A DNA stretch of 64,000 nt from the NCBI GenBank assembly GCA_964036195.1, contig OZ038458.1:16381832-16445831 (forward strand), written 5' to 3'. The DNA comes from Sphaerolaimus hirsutus (taxonomy: Eukaryota; Nematoda; Chromadorea; Monhysterida; Sphaerolaimidae). How positions within the stretch are numbered: the stretch's first letter is position 1; every line of letters starts with the position of its first letter. Under the pieces are notes generated by a model that worked only from the letters and a program-made list of their open reading frames with translations, ran no database searches and was not told the origin of the DNA. This document shows positions 1-64,000 of this stretch, piece after piece. The translations under genes were made by a program, and so were the position numbers.

Positions 1-583
1 TTTGAACTGTAGTGAAAATTAAAAGCGTTGCTGAAGAGTCCATGCTAGAAAAGCACCATTGATGTCAGTGATGGCTAATTCTCGGTCGTTTTTTTGCATT
101 TTATACGGCTGCTTCTCTGGAAGTGTGGATGGATCTGGCCACGTATGATAAGTTGGCCCCCGTCCACGTTACAGGTTGCGTGTTATACTAACCAGAGTGA
201 AAGCCATCAAAGTGCTCAAAATCGCTAATGTCAGCTCCATTTTGCCATTTTTAACTTTCATTATCGCTATTTCCGTCTATAAACGTGGTTATACATCTTT
301 TTTAGACTATTTTATTTATTACGATTTCGAAACAATTTTTGGTCGGCTGCCACTTATTATAGGGGGTTTCCCGGGAAGTGTGAATCTGTGACGCCAATGG
401 AAAACCGACCGAGAAAAAATTATCATAGAAAAATCTTCAATGTTGTTACAACTAACGAAAATGACCCTTATAATGGTGATCTACGCCAGCTTTCGCTCCA
501 TTATATTCACGCAAATACGTCATTTCCAAACCCTAAGCGTATAGTATTCAGATTTTCCACAAAAAGGAAAACATAGTTGTGAA
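1..583. repeat. Intergenic sequence with a dispersed repeat copy
   Basis: No gene is seen upstream of SYS1. Roughly positions 130-350 resemble positions 62780-63010 at the other end of the window. Shared landmarks in the same order are a stretch near GGCCACGTATGATAAGTTGGC, a GAGTGAAA tract, a TAATCGCTATTT-like tract and a TTTTGGTCGGCTGCC-like end. It is therefore a dispersed repeat of unknown class, judged by eye. The rest has no recognisable content. Confidence 0.5.
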
Positions 584-1908
584 ATGGCAGCCAGACCGCA
601 CGAGCCCACTTCGAGCCGCGAAGTGCACGAGTCTGAGCCGCGCTCTTCCAAAGAGAATGCCAAGCAGGACCGAGCCCCCCTAATTGGTGCTAGCCAGTCC
701 ACAGCTCCATTCCGATCGACAGTATGGGATCCATGTCTATTAATTTGCCAAATGGGCGCAATGCAGGCCATTTTTTACACGTCGCTGACATTTTGCATTG
801 TTCTTATTGATTGTTTGACTGGAGGCAGCAGATCACTGGATCAAGTATTCAGATATCAGGTTGGATAAGATGATAATTCTATATTGCTTCGCGTTAGATT
901 CTCGAATATAGCGGAGGTAGTTACATTCTCGAATATAGCGGAATTCAATTCATCGGCATTCTTTTTTACGATTTTTTGATGTGCCAAAAATTCGATTGGT
1001 ATTTTTGATTTGGATACGGTTTTTCTTCGCATTTATTTGGTTCGGATATGCCTTACATACAAATTTGTCATATTTTCACAATATTTTAGGCTCTGCTTAG
1101 TCTTAGGCTTAGGTCTGAGTGTTTTGGTGATGCACTTGTTCTCTGGAAGGAGGTACGAGTGTTACTTGGACCTAAGCCAATTAATAATTAAGCCAATTAA
1201 GCCGTTTGCCAGGTAGTGCTTTTTACTTTTTTATGGGTGGGGGTTGGGTTCCCGCCAGCATGCAGTTTGACAGTTTTCAGTTGCTTTTATCTGACCCATG
1301 TACACTCTTAAACGTGAAAGTATGCCAAGCCCGACGTGGTAATGCTATTCTTGGAATATCCTTGAAGTCTTGAATTATTACATCGTTAAGTTACGTTCAA
1401 ATCACATGTTCCATCCCTAATAGTGTCTTCTTTGATTGAACTATTTAACAATAAAATGTTTTCATTTTCAGAGTATTTACCAGCGAGAACTCGGCGGTTC
1501 CAAGTTGGTGCTCGCGTACATCATCACGAGTCTGATTTGGTGAGCAGTTTACATTTACCACCAAGACAGGGTATCTTAGAATTTGACCCTTTGTGGCCCT
1601 TTTGACCCTTTAATGACCCGTGCATCAGGAATTACCTATACTCATGTGTTCGCGTGCCGCATTTCAGCGCGCTGGGCCTGTGGCGGCTGGTGCAGCGGTG
1701 CAAGCTGTGTCTCGACTTCGCCGCCACCGTGCATTTTTGGCACATAGCATTCTGTCGCTTGTACAACGCCTCCTTCTGCACCTACGTTGGATGGTGGATT
1801 CTGCAGGCGGTGTGCGTTGGGGCGGCCACCATTTTGGGAGAGTACCTTTGCTTGCAGACTGAGATGAAAGAGATACCGCTGAGTATGGCTAGACTAGCTC
1901 ATTTGTGA
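584..1908 (+). CDS. SYS1: SYS1 Golgi trafficking protein
   Basis: Three exons, 584-859, 1472-1539 and 1668-1908, join in phase (0, then 2) to give 194 residues. The translation follows animal SYS1 closely: an FRSTVWDPCLL start to the conserved domain, a SLDQVF motif, then LICALGLWRLVQRCKLCLDF, and VGWWILQAVCVGAATILGEY near the end, followed by a KEIPL motif. SYS1 is a small four-helix membrane protein of the trans-Golgi that recruits the ARFRP1 GTPase. Four hydrophobic segments are visible. The protein has a polar N-terminal extension of about 35 residues compared with the roughly 156-residue vertebrate protein. The start is the first ATG of that frame, in GAAATGGCAG. The middle exon is only 68 bases. 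Splice junctions are inferred from phase and family similarity, not from transcripts. Confidence 0.93.
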
Positions 1909-2782
1909 CGCTCCATGCCGATGCTTTATTGTTGTTTTTGCAGTTTTATTTGTCGATCGATTCCAATTGCGTTTATTTTAAAATTCAATTTTTTTATAAC
2001 TGGCCGATCCGCTTTTAAACCATCGTCTCTTTTTACCGGTGGTGCATAATTTTAAGCTCTGTGATTGGTGCGGGTAGTCGTTTTCCAACTGTTTCCACTG
2101 TCTTTGTTTCGAGTGCTTCGCAGTTTTTAGGGCATAAACGGGATCCCGATCTTGAGTCCGGCAAAATTTAGGGATGTTCGTGTCTCGACTTGGGATGGCC
2201 GATGTTTTTTAACCGTTTTATTTGTAAAAGAATGTTTAAAAAACGTGAGTATCGAAACCTCTTCAAAAGCACATTACCTGAATATTATATACTACAGCAA
2301 CATATGACGGCTTATTTACCCATGGTAGCACATAGAAATGGATGCTTTGATACTAAAAATGCCACAAAACAAATGAAACCAACCACCAATGTCAATTTGT
2401 GTGTTAAATTTCGCGCGTGCGCGCAAAATTTTTGCAAATTACTTAGTGCTTAGTACTAAAAATTTCGGCTGATGTTTTAAAAAAAAAAACACGTTTCGGA
2501 CCTCTTGTTTAAAAAAAACATCGGCCAACCCTACCCCCAACATACTAGAATTGCAGCAAAATTGGCAATCGCATGTGCGCTGGGTCTCCCTGAAATGCTA
2601 TCCTACAATTCCCAAACTCGAAAAGTATCGGCTATTATGCATGGTAGTATGCAGAAATGGAATGCCCACAATGGAGTCATGGAATTTAAAAAAAACGTTC
2701 AAAAAGCTGGCCATCCCTAGTCCCGTTCCCGACCCGACTTTTCGGGTGCCAATCCCAGTCCCATCCCAACCAACGTCCCAAC

Positions 2783-4293
2783 TAGTGTTGGAAAAAAATC
2801 AATTTTTTGTTAAACGCCTTGATTTTTTATAATTTAAATCAGATTTTTTTAAATCGTCCAAAATAAGGGTATAGATAAAAAAATGTGTATGTTGAGTGTC
2901 AGACAATGTATTGTTATGTCTATTGTCGTCATATTATGACTGTGGAGTCCTGGAATAGCATTATAAGCTGTGATTTATTTCAAAAATATCCATTTTTATG
3001 TCGACTTATTATTAGTGATGTTAAAGGCACCAGGAAAAATGGCACCGCACCGCACCGGCACCTTTGCCAACGCATGAAAATGGCACCTGGCACCCTGGGG
3101 CACCGGCCAGAAAATGGCACCGCACCGCACCGGCACCGGTGGCTTTTGGAAAAAATGGCACCGGCACCGAAGGGCACCGGCGGGTTGCCGGTGCTAGCAC
3201 CGAAAGGCACCGCACCGGGCTGGAATTTCTGAAGTAAATATCAGGCAGTTTCTCAGTGGTCTCACCATTGGAAGTGCATATTTCCATGAATTTTCAACCG
3301 ATTTTGATGGTTGAGCACTTAAAATGATCAGAATGATGTGGCAATCACTTTTATGAAGCAATTACAATGATTACAAATGAAAGATAAAATATTTGATTCA
3401 TTACAATGTCCATAGCCACTATTGTCTACTGATCGGAGTCGTTGCTTGTCAGGGAATGGATCTATCTCTGTCATAAACTGACAACAAATTTTGAACAAAA
3501 AAGTAAGATAAATATAAAATATAAAAATGATTTAAAATTCAACAAAATTTTAGATTCGCTCATCAGATCACGTATCGGGTATAATGGATTTCACAGTAGG
3601 TATATTTATTTGATGGGAGGTTTACAAAATAGGCAAAAACGGTTGGGTAAATATATCGCTGTTTTTTGAAATATGAATAAGCACATACTATGGACAAAAT
3701 TGCACAGCACATGAAGCCTTGGCCAGTGCCTTTCCCGGTGCCTTTTACTTTGCCCTGGTGCTAGCACCTTTGGCACCGGCAAAATAATGGCACCGCACCG
3801 CACCGGCACCGGTGCTATTCTGAAAAAAATGGCACCGGCACCCTTCGGTGCCCAGCACCGGGGCACCGGTGCCCCGGTGCCTTTACATCACTACTTATTA
3901 TGCACATCGCCTTTTGTCGAACATTCGTGACTTCAAGTGAAGTTCAGCATGGAATAGTGCTTAAATAAGGTTGTAAGAGAAGGCTAATACATTGACAGTG
4001 ATGTTACACACTGTAGAAGTATGTGGAGCACATTGGTTTGATATTAGGTATATACTACACTAGCATATCACAGCTTATTATTACATGAATAAATGGAAGA
4101 TTTTACACTAAAAATGCCCCAAAACCCATGAAAACACCGCCAATGGTAATATGTATGAGAAAATGCAAAATACCTAGTGCAAGTCCTCCAGAAATTTTGC
4201 CTTTTGATTTAAAAAAATTAAAATCAGTTTCCACCCTTTGATAAAAAAAATCAGATTAAAAAAAATCAGTTAAAAAATCAAGTGCCAACCCTA
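2783..4293. mobile_element. hAT-like non-autonomous element, family TAGGGTTGG
   Basis: The ends are TAGTGTTGGAAAAAAATC and, inverted, GCCAACCCTA. Direct repeats flank it: GTCCCAAC (2775-2782) and GTCCCAAA (4294-4301), a 7 of 8 match, which fits the 8-bp duplication typical of hAT transposons. The body is AT-rich and non-coding, with a core shared by copies near 4900, 6300, 9830, 52773 and 54474. A second element (3013-3893) has inserted into it. Confidence 0.75.
3013..3893. mobile_element. hAT-like element with GGCACC-repeat ends
   Basis: The inverted ends are TAGTGATGTTAAAGGCACC and GGTGCCTTTACATCACTA. An exact 8-bp target duplication, CTTATTAT, lies at 3005-3012 and 3894-3901. Each end carries about 200 bp of GCACCGCACCGGCACC-type short repeats facing opposite ways, around an AT-rich middle. 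No transposase is present, so it is non-autonomous. It is nested in the older element 2783-4293. Confidence 0.88.
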
Positions 4294-4453
4294 GTCCCAA
4301 ACGCCACAGTGCCGACAGCGATCTCGGTCCCGACTTTTTAAATGCCAGCCGCGATCCCGAAAACTCAGATTTGTTAAAACCCCTGCGCGAACCTGCTTTA
4401 AAAATGTGATGTTATGTTTATTGACCTGATCGATCACTCAAAGTATCAGATGG

Positions 4454-7400
4454 TTACTCACTCAAATTACATTCATTAAAAGAATTTGACCCGCTGTTCC
4501 TGTGAATACGACAGTCGATATCCGTGTTTGTTCCAATATCGAGCGGTTTTCGCACCATGTTCTTCCATTCTGGAAAATTTCACAGTTAAGCGCAATTGAA
4601 AATGCTTCATTAATGAATCTTACCATCAAAGTTTAGTTTGCCCTTATTCTTTGTGTCTGCCCTCTGAAAGCTCAGTGTGGCAGCGTGTAATAGTGCCATG
4701 TGTGCTTCTGGGTCGTTGATAACTCTCTGGTACTGCATGTTTATCAATCTGTGCAGCATGTCCAGTGTCATGTAGCCCATCCTGTCTTTGTCCACCAGCT
4801 TGAATACATTTCCTTCAAATAGATTTTATGTTTAAATAGGGGATTACTTTTTATTTCGTTTTCATGACCACAACTTGCACATTTGCGTACCTACACCTAA
4901 AGATGGCCAAAAAACGTTGTTTTTTTACGACACTGTTTTTAAAAACAACGTTTTTTTCTAAATAAAACGGTTTTTTTAAAAGCTCCCAGATATGGTTATG
5001 GGTCAACGTATACTGGCGAAATAATAACCCCCAAGTATATCAAACAATTGCCAGTACTTTGTGATGTTATATATAGCCACAGAATGGCTGTGGAGCCATG
5101 GGATAGCATAATAAGTGGTGATTTCTGTCAAAAATATCCATTTTTTGTCGAATTGTTACTAGGGTTGGCAAGCGATTTTTTTAATAAAAAAATCGCTAGC
5201 ACAAATTTTGGTACTTAAGCACTAGGTAAAATGCAAAAATTTTGCGCGCTTGCGCGCAGTTTCACATATAAAATAACAAGTTTATTGTTCTCACTCCTTA
5301 TTTGCAGCAGATTTGGTGGTGTAGCATCATTTTCTGTATGCATTTACACATGTAAGGTAAACTGCGAATCATTAGGGAAGTATACACAGTGTTATGTTAC
5401 AATTAGGGTGTCAACTTTCCGTTTCCGTTTTCTGGCTGCTAAATTTTTTTTGCCGTTTCCGTTTTTCCGGCTCATTTTCCGTTTTCTGGCTAAAGTTTCA
5501 GTTTTTCCGCCTTATTCCGTTTTCCGGTTCAATTGTCTGTTTTTCCAACTTTTTTTGCACTTTCCAACTGAATTTTTTGTTTTCTGTTTCAGCCAAACTG
5601 GTAAACTGGCATGCAGGCTCTCAATTATGTGAATTTTTCCCATTTTTAGCAAAATTTCTGTAAATTTTTTTATTTCTGAATAAATTTCTGCAAATTTTTT
5701 TCCGTTTGCGGCAAAATTTCAGCAAATTTTTTCCGTTTCCGGCATATATTTTGCAAATTTTTCCGTTTCCATTTCCGTTTTCCGGCCTTTCATTTTTCCG
5801 TTTTCCGTTTTCCGGCAAGTGCAAAAATTTTTCCGTTTCCGTTTCCGTTTTCCGGCAAGTGCAAAAAATTTCCGTTTCCGTTTTCCGCCAAAAAGTTTTG
5901 GTTGACACCCTAGTTACAATGTTTCATATGAAAAATCTATGAAAATGCATTCATGTGCACTTATGAAATGATTTAGACTCTGTTCTCAGCAAGAACATGT
6001 ATTTTCTACCAAGAACATTGCAAATGGTCGATGAAATGCGATTCACAGCGCAAATAAAACAAATAAATTACCTCTAAAATTGAAAATACTGTTTTTCAAG
6101 CCATTTCAAACCTTTGCAGCAATTTTATTACCTCAGAAAGCATTAGTGTACACTGGCTATCAGTTTATATGGCTTTTACTTCATTTATAACCCCTCAGAG
6201 GCGATTTTAAAGAAAAATTGGACTAGTTTTTTGACCCCAGCGATTTTTATTTAAAAAAATCGGGGTCGTTAAAAAAAATCGATTTTTTTTCCAACCCTAA
6301 CGTATATTGCCTTTTGTTGAATGTTCATGACTTCAAGTCAAGTTTTGTATGGAATAGCACGTATATAAGGTTATGATATAAGGCTAATCCATTGACAGTG
6401 ATGGATCACACTGTAGAAGTATGTGGGAGCACATTGGCTGGATATTATATGCTACATTAACATATCACGGCTTATTATGACACAATAGCATGAAGAAATG
6501 GAAGCTTTCACACTAAAAATGCTTCAAAATTAATGAAAACAATCACCAACGGTAAAGTGTATGTGTAATTGCAAAAAAATTGCAAAATACCTAGTACATA
6601 GTACAAAAATTTTTGGCTGATGTTTAAAAAAAAGGTTTCGATGTCTCTGTTTAAAAAAAACGGTTTCGATGCCTCTGTTTTTTTATAAAAACGGTTAAAA
6701 AAACACCGGCCATCCCTACCTACACTACAACTATTTAGGAATGGAAAGAAATTAATTTTTACTATTAGCTGTTTGATTTAATAAAATTAAAATGAGTTTT
6801 TGGCTACTTTTCCGTGAACCCCCCCCCCCCCCGTCAAATTGTTTTTGATAAGTGATTTGCTATCTATCCAACCCCCTGGAACGACAAAATTCAGGAAACC
6901 TACCCCTGCCTCCGCCCTGGCAACAAATGATCGTTTTTCTAACGTCTCTACGACGCCGCAAAGTTAATGTTCGTGGATAAAGGGGCAGGAAATTGAAATA
7001 GTTTTCTACGAGTAATGGCATTGGCCATGCATTTTATATTTATGCCGTCAGGACTTCGCGGCTTCCGGCGAGTGGTGAAGACCATTACATAGTCATTGCA
7101 TGTTCATAACCTTTGAAGTGATCGTTGAAAAAATTGAATAAGCAATAGGGATGAATAAACGTTTTTAATGACCCAGTTTTTAAAACGTTTCTTTAAAGTC
7201 CCCACATGGTTACGAGTCAACGTATACACGTTTACGATTTTTAGCGTACAGGTAATATCTGGAAGCTTTTATAAAACGGTTTTGGGTATTTATAAAAAAA
7301 AACGTATTTGTCAAGCTGGGTCGTTAAAAAACGTTTTTTTCTATTCCTATGCATAAATAATTTTTTGGCTGCGGTTTAAAAAATGCTTTCGATGCTTACG

Positions 7401-7808
7401 TTTTAAAACAGACGGTTGAAAGAAATCAGGCTATACCTAACACGCATGTTCTATATATTCTGTCCTATATTTTAATATAAGGAAATTCTGCCCAAGGAAA
7501 TATATATAGGTATATATTATATATATATAGGTATATGTATTTAATATAATGAAATGTTTATATATATTCTGCCCGAGCATATCGCAGTCAGATTGGAACC
7601 CACTTGCTATCTTGTCAAATTCCTTTTCCTTCTCTTCTTCCACTGATCTATGGTCCCATACACTCTGACTTTTGCTCGATGTGAACTTATTACTGTTGCT
7701 GCCGCGGGTTGTATTTTGAACCCTTTTTTCTGTGCTTCGTCTATCATGATCGACGAACCCTCGATGATTGCTAGACCTTTCACTTTTTAGGCGATTTTGA
7801 TTGTGCAT
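4454..7808 (-). CDS. Two-EF-hand protein with degenerate loops (paralogue B)
   Basis: Three minus-strand exons join in phase 1: 7808-7604, 4812-4624 and 4569-4454, giving 169 residues. About 68 polar N-terminal residues (probably disordered) lead into an EFDKIARNVFKLVDKD helix-loop start that is created across the first junction. The EF-hand loops fall near residues 76-87 (DKDRMGYMTLDM) and 121-132 (DTKNKGKLNFDE), followed by EWKNMVRKPLD. Loop 1 has Met where the calcium-binding Glu should be. Loop 2 has Lys at positions 3 and 5. Calcium binding is therefore doubtful. Exon phases and the EWK last exon match the neighbouring gene at 9731-13031, so the two look like a tandem duplicate pair. The first intron is about 2.8 kb and holds nested transposons. 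The family is not identified. The start ATG at 7808 follows an in-frame stop. Splice sites are inferred. Confidence 0.83.
5160..6299. mobile_element. hAT-like element, middle level of nest
   Basis: The ends are TAGGGTTGGCAAGCGATT and CCAACCCTA. No clean 8-bp duplication is visible, perhaps from small deletions at the edges. It interrupts the outer element at the same homologous position (TCGA....TATATTGCC context) that element 3013-3893 interrupts in its own host element. Confidence 0.6.
5404..5912. mobile_element. hAT-like element with CCGTTTTCCGG-repeat body
   Basis: The inverted ends are TAGGGTGTCAACTTTCCG and GTTGACACCCTA, with an exact 8-bp duplication GTTACAAT at 5396-5403 and 5913-5920. 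Almost the whole body is a degenerate repeat of TTTCCGTTTTCCGG. A sister copy with its own exact duplication is at 55072-55687. Confidence 0.9.
6719..7603 (-). other. Intron remainder without recognised features
   Basis: This is part of the first intron of EF-hand gene B. It holds a run of C residues (about 6820-6832), scattered AAACGTTTT-type remnants of the TAGGGATGG transposon family (about 7148-7436) and a TATATA tract (about 7500-7565). I see no exon. Confidence 0.5.
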
Positions 7809-8210
7809 CGCGACTTTTCATTTTACGGTGGCTGAAAAATGCTAAATATTTAGCGGCAGTCAGTACTTTCCAACTATCGCTGAAAAATCACTAGATATTT
7901 CGGTTTACTTAACAATTTCATTGCTGTAGCCGTGAATTGATCTGTGTACCTTGCACGAGGTACTTTTCATTGCAATTTTGGTTTGTGCATGTTGTCTGCT
8001 AGATGTGTCCATGGTGGGGGATCTGCCATTTTGATATCAATGGACTTGTATAGACTGCTTCCCCAAACAGGATTTTTTGTATTTAATATGTCACCCCCTT
8101 ACAGTATAATCAACCTATTACCGTATAAAACTTATTCTCACCTTTTAATTCATGTGTTGTGTATTTACTGATATACTAACATGTTTTAGAAATGCTGCAT
8201 GGCACATGCC

Positions 8211-8974
8211 TAAGGTGGCAGAATTTACCGTACCGTACCGTACCGTGGGAAATTTACCGTACCGTTTACCGCACTTTTAGAAATGTACCGTACCATGTAC
8301 CGCATTTTCCAAAATTTACCATACTGTACCGCATACCGCACTCATTTACCGCAGAAAATGCGGTAAATTTTACCCAGATTGACATTAAATATGCCAATTT
8401 ATTGATGACAATTAACGCGGTGTTTTGAAAAATTTTTTGCGCGCAAGCGCGCAAATTTCACAGCGCTGTTTTCCTGATTTGGAGCCCTTTCATTTCATTG
8501 ATATAAGTCATGATTTACATTAGTATAATGTGTTTATAAAATCAAGCCATGTGCTTCAACACACTTTTAAGGTGTAAATTTCACTTACTTTTAGCAATTT
8601 TTCACCCACTTTTATTAATTTTTCTTCATTTTCTTCCTTCTACACCTTGAATAAACCTATATTTTGAACCCCTACATTGTGGGTAATGGAATTTTATGTC
8701 ATCATACCGTTATTGTGTTCTTAAGTTCATTTATCAAATTGTGTCACTGAATTTGGTGTCAATTTATGAAGTAAAAGTTCTCTGTAGTCCGGCACTGATA
8801 CAGTTCTGACAATCGGAAATTTACCATACCGTACCGCGTACCGCACTTTACAGATTTACCGTACCGTACCGTTTACCATAAATTGAAGATTTACCGTACC
8901 GTACCGTTTACCGCAAAATAGTAAATTTACCGTACTGTACGGTTTACCGCAAGGCCGTACCGTCTGCCACCCTA
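8211..8974. mobile_element. hAT-like element with TACCGTACCG-repeat ends
   Basis: The ends are TAAGGTGGCAGAATTTACCG and GTCTGCCACCCTA. An exact 8-bp duplication, CACATGCC, lies at 8203-8210 and 8975-8982. Both ends are made of TTTACCGTACCGTACCG repeats in opposite orientation, with an AT-rich centre that contains a GCGCGCAAGCGCGCAAA tract. It sits between the two EF-hand genes. Confidence 0.9.
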
Positions 8975-9730
8975 CACATGCCTTAAGATTTTTTCATCAA
9001 TATTTTTCAGACATTTTGCATTTGAACATAGTGTTTTTAATGAACAACATTTTCATATCAGAGCAACATATTTCAATTCAAACAAACAACACATTTCCTC
9101 ACGTTTGAAAATGTAAAATGCTTTACGAAAAATGTTTCTCATTGCAAAAACGTTTACCAGTCACTTCTAAATCTAAACCTCAATCCCAAATGGTTTCATA
9201 TCACCAGGAATTTAGCCAAATTGCATTGACACCTCTGTTGCCTTATTTTAACCACCACAACTTAGCAACGCGCGCGCGGTATAAATGCTGAAACCTTGCT
9301 TGATAAACATTTTCCTGAGACCACTTTTAAGTAAGCCTCGGTTCATTACAATCCATCATAAAATGTACTAAGTGTATGATGTGAGCGTCCAAATTGCTTT
9401 GTGCAGTGTTTTATACACTGTTTATTCAGCATTTTGATTGATGGTTGAGAGGGGATTTGCTGTTGATAAAATTAGTTAAAATAAAATTAAAGTTGAAAAA
9501 TAATAAAAGTTTTGTGAGACAGTATTTATTGACATAAACTTGATAAAACTGAAACAGAAAATTCTTTACGGTAAAATGATTCACACTTGTGCACTTCATC
9601 GGTAAAAAGTAATAAATTACAAATTACAATTACAATTATAAATTAAACTGACAAACCTCATAAACACTATAAATAAATGGTTTAGCAACGTCAGTAAAGG
9701 GGCAAAAATTACGCAATGTGTATCATTCAA

Positions 9731-12700
9731 TCACATGTTTTCAGCTATGACGTTCTTCACCAATTTCTTCCATTCTGCGTTTAAGCTCAAATTTTATTAT
9801 GTTGCGTTACTGAAGAGACTACAAGAGGGATGGCCAAGGTTTTTTTTCAAAGGTTTTTTTAAATAAAAAACGTTTTATTTATAAAAAAACCCACCATCGA
9901 AACCGTTTTTTTTTAAACCTTGACCAATTTTTTTGGTACTAAGCACAGGGACGTACGCAGAATTTTTGAGCGGGGGGGGGGGCGGATTGTTTACGGAGCC
10001 CGGCGAACGGGGGGGTACCCCCCCCCCTAAAATTTGGCCCTATTGTAAAGGAATGGAGCCTTGGCGCTGGCGCCATTTGTAGGCGCCAGCGCCATGGCAG
10101 TATTGGCGTTGGCGCTGGCGCCAACGTATACTCTATAGGTACCGAGTTAGACCTATATATAGGACTAAGACCATGTTAGACACTTTTATGATGCTTTTTA
10201 AGCTCCTGAAAATACACATCAAACAATGGGAAGGGGATTTGCGCGCTCGCGCGCAAAAAAAATTGAAAGTGCCTACAAAATCGCTTTAGAACAGTGCCAT
10301 TCCTGGCAAATTTTTATGTCTGGCCCGGGAACGGGGGGGGGCGGCCGCCCCCCCCGCCCCCCCCCCCCCCTGCGTACGCCCTTGACTAAGCACTAGGTAT
10401 TTTGCAATTTTTTTGCGCGCAAGTGCGCAGTTTCACATGCACATTACTTTTTGTGGTTGTTTGCATTGATTTTGCGGCATTTTTAGTGTTAAAGCTTCCA
10501 TTTGTTCATGCTATTGTGCCATAATAAGATGTGATATGTAGTATATAATATCCTGTCAATGTGCCTCTATATACTTGTACAGTGTGAAAAATCACTTCTA
10601 ATGAATTAGCCTTCTATTGTAACTTAATTTAAACACTGTTCCAAGGCCAACTTCACTTGAAGTCACAAACGTTCGACAATAGCCAATAAACGTAATAAGT
10701 CGACATAAAACGGATATTTTTGACAGAAATTACCACTTATAATGATATCCCATGGCTCCACAGCCATTATATGGCTAAATATAACACCGCAAAGTACTGT
10801 CACCTGTCTGATATACCTGTATATGTTGACTCATAACCATGTCATGGAGCTTTTGAAAAAAAAGGTTTTATTTTAAAATAAAACCCTGTTTTTGAAAAAA
10901 ACGGTTTTTTTAAAAACCGTCTTTGAAAAAAAAACTTTTTCGGCCATCCCTAGTGTAGCCCTTGAAGGCTGTTCGACAGTTAAAAGGTCTGAGTTTAAGT
11001 GCATACGCACACTAGTTGAGAACCGGAATTTTGAAAACTTACAAGTCAGCCTTGAATGCAATGGAGTTTATTGAAATGGATATTCGTTAATCTGTCAGCT
11101 TTAATTGACGGACAGCTTATCCCGGTGAAATCAAATCCGTTCAAAGTTGATTTGTGAGGTTTCGAAATTTGGTTGTAAACTACCTAGTGTATAATGCCAA
11201 CGAGAATATACCAAGAAAAATGAAAGATTCAAAGGTCACCAGGGAATGTTCGAAGGGGTGATTTCATGTTCCAACTCTGCTTCCACTAAAATGTTTATTG
11301 ATTGTAAATATTTTTTATGATGGAGGGATTACGGAACAGTAAATATCTTTTATGATGAAGGGATTACGGAACAGTAAATATCTTTCGATGATCATTTTTT
11401 CTCCGGCAAAGTTTTTTGGGAAATTGTTCAAGGTGGGAGCGGGGCTTTCATCAATACAAATGCATTGAATACATCGCTTATGGTTCCCGGCTACTCTACA
11501 TTAACATTTTTGCTCTCTATTTGTATTTGATGAATCAGCTTCATTCGTTTTTTTGTGTCGGTTCTGGGTTATTTATTTACACACCGAAAAGTAAATAACT
11601 CCAAAATTTCGAAAATTGAGTGAAGCATGGAAACGGCATCTACAATCGGCTATGCACACTTCACCATTTTCCACATTTTTTCAACATCACTTGCCCTTTT
11701 TAAACTGTCACATTATTATATATTTTGTTCAACTGAACGATTTGAAAAAATATCCAGCAATAAAAACTCGATAACCCTACGCTGTATCCAGCAAAAAGTC
11801 GAAAGTCCACTCATTTTGTGTGAAAGTAAGTAAGATTTGTGGGGCATGTTGGCATTGGGTATACCATTTTTGACACAGGTTGAATGTTGACACAAGGTTT
11901 TCAAGTATTCAACAAAAAAATAGGAGTCAGGCATGCTGTCAGTTTTTCTGTTGAAACATGTTGCAAAATTATTCCCTAGTCAATCCATAAAAAGTTTTCA
12001 CTTTTTTGTAAATACAGGTAGTTGACAATTTGTATTACACATACCCTTTTGAATTTTGCATTTACGCGTGAAACACTTATTTTCACTGTAGTAAATGATC
12101 AGTTTTTAAAATCAAGTGCCATCCCTGTTTCTAAACATGTATGGGTGTCAGTTCCATAAACCTTTATTCCACTTACCACTGAAACTCAATTTGCCATCAT
12201 TGTTTTCGTCAGCCTCGTGGAAGGCGTCCTTGATGGCAGACTTGATCGCCTGTTTCATGCTTTTGTCATTTGATGGATTCAGTTGTTTGTTCAGCGACCG
12301 GGTGATCACCGAGAACTCGTCGAAGGTGATGTAGCCGCTTTTGTCCTTGTCCACGTCTTGGAACGCCGCATCTACGGGTTTGGCAATCCATGTGCGCAGT
12401 AGGGTTCAAACTGGATTCCGATCCCGAATGCCGTCTATTTCTGGGATTCGGCGGTTCCGATCCCGAAAAGCCTATCCCGATCCTGATCCTGACCCCGAAA
12501 TCTGTAATTCCCGATCCTGAAAATTTTCAAATCCCGATACCAAAAAAACTTCCCCAATCGGGATCCCGATCCTGGAAAACTTTGGACAAAAGATAAAAAG
12601 TGAAAGAAAATACTTTTGCAGTGAGAAATGTGAACCGAAATATCCAGTGTGCCTGTTAACTCCACTACCCTCGAATTCAAGTGTGTTTTTAGTTTTTTGT

Positions 12701-13031
12701 TTGAAAAATTAAAGAAAAACCCTCTATACCAGAAATTAGGCCATAATCCTGATCCAGTGACCAGGAATCCAGGATCCTGCGACAATTCCCACCCCGAAAG
12801 TTCAAAAACCCATCCCGATTCCGAAAAGTCAATCTCATTTGAACCCCAGCGCACAGTGCACTTGAAGTGGTCGCAATGCAGTGCGTTGCACTTACACGCC
12901 TGCTTCTCCACTTGCGGCTGTTTGACGTCGCTGTGCGAGTGCGTGCGGCTTCTGCTGCGTCGGCGACCGGCGCCGCCGCCGCGCTTGCCGTTGTCCTCCG
13001 ACCAGAACGAGTGGTCCATGTTCGTTTGCAT
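9731..13031 (-). CDS. Two-EF-hand calcium-binding protein (paralogue A)
   Basis: Three minus-strand exons join in phase 1: 13031-12896, 12371-12177 and 9774-9731, giving 124 residues. A polar, Arg/Ser/Gly-rich N terminus of about 45 residues precedes YAAFQDVDKDKSGYITFDEF. The loops lie near residues 53-64 (DKDKSGYITFDE) and 100-111 (DENNDGKLSFSE); both have the canonical Asp, Gly-6 and Glu-12 pattern and should bind calcium. The last exon encodes EWKKLVKNVIAENM and a stop, matching the EWKNMVRK last exon of paralogue B. Donors are GTAAGT-like. The first intron (12372-12895) is mostly a single hAT-like element, and the second (about 2.4 kb) holds more. It is a calmodulin-superfamily protein of unidentified subfamily; the target is unknown. 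Exon joins rest on phase and on the paralogue comparison. Confidence 0.83.
9825..10952. mobile_element. hAT-like element, family TAGGGATGG, host of a nested copy
   Basis: The ends are GAGGGATGGCCAAGG and CGGCCATCCCTA. The core shares with other copies a GCGCGCAAGTGCGCAG tract, a CACTTGAAGTCAC segment and an ATGGCTCCACAGCCATTAT segment. No target duplication is evident. Element 9946-10384 is inserted in it. Confidence 0.6.
9946..10384. mobile_element. hAT-like element with G/C runs and a GGCGCC cluster
   Basis: The ends are CAGGGACGTACGCAG and CTGCGTACGCCCTTG, with an exact 8-bp duplication ACTAAGCA at 9938-9945 and 10385-10392. The ends carry long G and C runs (9972-9982, 10334-10370). The middle has self-complementary GGCGCCAGCGCC repeats (10051-10130), probably a remnant of the family also at 18335-18390 and 40361-40460. 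Confidence 0.88.
12400..12848. mobile_element. hAT-like element with TCCCGATCCCGAA repeats
   Basis: The ends are TAGGGTTCAAACTGG and CATTTGAACCCCA. Flanks GTGCGCAG and GCGCACAG match at 6 of 8 positions. Both ends consist of degenerate ATCCCGATCCCGAAAA repeats facing each other around an AT-rich core. It makes up about 85% of the first intron of EF-hand gene A. Related copies are at 16085-16282 (one end only) and 46263-46863. Confidence 0.75.
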
Positions 13032-14304
13032 CGCGGACCTACTGCTTAAGTGTTGTGGTCTTGATTTTGTTTAGTGGAGGTTTTGGTATGAGTGTATTAT
13101 TTATTTAATGGGCTATTTCAATGGCAGTGGTTAGAGTACTATGCTTGCGTCAGTTGGAAAGTAGTACTATTAGTTCAATAGTGTGCTGTACTAACTGCAC
13201 TAGTCCGCGTGCTCCAGTACCACAATACAATGTACCGTCTAGGGTCGACTCTCACTTTTTTCAAATATATTTCGAAAAACCGCTAGTTTTTAAAAAGCTG
13301 GCTTTTATAAAAAAGATAAAAGTGATAGCCTTCGCGCACGTTTTCAAATAAAACGCTAGCAAAAAACTTTGAGGAAGTATTTTTAAACGTTTAAGCCAGC
13401 AACTTCGTAAATACCTTTTCATTTCGAATTAAATGGAGTGAGTGCCTTTACTTAGCTAATAAACCTGAGTAGATGATGTGTGTATTGTACTTAACCAGTA
13501 TTATAACCAAATTTTTATAATTTGGTATCATTCTTCATTTTGCTCGATACTAATGTCTAACACTTTTTTAAACGGGTTTTTCAAACTGGGTTTATAAAAA
13601 GCGAAAGCTTCTATCCATCCCTAGGTGGCGCATTGTTTTCGTGTTTCCGACTTGTTGCTAAGGCTGGCCGCTGCCATTTCATCATGCACTCGCTGGCACC
13701 GATCAAACTATTTATTTATGTATGTTTATTCATAGCCAGAATATCAAGGACTTTATTGATACAATTCGACTAAAAAAATGAATTTGATTGATGAAAATGC
13801 AAATGTTACAAAAACAGATTTACACTGTAACCTCAAACTTCTAGAACACGTGTGAAATAAATATTTACTACAGCACATCCCATGACAAAAACTTGTTCTG
13901 CAGCTGAATGGCCGTGTTAATTCCATGTGTATTGTGGTTGTGTTAAAATCTACACCTGCTGTAGTGGCGAATAGTGTGTTTTTTGTTCGCTTTTTGCACG
14001 TTACTCACTTTCCACTTGAACGTGCTGAACGCATAATGTCACATTTGCATGCTCAGATGTGATTTACTTTGGTACATTAAATATATTATTGTGTCCATTC
14101 AATGAACCTCGGTTTGACTAAATATTTATGTACCGTATTTCCTCGAAATACCCCCATACTCGAAATAGCCCCCGCCCCTTCAAAAAAGCCACTATGGATT
14201 AATAAACCCCCTTCCAAATAGGTACCCTCCTCTGGAATGATGTACATCATGTATGCGATGTACATGATGTATTTATTGCTGCTAGTTTGCATCGCAGCTG
14301 CATA

Positions 14305-14734
14305 TACCGTATTACCTCGAAATACCCCCAGGGGGTTTATTATTTCGCCAGCAAAATTTGAGGGGGGGATAATTCGAGGGGGGGGTTTATTCGAGGGGGG
14401 GGTCTATTATTTCGCCAGAAATTTTCGGAAATTCCCCATACGCGGACGTAGAAAAATCGAACAATTACATTGATGTATATGTGTTTATACGCATATATAA
14501 CTGTATATACACAAAAACCCTTCCCTAACGTCACTTAATCATCAGTTTTAACGTGTGTTCTGCATTGTACAGATCACAAACTGCGGTATTTGTCATGTAC
14601 GTTCACGTTACACTCAATCTTAGGGGGGGTATTTCGAGGGGGGGGGTTTATTATTTCCTCAGCCGAAATTTAGGGGGGGTATTTCGAGGGGGGGGTTAAT
14701 TCAAGGGGGGGGGTTAATTCGAGGTAATACGGTA
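14305..14734. mobile_element. Palindromic TACCGTATT element
   Basis: It starts TACCGTATTACCTCGAAATA and ends with the inverse, TTCGAGGTAATACGGTA. Internal blocks repeat a GGGGGGTATTTCGAGGGGG theme. A partial copy begins at 14131. It is one of about fifteen copies in this window and is non-coding. Confidence 0.75.
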
Positions 14735-17199
14735 TTTACGTTGATATGTCGAAATATAAATATACTTGGACACATTTTTTACCGTTTTGGGTACTTCAAA
14801 GGTCTTTACTACGAATTTCACGAAAATTTTGAACCAAATAATACCCCCTCGGAATACCTCCCGTTTAAACCCCTCAAAATTTGCACTATGAAAAAATAAC
14901 CCCCGGGGGTATTTCGAGAAGATACGGTATTCATTTCTTTCGCAGCAGTTTCCGCAACGAGCGTCGCTTTCTCAACCTTGATCCAGTCATCGCTTTCTTC
15001 GCCATGTTTTGGCCTCATCCACAAATATTTCTGCCCAATACAGATAAATAAATAAATAAATATCTGCCAAATGTCCTAGAAAAATGTGCTTTTGCGTCAG
15101 CGCGCAACAATAAAAATTTCACATCCTTTTAAATTTAATATCTAGCCTTTGTTGGCAAACAAATTTTCTCTGTGGTTTTTACAATCTTTAGCACAAAAAT
15201 ACCATAAAAACAAACAGCAATTTCCTTCACAATGGTGAGTGAGTGAATGGATGTAACTTCGGAAAAAGACACATATTTATCCAAGTTGACTCGAAGTAGG
15301 ATTGTGAAGATTGCCCTTATTTTTGTGTATTTGTAACTTCTGCTCTGTTATTGTCGTTTCAGCGTTTGTTTGAACCTGCGTCACTGCGCCGGCAATTTTT
15401 CAATAATGTAAAATAACAACTGTGAAGAAGTCCGCACACAGCTATCTCAATGCGCATAAATACCTTACATAAACGAAAGTTTCCACAAGCGACGCTGGTC
15501 ACACTTCCACTCGGATGCTTTTTGGTGTAAAGTTTTAGTTTTACATGTATGCTGAGGGGTCTCCAATGTTGGAGGCAAAATCTCCAGCTATCTATCGATC
15601 CCAGACTCTTATCAGCATGTAAATATGTCCGAGCAAAAGTGATTACCACTATTACTAAAAGAATTCTATTTTAAGTTTAATTGGAACTGAATTTACCACA
15701 AATTTGCAGTTTGGCAAATGGAATGGTTGACATTATCGGTTCCAATGATTCGCTACCATATTTTTCGATATCATCTCTCGGTTCCATAGGTCTCGGGTCT
15801 GCTGAAATATTGTATATATTTTTATTTTATCTATTTTAGTCGGTTCCATACTACCTACCGTATCACCTCGCATTAACCCCCACTTGAATTGACCCCCTCA
15901 GAAATACCCCCCCCCCTAAAATTTTGCTGAGGAAATAATAACTCCCCCCTCGAAATACCCACACCCAAATTGAGGGTAAAGAGAATGTACACGACAAATA
16001 CCGCGGTTTGTGATCGTTATGATGCAGAACACGTGGAAAGATGGAGTTTCCATTCACATTTATTAGTGCAAAGATGGCATTTAGTTAAGTTGTCAAATTT
16101 TTTCGGCATCGGGATTGGGATTATATAATTTTTTCGGGATTGGGATTTGAAAATTTTTGGGACCGAGATCGTGATGCGTTTTTGGTATCGGGATCGTGAC
16201 CTGGATTGGGCTTTCGGGATCGGGATCGGGACCGCTACACCCCGAAAGTTTTTGGGATTCGGGATCCCGTTTGAACCCTAATACCATTTATTATTTTATT
16301 TTGTAAAATTCAGGGAAAAGAGGTGAGAGGTGTGTGGTGGTCTAGAAAATAAAAATGAGCATACATCCCCATGGGGACACAGAACCGAAGAATTGGACCT
16401 GAATTATTGCAACCATAGAGGCATTCTATGGTGTACTGTTGGACCGCAAAATATAGACTCGAATCATATGGCCCATTGGAACTGAATAAAATGTCAGCCA
16501 AACGGTATGGCAAATTTCGAAGTTTCAGTGCCCAGTAAACACACTATGGAAAATTACGAAAATTGCGTTACCTAAATGTTATGGTTTTGATGGTATGCTA
16601 AATTTTCCAATTTGTAGTGTAGCACAGTACTCTGCCACCCTACCACACTCCTAAGTCACCATGGAAATTATTTATTGACTACCTAGATATTTATCTGGAG
16701 CAAATTTTGCGTGATGTAACCTCAATTTTCAGTTAAATTCATAAAATTTTCTATTTACCTTTTTCCCATTATCAGTTTCAAAATTTCTGATGATCATACC
16801 ATATTACATATTCCATTTAACTAGGTATTTATATAGAGTGCCCTTAACTTCTATACCCTACCAAAAAATTCAGCTAAATAGAAAAGGCTGAGCCAAAAAA
16901 TATATCCCTCCAGATGAACGAGATTGACTATTTATCTGAACACCGCGGAGATCGAAATCCTTGCGACCTCTGTGTATATTTTATTTATTTGCATTAATAT
17001 TCTATTTTTGGTTAATGTCTAAATGTTTAGGTGAGCTGTATGGTTATTCACAGTGCCATCATATAGATAATACCCAGTTTGTAGAATTAATAGAAAGCGT
17101 GATGCTTGCGCATGGAAATTGCAGCACGGGTGATGCGGCGCGACGCATGCAGAAAAAGTTGAAGCATAAACCAAGCGACCCGTGTTGCAGCTAATGTCA

Positions 17200-17410
17200 T
17201 TGCCGTGCGAATATGCCCCCGGTCCATGTAACGTAAATGTACGTCCAGTAGCTAAGCAACGTTGCACGTAGGTACCTGCGCCGTTTTCTTCGCGCCGCAT
17301 CTTCACCTGTGCCGCGTTGACGTCGCGGCGCGGCCGCTTATGCATGCTTGAACGACCGCAGTCGCGCAGTTGCGCTGGTATAGCGGGCGCCAAGTTCAGA
17401 CCTTGTCAAG
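17200..17410. promoter_or_regulatory. CpG-rich patch, possible promoter
   Basis: This stretch is markedly richer in CG dinucleotides than its AT-rich surroundings and contains TGACGTCGCGGCGCGGCCGC around 17318-17337, which includes a CRE-like TGACGT core. No gene could be attached to it. It might serve an unseen 5' exon of the exchanger gene or a non-coding transcript. Confidence 0.25.
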
Positions 17411-19296
17411 TGACTGGGGTTGAGAAGTTGTAACTTGCGAGCTAGGTGTGGACAGATAATTTTAATGGCATGTCGTCACTTGAAATGGTACGAAATTGGA
17501 CCCAGTTTAACCGAACGTTGAGAATTTTTCGCGAGAATGATCATTTTAGGACAAAAGGACGCGCCACCCATCTTGCTTTTTCGATGCCGTCACACTGTAC
17601 TTTCAGCGACGAGGTAAATATTTATATCGTACATAAAAACTGTTTACCGGTCATTACTCACGGATGCTGGTATTGGCGTTCAGATATGTGTATGGTTAAA
17701 ATACGTGTTTATGCAGCCATAATTACGGCTTGCTCATTTTTCAAACGGCTTCAGTGCCGCCCGCACGCACGAACTCAGCGGCACTAGCAATTAGCCAGAC
17801 TTTCGATGTAATGAAAACTCCCCTGTCTGCTGGCTTTCGGTAACTGGTATTTTTCGAATGATGGATACGTATATGTACATAAAAAATATTTAAAAAATAC
17901 ATTGTATTTACAAAAAAATACCTAGGTATGTATAAATATTAAAAAATTCGACGCATAACGGCTCGCAATAGTTGCACATCCCCGGTTTTCAAGATCTTAA
18001 TATTCAACTTACTTTACATATGTGAAAAAAACAAATACAATACTTATGTAACGGAACAATAGCACTGTTTGTTGGCAACACTGCCGCATCCCATTGAAAT
18101 TTTATAGACTTTTAAACGTGAGAAAAATACGCCGCAGTGCCTGGTGGTGAACCATTTTTATTTGCATTATGGCTACCGTTCGAGGACGCCTCATTTGAAT
18201 TACGTGAACATGGTAAATCTCCACCCTTGTATTTTACTCACCGCCCGCTGTCTCACCTACACGTTCTCCCATCCTTTTCCGGATTTTTTGACTTCATGTG
18301 TCAATGGCCCTACACACACTAGTTGATAATAGAAAATGGCGTCATGGCGCTGGCGCCATTTAAGGGCGCCATTGGCGCTTTGCGCCCTTCTTTCTCGAAA
18401 TTTCTAAAGCTGTTCAGTATGCTTTCAGCACATTTGAGTTGAACAGAATGAGTAGTCCGTGAACTACTTCTGTTGACAGAGATGAAAATTTTTCGTGATT
18501 GTTCACTTAAATGTGTTCAAAACAGATAGGCAAATCAATTTTGAAACTTGCCTTGCGACTAAATTCAGGGAAAATTCAAAATGTTCCAGGTTAAAGACGA
18601 TTGGTTAAAAATGATCTGAAACCCAATCTGTGACTTGATGAGGGTCATGAAGTTTGACTGCACGGGAACATGGCACTTTCACTAAACTTTGTCACATTAC
18701 GGGGCATTTGACAGGGTATGTGATTCCTTTCACTAAACCAAGTTTGACAAAAATTTCAGTACATACGTGACGCATCCGCCATTGTTATCATCCGCCATTC
18801 ATTTTGACTTTTTCTTCATTCAATTCAATTCAATTCAGTTTTATTCCATTCAACTAGGTACACTCTGTCAGATCGGTTAAAAGTACTGTACTTTTCAAAG
18901 TAAACGTAAAGTACATTATTTTTACTCACCCGTGAGTACAGAAAACGTAAAGTAACAATTCTTTACTTTTACACTGCGTAAATGGTGAGTAAACGCAAAT
19001 ATCCGTATTTTTACCCAGGGTTAAACTGAGTATTTTTTCGATTTTGTGCCCAGGAAAACATAAAAGTGAGTAAAAGTAAAAGTGAGAGTAGTCACTTTTC
19101 CTACCCATCGCAATTTCGATCATTTATGCCGCCATATTCGTAGCCGTTTCAATTCATTTTAGTCGTTTATGTTTTTTTAAATGTAAATACGTTTCAACAA
19201 CTATTTACTTTGTCACCGCCTGAAGCTTTTTGCGCTGCTCAAACAGCAACGCCAAATTTTGTCACCGATGCAGAAGAATTCGGGAGGCGACGCGTC

Positions 19297-22200
19297 ATGT
19301 CGCCCAAACAGGCCGCGCTGCTTTGCTTGTTATTCGTAGTGACCACGACGGCGGCGAACACGAGCGGCAGCGACGCCGGTGAGCTGCCGCTGCAGCAGCA
19401 AAACGTTTTGCAGGTGCCAGTTCCGCAAATTGAGAAGTGAGAAGTAAAATGGCAAAAGCTAAGTAAAATGGCAAATGTGAAGTGAAATGGCAAGTAACTT
19501 GGCAAAAGTGAAGTGAAAAAGTAATTTCTCGTCACTTTTGCCATATACTTCCCAATTCACTTCGCATTTGCCATTTTACTTATCACTTCTCAATTTGCGG
19601 AACTGGCCCCAGGACAACCACGTGCCAACCAGTTCTTCCGAGTCCGTTGAAGCTCAGCCGGTGGAGGAAACTGGTGCACTTCGTTTCTGTGAATTGAGTT
19701 TGCATTCTTTTTAATTTTTTTATGTTTCTTTTGTCGCAGAGGTGGCAGAGTTGCCAAGCGCTTACCAGATTCTCAAATTGAAGTGGAGCGAAGTGAGCTT
19801 GCCCTTGGTGATTGCGGCATGGATACTCATCGCTTGCGTGGGAAAATTGGGTTAGTTGCCTGGAAAAACTCGTCGTTATAAGCATGCCTCAATTCACAAT
19901 TTCATTTCACAATGATCATTTCAGCGTTTCATGATTTTGTTTGAAAGTTTACCGAACATTCCAGTTTTCAATCTATGGCGGAAGCTGGCAGAGTCGTTCC
20001 CCGACAGTGCTTTATTGATTATTTTGGGTCTTCTCTTGGGACTTATTCTGTTTTATGTGTCCACAAAGGAGTCAATTCAGCTATCATCCAGAGTAAGTGA
20101 AAATTATTTTTGCATTAATATATGATCTGGTTATTAATGAAAAATAAAATAAAACACTTTGTCTTTACCACAACCCATCATTGTGTTCCCTCAATGTTGT
20201 TTTCTCTATTATACTCGCTTTGATAAGAATATTTTGCTCCCATTAAGAAAAACTGCAATATGTTTTGAAACCACATCGGAACTGAATCAAATACACAAAA
20301 TTTCAGCTGAAGGAAATCACTAAATATAACGAAATACTATGTTAGCAAATAATGTGGAACCAAATAATTTGAACCGAAACTAAAGTCAACAAAAAAATCA
20401 TGATAACATCATCTTTTTCCAGGTGTTCTTCCTGTACCTGCTTCCACCGATCGTTTTCGACGCTGGCTACTTCATGCCCAACCGGGCTTTCTTTGACAAC
20501 TTTGGCACAATACTCGTCTACGCCGTTATCGGTACTCTATGGAACACAGTAGCCATTGGTGAGTAACATTTGTCAATCTATTATACCATTGGGCATACAC
20601 ATACTACCTAGTTTGCACTGTGACTTGGTGAACACTGAAATGGCGACATGGCGACATCCTGTGTATACTTATTGTATGCTTTATTTATGTGTTTTAGTTT
20701 TCAAGTTTAAACTTTCATCAATTTAAATTCAAATTTGAATTGAATGAAATCATTCAACCGAGTTGATTCATTTGCATTTGAAATATTTTCAGTTTTCACC
20801 GATGTCACGGTGCAAACTGGTGTGCGTAGGTACATTGTTTTGAACACTGAATTTATTGGGTTGCGCGCAGGTCTGTCCCTGTGGGGGGCCCAGGCGTTGG
20901 GCCTGTTCACGTTGGACATCGCCCCATTAAACATTATGCTGTTTTCATCGCTCATCTCCGCCGTCGACCCGGTGGCTGTGCTGTGCGTGTTCGAAGAGGT
21001 GCATGTAAATGAGGTGCTGTATATAACTGTTTTTGGTGAGAGTCTCTTGAATGATGCCATTACTGTGGTCAGTTTTGGATGATTGTTTTTAAGGTTAGAG
21101 ACATTTACTGGGTTTTATCGGACTGTACGCAAGTATAAATCGACACTTTGCCATTTTTTCTTTTTTTGTGCGAAGTCGCTCAAATCTGATATTTATAAAT
21201 CCCAATTTACATTTCGCACAGGTACTATACCAAATATTTATCCAATTCAGCGAGATAAGCACAGTCGGATCTATCGCCATCACCGATGTCATTGGAGGAA
21301 TTCTATCATTTTTCATCGTCGGTATAGGTGGTGTTATTGTCGGTGTCTTATATGCTGCTTTGGTTAGCTTCATAACGAGGTTTGTTGAAGTAATTTTTAA
21401 TTGAGTTTATTGATTATGGTAATTAAATACTTTGCAACACTCAGATGGACGGGGCATGTAAAAATGCTCAACCCACTTTTCGTGTTCCTTGTGCCTTACT
21501 GTGCTTACCTGACGGCCGAGCTTCTCTCACTATCGGCTATAATGGCGTTAGTTTCCGATTTTAAGCCATTCATGCGCCGTGATAAGTGGCAATATTCAGG
21601 GAAGGTGACACATCTAGGTACTAGTTTTCAACGAAAAGGATTTAAATGTTAGCCTGAAAGTTTTAGACTTTGGCTGCGCTTTGCAGGGTCTGAAACTGAC
21701 CTCTAATGAGATATCTTGAATAATTCACCCTGATAGCTGAGTAGGTAAAGAAAAATTAATTCCCACGCTTAGGATCAATTTGTTGTGTCCAAATTGGACA
21801 AAAATGGCATGCTATTTTGTCAATAAAGCACAATTCATGCAATTAGTTGATAAAAGCATGCCTGAAAGTTTTGACGAAACAATAATCCCCCTAGAATAAT
21901 CCCATCGAATAGGTCCCCCTCAAAATTTCGAACGAAAAATAATTCGTAGGGAAATTTTTCGAGCAAATACGGTATAATGCATTCAAACTTCCCAATCATC
22001 AACACCATTGCTCAATGTGAAACGTGCACCAACTATCAAATGTCGTGTGTAAAACACCACCTCAAACCCGCAGCATCGTGTTCTGCGGCATCTGCATGAA
22101 GCAGTACGTCAAGGCGAACATCGGCAACAACGCGCGCATCGCCATTCGCTACATGGTCAAAGCGGCCAGCTGCTCGGCCGAGGCGATTATTTTCATGTTT

Positions 22201-25200
22201 CTGGGCTTGAGCTTCTTCACGTCGCTGAGGGACAGCTACTGGGACTTGTGGTTCATCGTGCTCACGCTGGTGTTCTGTTTGGTTTATAGAGCCATCGGTG
22301 AGGAGGTGGGGTTGTGGGAGATGTTAGGTTTTGAATTATGTCCCCTCACTTTCAACGATCTGGCGCTGGTTCCGCGTTGTGTCAAGGGTCAAAATGATTC
22401 ACGAAGTATAACATCTTTAGCAGTTTTTTGGCCACTTGCAGTTGCATTTTTAATAGCGATTTTTTCGATCTGACAAGTCGTGCTATGCCATGATTGGTTG
22501 TGTTCGATTTCTAACTGATATTCACGTCTCAAAAAAAAAATTAAATTTCCAGACACATAATGTGCCTACACACACTAGTTTTCACCGTGACTTCGTGTGA
22601 AAACTGAAATTTTTTAAAGTGCAAATTAATCAACACGGTTGAAGTACTTAATTAATTTTAAATTTGAATTGAAATTAATGAAAGTTAAACTTTGAAAATT
22701 TCAAAACACAAACACGTATAGCATACAATAAGAGTAGGTTGAATGTCGCCATGTGGCCATTTCAGTTTTCACACGTGTCACGGTGAAAACTAGTGTGTGT
22801 AGGGCCATTGAATCCCCATTCGTTTGTGCAAGTGTAGCAAATCATCACGTAAACCTCAAACAAGCTCCATTCGCACGCCCATAGGTGTCTTCGTGCAAAC
22901 GTACTTCCTGAACAAGACCCGCGTGCGTCACTTCGACCTGTTCGACCAGTTCATCATGGCCTATGGAGGGCTGCGCGGCGCCGTTGCATACGGCTTGGCT
23001 GTGGCTATAGGCCACGAAGTCTCCACTGATGTTGTGGATGAAGACACGCAGAAATTGTTTGTCATCACCTGTGAATGTGTCATATTCTTCACTGTATTCA
23101 TACAGGTGCGAGTGTACAGGGTGCGGGTTTTTTTGTGTTTTAATTTGGTAGTATTTTACATAATCGAGTGAAAACTGCTTTACAGGGTGCTACGATTAAA
23201 CCGTTGGTGAACCTACTAAATATTGAACGCCAAGACCACAGGGAAAAGTCATTAACAGAGAGCATTTTTGAAAGAGTGTGCGGCAACTGCATGGCCGGCG
23301 TTGAAGATATTTGTGGCTTGACTGGACATCACTGGTTGAGACATCGATTCGATTATTACAACACCAAATATTTGAAACCGATACTTCAACGACACCTGCA
23401 CTATGGTGAAGATATGAAAATTGTGCAGTCTTATCATAAATTTGTCGATGCAGACATTCGAATGAAGGCAGCTAGCGAAGCCAGCTCAAATGCGCGGCAC
23501 GTTTATATTTATATATTTTTAAATACCGTGTCTCCGGGAAATACCCGCCTCGAAATACCCCCCTCAAAATGGCCGCTTTGAATTTATACCCCCCCCTCGA
23601 AATACCAGCGTCGTTTAACCCCCCTCGTTTAACCTACAAAAGTCTCACTCTGCAAAAATAAACCCCCGGGGGGTGTTTGGAGGAAATACGGTTGATACAA
23701 ATTCAAACATGCAAATTTCCCGTCCAACATAACCACATTCCGCAATTACAGTTCACCAGAAAGCGGAATTACCAATGTTGCATATGAGGCAACCTGCGAA
23801 ATTGAAGACATTTCCGCGCCGTCTACTGCTCGCGAACACGTCCATTTCCACATGGCTGAACCTGAGGAGATAGATGAGAAGGCAGTGGAATTTGCTATGA
23901 GACGACCACTGAGTGTGAGTGATAGTTCTATCGATAACTGAGAGCGCTTTTAGTCGAAGATGACAAATGTGTCGACGACACGCGTGTCAAGAATAGTTGT
24001 GTCGACAAGAGTTGAACGCCAGTTTTGTATGAATTTTGATGACATGTGGACTGTGGAATTGGCCCGGCTTGAATATATTTGTACTGGCATAACAGTACGG
24101 CCCCATGGGGCAGTTCCAAGCCCTGTAAAGTGACAAGTAAAGTGTAAAGTAAAGTGTCAAATGTAAAGTCAAATGCAAAGTAAAGTGTCAATCAAAACAA
24201 AAAAGAAAAGATTTTATTACTGAACTTTGCATGACAATTGACAGTTTGCTTTGCATTTGACTTTACATTTGAGACTTTACTTTACTGGGACTGCCACCAG
24301 AAATGCTGCACTAAAGCCACACCGATATTTGACCATACCCAATTAGGTGCGCCGCATGTCGCGCTACTACCTCAACGACGAGGAGTCGCGGCACGATTTG
24401 GACGAGTTCCGTCTGCTGCGGCACCGCCGCAAGGGATCCAGCCAGAACTCGCAGCAGCACGCCATGAACGGGGCGGCGGCGGGGGCGCGGTGGAAGTGGA
24501 AGCGCCGGGCCACTGCCTACGACATCAACAGCACGCTGACGGCGCAGAACAAGAAGAAAGGTGGATCATTTCGTTGAGTGTATACTCGGCGGAAATCACA
24601 CTTTATATGGAAATCTACCATAACCTCAATATCTGAAAAATGAACAAAAAATTATACTATTTTTTCAACATAATGTTTCGTGTTTACTATGAAAAAAGTA
24701 ATTGCGAAATTTATCACAAGATTGTATTCATTAATTTATGGTAGGATTCTGCTCGTACTTTGCGGTGCGCCGACTATAATACCACTTTTCAACTGGTTTG
24801 CACATTTCGTGGCGTCGCAGCGACTCGGGGTGCCGATCCCAGCAGAAGTTTATCAGTGCATGATAGACCGCAGCAACCGCAACGTAACAGCAGTAGCGAG
24901 CAGCTGCAGCTGCAGCGACCGAACGAGCACGTTTCTGCCGCCCCCGTGGTGAAGGGCATCACTAAAAGTGCACATCGAGCCAGTGCGCAGAGTGGTTCGG
25001 GCACATCAAGAAATGTCCATCCGCTGAACAGAATCACGGAAGGTGTGCTCATTTCAACAGTTAGCGACAATCGCGCACTATCTGTCCCTGTGGCAACGTT
25101 CAGACAATCAGAGTTGTTAACATTAATGAACTTTTTCGCAGCATATACCTACCGTATACGTAAAATACTTTTTATACCCACCCCGAGTACAGAAAATGTA

Positions 25201-26111
25201 CAATACTTTTACGCGTACTTATGAGTACACGTGAGTAAAATACCAAATTACATTCCTGCAAACACTTCATCCAAACATTTATCCAAAAATCGCCACTCGA
25301 CCAGGCCCACTATCTGCCCCACTTTGACCGCAGGTGAAGAGCTGAAGTTGCGGGTGACCGACAGGCCCACACTCACCATGATGGACAGCATGGACGACCC
25401 TTTCTTCAAGCCGCCGCCGCCCACCGAGCGGCCGCCGCCGCCGCCGGGCGGCTCAACTGTCGCCGCCGACGCTTCCAACGCTGAACTGTACGACGATGTG
25501 CTGCAACATGCCGTTCTGCCCGACGATGGGTCGCGGTCGGATAGTGACAGATCGGTGCGAGTTACTTCGCCGTCACACTTCGTGAAGCATAAGGAACAGC
25601 AGGTGAGTGAGTTTGTATGTTCAATTGTTAGCTTGGTGAGAAGTTCACGTGTCTCAGAGTTGTTAAAATACTGGTATTTTTGGAAAGCGTAAGCGTAAGC
25701 GTAAATACACTTTGTAAAATATCTTGAGTATTTATAGTAAAGCGTAAAGTATTTTGAAAATACCAAGGAAAGCGTAAAAAGTGTAAGTGTAGATTTGTGT
25801 TACAAAGTGGTTAGCGTCAGAAAACACCATTGTTTTCACATTTCGATGAATCGATAAATCATTTCCATGCATTATTTCACATTTTAATTATCAACAAGAT
25901 CATCATGTAAAACAACAATGTAAATACCACACAGTTTTCAAATGAAATTTTGGGTAAGCGTAAATACACTTTTCCAACTCTGTCTTCACAATTACGTTTC
26001 CTCAACAAAGTATAGACAAAAGATAATTTATTTCAGCTGATGCGGCAGTCAGCTCTGGCAGCAGTTCAGTCAGATGATGATGACTCAACAGATCAAGCCA
26101 CGCGCAAGTGA
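19297..26111 (+). CDS. SLC9A3-like: Na+/H+ exchanger, SLC9A2/A3 (NHE2/3) type
   Basis: Sixteen exons: 19297-19413, 19613-19673, 19740-19850, 19965-20092, 20423-20558, 20871-21067, 21222-21379, 21445-21546, 22074-22297, 22885-23105, 23186-23500, 23752-23914, 24347-24560, 24821-25042, 25334-25602 and 26037-26111; about 900 residues. A signal peptide is followed by the exchanger membrane domain: [49 protein letters not shown] (the Asn-Asp pair of electroneutral exchangers) and [20 protein letters not shown] motif then opens a cytoplasmic regulatory tail rich in Pro, Ser and Arg. The GYFMP and LWGAQ features favour the NHE2/3 branch, which works at plasma or apical membranes. All joins are in phase except exon 11 to 12, where the visible sites disagree by two bases, so a small exon or other donor may be missed. 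Intron 1 is an introner-like element. An out-of-frame ATG at 19269 precedes the start. Confidence 0.93.
19414..19612 (+). mobile_element. Introner-like element forming intron 1 of the exchanger gene
   Basis: The 199-bp element is exactly the intron: exon ends CAG, element starts GTGCCAGTTCCGCAAATTG and ends CAATTTGCGGAACTGGCCCC plus AG, and the next exon continues in frame in phase 0. The two arms are inverted repeats of each other, and the body repeats AAGTAAAATGGCAA-like words. CAG occurs at both edges and could be a 3-bp target duplication. Confidence 0.85.
20588..20855. mobile_element. CTACACACACTAG-family element in exchanger intron 5
   Basis: This is a diverged copy. It starts GGGCATACACATACTACC and ends near CACGGTGCAAACTGGTGTGC, and shares the internal GAAATGGCGACATGGCGACA word with 41021-41252 and the CAGTTTTCAC word with others. 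Confidence 0.6.
21885..21975. repeat. TACCGTATT-family remnant in exchanger intron 8
   Basis: A truncated copy showing CCCCCTAGAATAATCCC at the left and GAGCAAATACGGTA at the right end. Confidence 0.55.
22563..22806. mobile_element. CTACACACACTAG-family element in exchanger intron 9
   Basis: The ends are CCTACACACACTAGTTTTCA and the inverse TGAAAACTAGTGTGTGTAGG. The inner part is AT-rich and non-coding. It closely resembles the copy at 41021-41252 in the aminopeptidase gene. Confidence 0.8.
23524..23693. mobile_element. TACCGTATT-family element in exchanger intron 11
   Basis: It starts TACCGTGTCTCCGGGAAATA and ends TTTGGAGGAAATACGG, with CCCCCTCGAAATACC blocks between. It lies directly after the uncertain exon 11 donor at 23500. 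Confidence 0.7.
24106..24297 (-). mobile_element. Introner-like element, reversed, inside exchanger intron 12
   Basis: Read on the minus strand it starts GTGGCAGTCCCAGTAAAG and ends GGAACTGCCCCA, with TAAAGTGTAAAGTAAAGTG repeats in the arms. It has the same architecture as 33441-33642, but opposite orientation to the gene, so its ends are not used as splice sites here. Confidence 0.65.
24581..24778. mobile_element. TATACTCGGCGGA-family element in exchanger intron 13
   Basis: The ends are TATACTCGGCGGAAATCACA and GGTGCGCCGACTATA; internal words CTACCATAAC and TTATGGTAGGATT are inverted copies of each other. The family also occurs at 28886, 46477, 53853 and 59660. Confidence 0.75.
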
Positions 26112-27235
26112 CAGTCTGTGTTCTTTGGTGGCATTTGTGATCTGTTCACCATTCTTCCACTAATGTAGGGGACCAAACGTCTTCATTGGGTCAGAGACTC
26201 AGGGGGGCTCATTACTTAAATACAAACATTCTTTTCACTGCTCATAGTGATCATTCTGAAAATAGATTGCAACTTCAAGTGATAGAAAGAGCCAGTCAAT
26301 AATGTGCACACTTTGAGGGAGCAAACACCTCAATGCTTGTTAAAAAAAGGTCGTCTGTTGAAGGTGTTTTTCATGAAGAATTCGATAAGCTCACTTATTT
26401 ATGCCTAAACGCACTAGATTATTCACAAAACATATTTTCCTTGTAAATAGGTTATATGTACAGACTACAGATACAATGTGCTGCGAACTATTTATGTGTA
26501 CTCCTTGACTGTGTACTTCTAAACAGGTCGTCTTGTTCAGCTGTTACCGGTAGATAAACAATATTTATACAGAATCCATTAGACCAATTTTATGGTTGTT
26601 TTTTTCGACGGAGAATAAACATCTAATTTGTTTTGAACACACAAGATGCAGTAAACAGGTAAACACTTATTCACATACTTGATCCTGCAATAAATATTTA
26701 CTCACAGTTCCAATTCCAACGGTTGACATAAATATTTATAAAATTTGATTCGGATCATTTTTCAACAATTTTTTTTTGAACTGGGCTTTCTAGGCATCGG
26801 TTTTGTGAGGGGGTAGTTAAAATCGGGAGTAAAACACTGTGCAACACATATTTTCATGGGAGCGAGTGATATGCAACTGAATAATGTTTGAACATAAAAA
26901 AGTTTCCTGTGTCTGCGAAAAATACTATGATGAACAAATAATGACCGAATTATTGGAACCGTAAAGCATGGAAGCCATAATGCACGATTAGAGAAAGCAA
27001 CTTAGAGCGTGAAAGTTTTCTCTTCTGCCAGCTGTAACCTTTTACATACAAAATAAGTTGTCATGATAAATATCAGCTACCCTACGTCATTCCGAAACAA
27101 TTTGTAACCTCCAGCGTCCAAAAACGACTGTCGTTTGACTCGCATTTTCGTCGAGTTTTTCAACACTGTTCAACCGCACATCAGTTAGCACACACTCTAT
27201 CTTTCAGCATTGGCTGGCTGCGCTCGCACACACTG

Positions 27236-27526
27236 TACCGTATTTCCCCGGAATACCCCAAGGGGTTTATTTTTTCAGAGTGCAAATTTTTAGGGGGTAT
27301 TTCGAAGGGGGCTTATCGAGGGCGGGGTTTAATTTTTCGTCAGAAATTTTAATGAAATTAGTAGTAGGTAAATAATATGTTTTAACATGCCCAAAACCGC
27401 TAATAAATGTGACGAAACGATGATGTACACCATTTCAGACAGGGGGTATTTCGGTGGGGGGGTATTTTTTCCTCAGCTGAAAAAACCTGGGTTTTTTTCG
27501 ACGGGGTCATTTCGAGAAAATACGGT
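27236..27526. mobile_element. TACCGTATT-family element
   Basis: It starts TACCGTATTTCCCCGGAATA and ends TTTCGAGAAAATACGGT, with GGGGGTATTTCG blocks inside. Non-coding. Confidence 0.75.
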
Positions 27527-27913
27527 TTAATGAGTAGTGAAATAGTTGACTGGTGGATGAAGGATCAACAACGTATCACGACTAAAAGCTCCTTGCTTCC
27601 TCTTATGCGCTTACGTTGTTTTTCTCCCCCATTTCCCTTCCCATTATCTCCCGAACACGCTTGAATTGAATGTTCACTTGAGTTGCCCGATCATGTTCAC
27701 TGAAGCTGTAAGCTGTCATTTCTGGTAGGTATTTAAGTACGTCATATGCATCAGTGGATTATATGTACTCGTATTTACTCGCACTTGGTAAATTTCACTT
27801 CACTGGCGTGCAGGGCAAATGGAATATTTTTGCGGCCTTTTTTTAGTTTGATGATGAGATGAGTGTGTGATGATGGCTGTGGATTTCAGCGAGCGAGAGA
27901 ATTATAAGTAATT

Positions 27914-28325
27914 ACTGTATTTCCTCGAAATACCCCCAGGGGGTTTATTTTTTCAGAGTGAAACCTTTGAGGGTGTATTTTGTGGGAGGTGCTTTTTCGA
28001 GGAGGGTCATTTTTTCGTCAGAAATTATCGTAAATATCGTCGTAGTAAAGAATGGACTTATACGGCACACAAAACAGTAATAAATGTCATCAAAATGGAC
28101 ATAAATACATAGAACATACAAACGTAGATAGGTCGCTACTATATAAACTATCGTATGTGTAGCTGCAAATTGACCCCAATAAATACACCATACATTGCCT
28201 ACATGATGTACATCATTATATACAGGGGGTATTTCGAGGGGAGTATTTTTTCATCACTTCGTTTAGACCCGGAGGTGTTTCGACGGGTGGTAATTTAAAG
28301 GGGGGTATTTCGAGGAAATACGGTA
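27914..28325. mobile_element. TACCGTATT-family element
   Basis: It starts ACTGTATTTCCTCGAAATAC and ends TATTTCGAGGAAATACGGTA. The centre carries a TACATGATGTACATCAT palindrome. Confidence 0.75.
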
Positions 28326-28499
28326 CACAGAAATACTGAATGAGTAGGTGGGTAGCTTTTCTCTGTTCAGTATAGATGGGATGGCTTGACAGGTGCGATT
28401 CCGACGTTCCATTGCCTCGCAAAGAAAAAAGCTAGCTGACCTCTCGTTTCATCAGTCCCTAATCACTACTCTCCTCCCAGTATAATACTGATTACTTAT

Positions 28500-28760
28500 C
28501 CAAACACTACTCGAATCGACCGCACGAGCGAGTAACAGGCACATGGCATGCGCAAATGCACTGCCGCGCACAAGTAGAAAACACGGCGCGCGTGCTTATG
28601 ATGAGAGCGGAGCACTGCATTGATGCGGGCCCGGCGCTAACGATGGAGTTTGTGCCCATGTCACATTGATCACGGCCGCGCGCGCGCGCCCCCACCGCTA
28701 AACAGTTATAGCCACTGACGGCCAAGTACGGACGCACTTCGATTGCATTTTTATCGCTTA
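28500..28760. promoter_or_regulatory. CpG-rich patch, possible promoter
   Basis: Dense CG dinucleotides, including a CGGCCGCGCGCGCGCGCC run near 28674-28690, stand out from AT-rich flanks. It could be the promoter of the membrane-protein gene whose 3' exons start near 31276, but no 5' exon was found. Confidence 0.25.
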
Positions 28761-28885
28761 CGATCCATCTTTCGCGGAGGGTTTTTTTCTGCTCGTTTGT
28801 ATTTGAAAATGCGAGTTCGCGACAGACGTTCTTGAGGCAGTCGGTATTTGTGTAGAAAGCATGCACTGCGCAGTGGAGCCAGTCG

Positions 28886-29084
28886 TATACTCCAGCGACA
28901 TTACACCGTACAATGAAATCTACCATATCCCATCTGAATAAAGGAACAAGTATAAATAAAACAATTTCATCATATTTATCAAAGCAATTTGATGAATATG
29001 ATGAAGATAAAAATTTATGTTTGTTCTTTTATTTAGATGGGATATGGTAAATTTCATTGTAAGGTGTAATGTCGCTGGAGTATA
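28886..29084. mobile_element. Near-perfect palindromic element, TATACTC family
   Basis: Arms of about 80 bp, starting TATACTCCAGCGACATTACA and ending with the inverse TGTAATGTCGCTGGAGTATA, surround a short AT-rich loop. Arm similarity looks higher than in other copies, suggesting a recent insertion or gene conversion. Confidence 0.8.
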
Positions 29085-29377
29085 TCATGTATGGAATGAA
29101 AGATAGCGTCTTCGGAAGCTGGGGCCCGCTGCTAGTGCGACCAATTACACAGTTGTCCAAACAAAGTGGCAATAATAATGAAATTTCACAGTTACGTGAT
29201 CCATTGTGCTCTTTAGCCCGTTTATCACCGGTGCCGCCGCAACATCTGCAATGCATGTGCAATGAATGCGGCCCTGAATGCCTGGCCAATTGTCACATAC
29301 GATCAGTTGGCACTGTCATGAAACTACACATGCATGTCATTGTTGGTTCAGATCAATGTAGCCGCGTGAACGGTACG

Positions 29378-29648
29378 TACCGTATTATCTTGAAATACGC
29401 ACCCCCATGGCGGGTTGATTTATTTCGCCAGCTAATTTTGATAGTGGGGGATAATTCGACGTACGGCTTATTCGAGGGAGGTCTATTATTTCGGCAGAAA
29501 TCCTCTTCTCTAAATGAAGTACATTCTCGTCGCACTCAATTTGGGTGGGGGTGTTTCGAGGGGGGTGTATTATTTTCCCCGCTCGCTCAGACCAGGGGGT
29601 ATTTCGAGGGGGGTTAAGACAAGGGGGATAATTTGAGGTAATACGGTA
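29378..29648. mobile_element. TACCGTATT-family element
   Basis: It starts TACCGTATTATCTTGAAATA and ends ATTTGAGGTAATACGGTA, with TATTTCGAGGGGGGT blocks near the right end. Confidence 0.7.
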
Positions 29649-31275
29649 AATACCGTATTATATTTATGTGCTGAACGAAATATGTTCTATTCATATCTTC
29701 TGCCGCCAGACCACCTTTCAAAAAGTTTCAGTGAAACTCCTCATTTTTCGCAGTGCCCCGCAGTACACTAGCTGTGGGTGCAACTTACACTAACGCGACA
29801 CCATCGCTCGCACGCTAGAAAACTCGCAGTAATGTTATTCCGCGCCATAGAAATGCAAATCAGGGTATATACGTGCGGGTAGTGCATGCAACAGCGCATT
29901 TCTCCGACCAGGGAACAAACACTGACAAGTGAACTGACGTGGTGACGCGCGCGACAAGTTATTCGGTTTGACGGAAGCGCGCTGGTGCAGTTGTTAAAAG
30001 TACCAAACTTCTTCAAAAGTGTGTATACATTAAGTATTTTGTTTTTTCTTTAACTCCGAGTACAGAAAGCGTTAAGTGAATTTTTTTACTTTTACTCATG
30101 TGTAAATGAGTGTAAAATACTTTTTTCCAGAAAGCATACATGCGAGTATTTTTCTCTCTCGAAAGTGTAAAAGCGAGTGAAAATGATATTTTCTTTCTTG
30201 AAAATGTAGAAGAGAGCATTATGAATGTTTACCATGGACAAAAAAGGTGTTCTTGTTCTATTAATAAGTATTCTTCATGAAAAGCAGGGGTCTCGAATGG
30301 TAAAAGTGCTCTTTCTGTACTTAAAAAATTACTTTATAGTACTCAAGTACTCTCAAAAAGTAAGCATACAGGTGAGTACAGACACTTTTTCAAAGTATGT
30401 GTATGCATATTTCCTCGGTACTTGAGTATGTGTACTTTTTAAGTAAAAGTAGATACGCATTCACAACTTTGCACTGGTGTGCCGCCCATTTGCAGCTACA
30501 GCTGTCTCTCATGGAAATGCGGCTTAGCTATCGGATTCTAAACAAATGGTGGCGTGGGTCCATGGATTTCAGAATCGAAACTTCTATGTAAAGCGACGGC
30601 AATAAAAATTTCTCGCTGTAACTAATCCCGTTCAAATCAGTGGGAAATTTGCAATCTGGTTGCGGGAAATGAGCATTTGGTAAGCGGATAAATTTTGTAG
30701 GCTGGCAGGCCTGCTTGGAACGGCGCGTGCTTACCTATCGATGACGTTTTATGGAGAACGGTGTCCCATGGAATAGAAGACATCGGTGAGTACATTCTTT
30801 GCTGTATTTATCAGCTTAAGTACATGCTTTACTGTAAGATATTCAGAATTTTCAGCCTGCTATCTTTTCACGGTCTAACCCGATTGATTCATTTTTTAAT
30901 CTTTTTATTCTGCTGGCCGCATAGGTTAAAATAAAAACTACCATTTCCCACCTGAATTGACAACTAATGACATATTTTTCGCGTCAATTTGCATTGCTCT
31001 CGATACTGGTGAATGGTGACAGACAATTTATGGTGTACATGGTGTATAATCCACTGAATATAACTTATATGTTGCCAGATTAAATGCAATTTCGTTTGGC
31101 ATAATTTAGTACTCACAAAAATTAGCACCAATCCCCCAACAACATAAATACGTATGTAAATAAAAAGTGTGTGTATTATGTGCCCGGCTAATCTAATCTG
31201 GCGCGTGGGTCTCACCTTCACCGTGGTGCAATATGCTGATATTCAACAGGAAGTGAATTTTTTTAAGTGGCACAG

Positions 31276-33711
31276 GTACGCGCTGCTGTTGACGTCCGTC
31301 TTGGTGCTCGTGTGCGCCTTCATGCTGTTTCTGTTCTCACCCGTCATCGTGCTCAAGGGACCTCTTCCAGTGGGCACTTTCACCCCGGAAATGTTCGTTG
31401 ATTGGTTTAAAAAAGCCGTGAAAATTTTTTGGAAGACAGCATCGTCGTGAAACAGGACGGAGTAAAAAAGCAAAACAATATGAGTAGTCGAGAACGTAGA
31501 GTATTTACACGCACCCAACCCCAAGTACCGTATTTTCTTGAATAATCCCTCTGGGGAATCATTCTTTCGTCAGACTTATTGAGGGGGGAACTATTCGAAA
31601 GGAGAATTTTGCAAGGGAGGGATTATTTTTTCGTCAAAATTTTCAAGCATAGGTCTATCCAATCATTCCACAAAATCTGCCTGATAACCACAATAAAATG
31701 CCGCATTTGTTCAGATTGAACACAACAAATTGTCAAGGGAATTACTCAAGGGGAGGATTTTTTTCCTCAGTCGATTTACAGGGGTTTACTATTTTTGTTA
31801 TAAGGAATATACAGGAATAAACGGGCCAGTTCCGCAAGTGGAAAAGTTAAGAGTTAAAACATAAGAGTTGAGTAAAATGACAAATGACAAGTTATGAGTA
31901 AAGTTAAGAGTTAAGAGTTGAGTAAAACGACAAATCATTTTATTCAACTCTTAACTTTTAACTTTACTCTTAACTTATCGTTTATCATTTTACTCAACTC
32001 TTTACTCTTTACTCTTAACTTTTCCACTTGCGGAACCGGTACTTGATTTGTTCCTTAACGGGTTTCGAGTGCAAACTCCATTTTTGTATGGTGATTTTGA
32101 CACCTCTTGGCCAAATCCTCAATGGGTTTCGGATGCAAACTTTTTTATCTGCAGATAACGGGTTTCGGGTGCAAAAAATTATAGTTTTTTTTTGTAGATA
32201 ACGGGTTTCGAGTGCAAACTCACCTATTTTGGGCTGTAGATAACGGGTTTCGGATGCAAAGTTGCATTTTTTTCAAAAATCGGTATCTCTGTATCTCGGG
32301 AACGGTATGAGATATTGAGGTAATTTTTGTTTTATCATGAAGAAAATTGAAAATATGTATCAGATCCGCACTTAACTCATTTTTTTCAATTTTGCACTAA
32401 ACGGGTTACGGAACCAAACGCCTCAATTATTCAAGCAAATACGGCCGCTGATCTCTCAGCATCGCCGCCTACGTGCTGGGGCTGCTCAGCTGCGCGGGCG
32501 CCCTGCTCTGCTTCGGCTCCGTGGGCGTGCGGCTGGCCTACGCCGGCTTCGCCTACCCCACCGGCAGCTTCGTGCCCGTGTGCCCCGCGTCCGGCCAGCT
32601 CCTGTCGCAGCAGCTGCTTGCAGCGCGGGAAATGTACCTGCCGCCGCCGCAAGCGAACAACGGGCAGATGGACAAGCAGATGGAGGCGAACAGGGAGCTG
32701 CTAGAGCAGTATCCGCCGCCGGATTTGTGTTACTGGCAGTACAACGCGGCTAACCAGGCGCCCGTGTACTCGAATCTACAGCCGCACTCAGCGACGGCGA
32801 TGCGCGCTCCGGCCCCGACAACAATGCGCGATCAGGTGAAGCCAAAGCCAATTGAAAAACGAATATGCAGCAAAGCGACTTTGTACATTTTAGTATTACA
32901 CGCCGCGGACATTCGTACAGAGGAATCTCAGAGGAAAAAAATACCGTATTTTCTCGAAATACGCCCGGGGGGGGGGTTATTGTATCAGAATTTTGAGAAT
33001 TTTGAGGTGGTTTAAACGAGGGGGTTATTTCAAGGAAATACGGTAGTTAGCTGTCGCAAGACATATTCAACTGTCGCAAGATAAAGAGAAATGGTTCATA
33101 ATATTTACGTATTAACGGGTATTCCGGGTATTTATACTTACGTTTACATTTACATTTTCCAAAAATACCAGTATTTAACCAACTCTGCAAACAACCCTAC
33201 TTATTTACATCCACCTCTTAGACCTCCCCTCTATCGCCGAGCATAGCTAAAGTGCGCACGCCGCCCACGCGGCCGCGGCGGATGCACCACAGCCCGGCCA
33301 TGTGGAACATCCCGAGACTGTCGCCGGCGCTGCACCGACGCATGCCCGCCGTGCTGGTGGAGGCGGACAGCGGCGCGGCAGAGGACAGCAGCAGCGCGCC
33401 GCTATCCACGCCGCAGAGGCGACAGTCGCCGCCCGTCCAGGTGCCAATCCCAGACTCTGTAAAGTGTAAAATAAAGTGTAAAATGTCATGTGAACTGTCA
33501 TGCAAAGTGTCATGCAATGCAAGGGGTCAATTGTCAAGATAAATGTAAAGTCAAGTGTCAAAGTTCAGTAATAATATCATAACATTTTACATGATATTTT
33601 ACACTTTACTTTACACTTTACAGGGGCTGGGACTGCCCCCAGCCGGCTAGTCCGCTGCTCAGACCGCTCGCGCGCACCCAGGTCAAATATGTATATATGG
33701 GGTCGTTTTGA
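31276..33711 (+). CDS. Unidentified multi-pass membrane protein (3' part)
   Basis: Tentative exons are 31276-31404, 32460-32835, 33222-33440 and 33643-33711. The first encodes RYALLLTSVLVLVCAFMLFL, a clear membrane helix, and its donor is weak. The second starts with another helix (AAYVLGLLSCAGALLCFGSV) and then a polar tail with PPP and Gln-rich runs. The third and fourth are Pro, Ser and Arg-rich and end KYVYMGSF plus stop. The last three exons join cleanly in phase 0. The intron between the last two (33441-33642) is an introner-like element. I do not recognise the family; the pattern of paired helices and a long Pro-rich cytoplasmic tail suggests a plasma-membrane or adaptor-binding protein, by inference only. 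The 5' end and start codon were not found. Confidence 0.5.
31823..32042 (-). mobile_element. Introner-like element, reversed copy
   Basis: On the minus strand it starts GTACCGGTTCCGCAAGTGG and ends CCACTTGCGGAACTGGCCC. The arms repeat AAGTTAAGAGTTAAGAGTTG and its inverse. The edges lack the CAG or CTG flanks seen in other copies. Confidence 0.65.
32050..32420. repeat. Degenerate tandem array of AACGGGTTTCG units
   Basis: Units containing AACGGGTTTCGAGTGCAAA or close variants recur near 32057, 32111, 32157, 32199, 32241 and (diverged) 32399, spaced about 42-54 bp in the array. Function unknown; probably the repeated end of a transposon. Confidence 0.6.
32942..33045. mobile_element. Short TACCGTATT-family element
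   Basis: It starts TACCGTATTTTCTCGAAATA and ends TTTCAAGGAAATACGGTA. At about 104 bp it is the most compact complete copy seen here. Confidence 0.75.
33441..33642 (+). mobile_element. Introner-like element forming the last intron of the membrane-protein gene
   Basis: The exon ends GTCCAG, the element starts GTGCCAATCCCAGACTCTGT and ends GGGCTGGGACTGCCCC plus CAG, and the next exon continues CCG GCT in the same phase (0). The element is 202 bp. Arms contain TGTAAAGTGTAAAATAAAGT and its inverse. Confidence 0.85.
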
Positions 33712-36507
33712 GTGATCAAATCGATCATTTTGCAGCTGTCAATTTATTCCTGTGATTTTGTTTGGATTGCGCGTTAGTATGCATACCCGTTTTTAAAGTA
33801 TGCATGTGTTTTTTGCAGTATAGTTATTTGTAATACTCTGCAATTTGCTATAAACTCGACGTGGTTATAATGGTTTCCGTTCGAGATAAATACTTTACGA
33901 ATTGTTGAGGGTATAGATTATAGCCGTAATAAGCGCTATAGGTCCTCCTATCCTAATCGAATTTCTAATCGAAAAAGACAGAATAAATCTTTATGAATGG
34001 GGATGGAAAACAATTTTCAGTAATGTAAAATAATACGGACCTGTTGAAGTGACTTGTGAATTAGCTCCTATTCCTAACCGAGGAAGAGGACAAATGTGAA
34101 CGTATGAAAGTTGACGTGAAGCGTCGTCTCTTAGTTGACGTTCTGTTATTTTATCAAATGTGATTAGTTGAGTTGAAGTGAATTGACGTGAGTTAGTGTG
34201 AAGCAAGTTTAGATTGTTTTCAAAAGGTTTTGACGAACGTTTTTATTTAGACAATTAAATACAAAGAAATAAATGTAAATAAAATATATAAAAATATACG
34301 TAAATAAAGGAATTAATTTACAGCTAAATTAATTACTTAAATAAAACGTAAAAGAAGCTCTAATTACCAGAGAAATAAGGTAATTTAAAGAAGGCACTTA
34401 ATTATGACAAAAGGCAACAATTAAGTGGCGCGGTTGTGAACAAAGCACCTCAAAAAGCGCAGGTGTGAATAAAGCACTGAGGTGACTTAAAGCACCAAGG
34501 GTTAAACTTAGCACCAAAAACAAGCGACTTAATAAAGTGACAACGGCGCTTATTTAGATCCTAGGAAGAGATTCGTGTGAAGTTGACGAGGTTGCAAACA
34601 CTCCCGATTCTAGCTGTGAAATCGGCTTTTAAGGGCCAGACCGATGGCGATTGACTTGGCGCCAATCGGTCGGCTCTAATCTCCGATTTTTACCCAACAT
34701 TTCCAATTGTGAAAGTTCAATCCTTGCCCGCTCGCTTCTCCGATGAAAAGCGAGCTAAACTGGCAAGATAGTGAAAATGTGAGACAAGCCAGACAACATT
34801 TGAAATGGCACGCGGGCCCGGCCCCCCGCTTGGGGCGAGCCCGCCGCTTAACATAAACATGACGGCGTATTTGCGTGCTGCTTGTCAAGGAAATGTGGCG
34901 GAATGTGAGCAATGACTAAGATCTAAATATGTGAGCTATGTAAAGCGCACGTTGTAAACAACGTCGCTTGAGATATTAAATGACGAATGTGAAGATGTTA
35001 AAAAATGGAATGTCAATTAAAATGGAATCTTGATAAATTGAATTAACTAAATATAAAAGCGAACATAAGAACGTCAACTTAAATATTAAAGGTTTTACAT
35101 TTTACGATAATGTTACACAAGTAATATGTAAAATAATGAAAATATTTACATGCCTATTGCTATTTTACATATTACAGATATATCTATAATATTACACTAC
35201 TAAAAAATACATAGTTGATCGAATTATCTACTCTGTAGTGTAGTATATTTGTAGTATTTGTTTTTGTAGTATTTTTTTCGCATTATGCTGCATCGACAGC
35301 AGCCTTTTTTATCATTTCAATATAAATGCATCAACACATTTAGTGAATCAGATGCATAAAATACGTAAAAAGCAATGTTTTAACGATAGTTTTGGATATA
35401 AATATGCATTACTATCTAAACCTAGCAGGATTCTCTCCGGACGTTCGGTCTGGTTTCGCACTTTCACACGTACTAATGGACATTTTTATGGACATCAATT
35501 ATCAATCAGTCACTATATATGACCATATTATGTGCTTCTGCCGCCCTCGACAACGAGGGTTGACGCTGGTGCACCCTCTCGATGACTTCTCACATTCTGT
35601 CTCTTCATAGCACTTTCGTGAAAAAAACACCTTTGCAGACAAAAAAACGACCTTTACAGACACCTGAAAATTTCGTCCAAACCCGCTATAAAACAGTTTC
35701 ATGTGGATTGAAAATATAGACTTTTTCACGGTGTAGAAAGTTAGAATAGAATCGTTTAAAAGGGGTAAATGAATAAAAAGAGGCAGGTATAAAAGCTCAT
35801 ATTGTTGTAACAATCAAAGTAGCTGAAAAAGGAAATCAGGACATGAACTAGCGATTTTTAAGCTGTAAAAGGACAAAAAGGTTTGAAAATTATCGATTTT
35901 GAGTGAAAATAGTGGCATACGTTGTTAAAAATAACTCCAAATAGGGGCTGATAAGGGGGGGGGGTCAGGGGATAGTAGCCAAAAAATGGCATCAGGATGG
36001 ATAAATAGCAGGGGGCCTGAGATAGATAGATAGCTAGATCGTTTGGGGAGGTAACCATCCCCCCCTACTAGACCCCTGTACACCACAAACTGACAACGGA
36101 AAGGCCACAAATTGACATTGGTTCTTGTTTTCATTGGTTTTATGGCATGTTTATTGTCAAAGCAATAAGCTGGGATAAGTCACACACTTTCAACAAAAGA
36201 CGTCTTTTTTCCATCCCTAACCGATACTCACAATTTAAAGGTATTCAAATTCACCTTTGATTTTCCCAAAATACCGGTATTTGATACTGTCGCATCATCA
36301 GACAAACTGCGCCGCCGAAGTAATTGGCGCGCGGCAAGCACTTGATTCGATTTGATTGATTCATGGTGATTGCCGCGCAGTTTGGCTGCAACTACTATGT
36401 ATATTTACGGCGAAAACGGTGCATGGTTGAAATTCAGTGCGTATATTAAGTACAACCTGGACTCAGTACCAGTAAGTAGAATTTACTTTTCCATGTGATT
36501 TTCTATG

Positions 36508-36941
36508 TACCGTATCACCTCGGATTATCCAGCTTGAATAAACCCCCTTGAATTAACCCCCCTTCGAAATACCCCCAGGTCTGAGCGAGCTGAGGAAAAA
36601 AAGACCCTCTCGAAATATCCCCCGTCTAGAGTATTGTACATGTATGCAATGTAACTCATGTATTAATTGCTGCAAATTACCATCGCAACTACACATAACT
36701 TTGTGTAGATATAATGTATACATGTACAAATGTACCTAACCCTTTTGGGCAAATGTATTACCAGTTTTAAGTAGATAAGAGCTAATCTTTACTATTGTCC
36801 TTCGCGAAAATTTGACGAATGAAACTTCCTGACGAAATAATAAACCCCCCCCCCCATCGAATTAGCCGCCCTCGAATTAACCCCCCTCAAATTTTGCTGG
36901 CGAAATAATAAACCATGGGGGTATTTCGAGGTAATGCGGTA
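36508..36941. mobile_element. TACCGTATT-family element
   Basis: It starts TACCGTATCACCTCGGATTA and ends TATTTCGAGGTAATGCGGTA, with a C run (36844-36854) and CCCCCTTGAATTAACCCCCC-like blocks. Confidence 0.7.
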
Positions 36942-37145
36942 TGTATATTTCTCCTCTTACCAAATATCTATCTATTCTAAATGAATTTATACCTTTATCA
37001 CAACAATGGACCCAGGAATTCGAAGGACACAATAGCAACAATGAATAGACCCCATTGATTGGAAATGAATTGCCAAATGTGAAGTGAAGTGCACTCGCGG
37101 AGACTTGGCACCAAATCATGCCACATAAATAAATACACTCTCACG

Positions 37146-38088
37146 TAGGGCTCGAAACTCGATTTTTTCAAACTCGAGTTCGAGTCGCAACCCCAAATTT
37201 TGTCCGGTCGAGTCGGCGAATCGAGTTGGGCGAGCCAGTGCAAAGTTGAGTCGAGTCGGGCAAAAATCTCGAGTCTCGAGTCGAGTCGGATGCGTTACTC
37301 TTTGGTATGACCCTTGCAGTAATTTTTGATACTGGTCTCTCTACCAATGTTTTCACTTAATGAAGTCTAAATGCCAACAGTTCATTTAAATATCAAGATA
37401 AAGCAAAAAAATAACTTTCTATCACTCATGTTGCTACAAAAAAAGTTGCAAAAATAAAATCGGCCTAGGGATGGGAAATCAACATCTTTTACAAAATCTT
37501 TTTGATCAGTGCCAACATTGTGCAATGCATTTGAGGTGGTGTGTGTGTGTTTCACATGTGGTGCTGCACACGCTAGGTTACTGCCAGATTTTGGTAAACT
37601 CATAAATCGGCTTTAAACGCATTTGGATTTACCAGAATGACCTATCTGTCAACTGCAGTTGCTGGGGATTAAGAATAACTCATTTCAGTAAACTCAAATG
37701 CATTTTATCAAATCCGATTTATGAGTTTACGAGTTTACCAAAATCTGGCGCTAAACTAGCATGCACATGCACAATATGTAGAATTGTATGGTAATAAGAA
37801 ATTTGAATTTTAACACCATTCAATACATATGCCAAGCCAATCCACAATATATCTCATGTGTGGTGTGGCAAAATTTTTGAAAAATATGTTTAAAATTTCA
37901 TATCAAAATTGATATTTTAGACATTATTCAATGGAAACCCAGACTCGAAATTTGCCAAAATTTCGAGTCGAGTTGGGCAAAAACCTCGAGTCTAGAGTTT
38001 GGGCCATATTTTTCCGGTCGAGTCACACGAGTCGAGTCGGTACCCTGTTTTACCCTCGAGTCACGAGTCGAGTCGAGTTCGAGTCCTA
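37146..38088. mobile_element. hAT-like element with CGAGTCGAGT repeats
   Basis: The ends are TAGGGCTCGAAACTCGA and CGAGTCGAGTTCGAGTCCTA. Flanks CTCTCACG and CTCGCATG match at 6 of 8 positions. Both ends consist of TCGAGTCGAGTCGGG-like repeats in opposite directions with an AT-rich middle. Confidence 0.75.
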
Positions 38089-38570
38089 CTCGCATGCGTA
38101 CAGTCGCCGGTCGGACGGAGTTGGCTCGGAATAAAATCGAGAGCGCATATCATACCGAGATTATTTACGCGGCAACTCAATATTTACAATATACGATGCG
38201 ACTGTCATCACCAATCAACTCAGACTGTATTTCTTTGCCGCCGAATTTTTGCCGCGCGCGAAAAGTGAATCGCACGCGAAACACATAGATGAGCGACTAT
38301 CGACTGTCGCCGGCACGCCTTCAACGTGAATTTGTAGTTTACGACTGCACTAAAATCGCGCTCAAAATCGGATAAAACTCGCAGCTTTTGTCTAAATCCG
38401 TCAACTGTGACGCCGGCGCAGCATAGCGGAACGTCAATATCTCGTCTAGCTGTCAATTTTTTTCCAATTTGCCTCAGCCAGCCACAAATTGATTGATTGC
38501 TTAGAAAAAGTCACGCCGCGTAGTACATACATCAATCAATTGTCACCGGCGCGGGATCGCACCCGACGCG

Positions 38571-41500
38571 ATGCCGAAGATCGGCGGCAGCGCGAGCGCG
38601 GCCAATTCACAGCAGGGCCCCAGCACGTCGACCGAGTGGCCGCTGCTGGCAAACTGCCAAGGTGAGCGCGCGACTGCATCATTCTGCTGGTGGTAGTGCG
38701 ACAGCGACACACTGCGCGCAGACGACCCGCCGCTGGTGCCCGTGCACGTGGCCGGAAGCGGCGTCCGCTTCGTGTCGTCCGACGCGCCCGGCGGCAGTCG
38801 CAGACGACGCGGCGGCGAAACCAAATGCAACAGGTGTTGCAAGTAAGTCGCTATTGAAATATAAATATTGTCTAAATGTGCTAGAAAAGGTATGTAACGC
38901 AGATCGCCACTATGCTGGCTAGCAGTTTTTATCGCGTGTCTTTTGGTGCTCGGTTTAGCCGCCTTTCTCATTTTCTGCCCCCTCGGATTGGGACTATTCA
39001 AGAGCAGCTCACAATTCCCATGGAAGGAGCTACGTCTACCCGACCATTTCCTACCGCTGAATTACGACCTACTAATGAGAATGGATTTGGAAGAGTTCAT
39101 ATTCGAGGGCAGGGTCATCATCACGTTGCGTCCCAACGAGCACAGCAGCGGCAGCGAGGCGCAGTTGGGCTAGTTCGGCAGCACTTAATTGCAGACAGTG
39201 CCGAGCCCTCGAACCACCCGCACGATCACCCTCACAGACACCGTCCTCGTGCACGTGGAGCACACCGAGCTGACGGTGGAGTGGGCGCGCGTCGTCTTCC
39301 CCGACAAGGTGGTCGTGACGCACAACGACGAGCAGCTGCTGCACGTGACCGGCACGCTGAACGACACCGAACTGCAGCTGGTCGCAGTGACGCTGTCGCG
39401 GCCGGTTCATGTGAATGAAACTGTGCACCTTGCATTTGGGTTTAGTGGAAACTTGACCAGCGATTTGGTTGGGCTTTACCTGAACCGATTCACGGATAGC
39501 GAAGGTGACATCAGGTAAATTGATGCTGATAGCTTGCATTGACTTCGAACAGAACGAACAGAAAAAGCCCACTGCTCAACCAATCCTGAAATGCAGTCAT
39601 TCAGCAGTGACGCAGTTCGAGCCGATTGAGGCGCGCCGCATGTTCCCGTGTTTGGACGAGCCGCGCTTCAAGTCCACATTCGACGTGGCGATCGTGCGCG
39701 ATCCGGAGCACATCAGCCTGTCTAACATGCCGGTCGGTTTAAACCGAAATTTGCAATTCTGCAGCCATTTGAGTGTTACAAGTAAATACAAATGATCGAG
39801 ATGCAAGAGAATTTGAAGTTTCATCTGAATTTAAAAATTATCGTTATGATAGCACCACTCCGGTATGCGGCAAACTGACAATGAATGTTTGTTGGAATTT
39901 TAGGAATCCCGCAAAAAACGATGGTTGAATGGTACAAATGGTTTTTAATTGTGCACAGATATTTTGCAAATATTTATTCACTGCGTATGTTGCAATGCAA
40001 AAATATTGTATGCGACTGCAAGCTAGCATAAACACCCACATATTTATAAATATTGTGGACCCCACAATGAATACCGGAGGTGTAAATATGACAAATGCAA
40101 AATAAAAACTACGACTATTGATAATTCAGCTGGTGCGCTCGACACCAGTCACGCAATCGATGGTGGTGTCTAGCAGCGACTTGGACAAGTGGCTGATGCG
40201 CGTGGGCACCGTCATGGATGTGTTCCAGCGTTCAGTGCGCATGAGCACTTACATCGTCGCCGTGGCTGTCGGCCGGTTCGATTCGCTAGAGACTCTCACG
40301 TCCAGTGGCACCAAGGTGAATGGCATAGTTGATTATGCGCCTTGTGGCAATGTATGTGACTAGTGATGGAATCGCGCCATGGCGCTTGCGCCATTGGCGT
40401 TTGGCGCCATTGCTCTGTGGCTCCCTTCGAGCCCTTTTTTCTGGCGCTTTTCCATCACTAAATGTGTCATAATTTACGACCATTATCCGACAGGTGGCGA
40501 TCTACGCGCCACCAGAGCAGATTCAAGACGGCCACTTCGCATTAGAATTCACGAAAGCAGCACTAGAATTTTTCAACGACTATTTCGCCATTGATTACGC
40601 CATCTCAAAGTTGGATCAACTGGCTGTGGTAGAATTTAGCGCGGGGGCAATGGAAAATTGGGGTTTGGTGACCTATCGAGATTCTTTATTGCTGTACAAT
40701 GAAATGTGGTCGACTGCCTTGTCTCAACAAAGGATAGCATCTGTTATTTGCCACGAGCTGGCTCACCAGGTAATGCAGTGCAGTGAATTGTTGTACATTT
40801 TTCTAACAGTGCAATGAAGCTTCAAATTACAGTGGTTCGGAAATTTGGTCACCATGAAGTGGTGGGACGACATCTGGCTGAATGAAGGCTTCGCTACATT
40901 TATGGAATACGTTGGCGTTGCAAGCATTAAACCGGAGTGGCAATTCGTTCGTTGTGATTAGCTCTTGGAAAAAGGGTTTGGAGAATATAATCGTGGCGGA
41001 ACTCGTGCAGTAAATATTGGCCCTACACACACTAGTTTTCACCGTGACCGATGTGGAAACTGAAATGGCGACATGGCGACATCCAGCCTACTCTTTTTGT
41101 ATGCTATATGTGTTTTAGTTTTCAAATTTTAACTTTCATTAATTTAAATTTAAATTTAAACAAATAAAATCATTTCACCGTGTTCATTAATTTGCATTTG
41201 AAAAAATTTTCAGTTTTCACACGAAGTCACGGTGAAAACTAGTGTGTGTAGGCAGAGTTGCGAAAGTGAATTTACACTTACCCGAAATACCCGGGTAAAT
41301 GGGTATTTATATTTACACTTACACTTTCATAAAATACCCATACTTTTTTCACACTTTCCTGAGCAAAATACCCGGGTACAGAAAGTGTATTTTTTTCTTT
41401 CAGATGACCCTGTTTTTTTGCTTTTGAGAAAGCATAAAATAGGGTCCTGTACAAAAAATGACTGCACAGTGCACACATGCAGTTATGCATCGAATGTAGA

Positions 41501-44500
41501 AAATATGGCAAATGTACAAATTACCTTTGATCTCCAACCTTTGATCAGTACTTATGGTATTCTACAGTTTCATCATACTTTTGTGAAAAGAACAAGATCA
41601 ATGGAAATTCACTAGCTGGACACAAAGTCAACTGGCATTGACATTTGCTGCATGTCCATTCTTGCATTTAAACAGTGTGTATCGCATTGCTCAATCAGTA
41701 AAATATCAACACTGAAAAAGTGCCATTGTTGGGGAACTTCATACTACTACAGTATTTGTTACAGTACGAAATGTTTCATAAAAGGTAGTAAAATGTGAAA
41801 TAATGCATGAAAATGACAAATAAATTGATCTAAAGGTGAAAACAGTGGTGTTTTCTAATGCTCAACAGTGAGAGCTCTTTCTAACAAAAATTTTTCACCT
41901 ACACTTTTTCACACTTTCCTAGGTATTTTTAAAATACCTTACACTTTTGGTATCCATACTCAAAATTGGGAAAGTGTATTTATGCTTACACTTACACTTT
42001 CCAAAAATACCGGTATTTTAACAACTCTGTGTGTAGGCACATTACCTCGAAATACCCCAGGGGGTTTACTTTTCGCCAGATCGCTCAGACCTGGGGGCAT
42101 TTTAAAAGGTTAATTCGAGGGTGGGGTAATTCGAGGAAGTAAAATGGAACATATTGTACTGCTTATTTGATCGTATTGAGCATACAAAAATATAGAATAT
42201 TGATACCGAAAACCATATTTTTGAACCCTAGTTTTCAGTACCTTTAAAATGTAATGTATAGGTATTTACCTATTTTACAAACTACGCCATTCAAATCACG
42301 CAGATATCCATGTTCTACACGGACAACGTGATGTCGGCGCTCAACCTAGATGGCTTACACAGCACGCACGCAGTGTGGAACCCAGCCAAAGACCCCGCAG
42401 CCATCGGATCGATCTTTGACGCCATTGCCTACCAGAAGGGCGCGTCAATTATCAACATGCTCCATCAAATGATTGGGCCGGATGCGTTCAGAGACTCTAT
42501 GCGGGTCTATTTGGCGAAGTTCCAATTTTCCAATGCCGTGGGTGACGACCTGTGGAGAACTATAGAGGGGGTAAGTTTGGCTAGGCATACATACATAACG
42601 TATTTATTACCTCGAAATAACCCCGGGCGGTTTATTTTTTAAGAGTGCAAATTTTGAGAGAGTATTTCTAGGGGGTATATTATTTCGGTAGAAATATTCA
42701 GGAAAGTTCGTAGTAAAGAATGGACTTTTACATACTAAAACTGGAAAAACTGTGAATAAATAGGCTATATTTGATCGTATCAACGTGCACCGCTATACAC
42801 AAACTAGCCTTAACTAGCCTGCAGGGTGTATTTCGAAGGTGGTGGATTTTTTTGCCTCAGCTCGCTTTGACCTGGGGGTATTTCGAGGGGGTTATTATAA
42901 CCTCCGCTCGCTCAGACCTGGGGGTATCTTGTGGGGGGTTTATTCAGGGGGTATTCGAGGAAATACGGTACTAATCTCAGATGCCATTCCCCAAACCTAG
43001 CAAGCAACACCATTCTCAGCACATGGACGGCGCGGGCACGGCGCCCAACCGCACCCTGTCCTCAGTCATGACCGCGTGGATCACGCACGTGGGCTACCCG
43101 CTCGTAACCGCCGAGCTGCACAGAGAGTCTGGCACTGTACGTCTCAAACAAAGGCGCTTCGCTTACTTGCAGCGGGTCAGAGATAAAATCGACAACGATA
43201 CAGTGTGGCCCATCAAGTTGACGTACAAAACGAATAAAGGGGAAGGCACTAAGTGGTTGTTGGAGAAAGAAGGTGCGTTAGTGATGGTGATTATTATGCT
43301 AAAACGAGTGTAATTATAAGATAAGCACCAGTAAGCAGCAGTAATATTTATGCTCACCAGGCAACACAACACAACAGGCAAAAATAACATAAGTTGGCAA
43401 AGGCAATATTGCTGGTGTGTAATGTGCATGCATAAATAACATCACGTACAGTGATAATAAATGACAGCTTATGACACAATTTTAAGTATTTACAGTAAAA
43501 AAAATTACTTAACTAAATGTTGCAGTGAAGTGGGGGAAACTTAAGTCAACACAAATACACGAAAGAACCAGTGCATCCTGCTCTCAGGGGAAATAAAAGT
43601 GGGCGAGCCGAACCAGATCGACTACGTGTTCATCAACGACGGCGGCAACGGCTTCTACAGGACCATGTACGACGCGACCACCTACGAGAAGCTAACGCAC
43701 GCCTACGACGGCCAATTAACGTCCGACGACCGCGCGTCGCTGCTGTGCGACACGTTCGCGCTGGTCACCAGCGGCGAGCTCAAGGTCGCGCTCGCCTTCG
43801 ACATGCTTGACGCGCTCAAAGATCAACTCAAGGACACGCGCAGCGACGATATTATGCACTTTGGTCTTTGGACAGTGGCGCTGGAGTTCGTGACCAAGGT
43901 TTACTCGCTGCTGGAATATTCGGAATTCCGGCCTCAATATAAGGTGGGCGGGGAGTTAATTTGACTTGGCTTTAATTTATGCAGCGGTACAGGCTAATGA
44001 TGGAAAAATGCCAGAAGGATGTCAGATGCAAATGACCCATCAGAATTCATATAGAATACTATATTTCTTCTAATAAAAAGCGCCATTCTATTTTTAGTCA
44101 ACTTTTTAACCACAATTCTATTAGAGATGCCCGTCTATTGAAAGCCGCCCTTCTGTTAGAAGAAATACGGTAATTTGAGTGGCATTAAAAGTAGAGAGTG
44201 CCAGCCATACGAGCAGTTTCATAGATTTGCACCCCCCACGTTGGTTCAGGTGGCAATGAATTTCTCTCCCAGACTGATGGATGAATAGCTGAAACAATCT
44301 GGCAAAAAAGTATTCACTTTTACCCAAAAAAAATGTACGCAAGTACTTACCTGGTAAATACGTTTATGTCCCCTCCCAAAAAGTACCTGTACTTTTTGAA
44401 AGTATTCGAGTACAGAAAACGTATTTTTATACTGATGGACTATATATTTTGAGAAAGTTTTTTGAAAGTATTATATGAGCATATAGAAAATGTGTTCTTT

Positions 44501-47129
44501 GAAACTCTTGAAATTTTATAAGTTTTACGTTTTTAAGCACAATTTTTTTTCATCAATATAAAATTGAAAAAAAATCCTCGAACGCTTTCCTAGAAAAAGT
44601 ACTTTATGTTTTTATGCATTTATCCTCGAGTGAAAAATCGAAAAACACAACGTATTGTTTCCCTGGAAATTATTCTTACATTTCTTTTACGTTTTACTAG
44701 TAGTTTACGTTTTCTGTACTCGGGTAGTAAATTTCAAACACTTTTTGTTTGGCGTCATTATTGGTGGCACGCACACTAGTTGATACATGTGTGTCAACTC
44801 AGATTTCTGCTTAAGCGTCGCAGAGCGATTACCAAATACACTCGCAGCAGTGTTGAAATATAAATATTGCGGCAAGTGCATTCGAAGATCGCGCTGCGAC
44901 ACGTGAAGCTGAAATCTGAGTTGACACAGACCAGTTGACACACACGTTCTGGCATAGCCCCACCAAACGGTTGACCTCAAACACACTCACATATCAGCGC
45001 TACATGTGGACTTTGGTGGGCCCGCTCTACGCGCGCGCTGGCGCCTGGCAGCCGGTGGAGGACATGACGCAACGGCGGCTGCAAGCGGCCATCGTGGAGC
45101 ACGCGTGCAACATCGACTTGCCTGAGTGCCTGCGCGATGCACAGACGCACTTTCAGAAATGGAGAAGTGACCAAACCAGGTTGGTCAACAAGCGATGGTG
45201 CTATTTTGCGAAGCCGGTATACTTTGCGAGCTGGCCACTTAATATGCTGTCAAAAAACAACACTTTCAATCGGATTAAGACGCATCACCTGTGGCATGTA
45301 AACTGTCGCATTCATTGAACACGAGAGCAACTTACCTAGCATGTAAACTGTCACGTCTGTGCCATATAAAATGTCACTTCACCGTTTCATGCAAAATACC
45401 CAGCATGTAAAGTGTCTTTTACCGCTGCGAGAGACTCCACATACGCAGCGTGGCGGCAGACCTGCGTCCGGTGGCTGTGAGAGAGGGCGTGCGTCGCGGC
45501 AATGACACAGACTGGCAGCTAGTGTGGGATCGCTACCTGGACGCGCAGCTGCCCAGCGTAAAGACGGACTACCTTGACGCTCTCGCCACCACAACAGACG
45601 CTGCCACAATGCACACGTGCGTGGACAAGCACTACACACACACACACCAGGATATCAACATCACTCAAATGACACGCAGGCTTCTGAACCGCGCGGTGCG
45701 GCACGAGAACATCAGTGCGCCTATCATGGCCGTGGTGTTCCGCTCGGCCGCCAGCTCCACGCTCGGCAGGCACATCGCGTGGCAGACGGTGCGAGCGAAT
45801 TGGCGCCAGCTGCACACGCAGTGAGTCAGGCTGCGGCTGATTGAGATTAGGATAAAGGCGGCCCGCATAGTAGTTGACATTTGTGTGCTGTCAACTGGTT
45901 TATGTCAACTGCAGATTTCAGCTCGTGTTGCAGGACGATCTTCCAATGCACTTGCCGTAATATTTATTTTTCAACATTGCCGCATGTGCATTTGGTGATC
46001 GCTCTGCGACACGAAAGCTGAAACCTGCAGTTGACATAAAACAATTATCAAACAAATGTCAAGTAGTGGGTGAGCTACCGAAGTCAGAAACTTTCACTGA
46101 AGTCACCGTTTCGCAGACTACACCAGTCGATGTTGCTGGGCAACTTGTTGTCGGGGATCATACTGGAGTTCACGGACCCCTTCGAGAAATTCGAGGTATG
46201 CCCGATTTCCATGCTTATTCTAGTTCCTTGGATGTGAAGGATGACAAAACACACATGCGTGAAACGGGGTCCAAACGGGAACCCCAATCCCGAATGCCTA
46301 AAAATTCTAGGTTTTTGCAATCCCAATCCCAAAATCTCTGAAAACCAATCCAGATCCGAAAATATTTGAAAACCCAATCCCGATACCGGAATTTTTTCTT
46401 CCAAATTTGCTAAACGACTTTTTTGCACTGCTTAAGAACGGAAACACATGGTGAAGCATGTTTTGCCACTTCTTGGTATACTCGGAGGACCACAAAGTAT
46501 GCGTAGGATCCTACCATAATTTAATGAATACAAATCTTGTGATACATTTCTTAATTAATTATTCCGCATTAAAAACAAAATATTATGATGAAAAACTGTA
46601 AAAAATTTGGTTCATTATTAAGATGGGTTATGGTAAGTTTCCATACTAAGTGTGATGTCCGCTGAGTATACCCAAGTTTCTTATCAGACCTTTTTTGTGA
46701 AAATTTAGGAAAAAACCCACATCAATACCAGAACATTGTCAAAAATATCCAACAATAGCCGAAAACGTGCCAATCCCGATAGCGTGACACTAATCACGAC
46801 CCGATCCCGAAAACTAAAAAACCTATCCCGCTCAAGAAAAGTCAATCCCGTTTGAACCCCAACACAAAGGCACACCAGACCGTTCATGTGACCTTTCATA
46901 TCATTTGAAAGTGAACCCCTCACCGGGCCGCGTCGACTATTAGACTCAATCAAATCAGAACCTGAAATTTTGCACTCAGGCAACGACATTCCTGAAGGGC
47001 AAGGAACTGGGCAAAAGTAAATCGCGCGTGGCACAGGCCCTGGAAATGATCGACGTTAACATACAGTGGAGATTGAAAAACCAAAACGACCTCAAACAGT
47101 GGCTCAACTCGCACAATCCCGCATCATGA
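38571..47129 (+). CDS. M1-family zinc aminopeptidase, type II membrane protein
   Basis: Fifteen exons: 38571-38661, 38722-38842, 38903-39129, 39199-39514, 39597-39732, 40130-40315, 40494-40769, 40833-40946, 42304-42570, 43020-43272, 43588-43943, 44998-45179, 45434-45820, 46117-46195 and 46980-47129; about 1,025-1,046 residues. After a short cytoplasmic N terminus comes one membrane anchor ([18 protein letters not shown]), then the M1 fold: [13 protein letters not shown], substrate motif GAMENWG, and the zinc site [13 protein letters not shown]...LNEGFA, which is HExxH-18-E split by a 63-base intron. Tyr of [12 protein letters not shown] is the expected catalytic tyrosine. The ERAP1-like C-terminal domain ends in a [14 protein letters not shown] helix. 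It should trim N-terminal residues from peptides, outside the cell or in the secretory lumen. Two in-frame stops (39171, 39183) fall in a proposed 69-base intron with a weak donor. A 63-base intron at 45617-45679 is optional. Large introns hold transposons. Confidence 0.94.
40361..40460. mobile_element. Compact hAT-like element with GGCGCC repeats in an aminopeptidase intron
   Basis: The inverted ends are TAGTGATGGAATCGCGCC and GCGCTTTTCCATCACTA. Flanks TATGTGAC and AATGTGTC match at 6 of 8 positions. At 100 bp it fills over half of the intron 40316-40493. Confidence 0.75.
41021..41252. mobile_element. CTACACACACTAG-family element in aminopeptidase intron 8
   Basis: The ends are CCCTACACACACTAGTTTTC and the inverse GAAAACTAGTGTGTGTAGG. 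The copy is close to 22563-22806. Its right edge was used as the target of the next element. Confidence 0.82.
41253..42029. mobile_element. hAT-like element with CAGAGTTG ends
   Basis: It starts CAGAGTTGCGAAAGTG and ends ACCGGTATTTTAACAACTCTG, with an exact 8-bp duplication TGTGTAGG at 41245-41252 and 42030-42037. Ends are built of TTTACACTTACACTTTC and AAATACCCGGGTA repeats. Fragments with the same words occur at 33110-33190 and elsewhere. Confidence 0.88.
42601..42970. mobile_element. TACCGTATT-family element in aminopeptidase intron 9
   Basis: It starts near TATTTATTACCTCGAAATAA and ends TATTCGAGGAAATACGGTA; GGGGGTATTTCGAGGG blocks recur. A truncated copy is at 42039-42135. Confidence 0.7.
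44763..44960. mobile_element. CTAGTTGACA-type element in aminopeptidase intron 11
   Basis: Ends read GGCACGCACACTAGTTGATA and, inverted, TTGACACACACGTTCTGGC. Inner arms GTCAACTCAGATTTC and GAAATCTGAGTTGAC are inverted copies. A related copy is at about 45866-46066. Confidence 0.65.
45866..46066. mobile_element. CTAGTTGACA-type element in aminopeptidase intron 13
   Basis: It carries inverted arms GTCAACTGCAGATTTCAGCT and AGCTGAAACCTGCAGTTGAC, with an outer TAGTTGACATTTGT and ACAAATGTCAAGTAGT pair. Confidence 0.65.
46263..46863. mobile_element. CCCGAT-repeat hAT-like element, interrupted
   Basis: It starts near GGGGTCCAAACGGGAACCCC and ends CCCGTTTGAACCCC, with AATCCCGATACC-type repeats at both ends, as in 12400-12848. 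A TATACTCGG-family element (46477-46670) is inserted in the middle. It lies in the last aminopeptidase intron. Confidence 0.65.
46477..46670. mobile_element. TATACTCGGCGGA-family element in the last aminopeptidase intron
   Basis: The ends are TATACTCGGAGGACCACAAA and GTGTGATGTCCGCTGAGTATA. The arms carry CCTACCATAATTTAATGAAT and an inverse with ATGGGTTATGGTAAG. Confidence 0.78.
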
Positions 47130-47528
47130 CACTTAAATTAAGCTGATTTCTATCAGATCTGAATTTGGAAGAGCTTAGATATTATATTTGTGTTATTTTC
47201 CGGCTCTATTTATGTTGATTTTGTAAAAATGTAAATGCGATGTTGTAAGCGTGATACCGACCTAGCTGTTATTTTGCGTAACGTTTTCGTTTGTAATTTA
47301 CATGAAAATTAGGAAGATGTATGTGAAATGGACCAAATTAGATGTACACGACATTTTCTCTCCGCCAACAAATGAAATTGACAATTTTCCGGCAATGAAT
47401 TGAATTCATTCTTATCCCAACAAACGCATATCGAAACTCAAATACACAAAGTAACAACATCCATAACGAGAGAAATATGAAGAGGCAACAAAAAGCGTGA
47501 GGCCAGCGTGAAGATACAAATAAAGTGA

Positions 47529-48072
47529 TCACTTCTTCTGTGCACGGCGCTTGCGCTTCAGCCGACGCATACGTTTCTTCGCCCACTGAAAATGAGTGAA
47601 TATTGACTATTGATTTGTGATGTCATGTAAGGTAATCTCAGGCAACATAAATGAAAATTGATGATCGAGAATATTATCGAAAAAGTACGTTTTATAAATT
47701 AAATTACCGATGAAACTTTTTTACGTTATGAACGAAAATATCACGAAACAAAAATTTAGTCTAAACCCGCATATTTGATCGAAATGTCCGCAAGATACGG
47801 CGAAAATGCGAAATGTGACTCTCCTTGTGAAAATGCGGAATGAATCAATCTTGGCGAAGTGTTCGGTCGCCATCACATTCTGATGTCGATACGTGATATT
47901 TTTCAAATTTTTTAAATGTCGAAAATCAAAGCGCTTGGCACTCGAAATGCATAAACCCACTTTCGATAAATCGTTCGAACCCTACTCCGGATAACGAAGG
48001 CAGCTAGAGGCCCAACTCGAAAACGACATGAAAAAGTACACAGGACTGAAAATAACAAACCTTAGCCCTCAT
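47529..48072 (-). CDS. RPL41: Ribosomal protein eL41
   Basis: Two tiny coding exons on the minus strand: 48072-48061 (ATG AGG GCT AAG, giving MRAK) and 47585-47529 (W, then AKKRMRRLKRKRR, AQKK and stop). The donor is AAG|GTTTGT and the acceptor TTTTCAG|TGG, phase 0. The product is 22 residues; the usual eL41 is 25 (MRAKWRKKRMRRLKRKRR plus a seven-residue tail). The basic core that sits in the ribosomal intersubunit bridge is intact. Two features differ: Ala for Arg at residue 6 and a shortened, Lys-ending tail. The intron is about 475 bases and interrupts codon 4/5. The gene is too short for ordinary ORF calling. It is divergent from the RRM gene that starts at 48673, so the two may share a bidirectional promoter region. 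Confidence 0.93.
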
Positions 48073-48672
48073 GATTCCGCGGAAAAACGGCGCACCGAAG
48101 ATGGACCAGGTTACTCGTATATCGGCAGAATTCTGGAAAAGTTGTAGATTGATTAAAATGCCGAAAAGGTACCTTTGTCACTCCACTCAGAAAGATAAGA
48201 ACCTACCAAAATTGAGAGTCACCGCTATCTCATTTCTCTGATTTTAATTTTTTCGCGAAATTTTTTTGAGTAAGTACCGGTTTCGCCCAAACTTCCGTTT
48301 TCCAGTGCAAAACGGTGGAAATACGAATACTTGATTTTGCAAATGTCAGATACCGTATGCGAAACTGAAAAGTCGATAATGATGAGGAATCTTCAAGCAA
48401 TTTTCGGCGATAAGCGATCGAAATGGTAACAATGTGGGCGGAGCTTAGAAATACCACTTACAAAAAATTATTTCGTGTCGGTGGGATGTTTGGTGACTTA
48501 ATAGTAATTAAATCATTTTAGATCGTTCAGAAGCAGTTGGAATTTCACACACGAAAATGCGGTGCTCACTCACGACTGAATTAAAAATCCACAACAAAAC
48601 ACTATCGTATCCAAAACTAATTTCCCACAAAAAAAGAAACCGGGACCAGCATCTGTCGCCGCCAACATCAAA

Positions 48673-51600
48673 ATGTCATTCGGCGCGCCAGTGTTCGGTG
48701 CCTCCCAAAACATGGGCGTGGCCGGCTACGGACAGATCGCCCCGGCCATGGGCCACGGGCCGATGGGCGGCGGCCCCAAACCCGAGGTCGGCTTCGACAC
48801 GAACTCGGACGCGCCCGAGATGTTGCGGTCGCGCGTTTTCGTTGGCAATTTGGGCACGCCTGCCGTGACCAGGGAGATGGTTATTGATGTCTTTCGACAG
48901 TATGGTCGACTTCTTGGCGTTTCTGTATTCAAGGTGTGTTTTTGGGTTGACTTTGAGGTGTATTCAGTTTTAGGTGTGTTGTATAAATGGAAAAGTGTTT
49001 TTCGACTTTTATGGTAAAGGTACACTTTCACGCATGTTTGCAATTCCCAAGATACTTTTCCGCTTGAGAAAGTGAGGACAAGTTCTGGGACGTTTTGCCT
49101 GTCACAGTGGCTATTATAAGCCACAGTACGAATTGTTATATAGCAAGAAAATAAGTCGACAAGAAAGTGCAACCCAGCGGTGTTATTCACATTTGGGTTC
49201 ACAATGTGCTCCATTGGCGTTGTCACAGTCTCATATTATTATTTTCGCTTTGCAGGGCTACGCGTTCATCCAGTTCAGCTGCTCACAAGATGCAGACAAC
49301 GCAGTGCGATATAGCAATAAATCCATGGTCGGAGGACAACCAATTGGTATGTTTCAATTGTGCTTGAATGTGAATTGCACACAAAATGTCGGGTTTGGCA
49401 CTTCTGAGCGCATAACTGGCTATGTAAAATTTAGTTGGTTGTGTAGTGTGACAACAGATATCGATTATAATGTTTCTGTCGAGATGATATAGCTTTTCAT
49501 TAATATCAAGTATTATTAGACAATTGGTGATTAATTTGTGTAAAATTTGTGTTTTTCTACATACAGTTTCATGTTTTATGAGCCTTTGACTCTTGAAGCA
49601 CAGTAGATGGTTGCTTTTTTCGTCTAAACTGGCTATCGGTTTTTGGTTTTCACAGCATCTCTTTTTTCCGATAGATAGATTGACATTTTTAGGAAGCATA
49701 ATATTTGTTGTCACACTGTAAATTTTTTGAAAATATTTTATATTTGTAATAGTTTGTACTATTGTACTTTTTGGCCCAATTTTTACAACAGCATCTGGAT
49801 TTTTTGCAATCAAAGTGATTTTTGTTAGACAGGAGGTGCTCTTTGGTCTCTCGCTTGAAACTTTTTTTGTCCAGTCTCTCAACGATTCTACAATAGTTTG
49901 TTTGACGACAACCGAAAGTTTTGGCAGGTTTTTATGCAGTGTTTTATATTGATCCTTACAAAGTAAACTTTTTAATCACCACAATCATTTTTTACAGGAT
50001 GTTTTCATGTTTGCTTTTCATGACTGGTTTTTTCGACCGAGGTTTTTTCGCTTCTTGCAGATGTGAAGTTGGCTGCTTCTGCGCGAAACCAAAAGAAGTC
50101 TGTTTGGAGGGTAATTAATTATTTTTCATGTATTTTTTCCATGATTTTGTCAGGCCCTTTTTGTTTGAACGTAGGCGGTGAATTTTAAAATTTTTGTATT
50201 TGTTAAGTATAACAGACATTGCAATAGGATTTGTATCGCTTGGGTTTTGGGAATTTTATCAGCGACCCGTTTTCGTTGTCTCAACGGTCTATACTCCTGC
50301 ATTTTTCATTTTTCGAGTAACTTCGGCAAAAACTATTTATAAAATTTTGTTTTCAAGAGCTTTGTACATGGTCGGGCTGAAAAGTCCCCGGGCAGTGCTC
50401 GCCATTCGCGCTAGGGGTAAGCTACGGTTATAAAATTTTAACACGTTAATATATCAGGTGTTTTGAGTTTTCACCCAAAATTTCAGCCCTCTAGCTCCAC
50501 CCACTGCGGAACTGTGGGGGTTACAATTTCGGTCATTTTGTACTGATGTACAAATGGTGCTCTAGCCGAATGCTGCTTTAAGTTGTGATCATGAAACTTT
50601 GGCTAGTGTAAGCCATCAGTGTTGGCAATGTGCCAGCACTAACCAACATTAGCTATGATATCATAAGCCTAGTTCATATTGTCATTACTGTCACTACTCA
50701 CACTACCAAATTCATCATTCTGCCTCTACGGTTGGTCAATACAGGTTAATACAGGAGGTGTTTTGCATGCACACTGCTGTTGAACACAGGTAATGTGTCC
50801 ACTACAGATTACTTATGAAACACAAATGAAATTAAATTGACATAATAATTTACTGCACATTTCAAAACAACATTAAAATCACTGCAATACAGCATGATCT
50901 CAGATGATCACCAAAAACATCCATCACAGTTCCCACGTTTCTTGCACATCACCCTGATCTGCATATTAATTTTACCTTAATAGCAATGATGTTGATGAAA
51001 GTGTTGAATACTATCAGCACATTGCCAACACTGGTGGCTTACACTAGCCAAAGTTTCATAATCACAACTTAAAGCAGCGTTGAGCTAGAGCACCATTTGT
51101 ACATCAGTACAAAACGACCGAAATTGTAACCCCCACAGTTCCGCAGTGGGTGGAGCTAGAGGGGTGAAATTTTGGGTGAAAACTCAAAACACCTGATATA
51201 TTTACGTGTTAAAATTTTATAACCGTAGCTTACCCCTATCGCGAATGGCGAGCACTGCCCGGGGACTTTTCAGCCCGACCATGTACGAAGCTCCTTTTCC
51301 GCACACTCACGTATTATTGATTTTTCTACATGCCATCTGACTTCCTGCCACTGGAGAGTACTGAGCCAATATCTTTCAAAAACATGGTGTTCAGGGGTCA
51401 AGCCGGGAGGGGCTCCTATAAGTTTGGCTGCTATCCAGGGGTCTCGAATGGGGGGGGGGGTTACCCCCCCCCCCCCAAATCGCCCAGCTATCTATCTATC
51501 CCGGAGGCCGCTCAGCTATCTATCTATCTATCCCGGAGGCAAAATTTTGGGCTACTACCCCCCTAACCCCCCCCCCCCAATCGCCCAGCTATCTACCTAT

Positions 51601-54600
51601 CTGGAGCGATTTTTCAGAAACTATACCCGAAATTCGCTCAAATTCGCTATTTTTCATACCTATATATAGATTTTCACCTCCAAAATCACTGGTTCATGCG
51701 TCTAACTGCCTATTTTCAGCTATTTTAAGTACTATATGCTCTTGTATACCCATTTTGAGCTATTTTACACCTACTTTTAGCGATTTTTCTCCCTTTTCTT
51801 TCTTCTATCCCCCGCAAAAGCCTATATATCAAACCACCACAACCCCCCCCCCAAACCCCCCCCCAACACCCCCCCCCCCCCAGAAAATTTTTTCAGCTAT
51901 GTATCCCTCCAGAGGAGCGATTTGCTATCTATCCAACCACTCGGAGGGTCAAAATTCAAGATACCCCTGCTGCTATCTCCTGAACACTACCAACTTGCCC
52001 AGCTACCTCCAACGTTTAGCAAATTTTAAGCGATTTTTCCCCAAACTTCACTCAAAATATCAAATTTNNNNNNNNNNNNNNNNNNNNNNNNNNNNNNNNN
52101 NNNNNNNNNNNNNNNNNNNNNNNNNNNNNNNNNNNNNNNNNNNNNNNNNNNNNNNNNNNNNNNNNNNNNNNNNNNNNNNNNNNNNNNNNNNNNNNNNNNN
52201 NNNNNNNNNNNNNNNNNNNNNNNNNNNNNNNNNNNNNNNNNNNNNNNNNNNNNNNNNNNNNNNNNNNAAATATCAAATTTCTGTTACTTTTGCCCATTTT
52301 CATTTTCAGAATCACTAGTTATTGTGCCTAATTTCATATACATATATATATATACCTATTTTAGTTATTTTCTCCTTTTTGTTTTTACACCTTGATAAAA
52401 GCGGTAAAAATCCCCTGGTATCCAGCTATCAAATCTTGCCACTCTATGGTTCAAAAACTGCTGTATCTCCAGGGGTCTCCAAGATTTTGGCCCTCGCGGG
52501 TGCTGGATAGGTAGCAAATCGCACCTCCGGAGGGATAGATGGCTGAAAATTTTTCTGGGGGGGGCTGGCGGGGGCATAATATATAGGCTTTTTCAAGGTT
52601 AAGAAGGCAGAAAGGGGAAAAAATCGCTAATAATCAGTTAAAAGTAGCCAAAAGCAGGTTTAAAATGGCTAAAAATAGGTATATAACCATGCAAATAGCC
52701 GGAAAGCACGATTTTGCACGAGGTGCGAAAATTAGTGATTTTGAGCGAAATTTCTCAAAAACCACTCTAGATTAGGGTTGGAAAAAAAACGTTTTTTTTA
52801 ACTCGATGTTTTTTTTAATAAAAAAACGTTTTTTTTTAAAAGCTCCCAGATATGACCTAGTGTCAACATATATAGGTATATCAGACACTGGCAATACTCT
52901 GTGATGTTAAATATGACCATATAATGGCTGTGGAGCCATGGGATAGCATTATAAGTGGTGATTTGTGTCAAAAATATCCATTTTTTTGTCGACATATCGT
53001 TCGTATATCGCCTTATAGTCCAATGTTTGTGACTTCAGGTAAAGTTTGGCACGGAATGGTGATCAAACAAGGTTATAAAAGGAGGTTGTTACTTTGGGAG
53101 TGAAGTTACACACTGTGGAGGTACATGGAAGCACATTACCTCAATATTATATATTACAGCAACATATGTCGGCTTATTCACCCATGGTAGCACATAGAAA
53201 TGGATGTTTTGATACTAAAAATGCAACAAAACCAATGAAAACAATCACCAATGTCAATTTGTGTGTGAAATTGCGCGCTTGCGCGCAAAAATTTTGCAAA
53301 ATACCTAGTGCTTAGTACTAAAAATTTCGGCCGATGTTTTTTTAAAAAAAAAAACATTTCGGATGTCATGTTTTTTTAAAAAAAAACAACGTTTTTTTAA
53401 AAAAAAACGTTTAAAAAAAAACATCGGCCAACCCTACTCCAGATAGATAGATAGCTTGGCGATTTGGTGGGGGGTGGTCTTTGGAGGTAGTAGCCAAAAA
53501 TTTTGCCTCGGGATAGATAGATAGCTGAGCGGCCTCCGGGATAGATAGACAGCTGGCGATTTGGGGGGGGGCAGCCCCTCCCCCAGTCCCCCCTAGGAGA
53601 CCCCTGTGTACCCCTTAGCTAACCACTGGTCGCAATGTGTTGTTTGGGGGCATCACGTGTTTTTCAACTTTTCTTTGCAGTGATGCTAGACCTCAGGTCC
53701 TATTGCCACGTCTGTAGTCCACGTCTCTGCATAGTTACGTTTTACAAAATGTTGACCTGAGGTACTCGGTTTTTCTTTTGCGTCCGAGCCAGTTTTTTCT
53801 CGTAGTTCGATTTTTCGATGCGTCACATCACTGATTTTTGATCCTTTTTATGTATACTCGGCGGACAGCACACCTAGTATGAAAACCTACCATAATTTAA
53901 TGAATAAAATCTTGTGATAAATTCCGTAATTAATTATTCCACAGTAAAAAAAACCCAAACATTATGATGAAAAAACTGTAAAATTTTTGGTTCATTATTC
54001 AGATGGGTTATGGTAGGTTTTCATACTACGATGTGATGTCCGCCGAGTATACCTACTTTCACATTTTGCATAGAACCAATTCCACATGAACTTGCCAACT
54101 TTAGGCCCTCGACCGGCGGCTCGACCGGGTCGATCGGCAGCAGCGGCGGCAGTGCCACCGGCGGCGGGGGCGGCTACAAACGCGAGCTGACCACGCTCAC
54201 TACAGGTTTGGGTCGGATTTTTTTGCCCAGGGGTGTAGATCGGCATCTCGGGTTGTTTTCATTGGCTTTGGAGTTTTTGGGCTTGAAATTTCGTGTGTAC
54301 CGTCTGTCCTCGCATAAGACCCCAAGGGTGTTTTTCATCAGAAGTTTTGGAGGGGGGTTATTCGAGGGGAGATTTATTGTTTCCTCAGAACTTGCACATT
54401 ATTCATTGTATGAATGCATTCCATCAACTCATGTAATCTAGGTATTTATGAGTTCAACAAAAACAATGTATTCTAGGGTTGGAAAAAAATCAATTTTTTT
54501 AAACGCCTTGATTTTTTTATTCAATTTTTTTTTAAATTGATTTTTTTTAAAATCGCCCAAAATGGGGGTATAGAGAAAAAAATGTGTATGTTGAGTGTCA

Positions 54601-57600
54601 GACAATGTATTGTTATGTCTATTGTGGTCATATTATGACTGTGGAGTCATGGGATAGTATTACAAGCAGTGATTTCTTTCAAAAATATCCATGATGGGGT
54701 CGGGCCACCCCCGGCTGGTTTCAGGTCAGATGAAAGACCCCGAAACCTGAACCAGCCACAATTTTATTCCCGACTTTTGGCATTTTACACAAGTTGGAAA
54801 TCAGTCACTTTCAGTTTTTTCTCTTATTTACATCGACTTATTATGTATATTGCCTTTTGTCGACGTTTCGTGACTTCAAGTGAAGTTCAGCATGGAATAG
54901 TGCTAAAATAAGGTTGTAAGAGAAGGCTAATACATCCACAGTTATGTTACACACTGAAGAAGTATGTAGGAGCACATTGGTTTGATATTAAATACTACAC
55001 TAGCATATCAGGGCTTTTTATTACACGGTAACATGAATAAATGGATTTTTTACACTAAAATGCCCCAAAACTAGGGTGTCAAATTTCCGTTTTCCATTTC
55101 CGTTATCCGCAGGTAATTTTTTTCCGTTCCGTTTTCTGGCTGCTGAAATTTTTTTACCGTTTTCCGTTCCGTTTTCCGGCAACTTTTTTTTCCGTTTCCG
55201 TTTTTCCGGTTCATTTTCTGTTTTCTGGCTAAATTTTCAGTTTTTCCGCCTTTTTCCGTTTTCCGCCTCAATTTCCAGTTTTTCCGCTTTTTTTTCATTT
55301 TCCGCCTCAATTTTCCATTTTTCCGCCTCATTTTACCTTTTTCTGGCTCAACTTTCTGTTTTCTGTTCAGCCAAACTGGTAAAAATTCATGCAGATTGTC
55401 AATGATGTAAAAAATTTACCATTTCCAGCAAAATTACTGCAAATTTTTTTCACTTCCAGCAAAATTTCTGCAAATTTTATCCGCTTTCCGGCAAAACTTC
55501 AGCAAGTTTTTCCATTTCCATGCAAATTTGATTTTTCCGTTTCCGTTTTTCCGGCCTCTTTTTCCGTTTTCCGGCCGCTGAAATTTTTTTTCCGTTTTCT
55601 GCCAAGTGCAAATTTTTTTCCGTTTTCTGGCCCCTGAAAATTTTTTTTTGTTTCCGTTTTCCGTAAAAAAATATTTTTGACACCCTACCCAAAACCCATA
55701 AAAACACCACCAATGGTAATATGTATGAGAAATTGCGCGGTTGCGTGCAAAAAAATGTAAAATACCTAGTTCAAGTTCACCAGAAATTTTGTTTTTAGAT
55801 TTTTTAAAATTAAAATCAGTTTCCACCCTTTGATTTTTTAAAATAAAAAATCAGATTTAAAAAAAATTGTAAAAAAAATCAAGTGCCAACCCTAGTTCAT
55901 GCTAAAATTCGTGTTGATCATCATCTGAACTATTCAAATTCACACATTGTGGCTACACATCAAATGCCCAGAAAGTGGGGAGTTATTCAATTGGGGCAGG
56001 GGTTTAGTAAATGTGGACTCTGGCGGGGGTTTATATAGATAGTAAATAGCTCCTCCGGAGGGATAGATAGCTATTAAAAATTGGGGGGGGGGGGTGAAAA
56101 ATTAGCTACTAAAAGTAGGTGAAAAACAGCTAGAAATGTGTCTATAAGTACATATAGTACAAAAAATCGCTAAAAATAGGCAATAAGGAACGTGAATTAG
56201 AATTTTGAAGTGAAAAACTATAAAAAGGTACGAAAATTAGCGATTCTGGGCGAAAATTGGGCCAGCCATAGATAGATAGATAGCTGAGCGGGCCTCCGGG
56301 ATAGCTGGCGGTTTTTGTTTTTTGTTGGGGGGTTACCCCCCCCCCCCTACTAAACCCCTGAATTGGGGTATTTTTTTCTCACTTGGCTAACAGTGGAAGT
56401 TATTCAGGGATATACGGTAGTTTCGATCTTGTTTTCATGCGTGAATTTAGATTGTGTTCATCCTCGCAGGGATGTCACCGTCCCCTAAAACTGCTCGCGT
56501 AACATTGGCGAGTGGTGCCTCTGGCCGCAGCAGCGTCAAGTCCCAGTCCAGTGCGCAGGCGGCTGCGCGCGCAACCAAGGCACAGATGGATCAGAATAAA
56601 AAGACAGCCCTAGACGACACTACGGATGTTGACAGTTTGCCAAAACGAGGTGTGCTTGCGTTTTTTGTTTTCATCTTAATGCGTTTTTAAAGAACGATTC
56701 CAAGCTTTTATTAAGTCATCACATCTGTAGAAAGTGATAAACCGACCGGGGCCTTTATATTTATTTATCGGTACCGTGTCGGATAGGAAAGCCCGCTTTA
56801 GTTAAAATCGTCATTCCATTTATCAGACGCCATCGACACGCTAATCTGCGGCCAGTGCCGCGCCGTGTACCACGACTTTGGCGAGTACCGCGACCACCGG
56901 CGCGCCGACTGCCAGCTGCCGTCCGGCAAGCCCTCCGACGAGCCCCCGCAGGTGCCACTCCCAGACCCTGTAAAGAGCTCTGTAAAATGTCAAATGCAAA
57001 GTGTCAAAATTCATGTAGAATGCCCTTGAAAATGGCAACTAGGTTGCCATTTTGCAGGGCATTTTACGTGACTTTTGACACTTTGCATGACATTTGACAT
57101 TTTACAGGGCTCTTTACAGGGTCTGGGAGTGCCCCCAGGTGGTCTGCTTCGTCTGCAAGGACCAGTTCGATCACAGCTGGCACCTGCTCAAGCACCTGGC
57201 CGCGTCGCACAATCTCAAGGTGTACGCGTCCGATGATGCGGGTGCGGATTCCAGTGAACAAGGTCGGTTGTGTATTTTTGCAACTATTCTCGTGTCCGCT
57301 TTGCGCAGCAACTGGGGCGTGGAATTGGTGTGGAAGTGGTTAAATATGGCTGAGGTTTAAATCCCTTAAGGTTGGATGGTTCAAATGTCTGTTCTAATGT
57401 CTTCCATAGTCATTAAGATCTTATATTACAAAAAATACATTGTCTTGACTGTGTTGTCTAATACGTCTGTCTAATACTTCGTATATGGCGACTCACAAGT
57501 CACAACCATATTTGAGAGCTTAAAAAAACCATTTTTTCACATACATTTTCTATCTATTCCATAGGGCATACACACACTAGTTGACATCGCAAATTTATGT

Positions 57601-58119
57601 CAGCTGAATGTCAACTAAATAACACCAAAACATCTTTTATTCACAAACACTGAAAATTTAGTGTCACGATATAGCATGCTCTATCACACTTCAATTTGAA
57701 ATCACATAAAAACAAAATTTGTTGAATTTAGTTGACACGAATTTTGATGTCAACTAGTGTGTATGGGCCACAACCCATACAAAACTCCCACGTCCACTGA
57801 CCACTCCCCGCATCTGTTCCATGCCCTGGTTGCAACATATCAACTCATAGGTCATGATCCGACTTCGAAATCATCCAGTGTGGTCATCTCATGGAATCTA
57901 GAACAAGACGGACCTGAATCCGGAAAGCTTTTTGACGCGGTTTTCATGCCATTTCAAAAAGTAATTAAATGTCTTCATGCGTTTGCAGGCGAAAAAGAAA
58001 AAGAAAAGGATACAAAAGTGACTTCAAATGGGGATAGCGCTGAGCAGCCGGATAAATCTGGATCACCTGATAAATCGAAAGACGAAAAGGACAAGGATGA
58101 CGAAAATGCGGATGCGTAA
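48673..58119 (+). CDS. hnRNP C/RALY-type RRM protein with zinc fingers
   Basis: Recognised exons are 48673-48933, 49256-49346, 50061-50110, 54105-54205, 56470-56649, 56827-56951, 57139-57262 and 57989-58119. A Gly/Pro-rich start leads into an RRM: SRVFVGNLGTPAVTREMVID (RNP2), then KGYAFIQFSC (RNP1), ending PIDVKLAAS, as in hnRNP C and RALY. A Gly/Ser linker follows, then a Ser/Ala-rich segment. Two zinc-finger-like motifs come next: CGQC with a HRRADC end (C2HC-like) and CFVCKDQF with an HLLKHLAASH end (C2H2). The tail is acidic and Lys-rich. Nuclear RNA binding, perhaps in pre-mRNA packaging or splicing, is inferred from the RRM. Exon 3 ends in phase 0 but exon 4 begins in phase 2, so at least one exon between 50111 and 54104 is missing from this model; an assembly gap lies there. 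The intron 56952-57138 is an introner-like element. Confidence 0.82.
50367..51283. mobile_element. Mariner-like non-autonomous element with long inverted repeats
   Basis: Inverted arms of roughly 265-285 bp start CATGGTCGGGCTGAAAAGTC and end with the inverse GACTTTTCAGCCCGACCATG. TA lies at both edges (50365-50366 and 51284-51285), and AAGTCCCCGG near the end is typical of mariner termini. No transposase is present; the central part is AT-rich. It lies in an intron of the RRM gene. Confidence 0.8.
52068..52267. other. Assembly gap of 200 N
   Basis: Exactly 200 N. The sequence AAATATCAAATTT occurs immediately before and again immediately after the gap, so the flanking contigs may simply overlap and the true gap may be small or absent. 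Confidence 0.95.
52773..53436. mobile_element. hAT-like element, family TAGGGTTGG
   Basis: The ends are TAGGGTTGGAAAAAAAACG and ATCGGCCAACCCTA, with flanks CTCTAGAT (52765-52772) and CTCCAGAT (53437-53444), a 7 of 8 match. It is a short, fairly intact copy of the core shared with 2179-2531 and 9825-10952. Confidence 0.8.
53853..54051. mobile_element. TATACTCGGCGGA-family element in the RRM gene
   Basis: The ends are TATACTCGGCGGACAGCACA and GATGTCCGCCGAGTATA. It ends about 50 bases before the exon at 54105. Confidence 0.8.
54474..55894. mobile_element. hAT-like element, family TAGGGTTGG, host of a nested copy
   Basis: The ends are TAGGGTTGGAAAAAAATCAA and AAGTGCCAACCCTA, closest to 2783-4293. 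Element 55072-55687 is inserted in it, and a further insertion of unknown type lies at about 54690-54830. It lies in an intron of the RRM gene. Confidence 0.72.
55072..55687. mobile_element. hAT-like element with CCGTTTTCCGG-repeat body
   Basis: The ends are TAGGGTGTCAAATTTCCG and TTTGACACCCTA, with an exact 8-bp duplication CCCAAAAC at 55064-55071 and 55688-55695. Sister of 5404-5912. Confidence 0.9.
55997..56360. mobile_element. hAT-like element with CAGGGGTTTAGTA ends
   Basis: The ends are CAGGGGTTTAGTA and TACTAAACCCCTG, with an exact 8-bp duplication AATTGGGG at 55989-55996 and 56361-56368. Ends carry GATAGATAGCT words and G or C runs, as in 51436-53605. Confidence 0.88.
56952..57138 (+). 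mobile_element. Introner-like element forming an intron of the RRM zinc-finger gene
   Basis: The exon ends CCGCAG, the element starts GTGCCACTCCCAGACCCTGT and ends GGTCTGGGAGTGCCCC plus CAG, and the next exon reads GTG GTC TGC in phase 0. The element is 187 bp. The arms share AAATGTCAAATGCAAAGTGTC and its inverse. It separates the first zinc-finger motif from the second. Confidence 0.87.
57564..57769. mobile_element. CTAGTTGACA-type element in the last RRM-gene intron
   Basis: The ends are GGGCATACACACACTAGTTG and CAACTAGTGTGTATGGGCC, with TTGACATCG and GATGTCAA next inward. Non-coding. Confidence 0.8.
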
Positions 58120-59387
58120 TTCTTGTTCGAGTTGTTTTTTAAACCTGAATGTTGCAATTATTTGTTGTCGCGTGTTTTGTGAATTTTGGTTGATGGGTGT
58201 TTTAAATTTCTGGCCCAATCGAAATGCAGTCTCGCCATTTTGAAAATATTTTTACTGGTATTTTCACGGGGCAATCGCAAACATTTGGAATTCCTTTTGG
58301 AGCATTTTGATTGCCTGGGGGAACTGGGTAACTTCATACTTAGCTATACTTTTATAGAAATAGCTGTGAACAGGGCCATATCCAGGATTTTTTCACACGG
58401 GATATGGTCTGTATTTACCTTTACGGTTCCCTGCGAACGGGGTGGTCCCCGCTTCTAAAATTGTACGTAATGGCGCCACGCATACGTAGGCGTCACGCCA
58501 TACAGTCTTGGCGTTTGCGCTAAACATCTCTGTATATTTTGTATTTTTCTTTTGAGACCCAGCAGTTGAAAATAATTTTTTTTGTGGCGAAAAACCGCCC
58601 GCCTCACCCCTGGATACGTCCTTGTTTGCGAATAATGCCTCGAAATTGTGTGGAACAGTATCTAAACTTGTATTTAATCGTTGCGCTGTGAGATTTGAAA
58701 CCATTTAAAATACCATGTTTCCTCGAATTATCCCATAAAGAACCGTGGAATGACTCCCCCATGTTGGCGAGCCGGTTAAAATCACCCCTCGAATTACCCC
58801 TTCCTCGCGGGTGAGTGTAATGCACGGTGTTGTTAACGGTACTGAAATTTTTTTCAAGGTAAGTGCCAAAGTATTTTTTTACTCACCCCTGAGTACAGAG
58901 AACGTGGGAATTTTTTACTTTTACTCATGAAGAAACGTGCATCTCAGTATGTTTGTGTAATAAATTTGCTATAAATCAATTTTGCTGGCGAAGCACTAAA
59001 CCCCCTGAGGTTGCTTCGAGGAACATGGTGTCCATGTAAATATTATTTATTTTCGGTACGATAAATTTGCAACAATCTTGTGATGAGTGACCTGTTAACC
59101 CGACAACGTTGTTTGGTACGACATTTGTCAATGAATTATAATTTGTGATTATGTCAATGAATTATGCCCGACACGCATTATTTCTGGAAGAGTTTCAGTT
59201 TTTGAAATAATTGTAGTTTCCGAACTGCCGTACGGAACCTCAATATGCACAGTGAAGGTAGATAAATGTGCCGTGAACGCATAAAAATATCCGCTAACAA
59301 AATGCCGACAACCCGAATTTGTGCGTGTATTCATTGAATATAAAAAACCCTCAAATTTATCGACATGAGAAAATGACATGAAATAAG

Positions 59388-59549
59388 CGCCCACACACGC
59401 TAGTTGACATCGGGACCAAATGTCAACTGGTTCCGATCCCGATTCAGAGCTTGCTGACGCGTGGACGAATGACGCTCAAACGCAATTATTGAATTAGGAA
59501 CGGAACCAGCTGACATTTGGTGTCGATGTCAACTAGTGTGTGTAGGGCC
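59388..59549. mobile_element. CTAGTTGACA-type element
   Basis: The ends are GCCCACACACGCTAGTTGAC and GTCAACTAGTGTGTGTAGGGC. Inner words GGAACCAGCTGACATTTGG and CCAAATGTCAACTGGTTCC are inverted copies. Confidence 0.8.
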
Positions 59550-59659
59550 ATTGGAGCTGACTCCGTTAGTAGTGCAGTAGTGATGCCGGGGGTCTAGCTG
59601 GTTGCTACCTCCTTCACAACGATCCAGCTATTGTCTATCCCTAGGCAAAATTTATTGGC

Positions 59660-59849
59660 TATACTCGGCGGACCGCAAAGTATGTGCCGAGTCCTACCAT
59701 AATTTAGTGAATAAAACTTTGTGATGAATTTCGTAATTAATGATTCCGGGGTGAAAACGAAATATAAGGAAACACAGTGAAAAGTTTGGTTCATTATTCA
59801 GGTGGGTTACGGTAGGTTTCCATGCTAAGTGTGATGTCCGCCGAGTATA
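59660..59849. mobile_element. TATACTCGGCGGA-family element
   Basis: The ends are TATACTCGGCGGACCGCAAA and GTGTGATGTCCGCCGAGTATA, with TCCTACCATAATTTAGTGAA and its inverse inward. Confidence 0.8.
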
Positions 59850-60059
59850 CCTAAACCCCCCTCCAATCGATAGCTGCATAATTTGAGAAATTTTACCCCA
59901 AATTTTAGCTCATGATCACTATTTTCCAATTTTTCACCTTCGAAATCATGGTGCAGACGCTTCAAATCTGACAACGCCGAATTTCCCTGTCGTAGTAAAT
60001 AGTTTTCTGGTGGGAAAACTGATAAAGCTGATTGGCCGACCGCCGCCAATGTTCTTCTG

Positions 60060-60296
60060 GTGCCAGTCCCGCATGTAGACAAGTTCTTGACTCTTGATTT
60101 TGCTCATCACTGTTTTAACCTTACTCTCAGCTTTGCCACTTGCGTAACCGACGCCAGGGGAAGCCTCAGTGTCAATTGTGTATCCAAATCTTATGGTTGA
60201 ACATAAGATTTGGATACACAATTGACACTTTGGGACTGCCCCCTGGTGCTGGTTCCACAAGTGGCAAAGTACCTGCCACTTGCGGGACTGGGCCCT
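60060..60296 (+). mobile_element. Introner-like element with a second one nested inside
   Basis: The outer copy starts GTGCCAGTCCCGCATGTAG and ends CTTGCGGGACTGGGCC, flanked by CTG on both sides (60057-60059 and 60297-60299), which fits a 3-bp duplication. Inside, about 60154-60250, is a reversed copy with CCAGGGG and CCCCCTGG edges and a long near-perfect hairpin built on GTGTCAATTGTGTATCCAA. No host gene is recognised. Confidence 0.65.
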
Positions 60297-60508
60297 GTTG
60301 AATTCATCATCTGTCCAAACAGACGCATAAATTAAATGCCCAAGAACTGCTGGGCTGCTTTTCTGACGATAGCTTTCTCTATCCATGTAGCGTCAAAATG
60401 AAATACTTATTTGTTTGACCCGCAGGTGCCTATGGAGCACAGTGCGCACAGACGGGTACTGTAATATCAAAAGATGTTTTGCACAAGCCACCGGGTGAAC
60501 GACGCGAC

Positions 60509-60515
60509 TATAAAA
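60509..60515 (+). promoter_or_regulatory. TATA box of the cysteine-rich peptide gene
   Basis: TATAAAA in the context GCGACTATAAAACGAGCG, 92 bases upstream of the ATG at 60601. That spacing leaves room for a start site near 60540 and a short 5' leader. Confidence 0.6.
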
Positions 60516-60600
60516 CGAGCGTTTTCATGTCTTTTTGCTTGTCGCTATTTTTCTTCCTTGATTTTTTGCTTGAACGAAAACAACCGGACCATAAAACAAA

Positions 60601-61154
60601 ATGAATACTTTGTTGGTTGTTTTGGCTGCCGGTGTGGTGTGCGCCATGGCGCACCACGAAGGTGAGCAACATGCCAGCCATGAGCAACATGCCAGCCACG
60701 AGGGAAGTGGTATGTGAACCAGTCGTTCATCATGTCCTTCTGGTGCCACTTACAGACCCTGTAAAATGTCAAAAAAAAATATGATATTTTAGATTGCTCA
60801 TGAGCACTCCTGTTCATTGCTCTGTCATGACACTGAATGACATTTACAGGGTCTGAGATTGGCCCCCACATGAATGCCCCTGCAAACGAAACCAGTGACG
60901 CAGGCGCTTATGACTTCTGCGGCAACTGCGTGTCCAGCGGCTGCAGACAACCAAGTTGCAAAAGCAGATGCATCGATTGCGGCCCGATCGGCCTCGGTAA
61001 CTCGTGGTTGAAAAGTATTTCTATGCGTTCACAGTTGTAGAATAAATAACAAACATTTGTAGTGAAACGCGGCGCAAAAGCCTTCTGCGACAAGTGCAAG
61101 AAAGAGCACTGCATGTTGCCTACATGTGGGCAGCTGTGCCGAAACGAGTGCTAG
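60601..61154 (+). CDS. Secreted two-domain cysteine-rich peptide precursor
   Basis: Exons are 60601-60709, then 60850-60996 or 60904-60996, then 61063-61154, all in phase 1, giving 115 or 97 residues. A signal peptide (MNTLLVVLAAGVVCAMA) is followed by a His/Glu-rich linker with two EQHASHE-like repeats. Two similar cysteine domains follow, each C-x2-C-x4-C-x4-C-x3-C-x(2-3)-C: CGNCVSSGCRQPSCKSRC and CDKCKKEHCMLPTCGQLC. They are separated by a Lys-Arg pair, a likely processing site, and one domain sits in each of the last two exons. Six cysteines per domain suggest three disulphides. The role is unknown; secreted defence, signalling or metal-binding peptides are all possible. The longer exon 2 uses an acceptor inside an introner-like element and adds an NET glycosylation site. 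A TATA box lies upstream. I do not recognise the family. Confidence 0.75.
60743..60868 (+). mobile_element. Introner-like element in intron 1 of the cysteine-rich peptide gene
   Basis: It starts GTGCCACTTACAGACCCTGT after CTG and ends ACAGGGTCTGAGATTGGCCCC. Its own GT is not the intron donor (that is at 60710). An internal TTTACAG|GG could act as acceptor, in which case its last 19 bases are translated. Confidence 0.6.
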
Positions 61155-61517
61155 CGAGTTTGTGATGATCCCGTTATTTTGCCGGATTTTGTGTGGGTAA
61201 AAATATCGTGATTTCGTTTTTGGTGGTCGGAAAGTTCTTGCCATTTCCTTTGTGGAGGGCATGGCCTGAACTTAGTGCGCCGCGTCATACCCCCATTTTT
61301 GTCGGATGTGTATGATAAAGTATATGATCATTTTATTAGGATTCAACTGTCCACATTAAATTTGCATTGTCGTAGATATTCTGCTCAAGAAGTAGCTAGT
61401 CACTTTGACCCCACTAAGCAGAAAAAAAAATTGATAAACATGGGATCAAACTTTGAGATCAAAAGGCAGAAACATTTGAGCATTCAGCTTTCAAAATAGC
61501 TTTTGAATTGCGAATGC

Positions 61518-61579
61518 TCAAAATAGCTCGCGCAGCCGCTTCTCAGCCACCACCTTGCTCACCAACAGCTCGCGCGCAC
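61518..61579 (-). CDS. Terminal coding exon of an unidentified minus-strand gene
   Basis: A GC-rich segment stands in AT-rich surroundings. On the minus strand CTGCAG|GT is followed by a frame encoding ARELLVSKVVAEKRLRELF and a TGA stop. The preceding codon is split (phase 1). The amphipathic, charged helix-like ending and a good acceptor suggest a real last exon. No upstream exon was recognised between here and the window edge, so the gene may begin beyond 64000. Confidence 0.45.
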
Positions 61580-64000
61580 CTGCAGAACGTTGGAAAGTTT
61601 TGCAAAAACGCTACTATTCGAACTGCCAAAACGTCACTGTCAACGTAAACAGCAATAGTCTACATTTATTACACAATCACATGTTTACAAAGCATAGTTT
61701 TTCAAACGTATTTACGTTAACTCAATAAATATGCACACTCGAGTGAGTACATAGCGTAAATACGTTTACGTTTCCCCCGGAAAAAATCCCACCGAGAACG
61801 GAAAATACAGAAAACGTACCTATTTCAAACAGGCTTTTTCAAGGCATAACGGAAAAAAGGGAGAGAAAAGCTAAAAATGGGGACAAAATATCCAAAATAG
61901 CAAAAACAAATAGTGAATTTGATGGTTTGAAAGTAAGCGATTTTGAATGAAAATTACCCATTACAAAAATTACAAAAATACCCACTTTTTTGTTTTCTGG
62001 GGAGATAAGTAATTTACTCACGTTTACTCATGAGTAAAAGTAAAAAATAAATACGTCACGCTTACTGTACTACTTTCGCTTTCTGTTCTGGAAGTGCCTG
62101 AAGCTCATCGTGAAGCTAGGTGGAAGACACTTTCGTGATGCCCCTTGATGATTCGTGATCAGGGAATTTCGAGATGCCGGTGGAAGCGTGGAAGAAAATG
62201 GACCCACGAAACATGGCACTTAACTGTCCACTCACTTTGGGGTAGTGAAAACGAGTCTATTTCCTGTCTCGTTTTTTTTTATTTTGTAATCAGCTGCACT
62301 CAGCGATGGGTAAGTTCTCCAAAAAAAATAACTTTCTGTGTTTTGAGTTTTTCAAAATTGAATAACTGTGTTTTTAGTTTTTTTTTGCAGAAAAAAACTT
62401 GAGTAACTCTGTTTTTATTTCTTTGTTTTTGATGAAAACTAGAGTTTGTTTTCCATGAAATTCAAGATCTTATTCAAATACAGTGTTTCAAGGCAAAAAG
62501 GGTGGTTTTCTCATGTAAAATTGGTTTATGCATGTTCAGGGGGCACTCAAACACCCTGTAAGATGTGCTGAAAAACGTAAACAGACATGTAAGATGTTTT
62601 TTAACTTGGTATTTGGCATTTTTGATGACATTTTACTTTACTGTTTACACTGCACATGAAATTTTACAGGAACTGTTATTGATAAAGTCGGCAGACGTAT
62701 CGCCCTACAAACATTTGCGTCAGTCTCTCCAGTGTAGAGTTCATGACGGCATTAGGTATTGTGACGCAAAATTTTAACCATTGGAATAGATCGGGTCACG
62801 TATGAAAACTTGGCCCCTATCCCAGTTACCAGTTGCGCATTATACAAATGAGAGTGAAAACTCAAAGTTAGCTAAAAATCGTTAAAATTTGCTTCGCTTT
62901 GCCAATTTCCACCTTCATAATCGCTATTTTTGTTTACATACATGGTTTTATAGCTATTGTGAGCCTATTTTATTCATATTTATATCGGATTTCGATATTT
63001 TGGCCGGCTGCCAAGTTCTCTTCTGTTGGAACAGAGCCAACGAATGAAAAAATAAAATAAAAACAAAAACGGTAGTTTGAACGATAAAACGATAGTTTGA
63101 ACGGTCAAATTCTTTTGCTTTCAACGAGCAACGTTGAAAATGTAGATAACAAGGGCGTGGCACGAACGCACGCAGCGAAATGTCCATTTTTCTTTTAATA
63201 TGATTTTCTTTTTTCAATTTATAGCGTCCGCGTGGGACACAAGTTTCGTTGTTCGCTCTATTCACGAGCGAATTCTTACTCTCCGATTTTGTAGGGTGAA
63301 ATGTCCGCCGACTTTACCATATAAACATCACTGTACCAACCCGCCCATCATTGAAATGTAGGAAAAAGCACCACAAAAATCAACAAGATGTCCACATGGT
63401 CAACAAAATCCAATGGGGCGCTGGGTGTAGCCCAACAAATCGGCCAGTAATATATTTATCAATCACTGTTTATTGCAAATTGCATATTGCAAATCTATCG
63501 AGCCCCTGCGAGGGTCAAAATCCTGGCTATTCCTGATCAAATGCGCATTCACTATTTTTTTTGCTCAAAAACAGCACAGTATTTCTCAGATCCAAAGAAA
63601 AAACTCCAAAAACGTTTTCTGTGTTTCCGTGTTTCCGTGTTCTCCAATAAAAAACTCATTTGAGTTTTTCAAATTTTTGAGTTTCCGTGTTTCTGTGTAA
63701 AACAAAAACACAGAAACTCAATGAGTTTCTGTGTTCAATTTCTGCGTTTTTTCCATCGTTGGCGGAACTGCAGACTGCAGTTATTATACCTACACTACGT
63801 ATTTTGCTAATTGTACACCTATCTGTCTGAGGCATTGTACTGTGTCTGCTCTTTGAGCCTTTGTATTCCCAGGTGTGTGTTCCCAGTGTATTTTATTTTC
63901 TTTGCTTGACAGAGTCAGGTTTGAGTCGGAATACTGAGTCGGGTTTGGCCAGAAGGTTCTGTGGCTGCTTACCTACATGATTTCGTATGTGAGCGCGAAT
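61580..64000. other. Right-hand spacer
   Basis: It holds a GTACAGAAAACGTA and AAATACGTTTACG-type repeat (about 61680-62070), TTTCTGTGTTTTGAGTTT repeats (about 62300-62420) that recur in the opposite part near 63600-63760 and may be ends of one element, a truncated introner-like copy (62538-62670), and the dispersed repeat shared with 130-350 (62780-63010). No exon beyond 61518-61579 was recognised. Confidence 0.5.
62538..62670 (-). mobile_element. Truncated introner-like element
   Basis: On the minus strand it ends GGGTGTTTGAGTGCCCCCTG; the other end stops at a TTTTACAGG without the GTGCCA start. Arms share ACATGTAAGATG and TTTTACTTTACTG words. Confidence 0.5.

Follow-up and report, generated by a model that had tools for sequence, protein, structure and literature searches.

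Genes and exonic elements

The window, by which we mean the whole 64 kb stretch of DNA that was analysed, contains three short hairpin elements that stand as predicted introns in three unrelated genes. The genes, elements and introns are the following:

19297..23487, + strand: Na+/H+ exchanger gene, 11 modelled exons with the 3' exons left out; the element is coding intron 1
19414..19609, + strand: subfamily A element from tip to tip, separating the first two coding exons of the exchanger
19414..19612: predicted intron of the exchanger (199 nt), the element plus the second CAG
19610..19612, + strand: second CAG flank, predicted 3' splice site
32458..33711, + strand: uncharacterised reading frame, part of a gene
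33441..33639, + strand: element of subfamily B in this GC-rich frame
33441..33642, + strand: predicted intron (202 nt)
33640..33642, + strand: second CAG flank, predicted 3' splice site
56472..58119, + strand: short zinc-finger-like gene, 4 exons, 185 aa
56952..57135, + strand: element of subfamily B between two zinc-finger-like segments
56952..57138, + strand: predicted intron (187 nt)
57136..57138, + strand: second CAG flank, predicted 3' splice site

The 11 exons modelled for the exchanger translate into 585 residues without a stop, with a near full-length match to Pfam Na_H_Exchanger (E 3.9e-79), and residues 67–571 align to the solved structure of NHE3. The element intron falls after residue 39, behind a start that we read as signal-peptide-like. 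An alignment across residues 35–50 was listed for 19 of 120 homologues, and the five of these that were inspected show a gapped linker there, so that conservation gives the junction no support. The best matches (best 120 of 3739 listed) come from Plectus (56% identity), Trichinella and Trichuris; in a midpoint-rooted tree built from the window sequence with 31 selected homologues, the exchanger groups with Plectus and with other rows that are chromadorean where named (98/94), a position that is unsure because its branch measures 1.74 changes per column. Five matches were obtained for SYS1, the best three at 42–44%, followed by the nematode Gongylonema at 48% and then by a plant. These protein matches are compatible with a host that is a nematode or belongs to a closely related group, for instance the nematomorphs. 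As for the two other host genes, the zinc-finger protein had no homologue at E 0.001 among 145 candidates, its matches in PDB and Pfam being for the most part to generic zinc fingers, with those in Pfam falling short of the cut-off, and its one NCBIfam match lying far below the cut-off of that family, and the frame bearing the 33441 element had no Pfam match in its first exon and ends in a last exon of only about 22 codons. The zinc-finger protein presumably resembles the N-terminal fingers of BCL11.

The coordinates and ends that an earlier note on this DNA had given for the three introns were confirmed: each starts with GTGCCA after an exonic CAG, ends in GCCC(C)CAG and measures 187–202 nt, the elements themselves being 196 bp (19414), 199 bp (33441) and 184 bp (56952) long when the second CAG is left aside. 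That note had also placed the introns in phase 0 of an unbroken frame, and indeed, with the element and a single CAG taken out, the exons on either side remain open and the phase 0 frame continues at all three loci; unspliced read-through meets stops within the element in every case. We infer their status as introns from these reading frames. The tips of the three elements are inverted repeats whose symmetry reaches far inwards and, in agreement with the end-to-end inverted-repeat structure claimed previously, each element, folded as RNA with 9 flanking bases on each side, forms one long hairpin, at −122.8 kcal/mol for 19414 (z −16.2), −78.7 kcal/mol for 33441 (z −8.5) and −143.9 kcal/mol for 56952 (z −20.4); none of 200 shuffles was equally stable for any of them.

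These introns were set against 23 others, modelled by eye on the continuity of frame and protein (27 were tried and 4 dropped, three having no GT-AG at the given ends and one not being located). Element tips occur at both ends of 3 of the 26 modelled introns, where they match the frame-restoring GT-AG ends to the base; tip scores are 18.1–20.8 in these three and negative at both ends in all 23 others. The end-to-end duplexes of the element introns reach −65.5 to −84.2 kcal/mol, and the best among the 23 host introns is −39.4 kcal/mol, in an intron that itself holds a further copy of the family (60743, see below). Hence introns of unrelated genes are alike up to both of their splice sites, as introners are. 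BLAST aligns the two ends of 33441 with those of 56952 (E 2.5e-6 and 4.7e-10). For 19414 it gave alignments over inner stretches to 56952 and to two further copies, but none to 33441 at E 1e-4; the tips are common to all. As judged from this anatomy, the insertion of TIR elements into coding exons, in the sole configuration competent for splicing, is well supported.

A family of short TIR elements and its flanks

The following further copies were found in the window:

24107..24297, − strand: subfamily B copy, GT tip at 24297, flanks CTG/ATG, antisense in a larger intron (by eye) near the 3' end of the exchanger
31823..32042, − strand: subfamily A copy, flanks CAA/GTT without duplication, outside any modelled exon
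60060..60294, + strand: composite element with subfamily A tips, flanks CTG/CTG, outside modelled exons
about 60158..60242, no strand assigned: shorter hairpin nested in the composite, with a B-type right tip, an approximate left boundary, and CAG and CTG flanking it
60743..60865, + strand: short copy, matching the family by its tips alone, flanks CTG/CCA, inside intron 60710..60903
62540..62670, no strand assigned: degenerate copy whose one clear tip, GG, follows CAG, with an approximate end coordinate, outside modelled exons

With the exonic elements, these make seven two-ended copies of 123–235 bp in 64 kb, short, several in number and bounded by TIRs, as is usual for MITEs; their boundaries were set by us from the tips, with the copies aligned in the same direction. 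Most of the extra copies that the earlier note had pointed out held up: 24107–24297 (given there as 24106), 31823 and 60743 are two-ended and 60060 is a composite, but 62540 (given as 62538) has one clear tip only, and a second was looked for and not found. The tips are asymmetric in all seven two-ended copies, with GT at one end, in the form GTGCC, GTACC or GTGGC, and GG at the other, in the form GG(G/C)(G/C)C. We distinguish two subfamilies, A comprising 19414, 31823 and 60060, and B comprising 33441, 56952 and 24107, and both 60743 and 62540 are B-like at the tips. Since 60743 has no BLAST match to any other copy, its membership rests on the tips. Identity between copies is about 62–81% over aligning stretches (BLAST, six copies as queries), which means that they are not a set of fresh, identical copies, and the suggestion that they form an active intron-gain system is not borne out by copies so diverged.

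When tip-like sites were paired at distances of 80–300 bp, 13 pairs were found in the window, whereas 10 first-order Markov resamples gave 0–3 each and 9 altogether. The enrichment is partly circular, these tips having themselves served to train the profile. Eight of the 13 pairs represent the seven two-ended copies, 60060 being paired twice, and the other five, at 38791, 39167, 46767, 54073 and 56849 (the last of which shares a true right tip), are due to chance. Several candidate relatives were discarded: 46767–47040 as a further element is such a chance pair, with its right end in the apparent last exons of an aminopeptidase gene; the tip-like matches at 2746 and 24830 have no partner tip of true strength; and the element tips have no true relative in the viral contigs and bacterial genomes that were compared, where one 23-base match (L001) has no second tip nearby, by eye. 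Neither Rfam, at its gathering thresholds, nor a scan for tRNAs gave a hit.

The window contains other repeats as well. A second MITE-like group, of inverted-repeat elements with ends like CACACACTAGTTTTCACCGTGAC or CACACACTAGTTGACATCG, occupies introns and spacers at 22559–22809, 41022–41252 and 59390–59546, and also near 20590, 44770, 45870 and 57565 (partly by eye). A larger inverted repeat at 50357–51293 has two 292-nt arms, 94% complementary and 353 nt apart, and an unrelated hairpin at 28886–29084 has 72-nt arms that are 92% complementary. Between aminopeptidase-like exons, at 45287–45420, lie GTAAACTGTCA-like repeat units that resemble the inner repeats of subfamily B. The minus strand at 47530–47590 reads like what we take to be ribosomal protein eL41. 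The gene that holds copy 60743, at 60601–61154, has three exons and encodes a small cysteine-rich protein with a signal-peptide-like start.

Copies that lie outside modelled exons and inside larger introns indicate that the family also behaves as an ordinary repeat. Two of them, 24107 and 60743, sit in larger introns with intron sequence on both sides, which for 60743 amounts to 33 and 38 bases of a 194-nt intron, and they lend some weight to another history for the exonic elements, namely that these landed in older introns whose splice sites then moved, or whose flanks eroded, to the element ends. We count on the same side the intron that BCL11 proteins presumably have in the linker between the same two fingers as at 56952. 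However, drift would not be expected to bring both intron ends exactly to the element tips in three genes, each time with a CAG on either side, and we regard such a history as very unlikely.

The bases that flank the elements point to a CWG target. Across the seven copies, the triplets on the GT side are CAG (three times), CTG, CAA, CTG and CTG; that is, CAG or CTG precedes the GT tip in six of the seven, and in three of the four that are not exonic, against 2.7% of the trinucleotides of the window. The 3-base flanks are identical in four copies of seven, the three exonic ones with CAG/CAG and 60060 with CTG/CTG; for random positions the figure is 2.3%. It has been pointed out for introners that AG pairs which all copies share are no proof of duplication on their own (PMC9860276), and this warning applies to our exonic copies, in which the three CAG pairs alone cannot separate duplication from splice-site constraint. 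Among the four non-exonic copies, the 3-base duplication is exact in one, matches at two of three bases in another and is absent from two; the flanks CTG/ATG, CAA/GTT and CTG/CCA either count against strict duplication or reflect age. Tips of the hAT type (CAGGGG...) with 8-bp duplications were rejected: even with 3-base shifts allowed, the longest junction repeats in the seven copies are 4, 4, 6, 3, none, 3 and none, and those longer than 3 run into element bases.

The near full-length symmetry and the hairpins recall the symmetrical stwintrons described in Hypoxylaceae (PMC8469720), and would suit a spread at the RNA level of the kind suggested for introner-like elements of fungi, in which spliced introns are inserted by reverse splicing and the hairpin protects the intron RNA. 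But copies occur outside modelled exons and antisense, and one is flanked by a CTG/CTG pair; CTG-flanked copies could not splice at their tips, since no AG is present there, and hence reverse splicing strikes us as extremely improbable. Transposition as DNA is favoured by the occurrence of copies, of either orientation, in introns as well as outside the modelled exons.

Predicted splice sites of the exonic elements

By a small profile built on the 23 host introns, the outer sites come out weak: the score is 3.7 for the donor, where host introns have 4.1–10.3, and 1.2, 2.0 and 1.5 for the acceptors, where host introns have 3.9–12.3. Both B copies (33441 and 56952) contain stronger acceptors, including in each case one that precedes the outer site by 19 nt; inside 19414 the same profile found none. 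The tips of the B copies (33610–33642 and 57110–57138) hold CTGTAAAG, whose reverse complement, CTTTACAG, is this inner acceptor; used alone, it would shift the frame. Among the GT-AG pairs that keep the frame and are free of stops, the outer pair ranks 4th of 12 at 19414, 9th of 29 at 33441 and 5th of 23 at 56952 (119, 187 and 93 GT-AG pairs examined, respectively). As a rule, splicing is more efficient in published introners than in other introns (PMC9860276), and the weakness of the outer sites therefore counts against reading these elements as introners.

The earlier description of the introns as ready-spliced can be kept as likely and no more: at all three loci the outer sites are weak and other frame-keeping pairs score higher. 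It could be, then, that an ordinary MITE has entered exons and that its splicing is absent, partial or directed to other sites, such as the internal acceptors of the B copies or AGs further downstream in the exon, leaving altered or broken alleles. To the weak outer acceptors and their higher-scoring alternatives may be added that the copies elsewhere look like ordinary repeats; nevertheless, we judge this rather unlikely, given that all three exonic copies lie in the single splice-competent arrangement and that the 11-exon exchanger model is otherwise free of stops. At 56952, moreover, the next downstream acceptor on the same donor, 57159, would remove VVCFVCK and with it two finger cysteines, a loss that favours the outer site; at 19414 and 33441 conservation is of no help in choosing the acceptor. 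By bringing the intron ends together, the hairpin itself may aid splicing.

Proposed origin of the predicted introns and relation to known introners

Taken together, we think it likely that these elements constitute a non-autonomous TIR family that inserts at CWG, probably duplicating it, and that an insertion becomes an intron if it hits CAG with its GT tip upstream. The family would consist of short (123–235 bp), MITE-like, non-autonomous TIR transposons that are near full-length palindromes, moved by a transposase encoded elsewhere; no transposase match was found by a Pfam scan of 18 reading frames of the window (part of its 118 frames of at least 90 aa) and of 2 gene models. In the proposed mechanism, the three bases of the target are probably duplicated on insertion. 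If it is the coding strand that reads CAG and the element has its GT tip upstream, the exonic CAG and the GT of the element would form the donor, the duplicated CAG after the element would provide the acceptor, and excision of the element with one CAG would rebuild the original exon; with a CTG target, or with the GG tip first, one or both splice sites would be missing. The three loci would accordingly represent insertions into formerly continuous exons, with a 3-bp duplication and with splicing exactly at the tips. CAG with the GT tip first is one of four possible arrangements and is seen in all three exonic copies, as expected if other exonic insertions have been purged; were the four equally likely and unselected, the chance of three competent copies out of three would be 1 in 64.

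In the introners of Micromonas and Aureococcus, the element reportedly brings one splice site and the duplicated target supplies its partner (Huff et al. 2016). TIR-bearing introner families whose splice sites derive from the target are established (Gozashti et al. 2022, PMC9860276), and the design in which the 5' splice site lies in the element and the 3' site comes from the target is among those described for introners (PMC9860276). Our elements share features with several known systems, and also depart from them: (i) As in the introners derived from DNA transposons described there, the predicted intron is one element end to end, bounded by TIRs; one splice site lies within the element, its partner would come from the duplicated target, and mRNA length would mostly stay the same. 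Unlike them, our elements reside in a nematode or close kin, fold as a hairpin over nearly the whole element, have CWG flanks, and are diverged, with three introns in view (PMC9860276). (ii) The introner elements described in Amoebophrya likewise have inverted repeats at the intron ends, hairpins that join the exon borders, and direct repeats of 3–5 nt overlapping those borders; they are reported among non-canonical introns and without a family-specific repeat, whereas ours are GT-AG introns with shared tips (PMC7789003). (iii) Fungal introner-like elements and symmetrical stwintrons are also symmetrical, hairpin-forming repeated introns at new positions; the stwintrons are described without short flanking duplications, in contrast to the CAG/CAG and CTG/CTG flanks and the copies outside modelled exons seen here (PMC8469720). 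(iv) Among animals, a gammarid paper mentions the introners of Oikopleura and an introner-like intron in a gene of a bdelloid rotifer, both, like ours, cases of animal introns to which that name is given (PMC10597677).

The 2022 survey reports introners in two animal groups only, copepods being named, and the word nematode does not appear in its main text (PMC9860276). A study of 104 nematode genomes counted intron gains and discusses why their source sequences go unrecognised (PMC9169325). The gammarid paper names 'Meloidogyne graminicola' as a dothideomycete fungus (PMC10597677). Among the matches listed in a search of titles and abstract openings of the open-licence literature, no report of introners in nematodes was found. 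We take the 'Meloidogyne graminicola' of the gammarid paper to be Mycosphaerella.

The origin of new introns is an old question, and introners have rarely been reported in animals. Tentatively, and with more doubt than we attach to the family itself, we propose that a nematode-like animal carries a GT/GG-tipped family whose CWG target supplies a complete acceptor as well as the exonic part of the donor, such that up to a quarter of its insertions into coding exons could be born as frame-perfect introns. If this is true, each such insertion here took place at a CAG glutamine codon, full-length RNA hairpins bring both splice sites together, and the family could be a source of new introns that had so far been missing from this branch of the animals. 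Should MITEs indeed settle as frame-neutral introns in a nematode-like animal, that source would be found in hosts that are open to species comparison and to reporters.
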